A stretch of 64,000 bases of DNA from Crambe crambe (taxonomy: Eukaryota; Porifera; Demospongiae; Poecilosclerida; Crambeidae). The stretch is from NCBI GenBank assembly GCA_963924555.1, contig OZ004587.1:1550001-1614000 (forward strand), read 5' to 3'. A model generated the notes under the pieces. That model did no database searches and was not told the origin of the DNA. It worked only from the letters and a program-made list of their open reading frames with translations. Below are positions 1 through 64,000 of this stretch, one piece after another (position 1 is the first letter of the stretch; each line of letters opens with the position of its first letter). The position numbers and the translations under genes are program-made.

Positions 1-226
1 CAAAACAATCCAATAAACTGATTTCATTTCAGTTACCCTTTAATTACGTATTAATCTGTGAAACCAGATTTAAGTCAAGTATAATTATGATGCACATCTG
101 GATGTAGCTAGCTCCGTCAATTCATGGTATAATTGTCTTCTGTTTGACCCTAATGTAGCTAATACACTATATATAAGAAAGGAAGTAAAACTCTAGAGTT
201 ACTGTATCATTCCTATTTTGTATTAG
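1..226. other. Probable intron upstream of the kinase exon
   Basis: No coding signal was seen. The segment ends in a pyrimidine-rich stretch and TTAG just before the kinase exon at 227, so it is most simply the preceding intron. Confidence 0.5.
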
Positions 227-627
227 TGGTCATATGGAGTGACCTGTTGGGAGATATTCAGCCTTGGACACACCCCTTATCCCACCATCCGTCCTGCTGA
301 TCTTACTGAGTTCCTCCAGAGTGGAGAGAGGCTGAAAAAACCTGTGAATGCTAGCTGCACACCTAAAGTGTGAGTGCTTTAAATAATCAAGATTAATTTA
401 CAGAAATAATTTATTAAGTCTATTGTATAAGACAATATTAATAGCTAATCACAATTAATATTAATAATAATTCAACTAACTATATTCCTAGATTCGATTT
501 GATAACTCAATGTTGGAATGAATCTCCTAAAGAACGACCTACTTTTGAAGATGTGGTGCATGAGATTGACTCTTTACTGGAAGGTGTGTCTGGATATCTC
601 CAATTCTCAGCATTCTCTGGAGAATAA
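227..627 (+). CDS. C-terminal end of a protein tyrosine kinase (partial, 2 exons)
   Basis: Two exons, 227-369 and 492-627, encode the C-lobe of a protein tyrosine kinase and its short tail. The first opens in frame with WSYGVTCWEIFSLG, the subdomain IX motif, followed by TPYP. The second has the subdomain XI signature CWNESPKERPTF and ends GYLQFSAFSGE then TAA at 625-627. The intron has donor GTGAGT at 370 and acceptor CCTAG at 487-491, and the codon split across it is GT|A. The rest of the kinase must lie left of the window. The wording (VTCWEIFSLG, RPTFEDVVHEI) is typical of receptor-type animal tyrosine kinases that phosphorylate tyrosines at the plasma membrane. The tail tyrosine in GYLQF could be a phosphosite. 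The receptor nature is inferred, since no extracellular part is visible. Confidence 0.9.
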
Positions 628-3600
628 TTAGCTACAGTCTGAGAAATCAGGAATTAAAGACAGGAGTGAAAAATTACTAGCTACACTCGTTATACATGTC
701 CATTTTAGATATAGTTAGCTACTTAGTTAATAAGCACTTTTCATCTTGGTAAATATTATCATGAGCCATATCAGATGTTAATTCCTCATCCACTTGTTCT
801 CTATGTTGCTACATCTTTGGTTATTGTGCAAGCCTACTGAGCATGCTCAGTGTAAACTGGCACTTTTTTTGTGTGTTATAGTATTTGCTATAAATAAGAA
901 CTTTTGGCTGCCTAAACACTAGCAGCAGGTGATATGTTGATATGCATGGAATGGATTACATATTAGCTACAGTTATTATACAATATTGTCTTCCACTCCC
1001 AATGAATTAATTAGCTAGCTAATCCCCCCTTATTAGAATCACTAAGACATACATAGTCACATAGCTCACTCACTATATTAACAACCACTTTATTGACTTC
1101 GCTCTCCATTCACAATCATGACCAATCACTGACATTCTTATATCATCACAACTATGCACTGACTTCTCTGATTCTTTGAAAAGTTATATATATATACATA
1201 GCTAGAGCTAGCTAGCTGTAGCTATAAAGCCAGCCTATTAGCTACTCTAATATGGCCTCTCACGCACTAACACGACAGTTATGTACATAACTAAATAGCT
1301 CTAGTTACGTAGGTATGTTACGTACATACTTGCACTATATATTAATGACCCATGCACACTATACAGAATTTACAAGAATACAAGGACTGCATCTGTTCAA
1401 GGTGCATACATAGGTTTCTATGCTATTTATGCACCTAAGACCATTTTGCTTGGGGCTAAATATTGAGACCATGGATGCATACATGCACATGAGGTTTTGA
1501 TAACTGACATGGCAGATAAAGGCATACTACACTGTTTAGCTCCTACAATATTTATCATAGCAGTCCGTGCCCTTGGGAATGAATTACTTCTTTCCAAAAT
1601 ACCAGTAGCTAAACTTTGTTTATGCAAACACAAAGCACTAATAGCTATGCAAGTATTTCATGCTTATCAGAGAGAGCAATAGTACCTCTATAGGAATGAT
1701 ACAGACCCCACATATTATATGAAACTGAAATTTCATGCAGTTCCCACTTGGACTTGACCAAAGCTAAAGCCTACTCAGTACGAAGTGCAGAACACGTTTC
1801 TGGACCAGGGAGCTTACTGTTTCAGAAATACGGTGTAAAACATACTAGAGAAAATTATCCCTCTATAATAGGACATATCACATTTCAGTAGTGAAAACTG
1901 CCTCATGAGTGAGAAAAATCCCCCTCTTTTTTAGCAAGATGAATATTATTCGTCTTCAAACATCGCTACTAGAATCTGCAAGACCGTACACATGATCATA
2001 TAATGATAGAGCCAGAAAGAAAATAATGATGATTTTTGAAGCTTACTATCACTGGAGAATGCTGGAAATTTGATAATCAATATATCTTGCCTGCAGAAGG
2101 TGGTACCATTAATTGTGCAAATGTGTCAGACAAAGTTGCTGACAAGGCAAAAATCAGATGATTTTGTCCAAGATTTTTACTGTAATAAAATCAGGAGTAG
2201 CTATAATTACATATATAGTATAGCTAGCTAATCAAGAGAACAATATCTGAGGGAAGGGGGAACTAGTGAATAAAGTCCATGCAGGGGACAATATTCCCTA
2301 TTGAAAAAAAGTCTGAGAGACTCACTGCTATAGCTATTCCCTGAGGGAAGTCTGGGGGACACTAATCCCTGGAGAGCTAGAGGGGGGAAGATATAATGGA
2401 GAGGAGGCAATATTCACTATGACACCGGGCCGGGGCAGTCAATTTGAATTATGTAACCGTTTATTAAATAGTTACAAATCTAGTGTAGCTAGCTAGTCAT
2501 TTTATAAGCTGTATTACCAATAGCTACTACTACTGCTAGTATGAAGATTTCCTTTATACATTGACCATAGGCTTCAAAGCTTTCCTTCATCTGTTTTTAT
2601 TCATCAGGTACTAGCTAGTGTTGAGATCATATCACACTTTTCTCGAGATTTACACAACCTGACCATAATTAGCTAGCTATTAAAATTTAGCCAATGAAAA
2701 CCAAAAGAAATTCATAGGGCTAAGTAAATAATTATTATGCTGGAATTTTTTAAGCATTATGGATCCACTGAAGTATTTTGAGCATTTTTGGTGTGTTGCA
2801 GCATTTTTGGTAGAATTTGGACATCATTATGCTCCAATAGATACTTAGATACTTCTTAAAACCATGGTCAAGAATTTTGGGCATTAGCTATAGGTAGAAT
2901 CCAAAGCATTATGGGCAGTGTACATGAGAATTAGGGAATAGTATTATGGGGAGAATTTGGAGCATAACTTATTGAGCCCTAGAACTTCAGCTGCTTGACT
3001 GTGCTGACCGTTTAAGCGTCATTAGTTACAACCTACTGTATATTATAGTTAGTGTAGTTACAACCTACTGTATATTATAGTTAGTGTAGTATTTAGTAAA
3101 GACATGAGAGGGGAAAATTAATGATGTTATCGTGATCACTTTATAGTACGTATCATACGTACCTTTGCTTTGGAGATCGAGTGGGGCGAGCCCTTCCCTC
3201 CTACACGAGTAAACTGGCGCTACTTAAACTAGCTAGTACTATTACTCTAGCACAATTTATCAGCAAACTGACTCCAACACTCACGCAAATCAAACTCATA
3301 AGAGAAAAAGCTCTCCCTTATATATTGCTGTGATGCAATCATGAGAACTACGCATGCGCAGTTAATTCAGTATTATTCATGAATAATTATGACTACAATA
3401 ACTAATTAAAGGTTCACTAACTCAATGTGTGCATAGGTGGAGTGATCTGGTTCTTTGACCTTTGACCTGTGGAAGGGAATCCAGATGATCACCATAGTGA
3501 CAAAAGTAGCTGAAGTACATGTTTGAACACTCTCCACCTTTTAGATTAATGACTCTACTGATAACTGGAACCATGAGGGTTAAGGGTCATAAGTGTTGGA

Positions 3601-4636
3601 GGGGGCAATATACTGAAGAAATAGTCTGGTGACTATAGCCAGGTTTCATGTGCTGGTATGGGAATGTTGACGGAATCAAATTGGCTGTGATAATCATACA
3701 GCTATGTAGTTTAACAGTATATTTTATGTGATTAAAGGATGGTCACAGGTAAGGGAAAATGAAAAAAACAAAACAAAAAACAACAAACAAACAAACAAAC
3801 AAAAAAACAGGTAGTAATTGGTCTCTTTCATATTATTAATGCAAACCAGAGTACAGTGCAACCAGACATTTATACTGTACATACAACAGTTAATTAGAAG
3901 CCATACCATAATATGACGAGTGATGATCATTTTAATAATAAAGCATATGAATCAGTAACTAGAGAGTTCAGGTCTGCCTCCCATAGAGCCACTGCACTTA
4001 TGCACCTACGGACCATCACAGTCCTATCCAATTAGGACTGTGGTCCTACACAGCTATGACAATAATGTGATTGGGTTCAGAGAGGTCATGACCTACCTGG
4101 CCACTGCACTCACCTATGTATGTACCACCATAGTCACATCCGTTAATATTTGGAGTCAGTCAAAGTAATGAAATCTAGGCCTATTCTCCCCAGTTAAATT
4201 GATCAGAGCAGGTGCTTGAATACCACATTAAATATTTTTATTAAATATTCTTGTGGCTATTAAAATACAATGTTTTAATCATATGAAAGAAGAATGGGCC
4301 CCATCAGAGTGGTGTTGCACTTCTCTAGGCTTATCAATACCCAATTACAACTTGCATCCATTCTGTAAGTAACTTTCTGACATGGCACTCTTGCCACATC
4401 AGTAAATAACAGTCAAGTGATCAGTGTCAGATCAAAAACTGGTACAACCAGTCACTAAGGTCAACATGATTGCTTCTTAAGTGGTTTGATTGTACTGCTT
4501 AATGCTCAAATGGTAAGTATTTGACTGATGACAGACTGTTTTACTTTATGCTCTGTTGTATGTTCAGAACATTTTCCACTGCTGGAGCACTTATGGTAAA
4601 TCTCTTAGCTATCACTATGCTGTTGACTGCTGCAAA
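628..4636. other. Intergenic AT-rich region
   Basis: About 4 kb without a convincing gene. Short ORFs here lack domain signal. The region holds many AGCTAGCT-type runs, a 32-bp direct duplication near 3025-3088, and an A-rich CAAA run at about 3770-3805. A minus-strand stretch at about 3960-4150 has splice-like GTGAGT sites, but I could not tie it to a protein family. Confidence 0.6.
3025..3088 (+). repeat. Direct tandem duplication, 32-bp period, two copies
   Basis: The string starting GTTACAACCTACTG at 3025 is repeated exactly at 3057, and the second copy runs to about 3088. It looks like a simple local duplication with no coding content. Confidence 0.85.
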
Positions 4637-4889
4637 GGACGTGGCTAGTCTCGCGGGCCAGACCCTTTACCAACCGCGAGGGAAGGAAAGAGTCTGGTCA
4701 AATCCAATACATGATCTTGTTTCAATTGCCCAAAGATTTGGTGGCGGGCATGCGCAAAACGTCACGATACGTACGTCACGGCTCTCAAACAGATTTTTTC
4801 GCACCGTGCACTTACAGAGTAGTCCTAGAGTTTAGTCATGTCATAGATATATCTATGGTCATGTTAATGAGCTGCTTGCTTGTATGCAG

Positions 4890-5103
4890 AGATCTCATTG
4901 GTGATCATAGGAAAAAGAAAAGGCTGCATGGTCCAGGGTGTGCATCAGCCAAAGAACTGCTCCAGGTACTTGCAGGAGTTGCACTGGAAAAATTTCCGAC
5001 ACTTTCTGACCAGAAAGCTGTTTCCAAGCCTCCTCCCACTCTCTTGAATAGCCGCCTCCAGTCTGTAATCATATTCCTGCTCAGCCATGTAGCGCTATCC
5101 AGA
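4890..5103 (+). CDS. Exon-like open segment inside the MULE-like element
   Basis: After a plausible acceptor (TTGTATGCAG, ending 4889) an open frame runs through the non-repeat interior until copy I interrupts it at 5104. It reads DLIGDHRKKKRLHG, a basic patch, then an amphipathic stretch with ELLQVLAGVALEKFPTL. I do not recognise the family. It could be a captured host exon (as in Pack-MULEs) or the remnant of an element-encoded protein. The downstream part is lost or lies beyond the nested insertion. Coding status is uncertain. Confidence 0.35.
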
Positions 5104-7263
5104 CAGTCTAATCGCCAGTGGACGTAATTAATTATCACGTATTAGCGATGACGTCATAAATTGTAGTCGAAAAACAGAAATTGTGCGGGTGTTTTGTATG
5201 GACTGTAACTGCCTCTTAGAAGCCGAAGAAGCAATATGGAGAGCACTTTCTGCTAAAGATGAAACCTAGGTAAGTATTACTGTACAGTAAACATTGTTGC
5301 AAGCTATAAACAGGCAGAAAATTCAGCTATATGTTGCCTCTGTTGCTTGGCTAGTTTCATCACGTCATAGTGTTTCTTGCTAGAATTTTCGTTCCTAGCA
5401 GTGGACACTTCAGATTCTAGCTGGATCCTGTGTAGCATTGCTTGTATAATATACAGTAGCAATTTTGTGGATGTAAGTATTGCAAAATGCAAATGTCACA
5501 CCCATTCATCCTGTCTTTCATTTAGTTCATGTTCTTCATCACTCTCTATATTATCTCCTATCAATTCTTCATTCTGTTTCTGAAGTCCATCAATGTTTAC
5601 AGCTCCATCACTGCTTCAGGATGATTGAGACTGTTGTCATAGCTATTTAAACAGTTGACACACTTGCATCCTGGTCCACATTTGTATGCTTGTCAATTTT
5701 CAGCCACACCCATTGAAACAAAATCCTGAACTCTTGCCATGTTTTCAGGAACGTCTAAGACACTTTGGACTTTTCCATCCAACCATTTCCAGCTATATAG
5801 GTAAATGTATGTGTGTCAGTGAGCTAGAAATCGAATCTTAATTACATTTCTCAAACAGCTAACTTACCTGGAAGATCAATGTCGTTGGAAGTTGCATGAT
5901 GCCACATCTCTAATACCACAGGGAGCGATTCCAGTGGAGCTTTAGAGCTTCGGTAGAGGGCATGGTCATGTCTGCTCACTCCCACACTGTTCTCCTGATG
6001 ATAGTGCAAGTCATGGAGAGACTCTGATTTCATTGAATAAAAGAGGGTGATTGGTGAAGATTGGATAAATATACTCTAAAATATCCACAGCCAACAAGTC
6101 GGAGGGAAGGGGAGGCAGGATCTGCTGTCACTTGTCCTAGTGAACCACACAGTGTTTCATTATTGATGAAGGAGAAAAATAATAGAATGTAGAGAGAAAA
6201 CTGGTATTCCCGATCCCATGAAAAAGGAGTACAGACATTAAGTGTGGTAGTAGCTCTTCTGTGATAGTGTTCAAAGAGGGAACCTATAGCATCTTTAGGA
6301 TGAAAATCTTACTCCCAGGAAACATAATAGTATCAAACGTATGTGATACACATCTGTACCTATCAAGAGAGAATATCAACCTTATCTGGGGTTGGCCTGG
6401 GGTATTAAAAGATTGGTGGTGCTGTATGTCAGTTTTTTACAGTTCTGAATACAATAAATTGTTTCTGTTCGTAGCTACCTGCTTGGTTGGGCAGCCATCA
6501 AGGATGGAAATTTTTAATGTTAGCTAAGGGTTTTCCTTTTGATTTGCTTCATGGAAGCCTGGCAGAGGTATCCGTGTCTGAAAGTGTCCCATGATGATTA
6601 ATAGTCAATCAATATTTTTAAGTGTGTATCTGAATGATCACTGCTTACAGAGTGACATGGTCCATGGGCAAGGGTTGTCATTGCTATAGTGTGTGTATAG
6701 CTATAGTAAAAGATTTGGATGGACTACTGCTAGCTAATAGCTAATACCAACACACCATTCTTATTCAGTAGGCCATTATATTCAATGAACAGTATAGCTT
6801 CAAGCTATGAGTAGCATTCGAAGGCTCTATAAAGCAAAGGCTGTATTACAGACATGCACTAATGGACAGTTAATTTTATTACGCATAACATGCCACTTAT
6901 AATAGGAGGAGCTCTACATACCTTCGAAGTAGTGGCAGGAAGTGTGAAATACAAATGTCACAGCCCACAACACGATTGATTATCACAACATCAAAGACCA
7001 CAAAAATGTAGCAGCTGCTTCGCGCGTGCAGCTGCATTTGCTATAAAAATTATAGTGGAGTTAGTACCGTGCAAGGTGCAGCTACAGGCAGCTTTATGCC
7101 TTCTGTAAAGGGAAAATCTCGGCACTACAACTAAAAGAAGTGAATTTGACCACAAATACTCTCTCCGGATACTTCCGTAAACTGGTGAGTGATAAAAGTG
7201 CGTGTCTGTGCAATTAAAGTTGTATTAGCCCTATGGGCCTCGCCAACGCTGGCGATTAGACTG
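5104..7263 (-). mobile_element. DNA transposon copy I, TIR CAGTCTAATCGCCAG
   Basis: A 2,160-bp element bounded by CAGTCTAATCGCCAG at 5104 and its exact inverse CTGGCGATTAGACTG ending at 7263. It is nested in the MULE-like element and is a close inverted relative of copy II (22993-25045). Copy I has about 100 bp that copy II lacks. I see no clear target duplication: the four bases outside are CAGA and CGCA, whereas copy II has CAAG on both sides. Coding remnants lie on the minus strand. The superfamily is not assigned. Confidence 0.8.
5640..6033 (-). pseudogene. Degraded coding remnant of element copy I
   Basis: Minus-strand exon-like pieces match those on the plus strand of copy II. One contains RHDHALYRSSKAPLESLP followed by VVLEMWHHATSNDIDLPG and a donor GTAAGTTAG. 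A later piece carries a cysteine cluster reading KCGPGCKCVNCLN. Cysteine clusters of the form CGPGCxCxxC occur near the C-terminus of several transposon-derived animal proteins. Stops interrupt the frame between the pieces, so this is a decayed element protein rather than a working gene. Confidence 0.5.
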
Positions 7264-7430
7264 CGCAGATTTTTCCTAAATTCGTATCGTGATGTATAAT
7301 AACGTCATAGTCGCGCCCCTCCTTCCGAAGATTGCTGACTGTGCACAACAAGATCGTGTATTGGATTTGACAGACTCTTTCCTTCCCTCGCGGTTGGTAA
7401 AGGGTCGGGCCCGCGAGACTAGGACGTGGC

Positions 7431-8736
7431 CACTACTCATTCAGATCAGCTGATCAGCTTTCAAGCAGTACAGTAATCTGGCGTAGCGGCGACCCTTACC
7501 AACCAAGCACTTTCGATGGTTTGGTAAAGGGTCGTGATAGCATCACGTGGGATCGATGGAAAAGCTACAGTACTAATCCCTGGTACATGCTGGTACAAAG
7601 AAAGAGCCCTGGAACAATGACTTATTACTTTTTGACCTGTTCAAGGTAAGTGTACAGCATAATAATCAATGTAGTAGATTAGATTGTCCCATGCACACCT
7701 TTAATAAGGTCCTAGGGTCTTAGACTTTTGATCATAATGACATTCGTCTTGGACCTCTTCAATGGATTCTAGTTGATTGGCTGAAAGCACATGCATTGCT
7801 GCTGGATTCCTCAGTAACAAGCTACCTATAACCTTTGAACCCCCCTTATGTATGTTAGATGAATTTATATAAAGGCTGTAACATTCGGATGTCATAACTA
7901 ACCAATATCTTGTCCCATAAATTATGTAGTGCATCCATTAATGCATCCATTTATACTCACATCTTACCAAATATACCTTGTCATTCATCATCTAAAAATC
8001 CATGGAAATTGAAATCTCCCATATACAGTATAATGAATTCACAACATCATAAATCAATGTCTATTTCTCCCAATAGGTATCCTTCAACCATAATGAGCCA
8101 CTTAGTGATCTGTCGTACTTGCACTGCTTGGACCTGGTCATCAAGAAGTCTATGGTACAATGAATCAACTGCATCTCACTCTACTTAAATAAAGGGTGGT
8201 ACATGGTTGGACCAAAGCCAAAGCTGTTACTAAAATGAGCAAGAACAGGTCAAGATTTGCTTCCTAATTTAAGGGTCTCATCCCTACATGTTATGAAGAC
8301 AATAATTTTAAGATTTGCAGTTCCCTAGGACTTACCACCACAAAGGTCAATATAGATTCCTTGATATGGCAATTTAACGGATTTTCCTGCCCTACTTTGA
8401 CAGAATAAATTTAAACTTGTATATTCTCAGTATACTCCTGTTCATCTTTGTATACTAGATCCCAGTATATTCCTGTTTCTCTGTATACTAGAACACATGA
8501 CTGATGCATAGTATACTGAGGTAGTTTATGTTTAAGTTATTTCGATGACAGTTGCTTCTGGTTTGACTGTTAACATTCACAATACATTTAGTGGGAAATG
8601 TTTGAGGAGGTGGTTTTATGAAATTAAACCCACGAAATTTCTACTCCACAAGATTTCCTGCTATGCAGTAATTATTGTATGGATAATATTCATGGAAATT
8701 CTCTACCTGTTAATTTGTGTACATTATGACTGTTAG
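7431..8736. other. No supported gene; short hairpin and splice-like sites
   Basis: Open stretches are short. A donor-like AAGGTAAGTG near 7645 follows an open run but has no identifiable partner. Repeats of GTATACT occur at about 8425-8520, related in wording to the GGATACT repeats farther right. No RNA gene was seen. Confidence 0.5.
7491..7533. repeat. Hairpin resembling the MULE-like terminal core
   Basis: GACCCTTACCAACC at 7491 is matched in inverse by GGTTTGGTAAAGGGTC ending at 7533, with a loop of about 13 bases. The core ACC(C)TTTACCAACC is also the core of the terminal repeats of the element ending 70 bp upstream, so this may be a very short derivative or a fossil end. Confidence 0.6.
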
Positions 8737-9226
8737 GTTCTGGGAGAGGCAGGTGTCTTGATCACTACCCATGCCAAGAATGGAGAGAATCTTTGATGAG
8801 TTCAGCAAAGCAGTGGACAGTACAGCCAATTCAGTGTACCAACTGACAGGCTGCATGTGTACTTGGTGGGTATAGCCGACTCAAGTAATACTGCTACCAC
8901 TCAATGACTTGTGGATCAGACACAGTTTGCCAGAGCCTAGATCACAGGTAAATCACATCACCCAGTACATATGTGCATGACTTAGTAGGAAGAGAGATGT
9001 AAATGTGGACTCCATAATAATTCCTGCAAGGGTCCATCCAAATAATGGACCAGTTACAATATACGTACCTGCTATTGAATCCCTCCCCTTTAATAGGAAA
9101 AGCCTTTTATATAGTGGCCCTGTCCCATGTGTTGTAACAATGTGGTTGTACTGTAGATGGCTGGTGAAGAAGACAACTGAAACCGCCTCTGCCAATGTAA
9201 CTGATGAAGATACTCCTAAGATCAAG
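8737..9226 (+). pseudogene. I/LWEQ (talin-like) exon fragments, set A
   Basis: Two exon-like pieces. 8737-8854 follows acceptor TGTTAG and reads VLGEAGVLITTHAKNGENL, then, after a one-base shift, DEFSKAVDSTANSVYQLTG, a talin-rod-like helix pair. 9157-9226 follows CTGTAG and reads WLVKKTTETASANVTDED up to the donor GTATGT. Related pieces in set C and the terminal exon there identify the source as an actin-binding I/LWEQ domain, as in talin and HIP1 proteins. The frameshift and missing neighbouring exons make set A a pseudogene fragment. Confidence 0.6.
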
Positions 9227-12012
9227 GTATGTATGTGTACATGAAACAATTAAACCTCCAAAAATTGCAGCTGTTTGAATACCTGAGATACTCTGCTCGG
9301 GTCGGAAAAGCTTTTTGCAAAATTGGCTTAACCTTTTTTCTGAATCTGAATCTCCAAAACAGGATGGGATCAATTGGATTCATTCGCCTTTCATAAATCT
9401 ACCTGTTAGATTTATCTACGGTCCAATTAGAGTCCGTTCAAAGTGTACACACCTCAAGGAATAGCACCTTCAAAGAATGTATTAAAATTCTATGTGAATA
9501 AAAAGTGCCTACTCAGCAATAATAGACCTTGTACCCCCTGACTCTGCCCTTCCCAGGACATGCCTGATTCAACACCTTACACATACTTCAGAACTTCAGT
9601 ATGAACACTTTCAAATCTTTCCAAAGATTAGTAGATTACATCATCATCTCTCAAGTTATCTCATCAGAGAGTAAATTATCCTTGTCACTCGTTATTAGGC
9701 GCACCTCATTCATAAACACATAATTATTAACTGTTAGTCGCTGGTTAATTTTCTTGTTGCTCCATCATGCAATCTCACTGTTGGACACATACTGCTTGTT
9801 AACAGCAGTGGTGTGCTTTTATTATGTGAATAATTTCTTAGTTTGTTGATTGGACTATGAGGCAGGTACCTAAGGACTAGGACTATGAGACAGGTACCTA
9901 GGGACTAGGGCATGTAATTTGCTCATTCAGGAAATGATCACATAGTAAATTAGCTCATACATAAAATTATGCTTTAAAAAATTTACTCCATTTATGGTGG
10001 GCATTATATTGAGATCAAGGTATGCACACATCTATCAAACAAACCTCTTAAAATTCTAGCTGCTGGAGAATATTCTACCCCCAGCCTTCAGGGTTTCAGG
10101 ATGCATCCCCCCCTCCCCCATATCTGTGACTTCCTTACTATATCTGTTGGGCCACTCGTATGGTGTCAAAGGTAATCTTTATATATAGACGGCAAATTTA
10201 TTTTCTATTGATGATATTTGGTACAGTTGTTGCTGACTGTTGCCTTAGATATCCTGGAATGGCATCTTAAACAATCCACATGCATCCAGGTGGTCATAAT
10301 ACACACTGGTAGGGTAACTGTGGGTAATTGCTGGTATTTCACATATCCCAAGAGATACTACACATACTATGTGCCATTGTGGCATATACTTTGCATATCC
10401 TAGGATACTCCTTGGGATACTCCCCTTATACCCTCTGGCAGATTATCTATGGACCTGGGATATTTGCTCATCCCAGTATACTACTGGGATACTACATATA
10501 CATGCACTGCAACCTCTTTTCACTGACAGAGTACGTATGTAAAGACACCCGAGATACGTCCATTCCAGGACACTCCTAGGATACTATACATACACTGTGG
10601 TATATCTCCACCACTGGTAGGATACCTTGACCTGTCTGATCCAACACCTTACACAGAACTTCATTTTGAAATCTGTCCAAAGATTTTAGTAGATTATATC
10701 ATCATCTCCATTGACTGATCAGAGAGTTATCACTCGTACGATCGTTATTAGGCACTCTTCGCTTATAAACACAATTAGTTTGTCGCTGGTTAACTAATTT
10801 TCTTGTTGCTCTAATTTTTCATTTAAACTCCCTTTGCTTATGCTCCTTAATTCTAGCTTATTTTTCTTCCCAGCCATTGCCAAACTTACCTCACTTGAAA
10901 GTACATTCTTTGCAGCCTTACCATGTGGTACTCTGAATAATGCCCACCCACCCAAAATGAAACATGCAATTTCACATACTGCTTATAAATGTGGATTATG
11001 GATATATAGTTGTTGATCGGACTGTGAGACAGGTATCTGGGGAGGAGTATGTAATGTATTTTCTCATTCGGGAAGTGATCGAGTCAATGAGCTGATCGCT
11101 ATTAAGTACAATGCTATGCTTTAGTGGTGGGCATTATAATTACAATAAAGATGATTTTTTCATCACATCAGTGTAGGGAAGAGTAAAGCTCATATTATGT
11201 GGTAACAATGGTAATGCGATATTTCTTGTTGTGGTACCTCTGTTACGAATGTTCTCTTATATTATAGCTCCTGATAATGGGTGAGATCAGATGATTTGCC
11301 AGCCAAGCTAGCCTTTTAGTACTAGTCAGCACAACATGTTAGCCATGCACTTTCTAGATATGATGGAAGTTTAATTATTGAGTTTTCCACTAACAAGTAG
11401 TACAAGTTAAGATGAAATCATTCTGTGCATATGTATGCTTTTGTTGGTGTTTGCACACCAATAATTTCCATCCTTAGTGAATGAGAGAGAGGGGGTTCTT
11501 GTATGAGGTGTCCCATTAGCCACTACTACAACACTTTATCAGAACTCTCCCAACTATTAACAGTGACAAAATGGCTCTAGCAATTAGCCAGTAATGGAAT
11601 CTATGTAGTATGTAGTATGTCTGTCCTCTTGCCACAGGTGAAATAAATCATATCCTCCAGTGCATACATCCACTACTTTTGATACGTAAGTATTGTTTGT
11701 TGTGGTTGGTTTGTTTTGATAGTGAAGAATGAGTCGTTGGTTGGCAGTTGTGACTATGTACTGTCCATTGCAGGTTGGTTGTCAGGAAGGTTTGGGGAAT
11801 AGGTGGATACAGTTTGTCCTATGGTTTACACAACTGCATGGATTGTATAGGACATGAAAGGATCGGGTTTCTTAGGTCCTTGTAAGCCACTACCTATTTC
11901 TCATTCCTTACTGACAACCATCCTGAAATCTACAGTAAACTCTCTTATGCATGTAGCAACTCACAACAAATTGATGTTGTCTCAAGCGAGTGGATGGTTT
12001 TTGTGGATGCAG
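9227..12012. other. Duplicated noncoding segment between I/LWEQ fragments
   Basis: Intron-like DNA present in related copies. The stretch at about 9540-9960 (TTACACATACTTCAGAACTTC, then TCACTCGTTATTAGG and a large AT-rich part) recurs at about 10620-11060 and 49600-50070. It travels with the I/LWEQ exon fragments, so whole 3'-end segments were duplicated. No independent gene was seen. Confidence 0.6.
10330..10640 (+). repeat. GGATACT minisatellite-like repeat block
   Basis: Diverged reiterations of GGATACTCC, TGGGATACTACACATACACT and CTGGCAGA-TATCTATGGA. The same words recur at about 12700-12800, 49480-49600, 51850-52230 and 57694-57745. Spacing is irregular. Reading frames here are by-products of the repeat. 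Confidence 0.7.
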
Positions 12013-12535
12013 CTGCAAGAAATATGTTGTACTAGTTCAGGCTCAGAAGGAGAAACTGATAATGGCTACCAAGGCTGTGGCCTCTCCTCTACTTTGCCTG
12101 TCAAGTGAAGGCTGACGGAACAACAGGAGATTAGAGGTACATACTCTTAACACATTAAATGTATGAGTGGTGAGCTTAAGAAGAGTAATATTCGTTTGAT
12201 AACCCCCTTACCAATCCATGGCTTTTAATCTTCTTTTTTTTTTTTTTTTTTTTGGGGGGGGGGGGGGGGTTCAAAGTCTGAGTTGATCAAAATTACAGCA
12301 AGAAAATTGTCCAGTAAATTGGCCTCACATTTTTCCAGGAACTTATGAAATAATACATTCATTCAAAGAGGTAGGCACAACCTTACTATTGAATTCCCTC
12401 TCCATTAATACAAAAGTGCAGCCCTACCCCTATCCTATGTGTTTTAACAATGTGTTTATACTGTAGATGGCTGATGCAGCTGTGAAGAAGACCACTACCA
12501 TCAATGAAATTGATGAAGATACTACTGAGATCAAG
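12013..12535 (+). pseudogene. I/LWEQ (talin-like) exon fragments, set B
   Basis: 12013-12136 lies between acceptor GGATGCAG and donor GTACATAC. It carries a shifted version of the SEEELIxAxKAVASST motif; an extra A at about 12058 breaks the frame. 12467-12535 reads MADAAVKKTTTINEIDEDT and ends at the donor GTATAT. The pieces match sets C and D exon for exon, including intron-end wording, and were copied with introns rather than through mRNA. Confidence 0.6.
12234..12269 (+). repeat. Homopolymer junction: T tract then G tract
   Basis: About 20 T followed by about 16 G. It is low-complexity DNA, and the base count here is likely to be unreliable. Confidence 0.9.
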
Positions 12536-12891
12536 GTATATATGTATGTGTACATGAAACATGAAACAAACCTCTTAAAATTCCAGCTGTTCAACTTGTG
12601 CTGAAGTATAGAACTTTCCTTAATCTAAGGGGACACCCCTCATCAAATTTATCAGTGGAGGTACTTACCCAATTACCCTTTCATACATGTGGAATACTTT
12701 GCTCCTTGGATACTACACAGCATGTCCCCATGTTCCCTGCTGGCAGAGTATCTACGGTTACCAGGATACTCCTGGGATACTACACATACACTGTGGTGTA
12801 TTCCCACATAACCTCTGTATATGTGTTTATGATTGGGGATGGAGTTTTGACTGTCTCAATTCAAATGAGTGGATGGTTTTTGTGTGTGCAG

Positions 12892-14446
12892 GCTAAACTG
12901 GTTGCCAGTGCTAGGAGCAATCTGTGTGAAGCTGCCAATATGGAGTGGTGAACAGTATAATGGCTACCAAGACTGTGGCCTCTCCTCTACTGCTCAGCTG
13001 CTCAATGCCTATCAGGTGAAGGCTGATGGAACAACAGGAGATTACAGGTACATACTCACAACACAATCTTGTACAGTACATATACTTATGTGACTGGTAC
13101 TTGTTTGATGACCCCTTACCAATCCATAGATTTAGATTTACTTGTCATTGGAAGTTGTTGCAAAAGGGTAGGCACAACCTTGCTATTTGATCTCCTTCCC
13201 TTAAATTCAAAAAGCCTATAGTCCTGTCCCATGTGTTTGGCCTCGGCACCAAAGTGCCAAGGTGCAGTGCTGGAAGCGACTATGGTGGTACGTACGTTTC
13301 ACGCGCACGAGCAATGATGCACGATGATGCGTGTCACGTGCATTAATTTAGCTCTAGCTAGCTAGACATACAGTACTAAAGACAAACAGACAGGCTCAGG
13401 CTCAGGCTCGCAGTCACTACGCGATAACTCTAGTGCTGATGCTTCTTGGCCGTCTTTGCCAACAATCAAGCCCATTATCACATGCAGAAAACTGACTAGT
13501 GATCGTTTGAAGTGTCAAAGAGAGAGCCATGGTGAAGGAGAATCTCAGAACTAAGACTTTTGAGGCTTCCAAACAATGAGAGAATCCAGTACACATACAA
13601 GCTATGCTTGAGAATAACCATTAAACGGCAGTTCCAAATGGTTCAACAGCAAGAATACTGTGTAAATACTAATCTTACTACAATATAAGCCATGTTGCTC
13701 AGTGTGCATTATTTGGAACTCTCCACAGAAAAAAAGCTGAGAGAAATATTTTGGCAACATTTTGTAGAAACATTTGACCCCACGAACCCCTGCATTTTTA
13801 ATTATTTATGCCCATGCAGCAAGTATTCAGCAATTCCAAACATAATCATCCTTGTAGGACTCTGGCTTCAAGCTGGTGATCCCTCGGTGTATCTTTATCG
13901 TCTCTTATATACCACTGTCACGTCATACTCACTGTAAAGCATTTAAAATTAAAATGAAATAGCTAAATTTAGAAAGTTAAAAGTTGCACTGAAGTGCCGA
14001 GGCATTCCTAGTCTTTTTAAAAGACTAACTTGTTAACATGTTTTTTCTGGTGCAGCTGTGAAGGCCACTGAGACATTAGTGAAAACTTTTGCCAATGGAA
14101 CTGACGATGATGCTACTATGATCAAGGTATGCACACATTAGACAAACTTCTTAAAATTAGAACTACTGACTCTAATAATCCACCCCCAAACTTCCTTAAT
14201 CAGAGGGGACATACTCATTAAATTCATTCTGTTGTCTCGATGACCCTTTACCAATCAATGAGGTCTCGGACTATGATGGAGAAGGTGACGTAACTCTTGA
14301 TTCTTCCCATTTCCATGGTTCAGGTGAAGGGGTGTGTGATGGAGGATTTGCTGGAGGTGCAGGAAAGGATAGCTAAAATGCAGCGAGAGCTGGAACTGGC
14401 CAAGGAGCAGTTGTACAACATCCAAAAGGAGAGAGTCAAGCACTAA
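12892..14446 (+). pseudogene. I/LWEQ (talin-like) 3' end, set C, with terminal exon
   Basis: Three exons are visible. 12892-13047 reads AKLVASARSNLCEAAN, the classic start of the second helix of an I/LWEQ bundle, and then shifts frame to GLSSTAQLLNAYQVKADG. 14056-14126 reads AVKATETLVKTFANGTDDD. 14324-14446 reads DLLEVQERIAKMQRELELA, then KEQLYNIQKERVKH and TAA at 14444-14446. The last exon matches the C-terminal helix of talin/HIP1-type proteins (E..L..ARK.L..IR). The domain binds F-actin. An element of about 0.8 kb sits in the intron (13240-14033). The final exon may still serve a real gene, but the frameshift in the first exon argues for decay. Confidence 0.65.
13240..14033. mobile_element. 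Probable MITE in the I/LWEQ set C intron
   Basis: The left side begins GCCTCGGCAC and the right side contains the inverse GTGCCGAGGC at about 13994-14003. Sets A and B have a continuous intron end here (CCCATGTGTT..AACAATGTG..CTGTAG), whereas set C breaks after CATGTGTTT and resumes near GTTAACATG. The comparison supports an insertion of about 0.8 kb. The exact right boundary is unclear because a second small inverted repeat (GTCTTTTTAAAAGAC) follows. Confidence 0.5.
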
Positions 14447-15534
14447 GCCACACTCATCCCCTCAACATTATAGATTATCTTTGTATTATTAATACATTTC
14501 TTTGTGGAACTGCTAGTAATAATTGTAGTGATGCTTTTTTGATGTTTGTTTTGTTTTGTTTGAGAAAGTATTGATGATTTCCTCATTGCAATCGTTAGCT
14601 GTCTATAATTATTATGTTGTCTCTCAAAGAAATGAAAATGAAACCTTCCAAATACCACCAAAGGGTCTACTCTGCTGTCAATTCTCTGGCCAGCACTGCT
14701 CCCATAGCTGCAACCACAGTCCACTCCATTTACCCAAGAATGAACAATGGATGCTTCTCTAATCTCTACTGCTTTAATCTTCCACTGTGGTATTTATATC
14801 TCTATGATAAAGTCTTTCTAATTACATTATGATTAAGATGTTCCTCAATCAACACCCAATTATGATAATTATGACAAAATTTGTCACCAAATTATTGGAA
14901 CCAAAATGATTAGGTTTTAATTCCGCTTCAACATCATCTCCAAAACTATAAGGTATTTAGTTAGAGGGACATCCTTAACATTAAAATGATATTGGTATAC
15001 AGAGGGACTGCAGTATGAACACAGCAGAAATTAGAGGGACATACTCATTGGGATTAAGTTATTTTCACAGTGGAGATCAGAGACATCCTCTTACATTAAT
15101 TAATTTGCTGAATATCACAATAGTACAATTTCTTGTAAAGATTATTATTATATATTATGCCACTTGAATGGATTATATTTTGAGTTTAGATTAGAAGGAC
15201 TTCCTCATTAGGATATCAAGACAATTTCTGAGTAAGGTGATAATTATGATAGTCTTTGATAATGAAGCGCTGTCCAACAGTTAGTGCCAAAACTTTCAAT
15301 TAACCACCATTGATAAGAAAATTAATTATTAAAATATTTTAAATATTCACAAGCAAAATATTTAGAATGAGTGGGAGGTACAAAGTAAACTAAAGGAAAG
15401 GAGTGAAAAATGAAATGGCATAAATAAAAACAGTTGTATATATATACAAATAAAATAAAACTGTGAAAGGTGAAGTAAAATTAGAATAGAATATCATGGA
15501 ACATTATAAAGATAAAGAGTAGGAAAGTTATTGT
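14447..15534. other. AT-rich spacer between I/LWEQ 3' end and ankyrin gene
   Basis: It contains the 3' flank of the I/LWEQ fragment and, near 15400-15530, the 3' flank of the convergent ankyrin gene. Several AATAAA-like strings are present on both strands, as expected between convergent genes. No other coding signal was seen. Confidence 0.5.
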
Positions 15535-16716
15535 TTATAAAGTACGCAAGTAATCCACCACCTCACTGTGACCCTTTGCTAGGGCCACCTGGAGTGGTGT
15601 CTGGTTAAAGTTATTTTTGATATTTGGGAGGCAATGGGCCTGTTCAACGAGATGTTTCGCTATTGCGAGATGACCTTCAATCGCTGCTGAATGGAGCGGA
15701 GTGCCTGTTTTTTGGTCTTGATATGTAATGTTACATTGTTTGCTTTGAATTAGGTGTTGCACAATGGAGAGATGACCAAACTGAGCTGCCAGGTGCAGGG
15801 GTGTGGCATCATAGTTATCTTGAATATTGGGGTCACAGCCATGCTTCTCAATGAGGTTCTTGACAAGGTGGAGGTGACCCTTATTACAAGCACTATGCAG
15901 TGGAGATCTTCCATACTGACCTGGAAGATGAGGACTGCACTGCATTACAGTGATGAAGTACTCCACCACATCACTGTGACCTTCAAGAGCTGCATTATGC
16001 ATTGGAGTCCTGTTATTGTTATTTCTTGCAGTTGGTTTACATTTCCTATCTGCTGTTAGACATTTGACTGTTTCCAAGTGACCATTCTTTGCAGCGAGAT
16101 GTAGGGGGGTGGCTTGATTCTTGTCTGTAGAAGCTGGGTCACACCCACACTCCACTATCAAGTACTTGACAGTGGACAGGTGACCCTTCTGAGCAGCCAT
16201 AAAGAGAGGTCCTCTACTATACTCCCCTCCAGGAAGGTTGGGGTCACATCGACATTCCTCAATGAGGAACTTGATGATATTGGTGTGACCCTTCAGAGCT
16301 GCATTGTGGATGGGAGGATTCTTGAACTTGGTGGGGAATGTTAAAATGTCACGCATTGACATGTGTTGCAGCATGGACTGTATCAAATGTTTGACGGTTT
16401 CTAAACTACCACCTTGACAGGCCCTGTGTAAAGGTAAATAACCAACTTCATCCTGTTCAAGGGGGTTGGCTTTATGTTTGTCCATTAAATACTGGACAAT
16501 GGAAAGATGTCCATTCAAAGCTGCACGGTGTAAAGTAGTAGTTCCGTGCCAGCCTGGAAGTGAAGGGTCACAGTGTAGATCCTCAGTAAGGTACTTGATC
16601 ACCTTAGCAGCATCATCGTAACTGTCCTTTGACAAGGAATCGACTCCCTTTGAGAATAGACGTTTCATTTCTTCTAGGTTTCTTTTTTTGGCAGCATTGT
16701 GTAGGTCTTCCTTTTC
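15535..16716 (-). CDS. Ankyrin-repeat protein, 3' exon
   Basis: A single large minus-strand exon encodes about ten ankyrin repeats (recognisable turns TTLHRAALNGH, TPLHLAAKNGH, SPLHSACNKGH, TPLHLAAQFGH, TPLHSAAIEGH and others) and ends VDYLRTL with TAA at 15535-15537. The frame stays open upstream of the first ATG to a good acceptor (TTCTCTCACATGATAG), so the exon begins at 16716 with EKEDLHNAAKKRNLEEMKR, itself part of a repeat. The 5' exons were not found. Ankyrin arrays are protein-binding scaffolds. Here repeats share CDPNLPG-type linkers, suggesting recent repeat duplication. No catalytic or death domain is joined in the visible part. Confidence 0.85.
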   Translation of the reverse strand, partial: EKEDLHNAAKKRNLEEMKRLFSKGVDSLSKDSYDDAAKVIKYLTEDLHCDPSLPGWHGTTTLHRAALNGHLSIVQYLMDKHKANPLEQDEVGYLPLHRACQGGSLETVKHLIQSMLQHMSMRDILTFPTKFKNPPIHNAALKGHTNIIKFLIEECRCDPNLPGGEYSRGPLFMAAQKGHLSTVKYLIVECGCDPASTDKNQATPLHLAAKNGHLETVKCLTADRKCKPTARNNNNRTPMHNAALEGHSDVVEYFITVMQCSPHLPGQYGRSPLHSACNKGHLHLVKNLIEKHGCDPNIQDNYDATPLHLAAQFGHLSIVQHLIQSKQCNITYQDQKTGTPLHSAAIEGHLAIAKHLVEQAHCLPNIKNNFNQTPLQVALAKGHSEVVDYLRTL

Positions 16717-17760
16717 CTATCATGTGAGAGAAGTAAATTCTCAATTCAATGTGAACCTCAATTTCATTACTCTTATGACTTAATAGAAATCTGGAAGTTT
16801 ATGGATCGTGTCATTCCACATTACAATAATGATAACTACTAATGATCACATCATCCCCTCATGTGAGAAGAAAGATCTTATTATAATCATAATGAAGAGG
16901 TTTAAGGATTGTGTCTCTATTTACAATATTGAGTTACATGAAGTACAACATTGTTTACAAGTAACTGTAATTAGAGCTTGTAATGATTGTATGTAGCTAG
17001 TGAATACCAATTATTAAAGGAAACAGACAAGTAGGGATGACTGTGTGTAAGGTTCAAAAATTTATATGAATATCGTAAGCCGCCTACTATCAACTGGCAG
17101 GTATTATCGATCGTTGCAGCACCTATTATCTACTTCTTAGTATACGGAAAGTCTACAGTAGTAAATGAACGTAAACGGAGTCTAAGAAAATGGCTGCATT
17201 AAGAAATGTATGGGAAAACTTACAAGCTGTGGAGAGAAAACAGAACTTCAACAGCAAGTATTTAATAAATACTTGCTGTTGAAGTTCTGTTATCAACTGC
17301 AATATGAAAGTAAATTGCTAGCTCATGTTACCCATCCCCATGGCCCCGGAAGATTGCTTACAAGCTACGAAAGCTATCAACTTAAGTCGAATTTGGTGGT
17401 TGTTTAGTGAGGACTGTGGGATAGATTATGACTGGACTCTGTAACAAAGACCAATGAAGACTGTCTGAAAAGTATCACCTGAATCAAAATGAAAGGAGAG
17501 CTTCTGTGAAGCAGTTTATGATAGAAAAGCTTCATTCATTTTTTATAAAATTTGTTGATAGTATCTTTTTAAGGGTCTTGACATGTAGTGGAGCAAAACT
17601 GAAAGAAAGAATGGATTTTTTAGTTGACGTAGTAGATTCAGCATAGCAAAAGTTGTCCAATTGTGAGAAAAATAATTCATATGACGTTATAGAGAAGATT
17701 ACTTTTCCTATGGTTGTTCTTTGAGACTTTGACGACCATTGATGAGGGAGATATGGTGTA
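16717..17760. other. Upstream region of ankyrin exon, no supported gene
   Basis: It probably contains an intron and the 5' side of the ankyrin gene. The only structured feature is the perfect hairpin at 17239-17291. Confidence 0.5.
17239..17291. repeat. Perfect 26-bp palindrome, hairpin with almost no loop
   Basis: Bases 17239-17264 (containing GAACTTCAACAGCAAG) are the exact inverse of 17266-17291, around a single central base. Transcribed RNA would fold into a continuous 26-bp stem. No related copy was noticed in the window. Confidence 0.9.
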
Positions 17761-17769
17761 GGGCGAAGT

Positions 17770-18087
17770 TAGTCTCGCATAACCAATCCTTTACCAACCG
17801 CAAGAAGGAAAGGGTCTGGTGACATGTAATACTTGGACTTGTGCACTTGTGGAAGTCTAATTATGACGTTAAATGGTAGTGCATATTAATAACTACGTCA
17901 ATGTGCATCTTCACAGTCACTAAAAATACAGAGCTGCTTCAAGATGATGTCATCAAGTAATATACGTCATTGAACATCAGAATACGCAATTTATTCTTTT
18001 TAGCAGATTTCTTGTTAATAGTACAAATCCAAGTATTATGTGTCCCCAAACCCTCACAGTTGGTAAAGAGTCGGCTGCACCAGACTA
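17770..18087. mobile_element. Short MULE-like MITE, 9-bp target duplication
   Basis: It begins TAGTCTCGC, continues CCTTTACCAACCGCAAG, and ends with the inverse CAGTTGGTAAAGAGTC..AGACTA. The flanks are GGGCGAAGT (17761-17769) and GGGCAAAGT (18088-18096), a 9-bp duplication with one mismatch. The ends match the 2.8-kb element at 4646-7421. There is no coding content. Confidence 0.8.
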
Positions 18088-19639
18088 GGGCAAAGTATGG
18101 TGGATAGTAGGCAGCTTATGCTAAGAGAGTTAAGTTACTCCTCCTAATTTCAATAACCACACTCATGTCACCTTCCTACTTCACTCCCTTTTTGAGTGTT
18201 CTGCTAGTTACCACTGCTGTGTTGAATTGAGCCATACATTCTTCTCATATAGGAATAGTTGGATAATATAGGCATGCATGGTTGGAGGAGTACTAACTCT
18301 CTTGTTCAGCTACAAGACCACTTTGACTAATATTGTCACACAATTAACTAGTATATAGCTATTTAAAATGGTTTCTGGCAGTAATGGAGACTAATGATTA
18401 AACCAACACTGTAATACAATAACTAGTGCATCAAGGCACTGCAATAGAAGTAAAGAGTGAACTCTGTATTTCAGAAATAATGAAATTTCGTTGGTGATTC
18501 GGTATCACTGAATACTAAGGATGAATGCTATTGGATCACACATCTAGAAAAGAAAGCTTTCATGGATCAGTAATTTTACAGAAATAACTTTCATGGTTGT
18601 GTAACAGTGTTAAGTAGTTTTAATAAGTGTTAATCATTTTGTGGCCTAGCCATCCATTGATTGTGGATAGTGACAGTTTAGCTACAGATTGATGTCATGT
18701 GTTGTGTCTGAGGTTTAGTTGTATTTTGTGTCATAGTCCACGACTGACTGTAAGCTCCACCATGCATTCACATCAATGGATCACTGCATACACACATCAT
18801 ACATTAGATCATCATCTCTCTGTCTAGTATATAAGTAGTAGTCTTGTCAGTTGTTAGTGTGCTAAAATTGTGAGTTATAAGATAATATTTGCTGCTGTAA
18901 ACCTCCTACTCTGATTGCGAGATATTCCGCAAGTCGGCCACATTACAGTTGCATTGGAGGTGCATTTTCCCCCTCACTTCAGTGTAGTACAGTTAGTTAC
19001 TTCTTTATCCGTTTCTGTGAGCAGTGGTCATCCCCACATCTTATTAGCTATCTCACAAAAATGTTTTTCCTCATTACTATGGAATTTTCCCCCCAAAAGT
19101 TTGCTCTCTCCTTCTAGTTGGTCCCCAACTACCAAACTAGCTATCATTGTAGTGCTGCTGTTTGCTATGTCAAGCCAGCTCTAGCTTGAGATGGTGGCCT
19201 ACTCAGACCCACTGGGTTTCTGTCTTCTTACTTTTCTTATAGTCTTCTATCGAAGTGGCAAATGCAACACATACCAAATAGCTAAGAAGTCACTGAGAAA
19301 AACTAGGTCAATGTGCAACATTAATTTTGATAGCGAGTCAGCAAGCCAAGTAACCTATAGGCTAGCTGATAAGTTGGCTCCATGCTTCAGGCTTAGCTAA
19401 GATAGTGGTGGTACAAAGAAATACATAGATATTTACCACAAGCTCTTAGAAAACCCAAATGCCTACGATCCACTAGCGCTTCTATGACAAAGGCTGAAAA
19501 CAATCTAGCAGGTGCTATACTATTGCACAACATGTACGATATGTACACCTAGGGCATTTTGGAGTGTAGACCTATATAATACAAGTAAGGGGAAAAGCAT
19601 TTCGTGAAATGAAAAAAAGATGTAGGGATGACCATGCTC

Positions 19640-19768
19640 GGGATCAATCTTTGTTCTGTATATCCAGCCAACAATGCCTACATATACGTACATTACTGCA
19701 CTAATCTGAAGCTACCCGACATATATGTAGGGATTGTTGGCTGCATATACAGAATAAAGATTGATCCC
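19640..19768. repeat. Foldback repeat with about 50-bp arms
   Basis: GGGATCAATCTTTGTTCTG at 19640 is matched in inverse by the segment ending TTGATCCC at 19768, with arms of about 50 bp and a few mismatches. Upstream flanking bases CAAGTAAGGGG and TGTAGGGATG resemble the CAAGT start and TAGGGAT word of the E-family foldbacks, so it may be a distant member. Confidence 0.65.
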
Positions 19769-20100
19769 TTCTTGTTTCCTTACTTTTTTGAGCAGTGGTC
19801 AGGCCTGGGTGCATGTGCACCCCCTTTCAATTTAATGATATTTCATAATCACTGTTGGTGTATATGTAGCTATCCTATTAGCCTAAAAATGCAGTTGTCA
19901 AGCTTGCTTGATGTAGGATAGTTATTTCTCTAGTTTTACATTTCAAGTCATACATTCTAGGAAGGGGGGCCACTTTGATCCACCTCTGGGAGTACCCACA
20001 GATTATGCAGTTGATCCTAGTAGCATAAATGAATGACCTATCCCACCCACAGACAAAACGATAATCATTGATGTGAATCCCTATGGCTACTAATTTTTCA

Positions 20101-20128
20101 CCCCCCCCCCCCCCCCCCCCCCCCCCCC
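20101..20128 (+). repeat. Poly-C tract
   Basis: Twenty-eight consecutive C. The length is probably unreliable. Confidence 0.95.
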
Positions 20129-20689
20129 AACTTCACCAGAGGTTGTACCAAAAATCAAAAGTTTTGAACTCGTGAAATGGTTAGCAGTCCTTGGATGTCA
20201 TCAGTTAACTATTTGCTACAGCTAGTGGAGAGCATAGAATTTATTTCGGATGCTGTACAGTTTTTGACATTCTGGACAGATACTCGTCAATTATTCAATC
20301 AGGATTAGCTAATGTGATACATTGATCCTGCATCATTTTAACCTTGTTAGAGGATGACAGTGAACCCACCCACAATGCAACAGTAGCACAGTGCTATTTG
20401 TGCTATGGAACTTCAAAGACTGATCTGCATGTATAATCAATCATCTGATATCAGAGAGTGCGCTAGCACTCTCTAAGTAGGGATGGCGGGTCAAAGGTCA
20501 TAAGACTGTATAAACTAAAAACTCTTCTTTCTCTTCTACCCTTACTCTACAGGTTCTCAGAAGGCTACAGTGAATTATTACATCTACAAAGAAGAGAGGA
20601 GAATGTTCAAAAACCAAAAATTCATTTGCTAACATAATGTCTAAATTGACTTTTGTTCTGTTTCTCAATAATAAGGATAATCAGATCGC

Positions 20690-21202
20690 AGGCCCGTAGC
20701 CAGAGTTTTTGAAGAGGGGGTTCTAAAGTTATCCGCGCGTAAGCGCGTAAAATTTTTGGCATGACCACGCCCACTTTCCTATAACCACACCCTTTTTGAT
20801 AACCGATTTATAAAAAAACAATGACTTAGCAGCTGCAATGCAGCATATGAAGGCAGGGAAAGTATGAAGATGAGTAAATGATGAAGATGGTACATGATCT
20901 GCTAGCTACCTGTACAGTTTTTTGTACAGTTTTTACAGCAAGATTTATTCATAGTCTCAGGCACTAAGCCACTAACTGCTCAGTAGGGCTGGGTTATACG
21001 TAAAACTGACCTTTTCTGGACAAAAATAATAAGCGGCTTTGCCTCACTCGTTTCTCTCTGCTCGCTTCGAGCTCACGATCGATCGATCACTCACGAACGC
21101 GCGTACGCGCATAGCGCGCGATCGCGCTTAAAACATTTTAAAATTCATTTTGAAAAGGTGGTTCGACCGAACCACCCGAATCACCCCTGGCTACGCCCAT
21201 GG
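20690..21202. mobile_element. Repeat nested in E3, ends GCCCGTAGCCAG / CTGGCTACGCCC
   Basis: The left side reads GGCCCGTAGCCAG and the right side CTGGCTACGCCCATGG, imperfect inverted ends. Comparison with E1L, where CAGATCGGCGTACTGAC is continuous, shows that E3 is interrupted here after CAGATCG. The interior is noncoding, with several CpG-rich GCGCG palindromes at about 21085-21130. The superfamily is not assigned. Confidence 0.6.
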
Positions 21203-21435
21203 ATAGACGTACCAGCTTACTGGCTATAGTCATCGAAATTCTGCTTTGTCCATCTGTTAGAGCAGCACCTAGAGGCTGATCTTTTGCTATTAGTTTTGAC
21301 TAAGGCTCTACTTCACGAATCAGTGATATCAATAGCACTCGGACCTTTCTACGCCATTTTGATGGTAGGGGCGGGGCTTATGGGGGGGAACCATGTATAA
21401 TGCAGTAGCTCAAGTACTAAGAAAAAGGATAGAAA

Positions 21436-21689
21436 CAAGTGAGTGCAAAAAATTACTTCTAAATAAAAAGGTTAAGTAGGGATAGCCTAAAATCTAGCTG
21501 GGCTATAATGTACATGCAGCCTCGTATGAAAACAATCCCTACTTTTACAACTGCCAAAGCTAGCTATAGGTAGTGGATATAAATGTAGGGATTGTTTCAT
21601 ACGAGGCTGCATGTACATTATAGCCCAGCTAGATTTTAGGCTATCCCTACTTAACCTTTTTATTTAGAAGAAATTTTCGCGCTCACTTG
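21436..21689. repeat. E3 foldback, about 110-bp arms
   Basis: Arms starting CAAGTGAGTGCAAAAAATTA and ending CGCTCACTTG are inverted copies that include AAGTAGGGATAGCC and GCTGGGCTATAATGTAC. The loop, around CAAAGCTAGCTATAGGTAG, is short. The same arms occur three times in E2 and half of them in E1. Confidence 0.85.
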
Positions 21690-22804
21690 TACTATTAGAT
21701 CCTTGAATTAATTGTAATAACTTTCTGATTTTCTAGTTTTTGCACCAGGCATCCAGGTAGAACCTATTCAGTGGCTATTATAGAGATGTCGAACAAACCT
21801 CATCTGTATAGCTGTGGAATCTCATCCAAATAAATGGCTTTCTTCTTATTACACATGCAGCAGGTAAAAGAATGCAATTGAGCTTATAACAATTACACAT
21901 GACAGGCACAACATGGCTGTTATGATGTCACACATGACTGATGAAAGGCTCACATAAGTAATTTTAACTCTCCTGCTTTTTGTTTATTACTGTCCATTCC
22001 AATCACTGGTCCCACATGATTATACAACTGTTCAATCAATTTCCCAGCAAAATAACCAGCCAATGAACTTAGCTCTGTTACTTCGCAAATTGTAGCTACA
22101 TTTGCCTGTCATATAGGTACAAGAACTAGGTGTGAGTATGTGTAGCAATTCAGTTTTGATTTTAATTAAAGTTGCACTGCACTCCCTTCTATCTCAGTGG
22201 AACAACAATGGCTGATTAAGATATGCTTGTACGTAGTAGCGTCTTTACACTCATGAACTTTATATACTAATTTTGTAATGATATTCTAGGTCAAATTGTT
22301 AATTAGTTTAATTAGTAGGTGTGCTTGGAAATTATGTAGGTTATGAGGAAATTTAATATCATAGTATTACCTCATGATGTGAACAATCTATCCATATAGC
22401 TGCATTATATTCCTCATAATACTGGTAGTACCAGTATGACATGCAACATGTTGCATGTCCATGTTAACATTTAGTATGGTAATATGATAGTACTGGAGAA
22501 AAGGGATTTTATGTTATAAGCTGTAAAGAAAAATATACTAAGCTAGCCATACTAATGATTAGAACTCTTTGGTCATCAATTGACAGGTGTTTTTCAGAGT
22601 TAAAAATTTTCTGGATTAATGCCATACCCTTAAATGCAAAAATATTCTAAAGTTTAGTACCCACTGATTTAAGGTATTTCTAAACAATGATTACTTACAA
22701 GTGTTTTACTGAGCATCTTCGATTCCTTTGTGCTTTCTGTATAATTATTCAAAGAATTCAGTCAATATGCATAAGTCAACAACAATGTTGAATGCGAAAC
22801 ATAC
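21690..22804. other. No supported gene
   Basis: AT-rich sequence, probably an intron or the 3' flank of the minus-strand gene broken by element copy II. There are no repeats of note and no domain signal. Confidence 0.5.
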
Positions 22805-22992
22805 CAGTTTCTGGGGATGGAGGTAGAATCTCCACCATATGCCAATGGATCCAACGGGTCTTCTCTCCCAACCAAGCCCATTCAAACTGGGCATGTGGTC
22901 CAAAGAATCTAGATTGCTTGAATATCCCAATGTCTCCCTTGATAATGGACTTGTAGTCATCAATTGCTCGTACTTTCATCCCTGGCTTCAAG

Positions 22993-25045
22993 CAGTCTAA
23001 TCGCCAGCGTTGGCGAGGCCCATAGGGCTAATACAACTTTAATTGCACAGACACGCACTTTTATCACTCACCAGTTTACGGAAGTATCCGGAGAGAGTGT
23101 TTGTGGTCAAATTCACTTCCTTTAGTTGTAGTGCCGAGATTTTCCCTTTACAGAAGGCATAAAGCTGCCTGTAGCTGCACCTTGCACGGTACTAACTCCA
23201 CTATAATTTTAATAGCAAATGCAGCTGCACGCGCGAAGCAGCTGCTACATTTTTGTAGTCTTTGATATTGTGATAATCAATCGTGTTGTGGGCTGTGACA
23301 TTTGTATTTCACACTTCCTGCCACTACTTCGAAGGTATGTAGAGCTCCTCCTATTATAAGTGGCATGTTATGCGTAATAAAATTAACTGTCCATTAGTGC
23401 ATGTCTGTAATACAGCCTTTGCTTCATAGAGCCTTTGAATGCTACTCATAGCTTGAAGCTATACTGTTCATTGAATATAATGGCCTACTGAATAAGAATG
23501 GTGTGTTGGTATTAGCTATTAGCTAGCAGTAGTCCATCCAAATCTTTTACTATAGCTATACACACACTATAGCAATGATAACCCTTGCCCATGGACCATG
23601 TCACTCTGTAAGCAGTGATCATTCAGATACACACTTAAAAATATTGATTGACTATTAATCATCATGGGATACTTTCAGACACGGATACCTCTGCCAGGCT
23701 TCCATGAAGCAAATCAAAAGGAAAACCCTTAGCTAACATTAAAAATTTCCATCCTTGATGGCTGCCCAACCAAGCAGGTAGCTACGAACAGAAACAATTT
23801 ATTGTATTCAGAACTGTAAAAAACTGACATACAGCACCACCAATCTTTTAATACCCCAGGCCAACCCCAGATAAAGTTGATATTCTCTCTTGATAGGTAC
23901 AGATGTGTATCACATACGTTTGATACTATTATGTTTCCTGGGAGTAAGATTTTCATCCTAAAGATGCTATAGGTTCCTGAATCAGAATGCCCTTATCTCT
24001 CTTTGAACACTATCACAGAAGAGCTACTACCACACTTAATGTCTGTACTCCTTTTTCATGGGATCGGGAATACCAGTTTTCTCTCTACATTCTATCATTT
24101 TTCTCCTTCATCAATAATGAAACACTGTGTGGTTCACTAGGACAAGTGACAGCAGATCCTGCCTCCCCTTCCCTCCGGAGCAGACATGACCATGCCCTCT
24201 ACCGAAGCTCTACAGCTCCACTGGAATCGCTCCCTGTGGTATTAGAGATGTGGCATCATGCAACTTCCAACGACATTGATCTTCCAGGTAAGTTAGCTGT
24301 TTGAGAAATGTAATTAAGATTCGATTTCTAGCTCACTGACACACATACATTTACCTATATAGCTGGAAATGGTTGGATGGAAAAGTCCAAAGTGTCTTAG
24401 ACGTTCCTGAAAACATGGCAAGAGTTCAGGATTTTGTTTTCAATGGGTGTGGCTGAAAATTGACAAGCATACAAATGTGGACCAGGATGCAAGTGTGTCA
24501 ACTGTTTAAATAGCTATGACAACAGTCTCAATCATCCTGAAGCAGTGATGGAGCTGTAAACATTGATGGACTTCGAACGAAGAATTGATAGGAGATAATA
24601 TAGAGAGTGATGAAGAACATGAACTAAATGAAAGACAGGATGAATGGGTGTGACATTTGCATTTTGCAATACTTACATCCACAAAATTGCTACTGTATAT
24701 TATACAAGCAATGCTACACAGGATCCAGCTAGAATCTGAAGTGTCCACTGCTAGGAACGAAAATTCTAGCAAGAAACACTATGACGTGATGAAACTAGCC
24801 AAGCAACAGAGGCAACATATAGCTGAATTTTCTGCCTGTTTATAGCTTGCAACAATGTTTACTGTGCAGTAATACTTACCTAGGTTTCATCTTTAGCAGA
24901 AAGTGCTCTCCATATTGCTTCTTCGGCTTCTAAGAGGCAGTTACAGTCCATACAAAACACCCGCACAATTTCTGTTTTTCGACTACAATTTATGACGTCA
25001 TCGCTAATACGTGGTAATTAATTACGTCCACTGGCGATTAGACTG
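22993..25045 (+). mobile_element. DNA transposon copy II, 4-bp TSD CAAG
   Basis: Bounded by CAGTCTAATCGCCAG (22993) and CTGGCGATTAGACTG (25045) and flanked by CAAG on both sides (22989-22992, 25046-25049). It is nearly identical to copy I but inverted and about 100 bp shorter; one difference is a deletion near 24176. Family members with 4-bp duplications include Academ, Chapaev and Sola types, but I cannot choose among them without a transposase. Confidence 0.85.
24180..24545 (+). pseudogene. Coding remnant of element copy II with cysteine cluster
   Basis: One exon-like piece has RHDHALYRSSTAPLESLP and VVLEMWHHATSNDIDLP before donor GTAAGTTAG at about 24290. The next piece, after CTATATAG, reads WKWLDGKVQSVLDVPENMAR then VQDFVFNGCG and a stop. 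In another frame follows KCGPGCKCVNCLNS. The frame break and stops show decay. The cysteine cluster is probably a metal-binding tail of the former element protein. Confidence 0.5.
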
Positions 25046-25132
25046 CAAGGTGGACTTGACGTACTTCCCATAGTCACCATCATTGTTGTAGTTCTCACGT
25101 TTCTTGTATGGACTCACACTCCCTTTCTCCTT

Positions 25133-25867
25133 CTGAATGATTATTGATAATATGTGTAATGTAAGATCGTGTGGACACAAAGACAACAATATTCTGCACA
25201 TACTTAGAGACATAATCATTTTTTTCCGCATAAAGCATGTAAGATTTATTGTCTACCTTGTTTACCTCTTCACTTCATCAGAACGAGTTGAAATATTCAC
25301 TAAATTAAAGATGATCCAGCTAGCCTAATGCATGATTTAGGACAAAGTGGCATTATGCTGGCAATATTTTGAGCTTAGTAATCCATTAAAGCAAGAAGCA
25401 AAATGTGGTTACTAGGCTAGCTCCATAATAATTCTATTTTCCATGATTCCACGTATATAGTTTGACTCATGTTCAGTTTACAGATTTCAAATCTGACATT
25501 TTGTCATCTCGATTCCTATGAAGTTATGGGATATTAGCTGTACCTATAGCTTACACTGTCTTACTAGCTGAGCAAGTAAGCAGAGTTTATAGTTGGCATA
25601 CACAATGTACATTGAAATAGTACATGTAATACTAGGGTATGCTAGTCTAGTATTTGGGTCAGCAAGCAGAGCTCCATGCCAAGGCTCTGAGTCTTCAGAG
25701 ACACTAGTCATGGGGGTGTGAAGAAAGCAATCAGTTATAAAGCCAAAGGATATCTCCTCTGTCAATGATCTTCTGAAGGACAGCTGAATAGATTTTACAT
25801 ATTTTATGATCATAGCTAGCTATTGCACTATTTTATACATAGAGATGCTAGCAATTCTACTCAACTC
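25133..25867. other. No supported gene
   Basis: Lies between the acceptor of the broken host exon and the stop codon of the Roc-COR gene. No recognised coding or repeat content. Confidence 0.5.
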
Positions 25868-28800
25868 TCAGTCAAAATCTGTCTGGAAGAAAACTACTGG
25901 TTCCTGATTATCATTGGTTGTAGAGAAATGTATCTGAGTCAATATAGTAAGAAGAAATAGTACAGAAAGTGATGATGCAATGATTATCTTTCCCTGAAAT
26001 GTTATCGCAGCTGGCCAAGAATGCTTAAGGAATGATGAAAATAGCAATATGTATATACTAGCAGATACAACAGTGTGATACTTCCACTCCCTCAGGTAAT
26101 TTATGCTTTATTTTTTTCTGTTTATATTCCACCAGTATACAAGCAGTCATGTTTTGCAATGCTCATATCTATGAATAATTATAAGTATATATAATCACAT
26201 GATATTTAGTTCACTAACTACTTCTCTACAGTGTGATTTAAATGGACAGAGAGAGCATCACCTCAGAAAAAATATTATACTCACCTGGAAATAAATCTAA
26301 CCATGAGTAATTTCCCCCTTAATGAAAGAACTGTTCACTATCTCACCTGTGAATCCTGAATTATAGGAGCAGATGAAGATGTGTCAGGATTCTCTTGAGC
26401 TGCAGGAAGTACATTAATAATAAGATAATGAATGATCCATATGGAGCTAGTTGAAGTTACCAAAATCCTTTAATGGCAGAAGTTACGTATGTACCTTGAT
26501 TCAAAACTTGATGCACTTGATTCCATTCAGGATTGGCAGTATTAGTAAACCACCACTCCACAACTTTCCTCAAGGCAACTTGATTGTCTCTTCGGGAAGA
26601 CACATTGATGACATCTATGGCTGAACTAGGTAGACCTAGTGAAGATGCCACCACAATCCACTTGTCAGATAACTGAAGCAACACATTAGCAGCATTTGAC
26701 ACTGTCAGTGGCTCTCGATACTTTTCACCACCTACATGAAGAAAATCTTTGATAATAGAGATTGAGGAAATTAAAATTTATGACTAAGAATAATTTACCT
26801 AGCCATTTCAATACGTCAGAATTTGGAGAAAAAACTTTATTTCTTTCACACTCCATTAATCTATAACCACTTTCTTTAAAGAAAGAACATGTGTGCTTTT
26901 CATCTGTTTTTCTACAATTACAGTAGAACGAGATGATAGATTCAAAGTTACAGCCATTAATGACCTTTATCTTCTCTAGGCATTGAAGAATGATGGAAAC
27001 AATCAGGTGATAATTTGTGGGCTTTTTCTTATTGTCTGATTTCACATAAACTTCAATATATGGTGATATGAATGAGATGGTTACAACACAATTGAGTTCA
27101 GAGGCCCTAAATGTTGCACAATTTTTGTACAAGCACACAGGATTTCTAGACTGATCTCTAGCTATGATCCAAGACTGCTTCAAGAGACATGATATCATCA
27201 AGGAAAAGAACTGATTTCCAGCAATGGGACATTTTATAATTGCAGGAACAAGTTTCAAATCGATGGCCTTACCACATATCTCTTGTTGTTCAGCTTCATT
27301 TAAAGGTTGGAGCATGAAAGGTATGATGTACTTGGAATCACTACCAAAAGGAGCCAGTATCATCAACTCTTTGAATAATAACAAGAAATCATTTTCAGAT
27401 ATAAACTCAGATCCGTTGGTGTAAAATCCAAGCAAGTGCCGGAAGTCTTTTTTAGTGATGATCGATGACTGCCAGCCAATTGAACTTTTGCTTGAATCCA
27501 TTTGCTTATACAAAGAAGAAAGTATCTTTGAAAAAATTGAAGCTCCTGAAAAAGCAATATTGGGTAGTATATCTTTGAAGTAAAGGATCATGTTGTGTTC
27601 TGTCAAATGTTCGAGTGCTGCTTCAACTGTTGGTCTGTCCATATTCAACTCTTTGCCTATTTTCATACAATGCTCAGAAACACTCATTACTCTCAAATTT
27701 GTGGATGTAATATATTCCCTCAATTTGAAGCCAAATGTGAACCATGAAAATGGAAATTTCTTTAAACGAGATGCTGATATTGTACGTTCAATAACACTGG
27801 AACCAATAGAATAGTCCAATTGTCGAGGAGATTTACATCCTAGACGGAATATATGATATTGATCTCCAAGAATTTGCCGGAGAAAAGTAATTTTAGATTG
27901 ATTCTCTGTATTGACTCTATCATAAGTGCCAATAACAAGCAAGTTAGAAATTAGATGTTCCTTTTTTAGAAAGAGATCCAACTCAGTCTGTTGCAATTCT
28001 TTAGACAAATTGGTAACAAAAGCACGTAAAGTCACATTCTTGATAAACAGTTCCAGAATTTCGTGGAGCTTGATAAAGTCAGACCCACAATCGATGACAT
28101 GGAGTAACTCCATTTCCCCTTTGTTTTCGTACTGTGACATGAATTGTATGGTGTCATTAAACGATTGTTCAGGATCAAAACTCTTTTGAGTCACTTCTAA
28201 TCCAGGCTTTGTTTCCTGTTCAGGCTTTTGTGGCGAATTGAGATCTAGCAGATTTACAAGCTCGGAAGAAGAAGTTGTCTGCTTTTCATCTGTAGGTGCA
28301 TCATTTATTATTTCAGGTGGATTTCGCAAAGACAGGGATGGTTGGGGTGATACTTCAGGTGAAGACCTTTGGGACGATAACCTGGTTGAAGATGTTTTTG
28401 GTGATGGCTTTGGTGGAGACACTGGTATTGAGGTGGAAACTGGTAATGGTGAGTCCTCAGGCTCTGTCTTAGAGTCATCGGGTGACATTGTAAATGCTAA
28501 AATCTCATCATGGTCATTTGCTTCCATTTTCTTAAACATGGTAACACCTTGTTCAGATGCTCGAAAATACACTTCATGTTCAACCATTGAGGTGGTTTTC
28601 AGATTTATTGGGACATGTTCTTGAAGAGCTATGTGTTTAGCACTTGTAACTCCAGAACCAGACAGTCTGAAAAAGAGGACTGTTGCAACACTCAGATTAA
28701 GAGATCCACTCTTCAGTGCCGTGTCAAATACAGCAGCAGCTTCATCTGTGGGAGGAAAACAAAACAAATGAACAGTCATGGATTTTATTTTAGTACATAG

Positions 28801-31800
28801 AAAAAAAGTAAGTACATAATATTATGCATACACTTCAAAACTCACCATGAGACTTTTTGGAAACTGTTTCACTTCTGAACCAAATCAGTTCCGACTTTTC
28901 AAGTTCATTTGACAGTCCATTACTGCATTCATAAATATCTGATTCCAAAGTTAGCTTCTTTATTGAGTAGAAATGTTTAGCGGTTGATGAGCAGCTTTTA
29001 TTCTTGCAGGCTAAGGTTAAATCGAATTCTCTCTTTTCCAACCAACGTGGAACTATTCGCTGGAGCTGAACATTTAATGTAGACAAAATATAATAGTAGA
29101 TATCTTCACTCAAGTTAGCATTGCTGTAAGAAATACAGTCGACTCGAATATGGTGGGAGAATTCAGTTAGTATCACATGCATGCAATCATTGATTATAAA
29201 CTCAAACTGATTTCTGCAGGATTCAATACACTCTTTGCTGTAATTGAGAGGAATTGGAACTATGTAGAGAGGAGATACGTCTCCATTCAACTGCTCCAAT
29301 ATACTTCCATATTCCTCCTTTATTGGCAATATTGAAGGAATGAAGTAGCAAATCTCTTCTCCTGGAAAATTCACTTTCATGCTCAGATGATGCTCTTCTA
29401 GGAATTCCATGAACCAGTGGTCGTCCAATTTAGTTGGTTTCCTGTCAAGAAGGTACCTGTAAAAGCTCATTGATACGATTCCTTTCTTAGTCAGCTTGCT
29501 CCATTCAGCTTTCAGAGATCTTGGATCATAGCAAAAGAGAGTTCCAAGGACTTGCAGCAAGGCTTTGGGATCTATGACAACAAAGTTTCTCATCGTCCTT
29601 CTCTCTGACAGATGGTGCCACATGAACACACCTAGCTCGTGGAAATACACTAGGGCAGCTTTAGGTTTGTCGACATTACACTTGTTCTTGCCGATGGAAA
29701 TGGCTTCATCCAAGGGAATAATGCCAATATTGATATACTCAGTGTAACACATTCGTTGAAGTGCTAGTTTGAATGCTTGCCATGAACGAGGGATTTCAGA
29801 TCTGAAGTCCTTAGCACATGATGATATGGTGTTTCGAAGGGACTCAATTCCTGAATCGCTTTTTTTGTCAAGTGTTTTACCTGACTTGGTGTTGTCCACC
29901 TCATGAATGTAAGACTCACCTTGTTCTAGTACAGTATAGATCGACAAATCACTTCTGTACTTCTTTGCAAATTTTCCAATGGCTTCATCTAGAGCATCTT
30001 TCTTGTCTTGGAGTGAATTACCCTCAGAAAGAACTGCTTGATCTTTGCACGTCCCAACGACAACTGCTGCAGTTGAAAATTTCTTGGAATCGCGTGATTT
30101 AACTTCTGCTGGTAAGTTCTCCATTTTCTTCTCAACACTGGATGAGAAGGCTTGAACAAAAGATAAGTTGCGATACATGATATCTCGATTTGTGAAAGGA
30201 GATGAAGCTGGTTCCAGGAAAGATTTGCATGGTCGGATTTCTGGATTATTGTCGAATTTTCCAAGTCGCTCAAACGGAACACTATTCCGTACATGCATTT
30301 TAGTCGTGTAAAGCAAGGCAGTAGATCTTGGAATATCGGTTGACCTCCAGTGTCCCACATGGTGAGAAAAACTTTACTTTGACAGTCACTGGGTAGATCC
30401 AGTAATGGCTTGAAGGCACTTCCAGCAACAGCTATCATTGATTCCCGATAGAGGAACTCGGGTTGCATGACTATTGTGGGAGTCTCATTGTCGTCTATTT
30501 GTTCGTCTTTGAGATGCTTTCGGAGACTTGTTTTGCCAACTCCAGTGTGGCCTATCAGTATGACATGAATTTGAACTTCATCCTCTACAAGATCACTATC
30601 TGCAGAAATCTTTATCATGCCAATCCATGTCTTTTCTGTTTCTACACAATAGCACAATAATTATTAATAATGGTCATAGTAATAATTATTACTAAGTTTT
30701 GGGTAGTAAATTATGGATGGATGATGATAAGAATAGCATACATAGTAAATTTCTAGTTATGGTTACTTACCTAGTAAATGTTGCAGTTCATCAGCTAATT
30801 CTGAATAAGTATGAGGCCTAAACTTTGCGTCCTCAGAAAGCCACTTTTGTTCAATCATGTTTTTCAGAATAATTATGTTTGTCAGGAATTTCAACATGGG
30901 AAGTACTACCACCATGAGACACAATATGAATTATTTTCTTCAACCACAGTAAGTCATCTTGAGTTAGTGATTCTGAAAAGCTATATTGATTGCTGGGTGT
31001 TTCATCAGTGAACGAGTGACCATAAACAGGAATGAATTTTGCTTTGTATTCAGCATCATCCTCTAGAATTAATATATGGTCCATGGACACCTTTACCTTG
31101 TGGTTAAGCTTTTCAAATCTCATTGCACAATTTGCAATATTTGAAAGCAGAGATATCTGAAGCAGATCAATACTTAATTCATCATAATGAGTGTGAAAAG
31201 TGATTTCTTCAAGAAATTTTAACTTCTCGGTGATTACCACAGGATATTTTTGCAATCCTCCCTCTTCTGGTGGATACAACCCTTTAATAGATGGCACTTC
31301 TTTGTGATCACGAATCAAAACTTCCAGATATTCAATGTACTTGAAATCAACCTCACATTCTTCAGAAATTTTAAACTGATTTGGATACACAAGAGCCATA
31401 CACTCTTCACCCTGATGATGAGCGGATTTTATAATCTTCCCTTGTTTCTCATGTACTGGAGATGATTCTATTGGAGGTAATGAGACATTTTTGAGCGTTT
31501 TCCAATGCTTTAGTACCACTTCATGATCTTTTTCATGGTCTTTAAAATAGTAAGATCGTACAGAAGTATCTTTAAAAGCTTCTAGTTTCTTTGGATAGAG
31601 AGGTCGACACAGTAACATTTTCAAGAAGGAATAAGGAATTTGAACATGAACTATAACACTTCCTCCTTCACATCCAACTAATAATATTTTAGTGTCATCA
31701 ATTCCTATGTATTTGCTCAGATGTAGCCTGAAGCTAAACAGGTCACTAATTCTGTACTGATCTTGATTTTCATCTATAATAAAAGCAATTTTAAAATGAT

Positions 31801-32340
31801 TAGAAAGAACTGACGGATATATCTCGCTGCAATCAATTACTCTGCAATTTACATGCTCTTCAAAGAACTTAATGTAATCGTTCACATTTCTTTTATCTTT
31901 TTTGGATCCAAACTCTGGAATGAGTCTCTTTACAAGAATGCCAAAATTCATGAAAGACTGATGTTCACAAATCTTTTCCAAAAGCTTCTCCACATTGTTA
32001 CTTGCTATTACTTCATCCTTAGTCTTACAATCGATTGAAAGTATATCCAAGATCATGTGACACCGACGGTGAAAATTTTTCTTATTAGTTTTATCTGATA
32101 AAGTTTTCAAAAAATTATCATGTAATTTGATGAATTCCCATTCTATGTCTTCTGTTTTTTCCTTCATACGTGCTAAATAGCTTTGTTTAGAAGGCCGTTT
32201 AAATGCACCTTGGCTTAGTGAAGATTGTTCAATATGGCAAGCTAATTTTCCAACTTTATCTTGGTGAAGGTAACATGTTTCAGGGGAAAAAATGCTTTCG
32301 TCTTCTTGTACATCATGTGGTCTAGCTGGAGTGTGGTGAT
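25868..32340 (-). CDS. Tandem Roc-COR protein with pseudokinase, death domain and TM helix
   Basis: Exons on the minus strand: 32340-30771, 30641-28846, 28745-26799, 26731-26495, 26399-26347, 25993-25868; phases agree at every junction I checked. Order: N-terminal region of unknown fold; kinase-like C-lobe without catalytic motifs (ends FRPHTYSELADELQHLL); Roc GTPase with P-loop GHTGVGKTS, switch II WDTGGQP and GTCKD; COR domain; low-complexity Pro/Ser linker; a second Roc-like segment with no P-loop, switch changed to DCGSDFIKLHEIL and VIGTYDR in place of the base-recognition motif; second COR-like segment (FPFSWFTFGFKL); death domain (WIVVASSLGLP..VVEWWF..W); short linker; membrane helix IIIASSLSVLFLLTIL and stop. 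ROCO proteins are GTP-dependent signalling scaffolds, and the death domain suggests an adaptor role. One-base frameshifts at about 30258 and 30890, both in short homopolymers, interrupt it. The start is unresolved; an in-frame ATG lies at 32365. Confidence 0.8.
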
Positions 32341-32466
32341 CTGCATAAATTGTGATTGCATGCATGTTGGAACATAAAGACTAAAATAATGAGCCTGTGC
32401 TAATAAGTGTTTGACATAATATGTGTGATCAAAACGTATGCAATTTGATGCGACCATGATATATAC

Positions 32467-32490
32467 CTGAGGAAGTCTCAACCTTGTCAT
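32467..32490 (-). other. Possible 5' exon of the Roc-COR gene
   Basis: ATGACAAGGTTGAGACTTCC then TCAG precedes donor GTATAT on the minus strand, with an acceptor (TTTATGCAG) 126 bp on. The join would not keep the long downstream frame, so if real it is probably a leader exon. Confidence 0.3.
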
Positions 32491-33742
32491 GTTAACGATT
32501 AAGCGAGCTCATGTACATACTACGCATGTTGGCGGAGAAAGCATACCGTATAGCGGATTATTAATTCGTGGAGTGAGCAAGCTGACTCTCAGGTCATAAA
32601 ATTATAATAATAGCCAAAATGTCCCAGGCATGTGTATGTTGGTACATATCCTGAATTAGTAGCATAAGTGCATTTAGTAGCATAAGTGCATAATGCACAT
32701 GCTCCAATTGTGATTGTTTTCTACAGTCATAGAGGCACTAGGCTTATCTAGGTAAGCATTTACAGCTTTCTATGTATGGAGCTTCCTGGTTGGAACCACC
32801 ACTTACATGACTACAGCAATATCAAGCACTGGAGCCTATCAGCTACTTTATAATTACTCACTGTCAAATGCTGCACATTGCTATAGTAGTAGTTGTAGAG
32901 GCTCCAGGCTTATCTAAGTGCTTTGTTACATAAAAACTCCACAATAAATTTTCTAAAGAGTTGAAGCACTAAATTCTACTTGCTTGCTCGCTATCAAATA
33001 TTATACATTGCACTAGTAGTTTAGAGGGGTAATTGTTTTCATGATTTTCATAGTTGAAAAAAACTTTTACCCACAAAATCCCACATGTGAAAGAAATCAA
33101 CCACGCCCAGCATGCCCCCATATGTATGGTAGTGTGGTAGTATGGACTTAGTACACAGAGATGGAAACAGCTTACATGCACCCATTGCTAGCACCCATAG
33201 CTACAATAATTGTAAAGAAGAGGAGTGTGCTGAATTTCTGTTCAACTCTAGGAATGAAAAAGTATTATTATACAGTACTAAATAAGTATAACTCTAATAT
33301 TGGAGGGTATAATTTAACACCATTAGATGGAAAATGACTCACATTGTGGAACTCTGCACCCTAGGTATTGTAGTCCAGTTTTCCAACTAAATTGTGGCGT
33401 AGTGAATTATAGGTACTTTTTATGAATCATAATTATATCCTTAGTGGTCTCATACTAGTCAGGTCCCTTAGCCTAAATTTAGTGCTGTTTTGTGACAGAG
33501 CGGAACAAAGCATGAAGATTGGCATGATGTTTTTTCATGGCATATTGAATAAATGCAGAAGGGGTGCCATTGTAGGACACTTTTTCCTTCCAAAATAGAA
33601 ACCGTTTTGTTGTTTCACTTCATCCATCCCAAAGTTGCGATATCCGCGAAATATTTAATTTTCGCGCTATTGATATACAAAAGTGCGCGAAATTTAAGAA
33701 TCGCGAAAATAAATTAATTTTTGGCACAGTGCTGGTTTTTTC
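32491..33742. other. Intergenic, no supported gene
   Basis: The upstream side of the Roc-COR gene. The direct repeat TAGTAGCATAAGTGCAT at about 32658-32690 is the only structure noted. Confidence 0.5.
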
Positions 33743-34317
33743 TTGCATCAAGATTCTTGGTTGCCATATACCCTTGAGAGCATGGATTGGAGCAAGTGTA
33801 CCATCTATGGTAAAGCTGGAGCAGGAGATGATTTGAGATGTCCACTGGATAGTCTTCAGAATAATGGTCCTCAGGTATACAGTAACTTTCTGGAAGTAGT
33901 TAAAAAGTTCAGTGAGATTGATGCTATTCCTGTGAATATTCAAATTAGTGGTGATGTGACACCAGGGGAACTTATTGAAAATAAAGCAAAGTGGCATAAA
34001 TCATGCCATTTAAAGTTTAGCTCATCTAAACTTCTCCGAGCTCAAGAACGTCAAAAAAAGGGAGTGAAACGCGAGCTTGAAACTACTAATGAAGAGCAGA
34101 GAAGGTCAAAGCGTCAAGCCAGTGGTATTCCAAACCAAAATGCCTGCACAAGTGAGGCAGGTAAGCTTCACCAGTATTCAACTATGGGGTTAGACAAGGA
34201 ATTGAGGAAGATAGCAAGAGATTTACAAGATACATCACTCCTATTAATACTTGCTGGAGGTGATCTTGTAGCTATTGAAGCCAAATACCATCATAAGTGC
34301 CTTTCATCATATAGGAA

Positions 34318-34552
34318 TCAGAGAGTGCGGTAGCACTCTCTAAGTAGGGATGGCAGGTCAAAGTCCATAGGACAGTATAAACTAAAAACTCTTCTTTCTC
34401 TTCTACCCTTACTCTACAGGTTCTCACAAGTCATGGCCCTATCCCTACATCTACACAGAAGACAGGACAATGTATAATAATCAAAAATTCATTCTATAAC
34501 ATCAACAAAAAATAATTTCAAAAATTGACTTTTGTTCTAGTTTTTCAACATA
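34318..34552 (-). repeat. Terminal unit H of E1L
   Basis: About 235 bp, starting TCAGAGAGTGCGGTAGCACT (a hairpin) and ending near TTGACTTTTGTTCTAG. Same unit as 20451-20689, 57234-57693 (two copies) and 63527-63986 (two copies). Contains no gene. Confidence 0.8.
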
Positions 34553-34563
34553 ATAATAATCAG

Positions 34564-34760
34564 ATCGGCGTACTGACTAACTGGCTATAGTTGTCACAAT
34601 TATAACATGGCGATTAGATGGAGCGGTACTTAGAGGCTGATCTTTTGCTATTCGTTTTCACTAAGGTTATACTTCACAATTCAGTGGTATAGATGCACTA
34701 GCTACTTTTCATCCGCCATTTTGAAGCCTGTGGTGCGTATTACGTATATTACGTAAAATG
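34564..34760 (+). promoter_or_regulatory. Promoter-like tail 1 of E1L (YY1-like site)
   Basis: A conserved block of about 200 bp containing GAGGCTGATCTTTTGCTATT and, near its end, CATCCGCCATTTTGAAG, an inverse match to the YY1 core AAnATGGCGG. It lies directly upstream of the micro-exon gene in the same orientation. Promoter function is inferred. Confidence 0.5.
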
Positions 34761-34923
34761 CAATGCGCGCACGTTGCACGCGCACGTGCTAGCTTCTTTT
34801 GAAGTGCAGCTGCTTTTAAAGTGCAATCCTTCTACCTCTGAATCAAAAAATTAAGTAACAGTCACTCTTCTGAGACAAGGTATGTTATACTCACTCTTTC
34901 CTTTGTTTGACTCCTGAGTCCAG

Positions 34924-35984
34924 TGCTTCTTTTCATTTTATAATCAGCTGCTTGCAACTTTGGAACTGTTTCCTTACAATTCTAGTGCTCTGCAGCTATT
35001 TGTACAAAAAAATGTGTTCAGTGTCAACCATATTCACTCTTTCATAAGTGTTTCTTTCTCTGACTACGTAGCACTATCAGTTTGGAACTACTCCACTGAT
35101 CTCAACCAGTGCCACCTCCAGCTGCACACCCCCTCCCAAAAGGTAAGCAACTAACTAGCTATACATAACACATATCACGATCTTACAATTACATCATCCA
35201 GTGCCACCTCCCTTTGCACACCCCCTCCCAGAAGGTAAGTAACTATTTCATTACTCATACAATTACATCATCCAGTGCCACCCCCAGCTGCGCACCCCAC
35301 CTCCCATTGCACACCCCCTCCCAGAAGGTAAGTAACTAAAGATAACAATTTCATTACTCATACAATTACATCATCCAGTGCCACCTCCAGCTGTGCGCCC
35401 CCTCCCAGAAGGTAAAGAATTATACATAGATAACATATTTCATTACTCTTATATCCAGTGCCACCTCCAGCTGCGCACACCCTCCCAGAAGGTAAGCAAC
35501 TATAGATAACACATTTCATTACTCTTACAATTACGTCATCCAGTACCACCTACTGCACGCCCCCTCGGCCTCCCAGAAGGTAAGCAACTATAAATAAAAC
35601 ATTTCATGATCTTACGATTACATCATCCAGTGCCACCTCCAGCTGCGCACCCCCTCCCAGAAGGTAAGCAACTAACTATAGATAGCATCTTACAATTACT
35701 TCATCCAGTGCCACTTCCAACTGCACACCCTCACCCAGGGTGGAGGGCTAGGGCCAGGGCCAGGCGCAGAGGGAGGGGTGTTCGATTCTGCCCGTTCCCA
35801 TGTGAGTACATACTTAACCATTTTCCACCAACACATTATATAACATGTATCACCATAATCTTTAATTCCAGACCCTAATATGTATCGAGGAAACTGTAAG
35901 TAATATAAAACATTACAAAATCACTTAGCTATATATAGCTACTTGTCTTTTCCAGTGCATTTCCACTATCATCAAAAATAAAAA
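34924..35984 (+). CDS. Micro-exon gene in E1L encoding a proline-rich 11-residue repeat
   Basis: Ten exons with GT-AG junctions: 34924-35142, 35202-35234, 35276-35327, 35379-35411, 35459-35491, 35544-35579, 35631-35663, 35709-35801, 35872-35895, 35956-35984. Introns are 41-70 bp, most beginning GTAAGYAACTA and ending CATCCAG. Exons 4 to 9 have symmetric 1-1 phase. Spliced, one frame stays open throughout: exon 1 ends NQCHLQLHTPSQK, exon 2 gives CHLPLHTPSQK, exons 4, 5 and 7 give VPPPAVRPLPE, VPPPAAHTLPE and VPPPAAHPLPE. Exon 8 adds an Arg-rich stretch (ARARARRRGRG), exon 9 YPNMYRGN, exon 10 LHFHYHQK and TAA at 35979-35981. A leader exon ending at 34879 (donor GTATGT) is likely. No in-frame ATG was found in exon 1 and a stop lies two codons before the leader donor, so translation is unproven. 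Confidence 0.6.
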
Positions 35985-36229
35985 GTAAGTCACGCACTCA
36001 AACACTATAAAACATTTCATTTGTATCTAGCTAAATACTTGCAGAAATTCTCTAACTCAAGGCAAGCATAAAGCTGCTATAGCTTGGCTTCATTTAACCC
36101 TATTGCTTTATAGATATATATCTCGCGATCATCACGTACACAAACAGCAGATCTCTATACTAAGCTTCTGCACAAAATCCTGCTACATCAAATGTGCATG
36201 CGCATCACAAATTGCTACTCTCATTTGCT

Positions 36230-36535
36230 CATTCCCCATATCCTTCCTCGTGCAAGACAACCAAACCTCAACACTCATTTGCACTCCACATGCTCATCCC
36301 TCATACCCTCCTCCCTCATATGCAAGACAACAAAACCTCAACAACTATTATTGATTCATTTCCTTCTGCTCCTCCACTCTAATGTTTTCACTCCTCAGTA
36401 CTGTATTCACTACAGATACTCCTCCTTCATGTCAGTCATACTCTCCTCCCTCAAGACAACAAAACATTCTTCACTCCTATGCTTGCAAACAATAAACCCT
36501 CAGCACACATGCATGAGAGGGTACTCTCAATAAAA
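36230..36535 (+). repeat. Diverged tandem repeat and polyA signals in E1L
   Basis: The motif CAAGACAACAAAACCTCAAC, preceded by CCTCCCTCATATG-type words, recurs about four times. AATAAA occurs at about 36491 and 36529 downstream of the micro-exon gene and could serve as its polyadenylation signal. Confidence 0.5.
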
Positions 36536-36967
36536 AAAACTGCCCAACCACTCCTTATTGCACATGCCCCCACATACATTAATTGAAAAAAAAAAACAAA
36601 AAAAAAACAAAAAAACCAATAGCTAATTAGCTAAGTGTCCAGCCATTCATTTCTTCCAGGTTCTTCACTACTGCACCTTCTCGTTCTGAAACCTCCTCAT
36701 CAGTCAATCATCCCTGAGGAATATAACATTCAAAATTAATCATTCAGCTTTTCTTAGCAAGGGAATGCATATAATTAGCTATTTGCAAACCATAGGTGCA
36801 GGGCATGAAGGAATAACTACTTCTTATGAATATGAATAATACACAAATAATGTTAATAATCTTCCATATCCAGTGCTATGTACTTACCAAATTAAGAACA
36901 TTTCAGAAAATTAAATTTTTAAATATTATCAATTTATAATAGCTAATTACAAAGAAAAAGAATGGAA

Positions 36968-37490
36968 ACAAGTAAGTGCAAAAAATTTCTTCTAAATAAA
37001 AAGTGAAGTAGGGATAGCCATAAAATTTAGCTGCATTCCTATCACTCCTACCCCTCCTAATTTCAATATCCATGCCCATATATATACCCAACTTACGTAA
37101 ATCCCTACTCTTCACTCCCCCTTCAGCAATAAGTGAGTCGAGTAATCCCTTACCCATACCCATCACCAAACTCAAGAATCACAGCAATCATATTATTACA
37201 AAACTACTACTCCTACTTCACTCCTAAGGAGGCCTAGGAGTGAAGTAGGAGTAGTAGTTTTGTAATAATATGATTGCTGTGATTCTTGAGTTTGGTGATG
37301 GGTATGGGTAAGGGATTACTAGACTCACTTATTGCTGAAGGGGGAGTGAAGAGTAGGGATTTACGTAAGTTGGGTATATGTATGGGCATGGATATTGAAA
37401 TTAGGAGGGGTAGGAGTGATAGGAATGCAGCTAAATTTTATGGCTATCCCTATTTCACTTTTTATTTAGAAGAAATTTTTTGCACTTGTA
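36968..37490. repeat. Foldback C of E1L, about 255-bp arms
   Basis: A near-perfect palindrome centred near 37232 (CCTAAGGAGGCCTAGG). Each arm reads outward to AAGTGCAAAAAATTTCTTC. The arms contain the same open frame in inverse (MSLVMGMGKGLL), a by-product of the palindrome. Confidence 0.9.
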
Positions 37491-37507
37491 ATAATAATAA
37501 TAATGTA

Positions 37508-37708
37508 TAAGATCGACGTACCGACTTACTGGCTATAGTCATCAAAATTCTGCTTTGGCCATCTGTTAGAGCGGCACCTAGAGGCTGATCTTTTGCTATT
37601 AGTTTTGACTAAGGCTCTACTTCACTATTCTATAGCACTCGGAACACTGCTAATCTTTCTACGCCATTTTGAAGGGGGCGGGGCTTATGGGCGGAGCCAC
37701 GTAAGCTT
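37508..37708 (+). promoter_or_regulatory. Promoter-like tail 2 of E1L (GC boxes and YY1-like site)
   Basis: The conserved block (GAGGCTGATCTTTTGCTATT) ends with ACGCCATTTTGAAG, then GGGGGCGGGGCTTATGGGCG and GAGCCACG. Two GC boxes and an inverse YY1-like core lie in a tight cluster. The copies in E2, E3 and E1R have the same arrangement. Confidence 0.55.
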
Positions 37709-38513
37709 AAGTTTAGCTATAGCCAAGGTCTTCATTCATTATCTGATGATGTTCCAGTCACTCCTTGCTGAATTACAGTCCTATAGTAGCATTATAGCCA
37801 GTACTTGGCTGTAGTGTAGTCAGCTCGCTTCACCATGCCGTGTACATGTCATTTACATTGCTGTTGCTGTAAAGTTTTATATCAACAAAACTTAAATAGC
37901 TAAGCAAATTCTTCAACCAGAGACACTGTATGTACCTACAAAAGAGGTTTATGTACAGCTGGCTTTGTATAGTACTGTACTGTAGCCTCCCTCATTCAAC
38001 TTCAAGCACTAAGAAAAAGGATAGAAACAAGTGAGCGTAAAAAATTTCTTCAAATAAAAAGGTTAAGTAGGGATAGCCTAAAATCTAGCTGGGCTATCTA
38101 TAATGTGCTGCAGCCTCGTATGAAAAAAATCTTCGCGATATCACCTCATAAAAGGGGTGGGGCAATTAATAGCAGTTCTCCTCATATAACACCTGCACAG
38201 GATGTGGCCATTTGATGGCATCCACTATTATGATCACTACACCAAATGCATAAACTCCCCATACTCCTCCCTCAAGCAAGACATACGTACCATCTCAATA
38301 ATTATTTCAGTGATCACATATGTAACAATTAGCTAATGCTGTTCACTTTTTAAAATGTTCACTCCTTTCAGTACTCCATTACACTGCAGATGATCATCCT
38401 TCAAACTCTCCTCCCTGAACAGAATGAAATACTGATCATTAAATAAATTTAGTTCAATCAAGGAAGCCTTTAGTGTCTATCAATTTTCATAATCACAAAG
38501 AAAAAGAATGCAA

Positions 38514-38961
38514 ACAAGTGAATGCAAAAAATTTCTTCGAAATAAAAATGTGAAGTAGGGATGCTATTATAACTGCAGCTTCATTATGAAAACCAAGTAC
38601 TGCAGCATCGAAGCAGTATGGCCCAAAAATCTAGCTGGAATATGTATTATAACTGCATGCAAGAGAGTTAACTTAGTGAAGTGACCCTTACCCATCATCA
38701 AGTACAAGATACTGTTCCTACTTCACTCCCATGATCAAGGGCCAAGGGAGTGAAGTAGGAATAGTATCTCGTACTTGATGATGGGTAAGGGTCACTTCAC
38801 TAAGTTCACTCTCTTGCATGCAGTTATAATACATATTCCAGCTAGATTTTTGGGCCATACTGCTTCGATGCTGCAGTACTTGGTTTTCATAATGAAGCTG
38901 CAGTTATAATAGCATCCCTACTTCACATTTTTATTTCGAAGAAATTTTTTGCATTCACTTG
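38514..38961. repeat. Foldback A of E1L, about 220-bp arms
   Basis: A palindrome centred near 38737 with CAAGTGAATGC at the left and GCATTCACTTG at the right; the right end is the element end. The arms are almost perfect inverses. Confidence 0.9.
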
Positions 38962-41639
38962 TAAGCATAGAAGTATGCAAAGAGCTTCGTGTGCCTCTAG
39001 TGATACTTCTACTGAGGAAAATATTCTACAAGCATGGGCATTTGCAGAGCTGGTATCTTACATTGAATGTAATGTGGATGATGGTACCTATGTTTTTAAG
39101 TTATCTGAGTTATATGTACTTTATGAGAACCGTTTACAAGATTTGGATATTAAAAAAGCTGTTAATAGAACAAGACTAAAAGCACAATTACTGGGCCACT
39201 TTTTTGGTGAATGTCAGGAAGAATCAAGTGGAAGAAATGTATTACTTGTATTTAAAGAGGGTTTAAAGAAGCTACTTAAAGATTGCTTGGATACCCCTGA
39301 CTTTGAGTCAGAAGCACTTTTGATATCTAAGGTAGCTAAGATTATAAGACAAGAAATATTTCAGTGGAAACAGTTTCATTTTAGTGGCCAATTTCCACCT
39401 AATTGTCAAAGTCACTCAATACCAACACTTCTTCAATCTCTCATTTCAATGTTAATCAATGGGCCAAATGTAAAGAATCAAAATTCTACTGAATCCCAAG
39501 CCTGCCTAACAATTTCTCAACTCCTTTTATTCCATGCTAAGAAGTTTTCAGATGCAGTTAGAACCAGGCACTGTAAGGATCGAGAACCTCCCCTTCCCAT
39601 TTATTTGGGACTCCAAATTCATACTCTTACTAGAAGCAGAAAACTTGTTAATTCACTGTATAAACTTGGGGTTAGTATCAGTTATAACCATGTAAATGAG
39701 TTGGAGAAATTACTTGCTAATGCTGTTTGTAAGCATTTTGAAGTTGAAGGTGTAGTTTGTCCAACAAACTTACGTACAGGGCTTTTCACTGTGGGAGCTC
39801 TTGATAACATAGATCACAACCCTTCCTCTACAACAGCACAAGGCTCCTTCCATGGTACGGGAATTACTAACTATGGCATAGATAGGGAACCACTACAGCT
39901 CAACTCTGAAACTTCTAGTTCTGGCAAATGCTCACTTCCACAGCATTATACCAGTGTACCCGCTCTTACCTGTCAAGTCAATACAATTACTGTTCCTGAA
40001 TCTGCTCCTGTTAACAATATCCAGGGATATCTTGATGCAGCTAAAGAAGAAGAGATGAAGTGGATTGACCATGGAATGAAGCTGCTAGAAAAAAATGCGC
40101 TTGACAAGAAAGAATATATTTCATGGGCTGCTTTTCATGCATCCTTGCAACAAAACCCTACCAATCCTTCTGCTCCTTCTGCCACTATTCTATGAAAAGG
40201 CCGCAACCTTGTCAATGATAAAGTATGGAATGAATGCACTCAAAGATATTACTGATTATCTTAATCCTGGTCAAGTTCCTGTCGTTGCCTTCGATCAGCC
40301 TTTATTTGCTCTTGCAAAATACGTACAGTGACAGTGGCCTATAACACATGGCGAAGGAAAGTTTGTGATAATATTTGGTGGTCTCCATATCGAAATGGCT
40401 CTGTGGAATGTAATTGGGGATTTTCTGGAAGATGCAGGTTGGACAGTGGCCTTAACTGATGCTGGAATTGCTTCATCTGGGACGGCAGACTCATTTTTGA
40501 AGGCTACTCATCTCACCAGAACTAGACACGCTCATCAAGTCATGATGCTAGCGCTTGCTAAGCTCCAACGTGAAGCTTGGCAAGCATTTGCCTCTTCCAA
40601 TTCAGAAGACATTTCCTTTGAGATATGGCGACAGAATATGAGAGCAAGGAGCCCAACCTTTCTTTACTGGGACCTCATATTCGAGTTTGAGATGATGACT
40701 CTCATATTCATTCGTGCACATCGTATCAATGATTTCAATCATTGGAGAACCTCGTGCCATGGTTTTTTGTATTGGATCATACCAATTATGCTCGGTGGAT
40801 ACCCATTCATATTAAGGATATGCAATCTCTTCCTGATAGTATTGCCGATGAATTTAGGAAATGTTGGGTACTTCAAAAGACCCAACACGTATTCTCTTGT
40901 ATGCCTCTTGATCAAGGTCATGAACAGAATAATGAGTTGGTGAAAGGTTCTGGTGGAGTTGTGGGGATAACTGAAAATCCTACTCGATGATTGTCCTGAG
41001 TTATTAGTTCTGGATACTCGCAACTGCATAAGTGAAGCTGTTATAGAAACAGTGCGGAGTATCAAAGACCTTGGTGTGTCCCAGTATGAAGAGTTTGTGA
41101 AAGATGTCATTATCACCAGGGAAGTATCCATTCATCAACCCATCAAAAAACATTTTTTACCACTGTTTAAAGACCCTTACCACGAAAGCGTACTAAAGGT
41201 AAGCAGGAGATTGCCAGTCTCAAAAGTGATTGCAATCTTTTCAGTCACTCATACATTGCCAGCAAGTTTCGTGATGGTGATTTGGAAGACTTCTTTGCTC
41301 ACGAGAATCAGCCTTGGCCTCCGTCTCTTTCCGATCATGGAAAATTGAGGCTACCAACCAAAAAATCTGATCTGCTTAGTTTACTGGATACAGATCCCAC
41401 TCCTCAAGAACCTCCCTCTTACTTTCATGCAAAGATAGTAGATGGCCCTGCTATAGTACATATTCTTCCTTGTAAGCTGATATCAACATTCAAAGATTAC
41501 TTTGTTCCTCCTCTCAGAGCACCCATCTGTGAAAGTGATGGAGGGCAAGGCTGGTTTTCATGTTGAAAGAACTGATCAAGGTCACCATCACGAACTTGAG
41601 AGGCAATGTATAGCCTGGAAAAGAGAGAGCAGTTGTTCT

Positions 41640-43268
41640 TCAAACTTGAAATCTGCTGCTGTTTGCTTGATTGTTGTGACTTGCAGCGATACCGCTATCA
41701 AGGGTCCAATTGCATGCCTGCCCGAGTCCTATACCAGCATCCCTCCTGCTACTCTCATCAAACAAGATCCACCTGTACCACAGCTAACAGGCCCAAACAA
41801 AGCTGACTGTCAGATCATACCACAGGCAGTGGAAGAGGAATATAGGTTGGTTTTAACTTGGTTCACTTTTTGATGAATAAAATTTATTAGCTTTGTATTG
41901 CAGATGGCTGGAGCATTTGAAACAGGTTCTCGACATAGACATGGACATCTTGTCTGAGGATCAGATGATCTCATGGGCTGCTTATCATGCCAGTCAGCAA
42001 GTAGCACCGCCTGATGACAGTGAAGTGGCTCTCATTTCCATGTTACCCCTCTTCCATGACCAAGCTAAGTCAGTAGCCATGATCCGTCACTCCATGAACA
42101 TTGTGAAGACAGCAGTTGAAATCCTGGTCAGGTGCCAGTTCTTGCATGCGATCAGCCACTGTATTCGCTTGCAAAGCAGATTCAGTGGACTTGGCCCGAT
42201 AGTCATGGTGAAAAACAATTTGTGATCATGTTTGGTGGACTACATATTGAGATGGCAACTCTCAAGGTACTTGGAAATCTTTTGGAAGACAGTGGGTGGA
42301 CAGGAGCACTCACTCAGGCTTGTGTTGCTGGACCTGGGACAGCAGATTCATTCTTGAAAGCAGTGCACGTGACACGTACCAGACGGGCCCATCAAGTCAC
42401 AGCCAGTAGTCTTTATCTACTCCTGCAGAAGGCATATGCTAAGTACAGAGAAGAAGCTGAAGGTGAAGTGATGTCAATGGAAGAGTGGCGCACAGATAGG
42501 GCTGCTGCATGTCCCCATTTCAAATTCTGGAGCATTATTCTGCTGCTGGAACTGACTTTGATGATCTATGTGAGAGCCATACGAAAGGGGAACTTTGAAC
42601 TCTACATAGAGTCCTTGACAAAGATTGTTCCATGGTTCTTTGCTTTAGACCATACCCATTACTCCAGATGGGTGCCAGTTCACTTGCGTGATATGGTTTC
42701 ACTGAAGGAGTGTCATCCCAGTGTCTATGAAGAGTTTGTGAAGGGGAATTTCACTGTGAAGAAGTCAAAGCATGCATTTTCTGCGATTGCAATTGACCAT
42801 GCACATGAGCAGAACAATGCGTCAGTGAAAGGAGATGGTGGAGCTGTAGGCCTGACTGAAAATCCGTCTGCTCTACGACGTTGGATGGTGTCTGGTCCTG
42901 AGATGGCTCGTTTGATTGGAGAGTTTGAGAGTTCTATCATGGAGAAGCAGGACAGAGATTGCCGTCACCACGAGCAGAAAAGGCACACTCAAATAGCTTT
43001 TGCACGAGATGTGAAAGCACTGAGCACAACAATGGAAGGTATGGGGAACCCATTCACCGAGGAAAGCAGTGATCTTCTTGTGTTGGACAGCAGGAATATT
43101 GTAGATACAGCAGTGGCAGACACAGTAGAGCAGATTGAGCAACTAGGGCTTAAATTGTATGAGGCATATGTGGATGAGAGACTGGTGAATCAGAGAATAC
43201 CAATATATGATACGATCAAACGTAACAACCTGCATTTGTTCAGTCGGCCTCCAGTCAAGGAAAAATAA
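41640..43268 (+). pseudogene. Copy 2, C-terminal half of the HEQNN-type protein
   Basis: Reads LPESYTSIPPATLIKQDPP and then, across an intron at 41846-41903 (GTTGGT..TTGCAG), EEEYR|WLEHLKQV. Conserved motifs follow: MISWAAYHASQQ, VPVLACDQPLYSLAKQ, FGGLHIEMATLKVLGNLL, GTADSFLKAVHVTRTRRAHQ, LDHTHYSRWVPVHLRDM, DHAHEQNNASVKGDGGAVG. It stops at NLHLFSRPPVKEK, exactly where it meets the oppositely oriented N-terminal half; the copy 1 protein goes on (FRDGDLEDFFAHEN). A one-base shift near 42120 breaks the frame. The lower density of lesions suggests it is younger than copy 1. Confidence 0.75.
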
Positions 43269-44859
43269 CCTGGTGAACTCCACTGTTGTCTTTGTTTGGA
43301 TGCTGAAACAAAGACTGTGCAGTTCCATGGAATGCATCATGAGCAGAAGTGGAGCTAGGATTGTGATCTATGTTGTCAATAGCAGCAGTTGTGAAGAGGC
43401 CACATTTAAGCTCAGGAGGACAAACACCATTTATAACATGGTAGTGATGACATATCTTGTTGCCTAGCTCAGTTGAAATCTCTAACACACGGTTGTATGA
43501 GATACTCAAACCCAGCTGGTACATAGTATCCACTAGTTCACGCTTGCGAGTCTTGGTGTGAAGCATCACACCTACATAGATGGGCAAGGGTGTTTCTCTT
43601 TCCTGGCTATGTTTGACCGTACTTGAAACATGATCCTTCCGGGATCGCACCAAACTGTTGTGCATCAGCAACTGTGAAATAGTCAGAACTGGCTGGGACA
43701 ATGTGGTTGAACTTGACTGTACTTCAATATTTGGTCCACACAAAACCATAGCTACTAAAGACAAGAGAGAAGTTGGGATGGACTTTTCCTGGCATTTCAT
43801 TTCAAACGAACCATTAAATTGGTTTTTCAACTTGAACATGTCTCTTCTAACAATCTTAGCTGCCCTGGCAAGATGAAAGGCATCATTGTCAGCATCATGC
43901 TCACAAGCCTTCCTCAGTGCAGATCCAATATCTCTGTTAGAAATGAGGACTACTTCTCGTCCTTGCTTGTGAGCTTCCATGTCAGGAAAATATCCCAGTA
44001 GTCTATCTTTGAGCTTGGTGGAGTGAATGCGTCCAGATACATCAGTTCCAAGCTGTTTCAACCTTGTGCTATAGAGATTCACCAGATCTTTGAGTTTAAA
44101 GACAGGTGCAATGAGATCATCCATGCATGTATCTTCAATGTATGTCACTAGTTCAGCAAATGCTATACCATGGTTCACATTGTCAACATCTAAATCATGA
44201 CATTCTTTTATTTCAGAATCCCTTGCTCTGTTGTACAATGATACCAGACACTGTACATGATACTTGGCATCTTGTGCAATCAGGTCACCTGAGCTCAGTT
44301 TTGCAAGCAGCTGTTCATCCTGCAGTTTGATGGCATATTGTCTCACCTTGACGTCTACTCCAAAAGTTGATGCTTTGCATAAGGACTTTCCAGCAGGTGC
44401 AGGCTTACCACAAAAGAAACATGTATCAATGGATGTACGCAAATCTTCTGAACACCTACGACTAAATCTCATATTGGCTTCCGTATCACCTTCATCATCA
44501 TCTACCAGTCTCTTTCTCTTCTCTGCTCGTCGTAGCTGGGTTTTATTATACCGAAGTCTACACGAATCATGCCACCTGGCCTTGTGCTTCTTTAGTGTAG
44601 CCTCAACCCCCTCACCATCATCAAGCCGTGACAAATTCAATGTCTTTGGCAAGCAACCTATGGCACTAAAACCCATGAGAAAATCTGCAATTGTTGAGTA
44701 GCCTGCCCCCTGTGTGCCACGACGGGACTCAGCTGGACATTGAAGAACCTCTGTTGAATCTTCCTGGCACAGAAAGCACTTGCTCCAGTCAGTTACCACA
44801 ACTTGTGCTGATGCCTGAGGGTACCTAAGAGGGTCCACCACCTTGTAGATCTTTGCCAT
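43255..44859 (-). pseudogene. Copy 2, N-terminal half, opposite strand
   Basis: One open frame of about 534 codons from MAKIYKVVDPLRY (ATG at 44859). It has a cysteine-rich start (DWSKCFLCQ..LQCP), a second cluster (CFFCGKPAPAGKSLC), GIAFAELVTYIED, QERETPLPIYVGVMLHTKTR, AAIDNIDHNPSSTSAHDAFH, and ends SGVHQVIFP. It aligns by eye with copy 1 over its whole length. Its end overlaps the end of the plus-strand C-terminal half by 14 bp, so the two halves are convergent rather than head-to-tail. The N-terminal cysteines suggest metal or nucleic-acid binding. It may still be expressed as a truncated protein. Confidence 0.75.
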
Positions 44860-44865
44860 TACCAC

Positions 44866-45634
44866 TCTATGAGAAGGTAGATATAGAGTAGCTTTTTGGG
44901 TATGCTTATATACAAGTATTTTATATACTTACCATCAAAGGGGCCTTTCTCTTGCTATCTTGCTATAGCTATTCCAGCTGGTACCATGTGGCAGAATCAC
45001 ATGACTGAAGTGTCAATTTTGTACTTCATGTAGGTGAAAATAGGTCTAGGCCACAAGATTGTACATATGTGCTGTCATGGAGTCTGTTTTAAAATGGTCA
45101 CCCAATCACTGGCGGCCATTTTGAAAATTGCGCTGCCATTTTTATTGTGGGTCAAATTAGCAATGTCCCTATAGCCAATAATGTTTTAAAAGGTATACTC
45201 AGACTGTGCACAAAGTTTCATGCTTTTATCATAAAAGGCACAATTCATCTAAATATTGCACATATTTCCTGTACTATGCGTCCATATTGCACTGATAAAC
45301 TTGACTCTGAAGTTTAGTAATCAGTTTATTTTTACATTATACCTATATACATTATAATAGGTGGAAAGATCTTGAGTGTAGGTAAACAAATGTATCCAAA
45401 GACTTCCTTCAGTTTGGTTGAAGGTATGTACTTTTATTTCATTGTGACCGAATTTGACAATTTTACACAGATAATAAATTTGAGATTCAGTCACAATAGC
45501 TAATTATTAATTTGGTGTGCACAATTCCAATCTATTGTCCATTTATTTCGAAGCAAATTACAACTATTGCTATGCATGGTTTGGCCACATACATACCAAT
45601 GGAGTACTCATGAATTTTCATTGCATACATGCAG
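44866..45634. other. Spacer between the N-half copy and the BEN-domain gene
   Basis: No coding signal. It contains GGCGGCCATTTTGAAAATTG (about 45112-45131), a YY1-like core, which could belong to a promoter for either flanking gene; that role is a guess. Confidence 0.4.
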
Positions 45635-47156
45635 GTGGCTCCTGTGAAATCTCCAAAACCAAGCACACACTTAAAGTTGGTGAAGGGAGCAAGAAGAAGT
45701 ATAGGTCAAAAAAGGAAGCTCCCTCTATGGAATCCACGACTGATTATTGTGGTATATCTGCCCTCTGCTACAGAAATCAATTCACCACTCTTATTAAGAC
45801 TTGACCACTTTCTTATATTCTGCAGTTTCCCAATTGGTACAGCAAAACTCGCAGATTTTGAAATTGCTGACTACTGTCATTCAACAGTCACACCAGCCAT
45901 CAATAGCTTCCTGTCTACAACCTCAATTCCTCCCTCTCCAGCCACCATATTCACTCCAGCAGCCAGCTCTCCAGCAATCAGCTGTCCACAATCCACAGCT
46001 ACCCAGCAGACCTCACTCCAGCAGCAAACTCTGCAGCAGACTTCATTTCAGCAACAACCTTCCCAGCTGACCTCACTCCAGCAACCACTTATAGACCTGA
46101 CTTCCCTCCAGCAGCCTGCTACCCAGCAGATTTCATTTAAGCAACAACTTCACCAGCAGACTTCGCAGTCTTCACTTCAGCAGCAAACCTCCGTCCAGCA
46201 GCCAGCTACCCAACAGGCTTCATTATCTCACCAGCAAACTTCACAAGGTTCGCAGCAAACCTCACTCCAGCAGCCAGCTACACAGCAAACCTCAGTCCAG
46301 CAATTTCAACGGCACCAGCACTCTTCAATTCAACAGCAAGCTTCCCAACAGACCTCACTCCAGCAGCCAGCTCTCCAGCAGACACAATTCCAGCAACAGA
46401 CACAATTGCAAACTCCACAGTTTACTTCACTCCAACTACAGCCAACTACCCATTTCAGCAGCCAGCGACCCAGCAATATCCAACCCCTTTTCAACAACAG
46501 CAGGTTCCCCAGCAAACTCCCCCTCGGACTTCTATTCGGAAATCAAGTATGCAGTCACCTGTCCAGGAACTTGATGAAGACGTACAAATTCTCTCACAAA
46601 AAATTTCCCCCCCCCCAAGAGCTATGGACCATAATATGGTTACAGACGAATTTTACAATGTGCTTGAAGATTCAGATTACCTGAGTTCATGGGATTTTTC
46701 TACCAGCGATAATGAAGGAACCAGTGAGGTTCAATTCTCATCACCACAGAATGAGACATCCTCTAGTACAGAAACAGCAATCTCCCAACCTTCAACACCA
46801 AAACCTACACCTAGCATGAAGATTCACCCCCTCCTTTCAAAACTCCACCAAAGTTAAGGAAGGTAGAGGAAGTAATGAACGATCATGGTGGAACGGATGT
46901 AGCAAGTTTAAGAAACCTGACAACTGCTTTAGCTAGGGAAGCAATTTTTGGGAAAGAAGAATTGGCGAAGAACAGCTTAAGTGGTCACAAAAATACTGGA
47001 GTTTTAAATAAAGAAAAACTTAGTTATATCAAGACTTTGGTGAAATCACGAGTACCTGGAATGACACAAGTAGAATTTGAACATATCTGGACATTATGTA
47101 GAGGATCACTCTCTAAGTCTTGTCAAGCAATTCGTGCAAGTTTCAGGCGCAATTAG
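45635..47156 (+). CDS. Q-rich BEN-domain protein (frameshifted)
   Basis: Exon 45635-45751 (acceptor CATGCAG, donor GTATAT) and exon 45826-47156 (acceptor ATTCTGCAG) join in phase: KEAPSMESTTDYC then VSQLVQQNSQILKLLTTV, a short coiled-coil-like helix. A long Gln-rich repeat follows (TSLQQPATQQ-type units), then an acidic Ser-rich linker. The C-terminal BEN domain reads LRNLTTALAREAIFGKEEL, then LNKEKLSYIKTLVKSRVPG, and ends CQAIRASFRRN with TAG at 47154. BEN domains bind DNA or protein in chromatin and transcription control. Frame changes occur near 45998, between about 46440 and 46540, and near the C run at about 46830. Upstream exons are unknown. It is a real locus, but as given the frame is broken. 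Confidence 0.65.
46000..46540 (+). repeat. Coding minisatellite of CAG-rich units
   Basis: Imperfect units of about 30 bp encode TSLQQPATQQ-like decamers, more than ten of them. Insertions and deletions that are not multiples of three probably explain the frame changes around this block. Confidence 0.75.
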
Positions 47157-47657
47157 CAAATCTCACTTAAAACAATTGATTCTTAGCTATACTCCGAATT
47201 GAGTTTGGCAATTATAATAACGCTTAAAATGTGAAATATAAATCAGTGGACTGGTGTCTAAGGTGAAATTCCTATTTTATGTGAATGTAGCGTGCTCCAA
47301 TTCACGTGTGTTGTGCTCCAATTCAGATATAGATATGAATAGTATAGGGTATAGCTCGTGTTGAGCAATTAGTGCTGTCAGCAATTCTTATAGCTATTAA
47401 TGAATCTTCTACACCTTTCCAACTGAAAGATGAGCTGGGAAGCTAAGGAACACAGTAGTAGTGGCTAGCTACATGAACTTGCTATAGTATTATGCAGCAT
47501 GCAGTACAAGCATTGTACTATTCGTATAGCTACTAAAAGTCCAAGATGCTTGTCACGTCACTAGAGTCAAAATTCTATAGTTGCTTAATTGCTACAAGCT
47601 ATAATATCATGAATGCCACCCATAACTAATTATCACAATGTAATGGTAGCTATATAG
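47157..47657. other. Spacer between convergent BEN and Tc1 genes
   Basis: AT-rich sequence with a local direct repeat (GTGCTCCAATTCA at about 47291 and 47313). No gene seen. Confidence 0.5.
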
Positions 47658-48674
47658 CTAATAAAAAGAAGTCTTAATAATCCAGTTTAGTATCCAGTTG
47701 CATCGGGGAAGAACTTTTTTCAGATGATGTATATAACGCCTGCATTTGTGTATATCTACAGTACTCCAAAAATTATTAATTCCATCAATTAGCCCTTCTT
47801 TAGTTGTTGGCTTGATCTCTCTACGAATATATTCCTTGAGTTCATGCCAAATATTTTCAATAGGGTTCATGTCTGGAGATTCAGCTGGCGTTTTCCACCA
47901 ATTAATATTAGAATCAATAAAGAACTGTTGGGCTGCACGTGAAGTATGCTTTGGATCATTATCTTGCATGAAACGGTGGGTGGCAGGGGGAGGAAAGTGT
48001 TCTAGAATGAATGGGATGAGCGTTTGCTGAAGAATTTCACAGTAGAGAGGAGCAGTCATGATTTCCTTAAAAATGCATACTTGAGTAGCTCCTTTTAGAC
48101 TGATTCCAGCCCAGACATGGACTTTAGTTGGGTGCTTAGCTCTTGGTTTAGGACGAGGCTTTTCACCAAGCTTTCGATAGCAATGTCGCCTGTGTGTTTC
48201 CAGTTGAACAGTTATTTCGTCACTCCAGATAACATTATTGAAATCATCATGGAGGTGAGTACGTGCCCATTCAAGTCGCTTTTCTTTGTTCTGATGGCGT
48301 ATAAGTTGGCAATAGGCTGAACCACGGTATGTCCATCCCAGCTGAATTCTATTACGAACGATTGTTGCCAGAGAAACATAAATTCCAGTGGAAGCCAGTT
48401 TTGCCTGCAATTGAGTTGAAGAGGTCTCATCATCTTCTTGCATAGTTTGTTCAATTAAATGCTGAATAGCTGGTGATAATTTAGGAGGTAGTCCTGATCC
48501 AGGCTTTCTAGCAATAGTCCCATATTTATTGTAGTGTTTGATGAATTGGCGGACACCTTGCTTGGATACGATTATTTGGTCTTGAAGTACAAGATTTTCC
48601 ACAATAGCAGAGATTTTGTATCCTTTCCAATACATGTTGAGAATTCGCTGCTTGGTGTATGTACTCAGAACCAT
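47658..48674 (-). CDS. Tc1/mariner transposase, intact frame
   Basis: 338 codons from ATG at 48674 (MVLSTYTKQRILNMYWKGY) to the stop at 47658. An in-frame extension upstream exists, but a splice acceptor (ACTTGCAGGCT) sits just before this ATG. It has an N-terminal helix-turn-helix region (AIVENLVLQ..SKQGVRQFIKHY) and a catalytic DDE triad: VIWSDEITV, FMQDNDPKHTSR and PDMNPIENIWHELKE, the last two spaced as in the Tc1-type DD34E class. It would cut and paste at TA sites. Length is normal for the family. I did not find convincing terminal inverted repeats around it, so it may be immobile or domesticated. No stops or frameshifts, unlike the other transposase here. Confidence 0.9.
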   Translation of the reverse strand: MVLSTYTKQRILNMYWKGYKISAIVENLVLQDQIIVSKQGVRQFIKHYNKYGTIARKPGSGLPPKLSPAIQHLIEQTMQEDDETSSTQLQAKLASTGIYVSLATIVRNRIQLGWTYRGSAYCQLIRHQNKEKRLEWARTHLHDDFNNVIWSDEITVQLETHRRHCYRKLGEKPRPKPRAKHPTKVHVWAGISLKGATQVCIFKEIMTAPLYCEILQQTLIPFILEHFPPPATHRFMQDNDPKHTSRAAQQFFIDSNINWWKTPAESPDMNPIENIWHELKEYIRREIKPTTKEGLIDGINNFWSTVDIHKCRRYIHHLKKVLPRCNWILNWIIKTSFY

Positions 48675-48924
48675 AGCCTGCAAGTGCAAAATAAGAACAT
48701 GAACATAAAGGCAGTCATTCATATCATAGCTAGCTATCAGCTTACCGTGGATTATGCTGAATTTGAATCAAAAAATTCGAGAGGTAGCTAGCTAGCTATA
48801 TCGTAGAGCAGGTAGAGTCAGAGGCTCAAAGGCTTTAACGTTAACTTTAACAGCATCCAAAGAGGTAACTGCAACAGCATGTGTCTTCGTGTGCAGAATG
48901 AATGTTCTGAACTTCGATTAAATA

Positions 48925-49015
48925 GCTCACGAAGCTCACGAAGCTCACGAAACGTTCACGAAGCTCACGAAACGTTCACGAAGCTCACGAAACGTTCACG
49001 AAGCTCGTGAAGCTC
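48925..49015 (+). repeat. 20-bp minisatellite CACGAAGCTCACGAAACGTT
   Basis: Three clear 20-bp units after shorter CACGAAGCT repeats, ending in GAAGCTCGTGAAGCTC. Palindromic AACGTT and AGCT words occur within. No coding role was evident. Confidence 0.85.
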
Positions 49016-49149
49016 CCAAAAATTGTTTACATAGGCAACCGCAGTATCGCGAAGGAAGGCTCGCGAGTGAATTCATGTTAAGTGCTTGACGAACCCTTCG
49101 CGAAGCCTCGTGAGCAAGTCGCAAAGAGTTATTTGCAACGTACCGTAGA

Positions 49150-51152
49150 TCCCTAGAGAATGTGATTAACACCATGGATTGAGATCAAGTGACCCTCCTG
49201 TTTCTGTATGATGCTAAGTAAAAGAGAGATGTTAATGTGGGCTCCATAATCACTTTTCCTTGTTTGTAACATCAAACAAACCTCTTAAATAATTATGTAT
49301 AATTATTATATGAAACAAACCTCTTATACATAATTCCAGTTGTTTAACTTGTGCTGGTGTATAGTCCAGAGGGGACATCCCCTCATCAAATTCGTTGGTT
49401 GAGGTACTCACTCCATAGTCTTGATGACCCTTTACCAAGCAATGAGGTCTTGTAGGAGAATATGAGTCAGCCAGTTTGACTCATATCCTAGAATAATGCT
49501 ATCCACATTCATCCAGGTGGCCATATACACACTGGTAGAGTATCTTTGGATAACTGCTAGGATACTCCAGGATACTCTGCCCGTTCTAGGATGTACCTTA
49601 ATTGACCTGATTCAACACCTTACACATAATGCTTCAGAATAAACATGTTGAAATCTCTACAAGAATTAATTCTTAATGAATTTTAGTAGGTTCCATCATC
49701 ATCTTCGTTGACTCATCAGATTGCTTATCACTCGTTATTAGGCACACCTCACTTATAAACCATGTTAGTCACTGATTGTTGCTCTAGTTGTTAATTTAAA
49801 TTCTCCTCTCGCTTCTTTATTCTAGTTGACCCTTTTCTCTGCTGCTTCTTTGCAACCTTACTATGTAGTACTCTGAATAATGCCCACCCAAAGTGAAATA
49901 TTATTCGTCATCTCACTGTTGGACACATACCGCTTGCTAACAGCAGTGCATGGTGTGCTTTAATTATGTGGAATATGGACATATAATGTAGGAAGTTTCT
50001 TAGTTTGTTCATTGGTCTATGAGAAAGGTACCTACATAGGATGTAATGGATTTGCTCATTCAGGAAGTGTTCAAGTGAATGAACTGATCATTATGATGGG
50101 CATTATATAAAGTTTTATAAAGTGTAGGGAGGACTTGATGCAATTATGTTTATGTGGTTAATGTGTTAAGTAGAGTAACAATGGGTAACTCAATAACAGT
50201 AAGCATCATTAACCTAGCTAAAGTAGTATGTACTTGAATGTAGCTATGTGTACTGGACATTTCTTGTTGTGGTCTCCTCTGTTATGAATGAAATAGGCAA
50301 AAGTTATTAAATGTGGCCCTCACAACTTTTAAATAGTATTTGCTATGTATCTCTTAAGAGAAGAGCACAATGTATTGAACTTCATGATTATTGCATACTC
50401 CATCATCATCTTCTATCATTTCGTTTTCTGTAGGTGTGTTGCTTCCCCTTCCTGGAGAGAGTGTCCAGACCAGTGCTTCGTAGTTGGGAGACGGTTGGTT
50501 CCTCCATGCTTAGTTCCTTACAACAGCTAACCAATGTCAGTTAAATACCCTTATACCGTAAATCTGGAAAATTTCGTAGTAGATTTAATTTCGTAAGTGA
50601 GTAAAATTACGAAAATAAAAAACATGAAATTTTCTATCAGACGAAAAAGAATAAATAGAGCAATGAAAATTTGGATAAACGGTCAAATCCACGTGTACGT
50701 ACGTGTGTTGATCCACGATCGATTGAATTGGAAAGCCAAGATATCTCTAAGGAAGTTTCTCAAGGCTAGAGGTGGACTCCCAGACCCCAAGGGTTCACTC
50801 TCCATGCCCTCGGCAACAATTTCTTTGGTGAAAAGCGAACAAAGTCTAGATACTTTCCGTGGTAAATGTCCTGTAACTGTCTTGTTCTTTATCACTGAAA
50901 TGGCGTATCCATCTTCAGGATTACTTGGCTCATTGTAATACTTCTCCGATAGCTGCCATCCATATCGCTTTATAAATAATTATGGTAGTACCTCCAACTG
51001 CTGCTACTCTAATAAAAGCACATGATACGTGCGCGCGTGCGTTATTTTGAATCCATGTTTAAGAAATTAATTTTACACAAAATATTTCATCCCGAATATT
51101 TTTCAACACGAAAATTTCCCGATTTACGGTATCACATTATTAGATGATCCTT

Positions 51153-51193
<41 letters not shown>

Positions 51194-51484
51194 AATTAAG
51201 TCCTTATGAAAGAAGGCTATGTACATAAATTTGGTTTGGTGTTCTGAATTCCTGTTGCAAGATTACTGCAATCCACTGTACTTACCAATCATTTCTCCTT
51301 ACTCTTGAAGCATAGTAACTCTGTGAACTCTATTCTGTAGTGTAGTAGCTATGTCAACAAACTTTACAAAGTCCTGTAGTAGCATCAAGCACTTTAGTTA
51401 TGATTATTTCAAAGTTATCAATGTTTGTGATTGAGGATTGATTAGTGATTGTCTCAAGTGAGTGGATGGTTTTTGTGTGTGCAG
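49150..51484. other. Dispersed copy of the I/LWEQ-associated noncoding segment
   Basis: Successive pieces match 8.9-14.3 kb: GAGAGATGTTAATGTGG (about 49225), GATGACCCTTTACCAAGCAATG (about 49425), the CACTCGTTATTAGGC block (about 49730), CATTTCTTGTTGTGGT (about 50260), and the intron end GAGTGGATGGTTTTTGTGTG before the exon at 51485. It is a transposed or segmental copy of the talin-like 3' region. Confidence 0.6.
51156..51194 (+). repeat. GA microsatellite
   Basis: About 19 GA dinucleotides in a row. Confidence 0.95.
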
Positions 51485-51642
51485 GTTAAGGGTGGTTGCC
51501 AGTGCTACGAGCACCAATGGAGTGATGCAAGGTCAGGCTCGGAGGAGGAACTGATAGTGGCTGTCAAGGCCGTGGCCTCCTCTACTGCTCAGCTGCTTGT
51601 TCCCTGTCAGGTGAAAGATGATGCTCGTTCAGAAAACAACAG
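51485..51642 (+). pseudogene. I/LWEQ (talin-like) exon fragment, set D
   Basis: Between acceptor GTGTGCAG and donor GTATAT. It contains SGSEEELIVAVKAVASSTAQ then LLVPCQVKDDARSENN, an excellent match to the talin/HIP1 I/LWEQ wording (SEEKLI.A.KAVASSTAQLLVAC). The upstream part NGVMQGQA is in a different frame, one base lost near 51535, so it cannot be read as one exon. Confidence 0.7.
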
Positions 51643-51849
51643 GTATATACTCACACAATATCAAATGCTTATTAGATGACCAATTGGGGACCCTCACTAA
51701 TCTGAATAGCTTGGGACTAGAGCCCATTTTTTTTTGGTGATTTGGATTAGTGAATACATGCAGTTTGAATGGAGCTTTCTCAAAATAGCCATAAAAATGG
51801 CTGTTCAGATTTGTGAAGATTCTGATTAAAGGGGTTTGGATTAGTGAGG

Positions 51850-52230
51850 GTCTACTGTATTAGGGATACTATACATACTCTGTGGAATAGTTTTGCTCAT
51901 CCCAGGATACTCCTTGGATACTACTGGGATACTGGCCCATCCCACGTAAACTGTAGTTACGGAGTATGTTCAGACACCTGAGATACTTTGTCCATCCCAG
52001 GATACTACTGGGATCTACACTTACACTGCAGTACGCATATCTCTACCACTGGCAGGATATCTACGGATACCTGGCATATTTTGCCCATCCTAGGATACTA
52101 GTGAGATACTACACATACACTGTGGTATATCCCCATATACCCACTGACTAAGTATCTATGGATACCTGGGATACTTCACAGCCCAGGATAACATTGACCT
52201 GTCTGATTCAACACCGTAGGAAACGGGTTG
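51850..52230 (+). repeat. GGATACT repeat block, parent of the E1R target
   Basis: Diverged units with GGATACT, ACACATACACTG and CTGACTAAGTATCTATGG. The last unit (52140-52215) has an uninterrupted TATCTATGGATACCTGGG and is the unoccupied counterpart of the E1R insertion site. Confidence 0.75.
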
Positions 52231-52266
52231 GGAGTTGGGAAAAGTGTCCTAGCTTATTTCAGGGGT

Positions 52267-52800
52267 GTCTTAATTGGCTTATTGTAGCAGTGTCCTAGCT
52301 TATTTTAGTGGTGTCCTAACTTATTTTAGTGTTGTCCTAAATTATTTTAGTGGTGTCCTAGCTTATTGTAGTGGTGTCCTAACTTATTTTAGCGGTGCCC
52401 TGGCTTATTTTAGCGGTGTCCTGGCTTATTTTAGCAGTGTCCTGGCTTATTTTAGCGGTGTCCTGGCTTATTTTAGCGGTGTCCTGGCTTATTTTAGCAG
52501 TGTCCTGGCTTATTTTAGCGGTGTCCTGGCTTATTTTAGCGGTGTCCTGGCTTATTTTAGCGGTGTCCTGGCTTATTTTAGCGGTGTCCTGGCTTATTTT
52601 AGCGGTGTCCTGGCTTATTTTAGCGGTGTCCTGGCTTATTTTAGTGGTGTCCTGGCTTATTTTAGCGGTGTCCTGGCTTATTTTAGCGGTGTCCTGGCTT
52701 ATTTTAGCGGTGTCCTGGCTTATTTTAGTGGTGTCCTGGCTTATTTTAGTGGTGTCCTAGCTTATTTTAGTGGTGTCCTAGCTTATATTTAGCAGTGTCC
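52267..52800 (+). repeat. 21-bp minisatellite, about 25 units
   Basis: Unit GTGTCCTGGCTTATTTTAGCG with few variants (AGCGG, AGTGG, AGCAG). The 21-bp period is a multiple of three, so long ORFs reading YFSGVLA repeats appear, but they are products of the period. Variation is concentrated at the two ends, the centre being nearly uniform, typical of unequal exchange. Confidence 0.95.
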
Positions 52801-52829
52801 TAGTATGACACTGACTAAGTATCTATGGA

Positions 52830-53277
52830 CAAGTGAATGCAAAAAATTTCTTCGAAATAAAAATGTGAAGTAGGGATGCTATTATAACTGCAGCTTCATT
52901 ATGAAAACCAAGTACTGCAGCATCGAAGCAGTATGGCCCAAAAATCTAGCTGGAATATGTATTATAACTGCATGCAAGAGAGTGAACTTAGTGAAGTGAC
53001 CCTTACCCATCATCAAGTACGAGATACTATTCCTACTTCACTCCCTTGGCCCTTGATCATGGGAGTGAAGTAGGAACAGTATCTTGTACTTGATGATGGG
53101 TAAGGGTCACTTCACTAAGTTAACTCTCTTGCATGCAGTTATAATACATATTCCAGCTAGATTTTTGGGCCATACTGCTTCGATGCTGCAGTACTTGGTT
53201 TTCATAATGAAGCTGCAGTTATAATAGCATCCCTACTTCACATTTTTATTTCGAAGAAATTTTTTGCATTCACTTGT
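52830..53277. repeat. Foldback A of E1R
   Basis: Same palindrome as 38514-38961. It begins at the element start and ends GCATTCACTTG. Confidence 0.9.
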
Positions 53278-54082
53278 TTGCATTCTTTTTCTTTGTGATT
53301 ATGAAAATTGATAGACACTAAAGGCTTCCTTGATTGAACTAAATTTATTTAATGATCAGTATTTCATTCTGTTCAGGGAGGAGAGTTTGAAGGATGATCA
53401 TCTGCAGTGTAATGGAGTACTGAAAGGAGTGAACATTTTAAAAAGTGAACAGCATTAGCTAATTGTTACATATGTGATCACTGAAATAATTATTGAGATG
53501 GTACGTATGTCTTGCTTGAGGGAGGAGTATGGGGAGTTTATGCATTTGGTGTAGTGATCATAATAGTGGATGCCATCAAATGGCCACATCCTGTGCAGGT
53601 GTTATATGAGGAGAACTGCTATTAATTGCCCCACCCCTTTTATGAGGTGATATCGCGAAGATTTTTTTCATACGAGGCTGCAGCACATTATAGATAGCCC
53701 AGCTAGATTTTAGGCTATCCCTACTTAACCTTTTTATTTGAAGAAATTTTTTACGCTCACTTGTTTCTATCCTTTTTCTTAGTGCTTGAAGTTGAATGAG
53801 GGAGGCTACAGTACAGTACTATACAAAGCCAGCTGTACATAAACCTCTTTTGTAGGTACATACAGTGTCTCTGGTTGAAGAATTTGCTTAGCTATTTAAG
53901 TTTTGTTGATATAAAACTTTACAGCAACAGCAATGTAAATGACATGTACACGGCATGGTGAAGCGAGCTGACTACACTACAGCCAAGTACTGGCTATAAT
54001 GCTACTATAGGACTGTAATTCAGCAAGGAGTGACTGGAACATCATCAGATAATGAATGAAGACCTTGGCTATAGCTAAACTT

Positions 54083-54283
54083 AAGCTTACGTGGCTCCGC
54101 CCATAAGCCCCGCCCCCTTCAAAATGGCGTAGAAAGATTAGCAGTGTTCCGAGTGCTATAGAATAGTGAAGTAGAGCCTTAGTCAAAACTAATAGCAAAA
54201 GATCAGCCTCTAGGTGCCGCTCTAACAGATGGCCAAAGCAGAATTTTGATGACTATAGCCAGTAAGTCGGTACGTCGATCTTA
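54083..54283 (-). promoter_or_regulatory. Promoter-like tail 2 of E1R
   Basis: Inverse of 37508-37708: GGCTCCGCCCATAAGCCCCG, then CCCCCTTCAAAATGGCGTAG. GC boxes and a YY1-like core AAAATGGCG point to minus-strand transcription. Confidence 0.55.
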
Positions 54284-54300
54284 TACATTATTATTATTAT

Positions 54301-54823
54301 TACAAGTGCAAAAAATTTCTTCTAAATAAAAAGTGAAATAGGGATAGCCATAAAATTTAGCTGCATTCCTATCACTCCTACCCCTCCTAATTTCAATATC
54401 CATGCCCATACATATACCCAACTTACGTAAATCCCTACTCTTCACTCCCCCTTCAGCAATAAGTGAGTCTAGTAATCCCTTACCCATACCCATCACCAAA
54501 CTCAAGAATCACAGCAATCATATTATTACAAAACTACTACTCCTACTTCACTCCTAGGCCTCCTTAGGAGTGAAGTAGGAGTAGTAGTTTTGTAATAATA
54601 TGATTGCTGTGATTCTTGAGTTTGGTGATGGGTATGGGTAAGGGATTACTCGACTCACTTATTGCTGAAGGGGGAGTGAAGAGTAGGGATTTACGTAAGT
54701 TGGGTATATATATGGGCATGGATATTGAAATTAGGAGGGGTAGGAGTGATAGGAATGCAGCTAAATTTTATGGCTATCCCTACTTCACTTTTTATTTAGA
54801 AGAAATTTTTTGCACTTACTTGT
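54301..54823. repeat. Foldback C of E1R
   Basis: Same near-perfect palindrome as in E1L, centred near 54559. Confidence 0.9.
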
Positions 54824-55806
54824 TTCCATTCTTTTTCTTTGTAATTAGCTATTATAAATTGATAATATTTAAAAATTTAATTTTCTGAAATGTTCTTAAT
54901 TTGGTAAGTACATAGCACTGGATATGGAAGATTATTAACATTATTTGTGTATTATTCATATTCATAAGAAGTAGTTATTCCTTCATGCCCTGCACCTATG
55001 GTTTGCAAATAGCTAATTATATGCATTCCCTTGCTAAGAAAAGCTGAATGATTAATTTTGAATGTTATATTCCTCAGGGATGATTGACTGATGAGGAGGT
55101 TTCAGAACGAGAAGGTGCAGTAGTGAAGAACCTGGAAGAAATGAATGGCTGGACACTTAGCTAATTAGCTATTGGTTTTTTTGTTTTTTTTTTGTTTTTT
55201 TTTTTCAATTAATGTATGTGGGGGCATGTGCAATAAGGAGTGGTTGGGCAGTTTTTTTTATTGAGAGTACCCTCTCATGCATGTGTGCTGAGGGTTTATT
55301 GTTTGCAAGCATAGGAGTGAAGAATGTTTTGTTGTCTTGAGGGAGGAGAGTATGACTGACATGAAGGAGGAGTATCTGTAGTGAATACAGTACTGAGGAG
55401 TGAAAACATTAGAGTGGAGGAGCAGAAGGAAATGAATCAATAATAGTTGTTGAGGTTTTGTTGTCTTGCATATGAGGGAGGAGGGTATGAGGGATGAGCA
55501 TGTGGAGTGCAAATGAGTGTTGAGGTTTGGTTGTCTTGCACGAGGAAGGATATGGGGAATGAGCAAATGAGAGTAGCAATTTGTGATGCGCATGCACATT
55601 TGATGTAGCAGGATTTTGTGCAGAAGCTTAGTATAGAGATCTGCTGTTTGTGTACGTGATGATCGCGAGATATATATCTATAAAGCAATAGGGTTAAATG
55701 AAGCCAAGCTATAGCAGCTTTATGCTTGCCTTGAGTTAGAGAATTTCTGCAAGTATTTAGCTAGATACAAATGAAATGTTTTATAGTGTTTGAGTGCGTG
55801 ACTTAC

Positions 55807-56867
55807 TTTTTATTTTTGATGATAGTGGAAATGCACTGGAAAAGACAAGTAGCTATATATAGCTAAGTGATTTTGTAATGTTTTATATTACTTACAGTTT
55901 CCTCGATACATATTAGGGTCTGGAATTAAAGATTATGGTGATACATGTTATATAATGTGTTGGTGGAAAATGGTTAAGTATGTACTCACATGGGAACGGG
56001 CAGAATCGAACACCCCTCCCTCTGCGCCTGGCCCTGGCCCTAGCCCTCCACCCTGGGTGAGGGTGTGCAGTTGGAAGTGGCACTGGATGAAGTAATTGTA
56101 AGATGCTATCTATAGTTAGTTGCTTACCTTCTGGGAGGGGGTGCGCAGCTGGAGGTGGCACTGGATGATGTAATCGTAAGATCATGAAATGTTTTATTTA
56201 TAGTTGCTTACCTTCTGGGAGGCCGAGGGGGCGTGCAGTAGGTGGTACTGGATGACGTAATTGTAAGAGTAATGAAATGTGTTATCTATAGTTGCTTACC
56301 TTCTGGGAGGGTGTGCGCAGCTGGAGGTGGCACTGGATATAAGAGTAATGAAATATGTTATCTATGTATAATTCTTTACCTTCTGGGAGGGGGCGCACAG
56401 CTGGAGGTGGCACTGGATGATGTAATTGTATGAGTAATGAAATTGTTATCTTTAGTTACTTACCTTCTGGGAGGGGGTGTGCAATGGGAGGTGGGGTGCG
56501 CAGCTGGGGGTGGCACTGGATGATGTAATTGTATGAGTAATGAAATAGTTACTTACCTTCTGGGAGGGGGTGTGCAAAGGGAGGTGGCACTGGATGATGT
56601 AATTGTAAGATCGTGATATGTGTTATGTATAGCTAGTTAGTTGCTTACCTTTTGGGAGGGGGTGTGCAGCTGGAGGTGGCACTGGTTGAGATCAGTGGAG
56701 TAGTTCCAAACTGATAGTGCTACGTAGTCAGAGAAAGAAACACTTATGAAAGAGTGAATATGGTTGACACTGAACACATTTTTTTGTACAAATAGCTGCA
56801 GAGCACTAGAATTGTAAGGAAACAGTTCCAAAGTTGCAAGCAGCTGATTATAAAATGAAAAGAAGCA
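55807..56867 (-). CDS. Micro-exon gene in E1R
   Basis: The inverse twin of the E1L gene; exon coordinates are 91,791 minus those given there (for example exon 2 at 56557-56589 and exon 7 at 56128-56160). All splice dinucleotides and the open frame appear unchanged. As in E1L, no in-frame ATG was found upstream. Preservation of every splice site in both copies is expected from recent duplication and does not by itself show selection. Confidence 0.6.
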
Positions 56868-57030
56868 CTGGACTCAGGAGTCAAACAAAGGAAAGAGTGA
56901 GTATAACATACCTTGTCTCAGAAGAGTGACTGTTACTTAATTTTTTGATTCAGAGGTAGAAGGATTGCACTTTAAAAGCAGCTGCACTTCAAAAGAAGCT
57001 AGCACGTGCGCGTGCAACGCGCGCGCATTG

Positions 57031-57227
57031 CATTTTACGTAATACTACGTAATACGCACCACAGGCTTCAAAATGGCGGATGAAAAGTAGCTAGTGCATC
57101 TATACCACTGAATTGTGAAGTATAACCTTAGTGAAAACGAATAGCAAAAGATCAGCCTCTAAGTACCGCTCCATCTAATCGCCATGTTATAATTGTGACA
57201 ACTATAGCCAGTTAGTCAGTACGCCGA
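57031..57227 (-). promoter_or_regulatory. Promoter-like tail 1 of E1R (YY1-like site)
   Basis: Contains CTTCAAAATGGCGGATGAAA, a close match to the YY1 consensus, and the conserved AATAGCAAAAGATCAGCCTC word. Upstream of the minus-strand micro-exon gene. Confidence 0.5.
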
Positions 57228-57233
57228 TCTGAT

Positions 57234-57693
57234 TATTATTATGTTGAAAAACTAGAACAAAAGTCAATTTTTGAAATTATTTTTTGTTGATGTTATAGAA
57301 TGAATTTTTTTGATTATTATACATTGTCCTGTCTTCTGTGTAGATGTAGGGATAGGGCCATGACTTGTGAGAACCTGTAGAGTAAGGGTAGAAGAGAAAG
57401 AAGAGTTTTTAGTTTATACTGTCCTATGGACTTTGACCTGCCATCCCTCTACCGCACTCTCTGATAAAGAAAAAGAACGAAAAGTCAATTTTAGAACTCG
57501 TTTTTTTCTTATGTTGGCGAATGAATTTTCGGCTTTTGAACATTCTCCTCTCTTCTTTGTAGATATAATAATTCACTGTAGCCTTCTGAGAACCTGTAGA
57601 GTGAGAGTAGAAGAGAAAGAAGAGTTTTTAGTTTATACTGTCCTATGGACTTTGACCTGCCATCCCTACTTAGAGTGCTACCGCACTCTCTGA
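57234..57693 (+). repeat. Two tandem terminal units H of E1R
   Basis: The first unit ends CTCTGA at 57464 and the second starts TAAAGAAAAAG at 57465 and ends CTCTGA at 57693. The first lacks 12 bases of its terminal hairpin. The two are diverged from each other (for example AGAACTCG against TTGAAATTA), so the tandem is not a fresh duplication. Confidence 0.8.
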
Positions 57694-57872
57694 TACCTGG
57701 GATACTTCCCATCCTAGGATAACATTGACCTGTCTGATTCAACACTGTAGGAAGTTAACTCATAGCCTACGGGATTTTTGCGAGGCGCATACGCACGTTA
57801 TAATAATTGCGTACACGCATTAATTTTTAAAAAATTATAAAAAAAACAAAAAAAACAAACCATAGTAATATT
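57694..57872. other. Rest of the GGATACT repeat and A-rich spacer
   Basis: The right part of the E1R target (TACCTGGGATACTTCC) followed by a short spacer with an A-rich run before the piggyBac stop codon. Confidence 0.6.
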
Positions 57873-60018
57873 TCAGTAGCTGGACTGTGTATGATATTTT
57901 TCAAAGCAATCACCCAAGTATAGGAAGATATCACACTTTGGGCAGTAGTTCTGGATTTTTTTATCCTTTCTTTTGGGTGATCCCTTGTTACATACTACAC
58001 ATCGCTGGCGTTTCTTAGCCTTATAAGGAAAGTGCTTTCCCACAAGACGGCTTGCAATTGGTTGTCTTCCGGGTGAAATACGAAGGTGTGGAGGACAGGC
58101 TGGGGCTGCACGAAGTGATAGTATAGGTTGTACCAATTCCTCAATCAGCTTCAAACGGAATAACCTTTGTGTTTTCACAGCTGAAGATGGATGATTGGAT
58201 CTATACAAGATCCATGCATTGATGATCGTAATATCTATCAGCCTCCAAAAGACCTTTTTCCACCACTTCAAGCTTCTTCGAGTGGTCATAGAATAATAAC
58301 TTAAGTGCTGGTCCGTCAAATCTACTCCCCCCATCAGCAATCATTGATGGACAAGGAATTGACTTCTTCTCTTTACATCCTTTTGGGCGCTTCATTACAT
58401 ACTCAATTGCCTTCTTGTGAAGTGCACTCATAACGTAAACATCTTTCCTGTCTTTCCACCACGAAGCTGTTAGCGGATGTGTAGAACAAGTAGCAAACCT
58501 ATATGAATCCTGTGGCATAGATTTGTCTGACATAACAAGCGATTTGGGAAATCCTTTTCTGTCAGTTTGAATAGTTCCCGTGCAATATACCGTATACGAG
58601 TTAAATTTGGCGGTGTATTAAATTTGACGGTTTGGCGGTCCGTCTTGGAACCGCCAATAATAATGACCGCCAATATCTATAGCTACGTAGCTAGGCGCCA
58701 GGCTACGGGCTGGGGGTGGGGCTTGAGTGTATATTGTGGAACAACGCAAGACTACATAATAGCTAGCTAGCTCCGTTTCCAGCTATTTTGCGATCGTGAT
58801 GTCTCTTTGAAAGTTCTTGAAGAAGGAGGAAGTGAGCAGGCAGCTGACAGTCACATCAATCTCGGAATATTGCCAATGTTGCCATCTGATATTACTGCAA
58901 CAGCATATGGGTCCCCCGAGTTTCCTTCTTCCCTCAGACCATGGATCAGCTGAATAACTCCTCCACGATTGGATTTCAGATAGTTTTGTATACATAATAG
59001 CCTCGAACACAACTAGTAAAGTGAAACTCCATGGCTTGTTCCTGGCTTGCTAGCTCATGAATGCAATGCGCGCGCGAGTGCACCACAACGCGCCGCCGCC
59101 AATAATAATGTCCGCCAAAAGCCTTCCACGGTACAAACGCCAAATAAAACTCCCGCCAAAATTAACTCGTATACGGTATTCCCTTTTTAACTAAATCAGC
59201 GAGCAATGTTGGACTCGTATAAAAATTGTCTACATAAAGGAGATGATTTTTTCCTTCATAGAGTTGGAGAAGATCCATGACTACCCTATAGGCAAGGCCT
59301 TTCTTGCCAGTATCAGCCTCAGCCCCCGTATACACCTGCATTGCAAGAACATAGCCTCTTTTGGCTTCTGAATTCACCCAAACTTTCATCCCAAATTTTG
59401 TAGGTTTCTTGGGGATGTATTGTAGAAAAGCTACCCTACAACGGGTACCAATCATCATCTCGTCAATGCTAAGTTGTTGGGAAGGGTAATAGTATGCCAG
59501 AAATACTGCTGACAAATGATCCAATAAAGGTCTGACTTTGAATAATTGATCATACCCCACTTCACCATATTTCTTTTGTTTGGAAGAGTCATTTAAGTGA
59601 AGATAACGGAGGATCCTCAATAATCTGTCACGGGAGAGGATAGAAGAGAACCAAGGAGTAGCTAATACCTCATTTCTGCTCCAGTAGTCGCCTACTCGAG
59701 GTAGTTTGAGAAGCCCCATTGCCACATTCACAGCTAAAAATGCTTTTAACTCCACCACACAAAATTGAAGGTCGACCTCCAAATAATTTTGTTTGCTTTA
59801 CAATGGACTCCAAGATTGAATCAGGAAGCAAAAGCTGAAAGGTTTCAAGCAGTGTAGTTGCCTCTTTAGTACGTTCTGTGGGTCCAGTGGAGTCAGCAGT
59901 AAATGGTTGAGTGGGTCCAGTGGAGTCAGCAGTAAATGGTTGAATTTCAGATTGTTGGCTCACGGTAGCTTCAGATGGCGACACGATGTCATCCAGGGTC
60001 CACTTAAATTCTTCCTCG
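57873..60018 (-). pseudogene. PiggyBac-type transposase, broken
   Basis: The last exon starts at 60018 after acceptor TTTGCACAG (EEEFKWTLDDIVSPSEA). Core motifs: VAMGLLKLPRVGDYWS, LSIDEMMIGTRCR (first Asp), LLYVDNFYTSP (second Asp), LMGGVDLTDQH (third Asp), and a C-terminal zinc ribbon CVVCNKG..YCPKCDIFL..CFEKYH. Such enzymes cut and paste at TTAA. Three lesions: a one-base shift near 59785 (VKQTK / LEVDLQFC), the TA-duplicating MITE at 58590-59176, and a one-base shift near 58325 just before LMGGVD. A 33-bp tandem duplication encodes QPFTADSTGPT twice. No terminal TTAA repeats were identified. Confidence 0.9.
58590..59176. mobile_element. MITE with TA duplication, TIR CCGTATACGAGTTAA
   Basis: 587 bp bounded by CCGTATACGAGTTAAATTTG and its imperfect inverse CAAAATTAACTCGTATACGG, with TA on both sides (58588-58589, 59177-59178). 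Removing it with one TA gives AAG GGA ATA TAT TGC ACG GGA, that is KGIYCTG, the expected piggyBac wording. A TA duplication is typical of the Tc1/mariner superfamily. GGCGG and CCGCC words recur inside. Confidence 0.85.
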
Positions 60019-60135
60019 CTGTGCAAAGTAATAAACACAATATATTTTACCATGACTAAGTATACACAGTTTACAGACATGTATTCCATGTACACACACA
60101 TGCATACACATACACACATGTATGTACATACGCAT

Positions 60136-60372
60136 GATATTGCACACAATCTCACTCAAAGGGATCGAGTATTGAGGTACTAATACTCTAGTGCTGCATG
60201 TATGTTCATACGTATGATATTGCACACAATCTCACACAAAGGGATCGAGTATTGAGGTACTAATACTCTAGTGCTGCATGTATGTACATACACATGATAT
60301 TGCACACAATCTCACACAAAGGGATCGAGTATTGAGGTACTAATACTCTAGTGCTGCATGTATGTACATACG
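60136..60372 (+). repeat. 80-bp tandem repeat, three units
   Basis: Unit starts GATATTGCACACAATCTCAC and contains GGGATCGAGTATTGAGGTAC; starts at 60136, 60216 and 60296. A CA-rich run with ATGTACATA words precedes it. Confidence 0.95.
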
Positions 60373-60822
60373 GTAGGCCGCAAAAAAAAGTTTCCGTTCC
60401 GTCTACGTAGAACTGGCGTTGCACGCCTGTGCCCACCGTAACGTTCACGAAGAAACGGTACGTATACGTAGGTGAAAAAACGTTGTTACAAAAGGTAACC
60501 CTATGGCTACGTAGCTAAAGCTTAAAGACTAGCTAGTCTCGCGAGCCAGCCTAGAGAACTATATATACGTAGCTATCTCTCTCGGCTGACTAGCTTATGT
60601 TGGTACTAGAGCTAGCTAGCGCTTCACGCGCACTTACAGCTAGCTATGGTACGTAGCTATAACACCACCCATGTTTATGATGATGTTCTATTTTCAGATT
60701 TGCAGTATGATGAAACTTTACAGACACGATGAAGGCAGAAGAAATTGTACCACCACTAGCATGCACGAGTGTATTATGAGCTAGAGGGGTGTGGCAAGCT
60801 TTATTAATAATATTATTATTAA
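60373..60822. other. No supported gene
   Basis: Spacer between the 80-bp repeat and element E2. CpG-rich words CTACGTAG and ACGTATACGT are frequent. The MITE-like stretch GTTCCGTCTACGTAGAAC is a short palindrome. Confidence 0.5.
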
Positions 60823-61734
60823 CAAGTAAACGCAAAAAATTTCTTCTAAATAAAAAGGTTAAGTAGGGATAGCTTAAAATCTAGCTGGGCTATAATATAA
60901 TGTACTGCAGCCTTGTATGAAAATAATCCCTACATTTATATCCACTACCTATAGCTAGCTATGGCAGTTGTAAAAGTAGGGATTATTTTCATACAAGGCT
61001 GCAGTACATTATATTATAGCCCAGCTAGATTTTAAGCTATCCCTACTTAACCTTTTTATTTAGAAGAAATTTTTTGCGTTTACTTGTTTCTATCCTTTTT
61101 TCATAGTGCTTGAAGTTGAATGTAAGTTGTGTATGTAAAGAATTGAGTGGCAGTATTGACTGTCACTTCAACTGAGAGTATGCAGTGATTATTAATGTGA
61201 CATGAGTATCTCTTTCTTTTGTAGGTACATACACAGTCTCTGCATGGTTGAAGAATTTATTTAGCTATTTAAGTTTTGTCGTATTATTTACTTTACAGCA
61301 ACAGCAATGTAAATGACATGTGCATGGCATGGTGAAGTGAGCTGACTACACTACAGCCAAGTACTGGCTATAAACACTACTATAAGATGAGCATCTGTAC
61401 TGTAATTCAGCAAGGAGTGACTGTAACATCATCAGATAAGAATAAATAGCGATTAAACTGAAGACCTATAGCGAGCTTAGCTAGCTTAAGAAGCTTACGT
61501 GGCTCCGCCCATAAGCCCCGCCCCCTAACGACGTGCGCTTCAAAATGGCGTAGAAAGATTAGCTAGTGCCGAGTGCTATCGAATAGTGAAGTAGAGCCTT
61601 AGTCAAAACTAAGAGCAAAAGATCAGCCTCTAGGTGTCGCTCTAACAGATGGCCAAAGCAGAATTTTGATGACTATAGCCAGTAAGTCGGGGCGTCGATC
61701 TTATATTTATTATCCTTATTATTATTATTATAAG
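60823..61734 (+). repeat. E2 module 1
   Basis: Foldback 60823-61087 (arms with AAGTAGGGATAGCTTAAAA and ATAATGTACTGCAGCCTTG), body with GGTACATACACAGTCTCTGC, and inverted tail 61497-61705 with GGCTCCGCCCATAAGCCCCG and TTCAAAATGGCGTAG. Confidence 0.85.
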
Positions 61735-62638
61735 CGCAAAAAATTTCTTCTAAATAAAAAGGTTAAGTAGGGATAGCTTAAAATCTAGCTGGGCTATAAT
61801 ATAATGTACTGCAGCCTTGTATGAAAATAATCCCTACATTTATATCCACTACCTATAGCTAGCTATGGCAGTTGTAAAAGTAGGGATTATTTTCATACAA
61901 GGCTGCAGTACATTATATTATAGCCCAGCTAGATTTTAAGCTATCCCTACTTAACCTTTTTATTTAGAAGAAATTTTTTGCGCTTACTTGTTTCTATCCT
62001 TTTTTCATAGTGCTTGAAGTTGAATATAAGTTTGTGTATGTAAAGAATTGAGTGGCAGTATTGACTGTCACTTCAACTGAGAGTATGCAGTGATTATTAA
62101 TGTGACATGAGTATCTCTTTCTTTTGTAGGTACATACACAGTCTCTGCATGGTTGAAGAATTTGTTTAGCTATTTAAGTTTTGTCTATTATTTACTTTAC
62201 AGCAACAGCAATGTAAATGACATGTGCATGGCATGGTGAAGTGAGCTGACTACACTACAGCCAAGTACTGGCTATAAACACTACTATAAGATGAGCATCT
62301 GTACTGTAATTCAGCAAGGAGTGACTGTAACATCATCAGATAAGAATAAATAGCGATTAAACTGAAGACCTATAGCGAGCTTAGCTAGCTTAAGAAGCTT
62401 ACGTGGCTCCGCCCATAAGCCCCGCCCCCTAACGACGTGCGCTTCAAAATGGCGTAGAAAGATTAGCTAGTGCCGAGTGCTATCGAATAGTGAAGTAGAG
62501 CCTTAGTCAAAACTAAGAGCAAAAGATCAGCCTCTAGGTGCCGCTCTAACAGATGGCCAAAGCAGAATTTTGATGACTATAGCCAGTAAGTCGGGGCGTC
62601 GATCTTATATTTATTATCCTTATTATTATTATTATAAG
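61735..62638 (+). repeat. E2 module 2
   Basis: Same layout as module 1. Foldback to about 61991, inverted GC-box/YY1-like tail about 62401-62609. Confidence 0.9.
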
Positions 62639-63526
62639 CGCAAAAAATTTCTTCTAAATAAAAAGGTTAAGTAGGGATAGCTTAAAATCTAGCTGGGCTA
62701 TAATATAATGTACTGCAGCCTTGTATGAAAATAATCCCTACATTTATATCCACTACCTATAGCTAGCTATGGCAGTTGTAAAAGTAGGGATTATTTTCAT
62801 ACAAGGCTGCAGTACATTATATTATAGCCCAGCTAGATTTTAAGCTATCCCTACTTAACCTTTTTATTTAGAAGAAATTTTTTGCGCTTACTTGTTTCTA
62901 TCCTTTTTTCATAGTGCTTGAAGTTGAATATAAGTTTGTGTATGTAAAGAATTGAGTGGCAGTATTGACTGTCACTTCAACTGAGAGTATGCAGTGATTA
63001 TTAATGTGACATGAGTATCTCTTTCTTTTGTAGGTACATACACAGTCTCTGCATGGTTGAAGAATTTGTTTAGCTATTTAAGTTTTGTCTATTATTTACT
63101 TTACAGCAACAGCAATGTAAATGACATGTGCATGGCATGGTGAAGTGAGCTGACTACACTACAGCCAAGTACTGGCTATAAACACTACTATAAGATGAGC
63201 ATCTGTACTGTAATTCAGCAAGGAGTGACTGTAACATCATCAGATAAGAATAAATAGCGATTAAACTGAAGACCTATAGCCTTAAGAAGCTTACGTGGCT
63301 CCGCCCATAAGCCCCGCCCCCTAACGACGTGCGCTTCAAAATGGCGTAGAAAGATTAGCTAGTGCCGAGTGCTATCGAATAGTGAAGTAGAGCCTTAGTC
63401 AAAACTAAGAGCAAAAGATCAGCCTCTAGGTGCCGCTCTAACAGATGGCCAAAGCAGAATTTTGATGACTATAGCCAGTAAGTCGGGGCGTCGATCTTAT
63501 ATTTATTATCCTTATTATTATTATTA
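62639..63526 (+). repeat. E2 module 3
   Basis: Same layout as module 2, lacking a few bases near 63281 (GAGCTTAGCTAG is missing). Inverted tail about 63296-63504. Confidence 0.9.
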
Positions 63527-63986
63527 TAAAGAAAATGAACAAAAGTCAATTTTAGAACTCGTTTTTTTCTTATGTTAGGGAATGAATTTTTGGTTTTTGA
63601 ACACTCTCCTCTCTTCTTTGTAGAAGTAGTATCTCACTGTAGCCTTCTGAGAACCTGTAGAGCAATGGTAGAAGAGAAAGAAGAGTTTTTAGTTTATACA
63701 GTCTTATGACCTTTGACCCGCCATCCCTACTTAGAGAGTGCTAGCGCACTCTCTGATAAAGAAAATGAACAAAAGTCAATTTTAGAACTCGTTTTTTTCT
63801 TATGTTAGCGAATGAATTTTTGGTTTTTGAACACTCTCCTCTCTTCTTTGTAGAAGTAGTATCTCACTGTAGCCTTCTGAGAACCTGTAGAGCAATGGTA
63901 GAAGAGAAAGAAGAGTTTTTAGTTTATACAGTCTTATGACCTTTGACCCGCCATCCCTACTTAGAGAGTGCTAGCGCACTCTCTGA
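63527..63986 (+). repeat. Two tandem terminal units H of E2
   Basis: Units 63527-63756 and 63757-63986, each 230 bp, nearly identical, each starting TAAAGAAAATGAACAAAAG and ending with stem GAGAGTGC..GCACTCTC and TGA. The junction reads CTCTGA|TAAAG, so the second unit sits at the same A^T position as a normal target. Confidence 0.95.
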
Positions 63987-64000
63987 TAATAATTATTGGC

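Follow-up and report, generated by a model that had tools for sequence, protein, structure and literature searches.

Do the short tandem units of exon and intron found within a mobile element of the sponge Crambe crambe make up a gene, or only a repeat that resembles one? The window, that is the whole stretch of DNA analysed, comprised 64,000 nt of C. crambe contig OZ004587.1 (positions 1,550,001-1,614,000), and the genome searched comprised 143,139,886 bases in 119 contigs. A sequence-only reading of the window had proposed a micro-exon gene riding on a transposon, in which exon and intron expand together as one unit, and this proposal was supported by the comparison of genomic copies. As the sequences are best read, it is likely that a small protein gene of many exons, with expandable exon-intron units, is carried by non-autonomous Helitron2-like elements of C. 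crambe. The features of the window copy and of its carrier are shown in Table 1.

Table 1. Features of the carrier element and predicted exons of the window copy (window coordinates)
Feature	Position	Strand	Remarks
Gene-carrying non-autonomous Helitron2-like element, subfamily 1	34318..37487, end approximate	+	many copies with start 34317/34318 and end at or near 37487
5′ terminus TCAGAGAGTGCGGTAGCACTCTCT, hairpin with 9-bp stem	34318..34341	+	
Leader, candidate donor at 34880 (CAAG/GTATGT), without in-frame ATG for array	34727..35109	+	
Repeat exon 1, 33 bp, VPPPAAHPLPK	35110..35142	+	
Repeat exon 2, 33 bp, VPPPFAHPLPE	35202..35234	+	
Frame-breaking 52-bp exon	35276..35327	+	in 19/22 subfamily-1 sequences
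Repeat exon 4, 33 bp, VPPPAVRPLPE	35379..35411	+	
Repeat exon 5, 33 bp, VPPPAAHTLPE	35459..35491	+	
Repeat exon 6, 36 bp, VPPTARPLGLPE	35544..35579	+	
Repeat exon 7, 33 bp, VPPPAAHPLPE	35631..35663	+	
Tail exon A, 93 bp, Pro/His start, Arg/Gly-rich stretch, RFCPFP end	35709..35801	+	
Intron A, 70 bp	35802..35871	+	subfamily consensuses differ at 3/65 aligned sites
Tail exon B, 24 bp, YPNMYRGN	35872..35895	+	8/24 sites differ between subfamily consensuses
Intron B, 60 bp	35896..35955	+	2/56 aligned sites differ between subfamily consensuses
Tail exon C up to stop, 26 bp, LHFHYHQK	35956..35981	+	10/26 sites differ between subfamily consensuses
Likely intron C, past stop (AAAAA/GTAAGT ... TTGCAG/AAATTC)	35985..36049	+	read from sequence
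∼514-bp palindrome, element 3′ end	36974..37487	.	self inverted repeat, 97.7% identical
Second element, same terminal type, joined to first	37489..38962	+	
Inverted twin of 34317-38962	52829..57465	-	99.66% identical over 4649 bp

The whole inserted block measures ∼4.65 kb (34318-38961, also delimited 34317-38962), and the end of the gene-carrying element is approximate because the second element abuts it directly. The inverted twin mentioned in the sequence-only reading was confirmed, with its exons at 55810-56681. A sequence near the 5′ end of the element, AAGTAGGGATGGC, reappears inverted within the 3′ palindrome (by eye), and a 35-base pattern of the 5′ terminus, with one base left free, occurred 841 times in the genome, against 0 for the reversed control. 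With AT set between the sequences that flank 34317-38962, an interrupted ORF was restored at the one site examined; the window insertion was therefore made without target duplication. The ORF split by the insertion (33713-34333 and 38963-40195) resembles by eye another at 43255-44928, and Pfam gave no match for either.

Matches to Helitron_like_N numbered 67 in the genome. On contig C1, where the listing of termini is complete, two of the three Helitron_like_N loci had the 5′ terminus of the element on their own strand, 4.0-4.1 kb upstream. A Rep locus read directly (L061) ran from the terminus through the leader to an ORF with DUF6570, at least 933 aa long. A palindrome of the element's 3′ type lay ∼10 kb downstream (in L062), but it belongs to an inverted short element there. 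The autonomous Helitron protein at L061:1402-4200 has a run of HRQELKVRSQEYNRA-type repeats at its N-terminus. At 63526-63989 of the window the 230-bp 5′ end of the element was repeated in tandem, and similar runs at ∼230-bp steps were seen elsewhere in the genome. Short related elements (37836-37900 and 60800-63529) had this leader too, and in them a CACCATGCC start led into a Cys-rich reading, MPCTCHLHCCCCK, that varied among copies at silent positions (by eye). Two other repeats in the window were a 21-bp minisatellite of ∼25 copies, open in several frames and adjoining the end of the inverted twin (52275-52801), and a long Gln-rich ORF built of SLQQPATQQ-type repeats (45614-46684).

The coordinates of the window copy bore out the tandem units with GT-AG ends and introns of 41-70 bp (in order 59, 41, 51, 47, 52, 51, 45, 70 and 60 bp), and the array at 35110-35663 was also detected by Tandem Repeats Finder. 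Exon sizes had been given as 24-52 bp, most of them 33 bp; this held for the repeat exons and exon B, but the Arg-rich exon is 93 bp. The exons were mostly symmetric, as had been described, with the exception of the 52-bp exon, which is not a multiple of 3. A single open frame, also claimed, could not be upheld for this copy: with the 52-bp exon the frame met a stop inside the Arg-rich exon, and without it the frame was open to the tail stop (35979-35981). No in-frame ATG was found when the leader donor at 34880 was used, and a search of 34924-35109 for an exon in frame with the array found none.

Subfamily 1 consisted of the window copy, its twin and L009-L028 (22 sequences). An in-frame ATG was absent from 13 of the 14 loci tried with the leader splice, and a CACCATGCC start was seen near the array in none of the 22 sequences. 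Three loci, L024, L025 and L027, lacked the 52-bp exon, and all their canonical exons were multiples of 3. L024 (G000:C3:8245600-8254000) combined this absence with an in-frame leader ATG (MQCARVGLLLFVQQ, followed by the array), and subfamily 1 is therefore not uniformly broken. Tails with an intact frame were found in 20 of the 22 sequences, and in 18 both frame and splice sites were intact. Judged from its sequence, the window copy is probably a degenerate member of a transposon-borne micro-exon gene family.

The extent of this family was assessed by two genome searches. The window region gave at least 52 DNA matches (40 of 94 candidates scored), while the tail peptide gave 59 matches (E up to 1) that ranged from intact to broken. 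Among the 50 of these 59 that were examined, all but L045 and the partial L047 represented two subfamilies or fragments thereof; a match outside the 50, C3:515299, had a 120-aa open frame. Subfamily 2 comprised 26 loci (L029-L040, L046 and L048-L060); in those scored in the DNA search, identity to the window across the gene was ∼76-80%. Where long flanks were available, three of four subfamily-2 loci matched the 5′ end region of the element and all four matched its 3′ palindrome.

The predicted subfamily-2 gene opens with an ATG exon, which is followed by 2-18 repeat micro-exons of the VPPPAAHPLPE type; next come an Arg/Gly-rich exon and two tail exons with a shared stop. Introns in the array were mostly 46-61 bp. 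The ATG context CACCATGCC opened the first exon upstream of the array in 16 of the 26 loci. The predicted product begins MPVPPAAHPLPE, proceeds through the repeat exons and ends with VPSPASHPHPEGAWRGRARARRRGRGRQRFCPFPYPNMYNGNLHFHYHGR before the stop. Models were assembled for five loci, skipping units without both splice sites; two were intact from start to stop (L029 and L032, with 15 and eight exons, respectively, ahead of the tail, counting the ATG exon) and three were frame-shifted (L031, L038 and L059). Exon number did vary among genomic copies, a comparison already envisaged in the sequence-only reading: the 2-18 canonical repeat exons of the 26 subfamily-2 loci compare with 3-7 in 21 subfamily-1 loci (twin dropped), in counts that exclude the 52-bp exon, include some truncated loci and may be one too high where a tail exon was unrecognised. 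Outside subfamily 1, 14 of 27 tails (L047 included) had an intact frame, 11 of them with intact splice sites also.

Evidence of coding was sought in the lengths of the units. In 47 sequences (twin dropped) a unit profile identified 365 full units, of which 352 had AG and GT ends; a further 90 partial units, into which the 52-bp subfamily-1 exon fell, were set aside and lie outside the length counts. Exon lengths were multiples of 3 in 334 of the 352 canonical units, or 313 of 331 after removal of the 21 that begin the Arg-rich exon. The most frequent length was 33 bp (271 units, 21 of them the start of tail exon A), followed by 36 bp (54) and 30 bp (7). Intron lengths were distributed 60/111/104 modulo 3, i.e. 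without frame-keeping. Among variants present in at least two loci, 28 of 30 exons were multiples of 3 versus 7 of 24 introns. Stops in the repeat-exon readings numbered 0, 2 and 0 of 334 in the three frames; all frames are thus nearly stop-free, and an open frame is therefore weak evidence for coding.

The 23-codon tail was compared between subfamilies 1 and 2, giving 14.7 silent differences (Sd) at 13.0 sites and 5.3 amino-acid differences (Nd) at 56.0 sites (pN 0.10), with a Fisher p of 1.7e-11 that is rough because silent changes were entered as 15 of 15. Purifying selection on the C-terminal tail is strong, and the silent sites there are saturated. The tail of L027 differed from that of subfamily 1 by 5.0 silent changes at 13.0 sites and 2.0 amino-acid changes at 56.0 sites. 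In the repeat exons no residue selection was detected, pN/pS being 0.75 in the true frame versus 0.73 and 0.63 in the shifted frames. The dN/dS check that the sequence-only reading had suggested for the repeat exons thus gave a divided outcome, with strong constraint in the tail and none beyond the shifted-frame controls in the repeats themselves.

An intronless homologue, L045, has the tail joined at both predicted junctions A and B (by eye); it is a single fragment of uncertain origin that spans the tail only, and its tail part found no second DNA match in the genome. In L047, intron A is half deleted and the presumed intron C is gone at its ends, with one base ambiguous. Joined repeat exons gave 0 matches in the genome (one pattern, up to one mismatch), and conservation measured per column of the unit did not clearly set the splice sites apart from other columns. 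A search of a protein collection (7991 candidates scored) returned one match, an unnamed ENA protein that reads through the introns.

The silent sites of the tail present a puzzle, having diverged much more quickly than the introns that separate the tail exons. Subfamily consensuses, drawn from 18 and 26 copies with L021, L023, L027 and the twin left out, differed at 18 of 50 sites in exons B and C versus 5 of 121 in introns A and B (p 2.1e-7), and for silent sites versus introns the p of 4.5e-16 is again rough, with silent changes entered as 15 of 15. Exon A differed at 15 of 93 sites, the 3′ exon at just 2 of 51, and the hyperdivergence of the tail ended at the predicted splice junctions. 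The comparison of L027 with subfamily 1 resembled this, with differences at 15 of 143 exon sites, 2 of 190 sites in introns A to C and 3 of 51 in the 3′ exon. The noncoding baseline was patchy: of 21 downstream 60-bp bins, 11 had p ≤0.07 and 10 had p 0.10-0.28.

Exon-specific mutation was considered as a cause, and is spoken against by singletons in the 18 subfamily-1 copies, which fell at 7 of 143 sites in exons and at 5 of 130 in introns, with no exon excess; this comparison covers subfamily 1 only, the 24 subfamily-2 copies being left out as deletion copies were misaligned. Small-RNA escape is weakened by long stretches of repeat exon that are identical between subfamilies (by eye) and by the low divergence of the 3′ exon. 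None of the other causes considered (message-level selection, exon-only conversion, intron constraint) accounts for the whole silent-site pattern. That the Helitron maintains its own cassette gene, while the silent sites of the tail are driven by a sensor of the spliced message such as small-RNA silencing, appears unlikely. Through this puzzle, message-level selection on a transposon would become directly testable.

The simplest alternative to a gene is a GC-rich minisatellite with a unit of ∼80-90 bp, in which GT and AG occur by chance. The array is indeed a true tandem repeat, amino-acid constraint is absent from the repeat exons, and the near stop-free frames throughout mean that openness proves little. 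This alternative, against which the sequence-only reading had set its gene, does not explain why frame is kept by exon lengths and not by intron lengths, nor a non-repeated tail with saturated silent changes and few amino-acid changes, nor the ATG in good context that opens subfamily 2, nor the joining of the tail at predicted junctions in L045. We regard it as very improbable, the lack of residue constraint in the repeat exons notwithstanding. A different possibility is that a host gene was captured and spread by Helitrons, so that the host gene would be the target of selection and the element copies mere passengers. Capture is a known habit of Helitrons, according to PMC4289320, and this possibility draws further on the frame-shifting exon of most subfamily-1 sequences and on L045, intronless and with a tail part unmatched elsewhere in the genome. 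The 50 of 59 tail matches examined included no intact host locus, and the flanks of the subfamily-2 loci point to a gene that the element already carried when the two subfamilies diverged; host-gene capture of this kind is rated as doubtful.

It could also be that subfamily-1 copies, that of the window included, produce variable peptides from an unrecognised start by exon skipping, the 52-bp exon among those skipped. The frame that reaches the tail stop once this exon is omitted, the intact tail frames, the preponderance of silent change between L027 and subfamily 1, and the ATG of L024 all favour such a reading. The general lack of an in-frame ATG under the leader splice argues against it, as does the youth of the subfamily, in which intact tails may merely reflect recent copying, and we think it quite improbable.

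We return to the favoured reading, a gene carried by the element itself. In subfamily 2 the gene would begin at an ATG within the element's own leader and continue through a variable count of symmetric exons, mostly of 33 or 36 bp, to the Arg/Gly-rich exon and two short tail exons. Entire exon-intron units would be gained and lost as tandem repeats, and, with almost all units being of phase 1-1, exon number could change while the frame is kept. Going by composition, the gene likely encodes a Pro-rich, disordered protein that has a basic Arg/Gly stretch and a conserved aromatic/His tail; it is presumably intracellular and probably binds nucleic acid, either on behalf of the element or as a passenger. 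Subfamily 1 has multiplied although most of its copies are frame-shifted and have no ATG, and the gene is therefore probably not needed in cis for mobility. Such a design offers a route to a protein of variable length, in which exon and intron multiply together and the number of repeats is free to change with the frame unbroken.

The carrier can be placed beside known transposons. Helitron2 features, namely a terminal hairpin and an asymmetric inverted repeat, are used here as defined in PMC5148889. Set against the Helitron2/Helentron group and its non-autonomous HINE/DINE derivatives as described there, the sponge element is alike in the hairpin at the 5′ tip, the asymmetric inverted subterminal repeat, the tandem runs of 5′ ends, the absence of target duplication (window site) and the existence of larger Rep-bearing relatives with a common 5′ end. 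Helitron2 is there described as inserting after TTTT or in TT, whereas the sponge element lies between A and T (one site). It further differs from Helitron2/Helentron in its 3′ end, ACTTG instead of CTRR, and in carrying a micro-exon gene. The canonical Helitron1 has 5′ TC, 3′ CTRR and a hairpin 10-12 nt upstream; the sponge element shares the 5′ TC and the A/T site, but terminates 3′ in ACTTG, preceded by a long palindrome.

The sequence-only reading had likened the gene to the micro-exon genes of schistosomes, which, in the parts of PMC8293314 and PMC10526429 consulted, are characterized by many short symmetric exons and for which a link to transposable elements is reported. The parallel stands as regards short symmetric exons, whose skipping or addition leaves the frame intact, with the 52-bp exon of subfamily 1 as the sponge exception. 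It does not extend to secretion; a secreted micro-exon protein was rejected, no signal peptide being evident by eye at the subfamily-2 start MPVPPAAHPLPE. Schistosome introns are described as long, in contrast to the short introns of the sponge array, and the sponge gene lies inside the element; the likeness is one of design, and no kinship of sequence is claimed. Helitrons with captured genes are known from maize and from Pleurotus (the HELPO1 cap genes), and some of the genes carried are expressed or differently spliced (PMC4289320 and PMC4528327). The sponge gene differs from these in being a tandem exon-intron array, in its presence in two diverged subfamilies and in the strong purifying selection on its tail. 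Among the titles and abstract openings surveyed, no micro-exon gene of this kind in a sponge Helitron was found. The sponge micro-exon gene array is a variant new among gene-carrying Helitrons, a length-variable gene design spread by a Helitron-like transposon.
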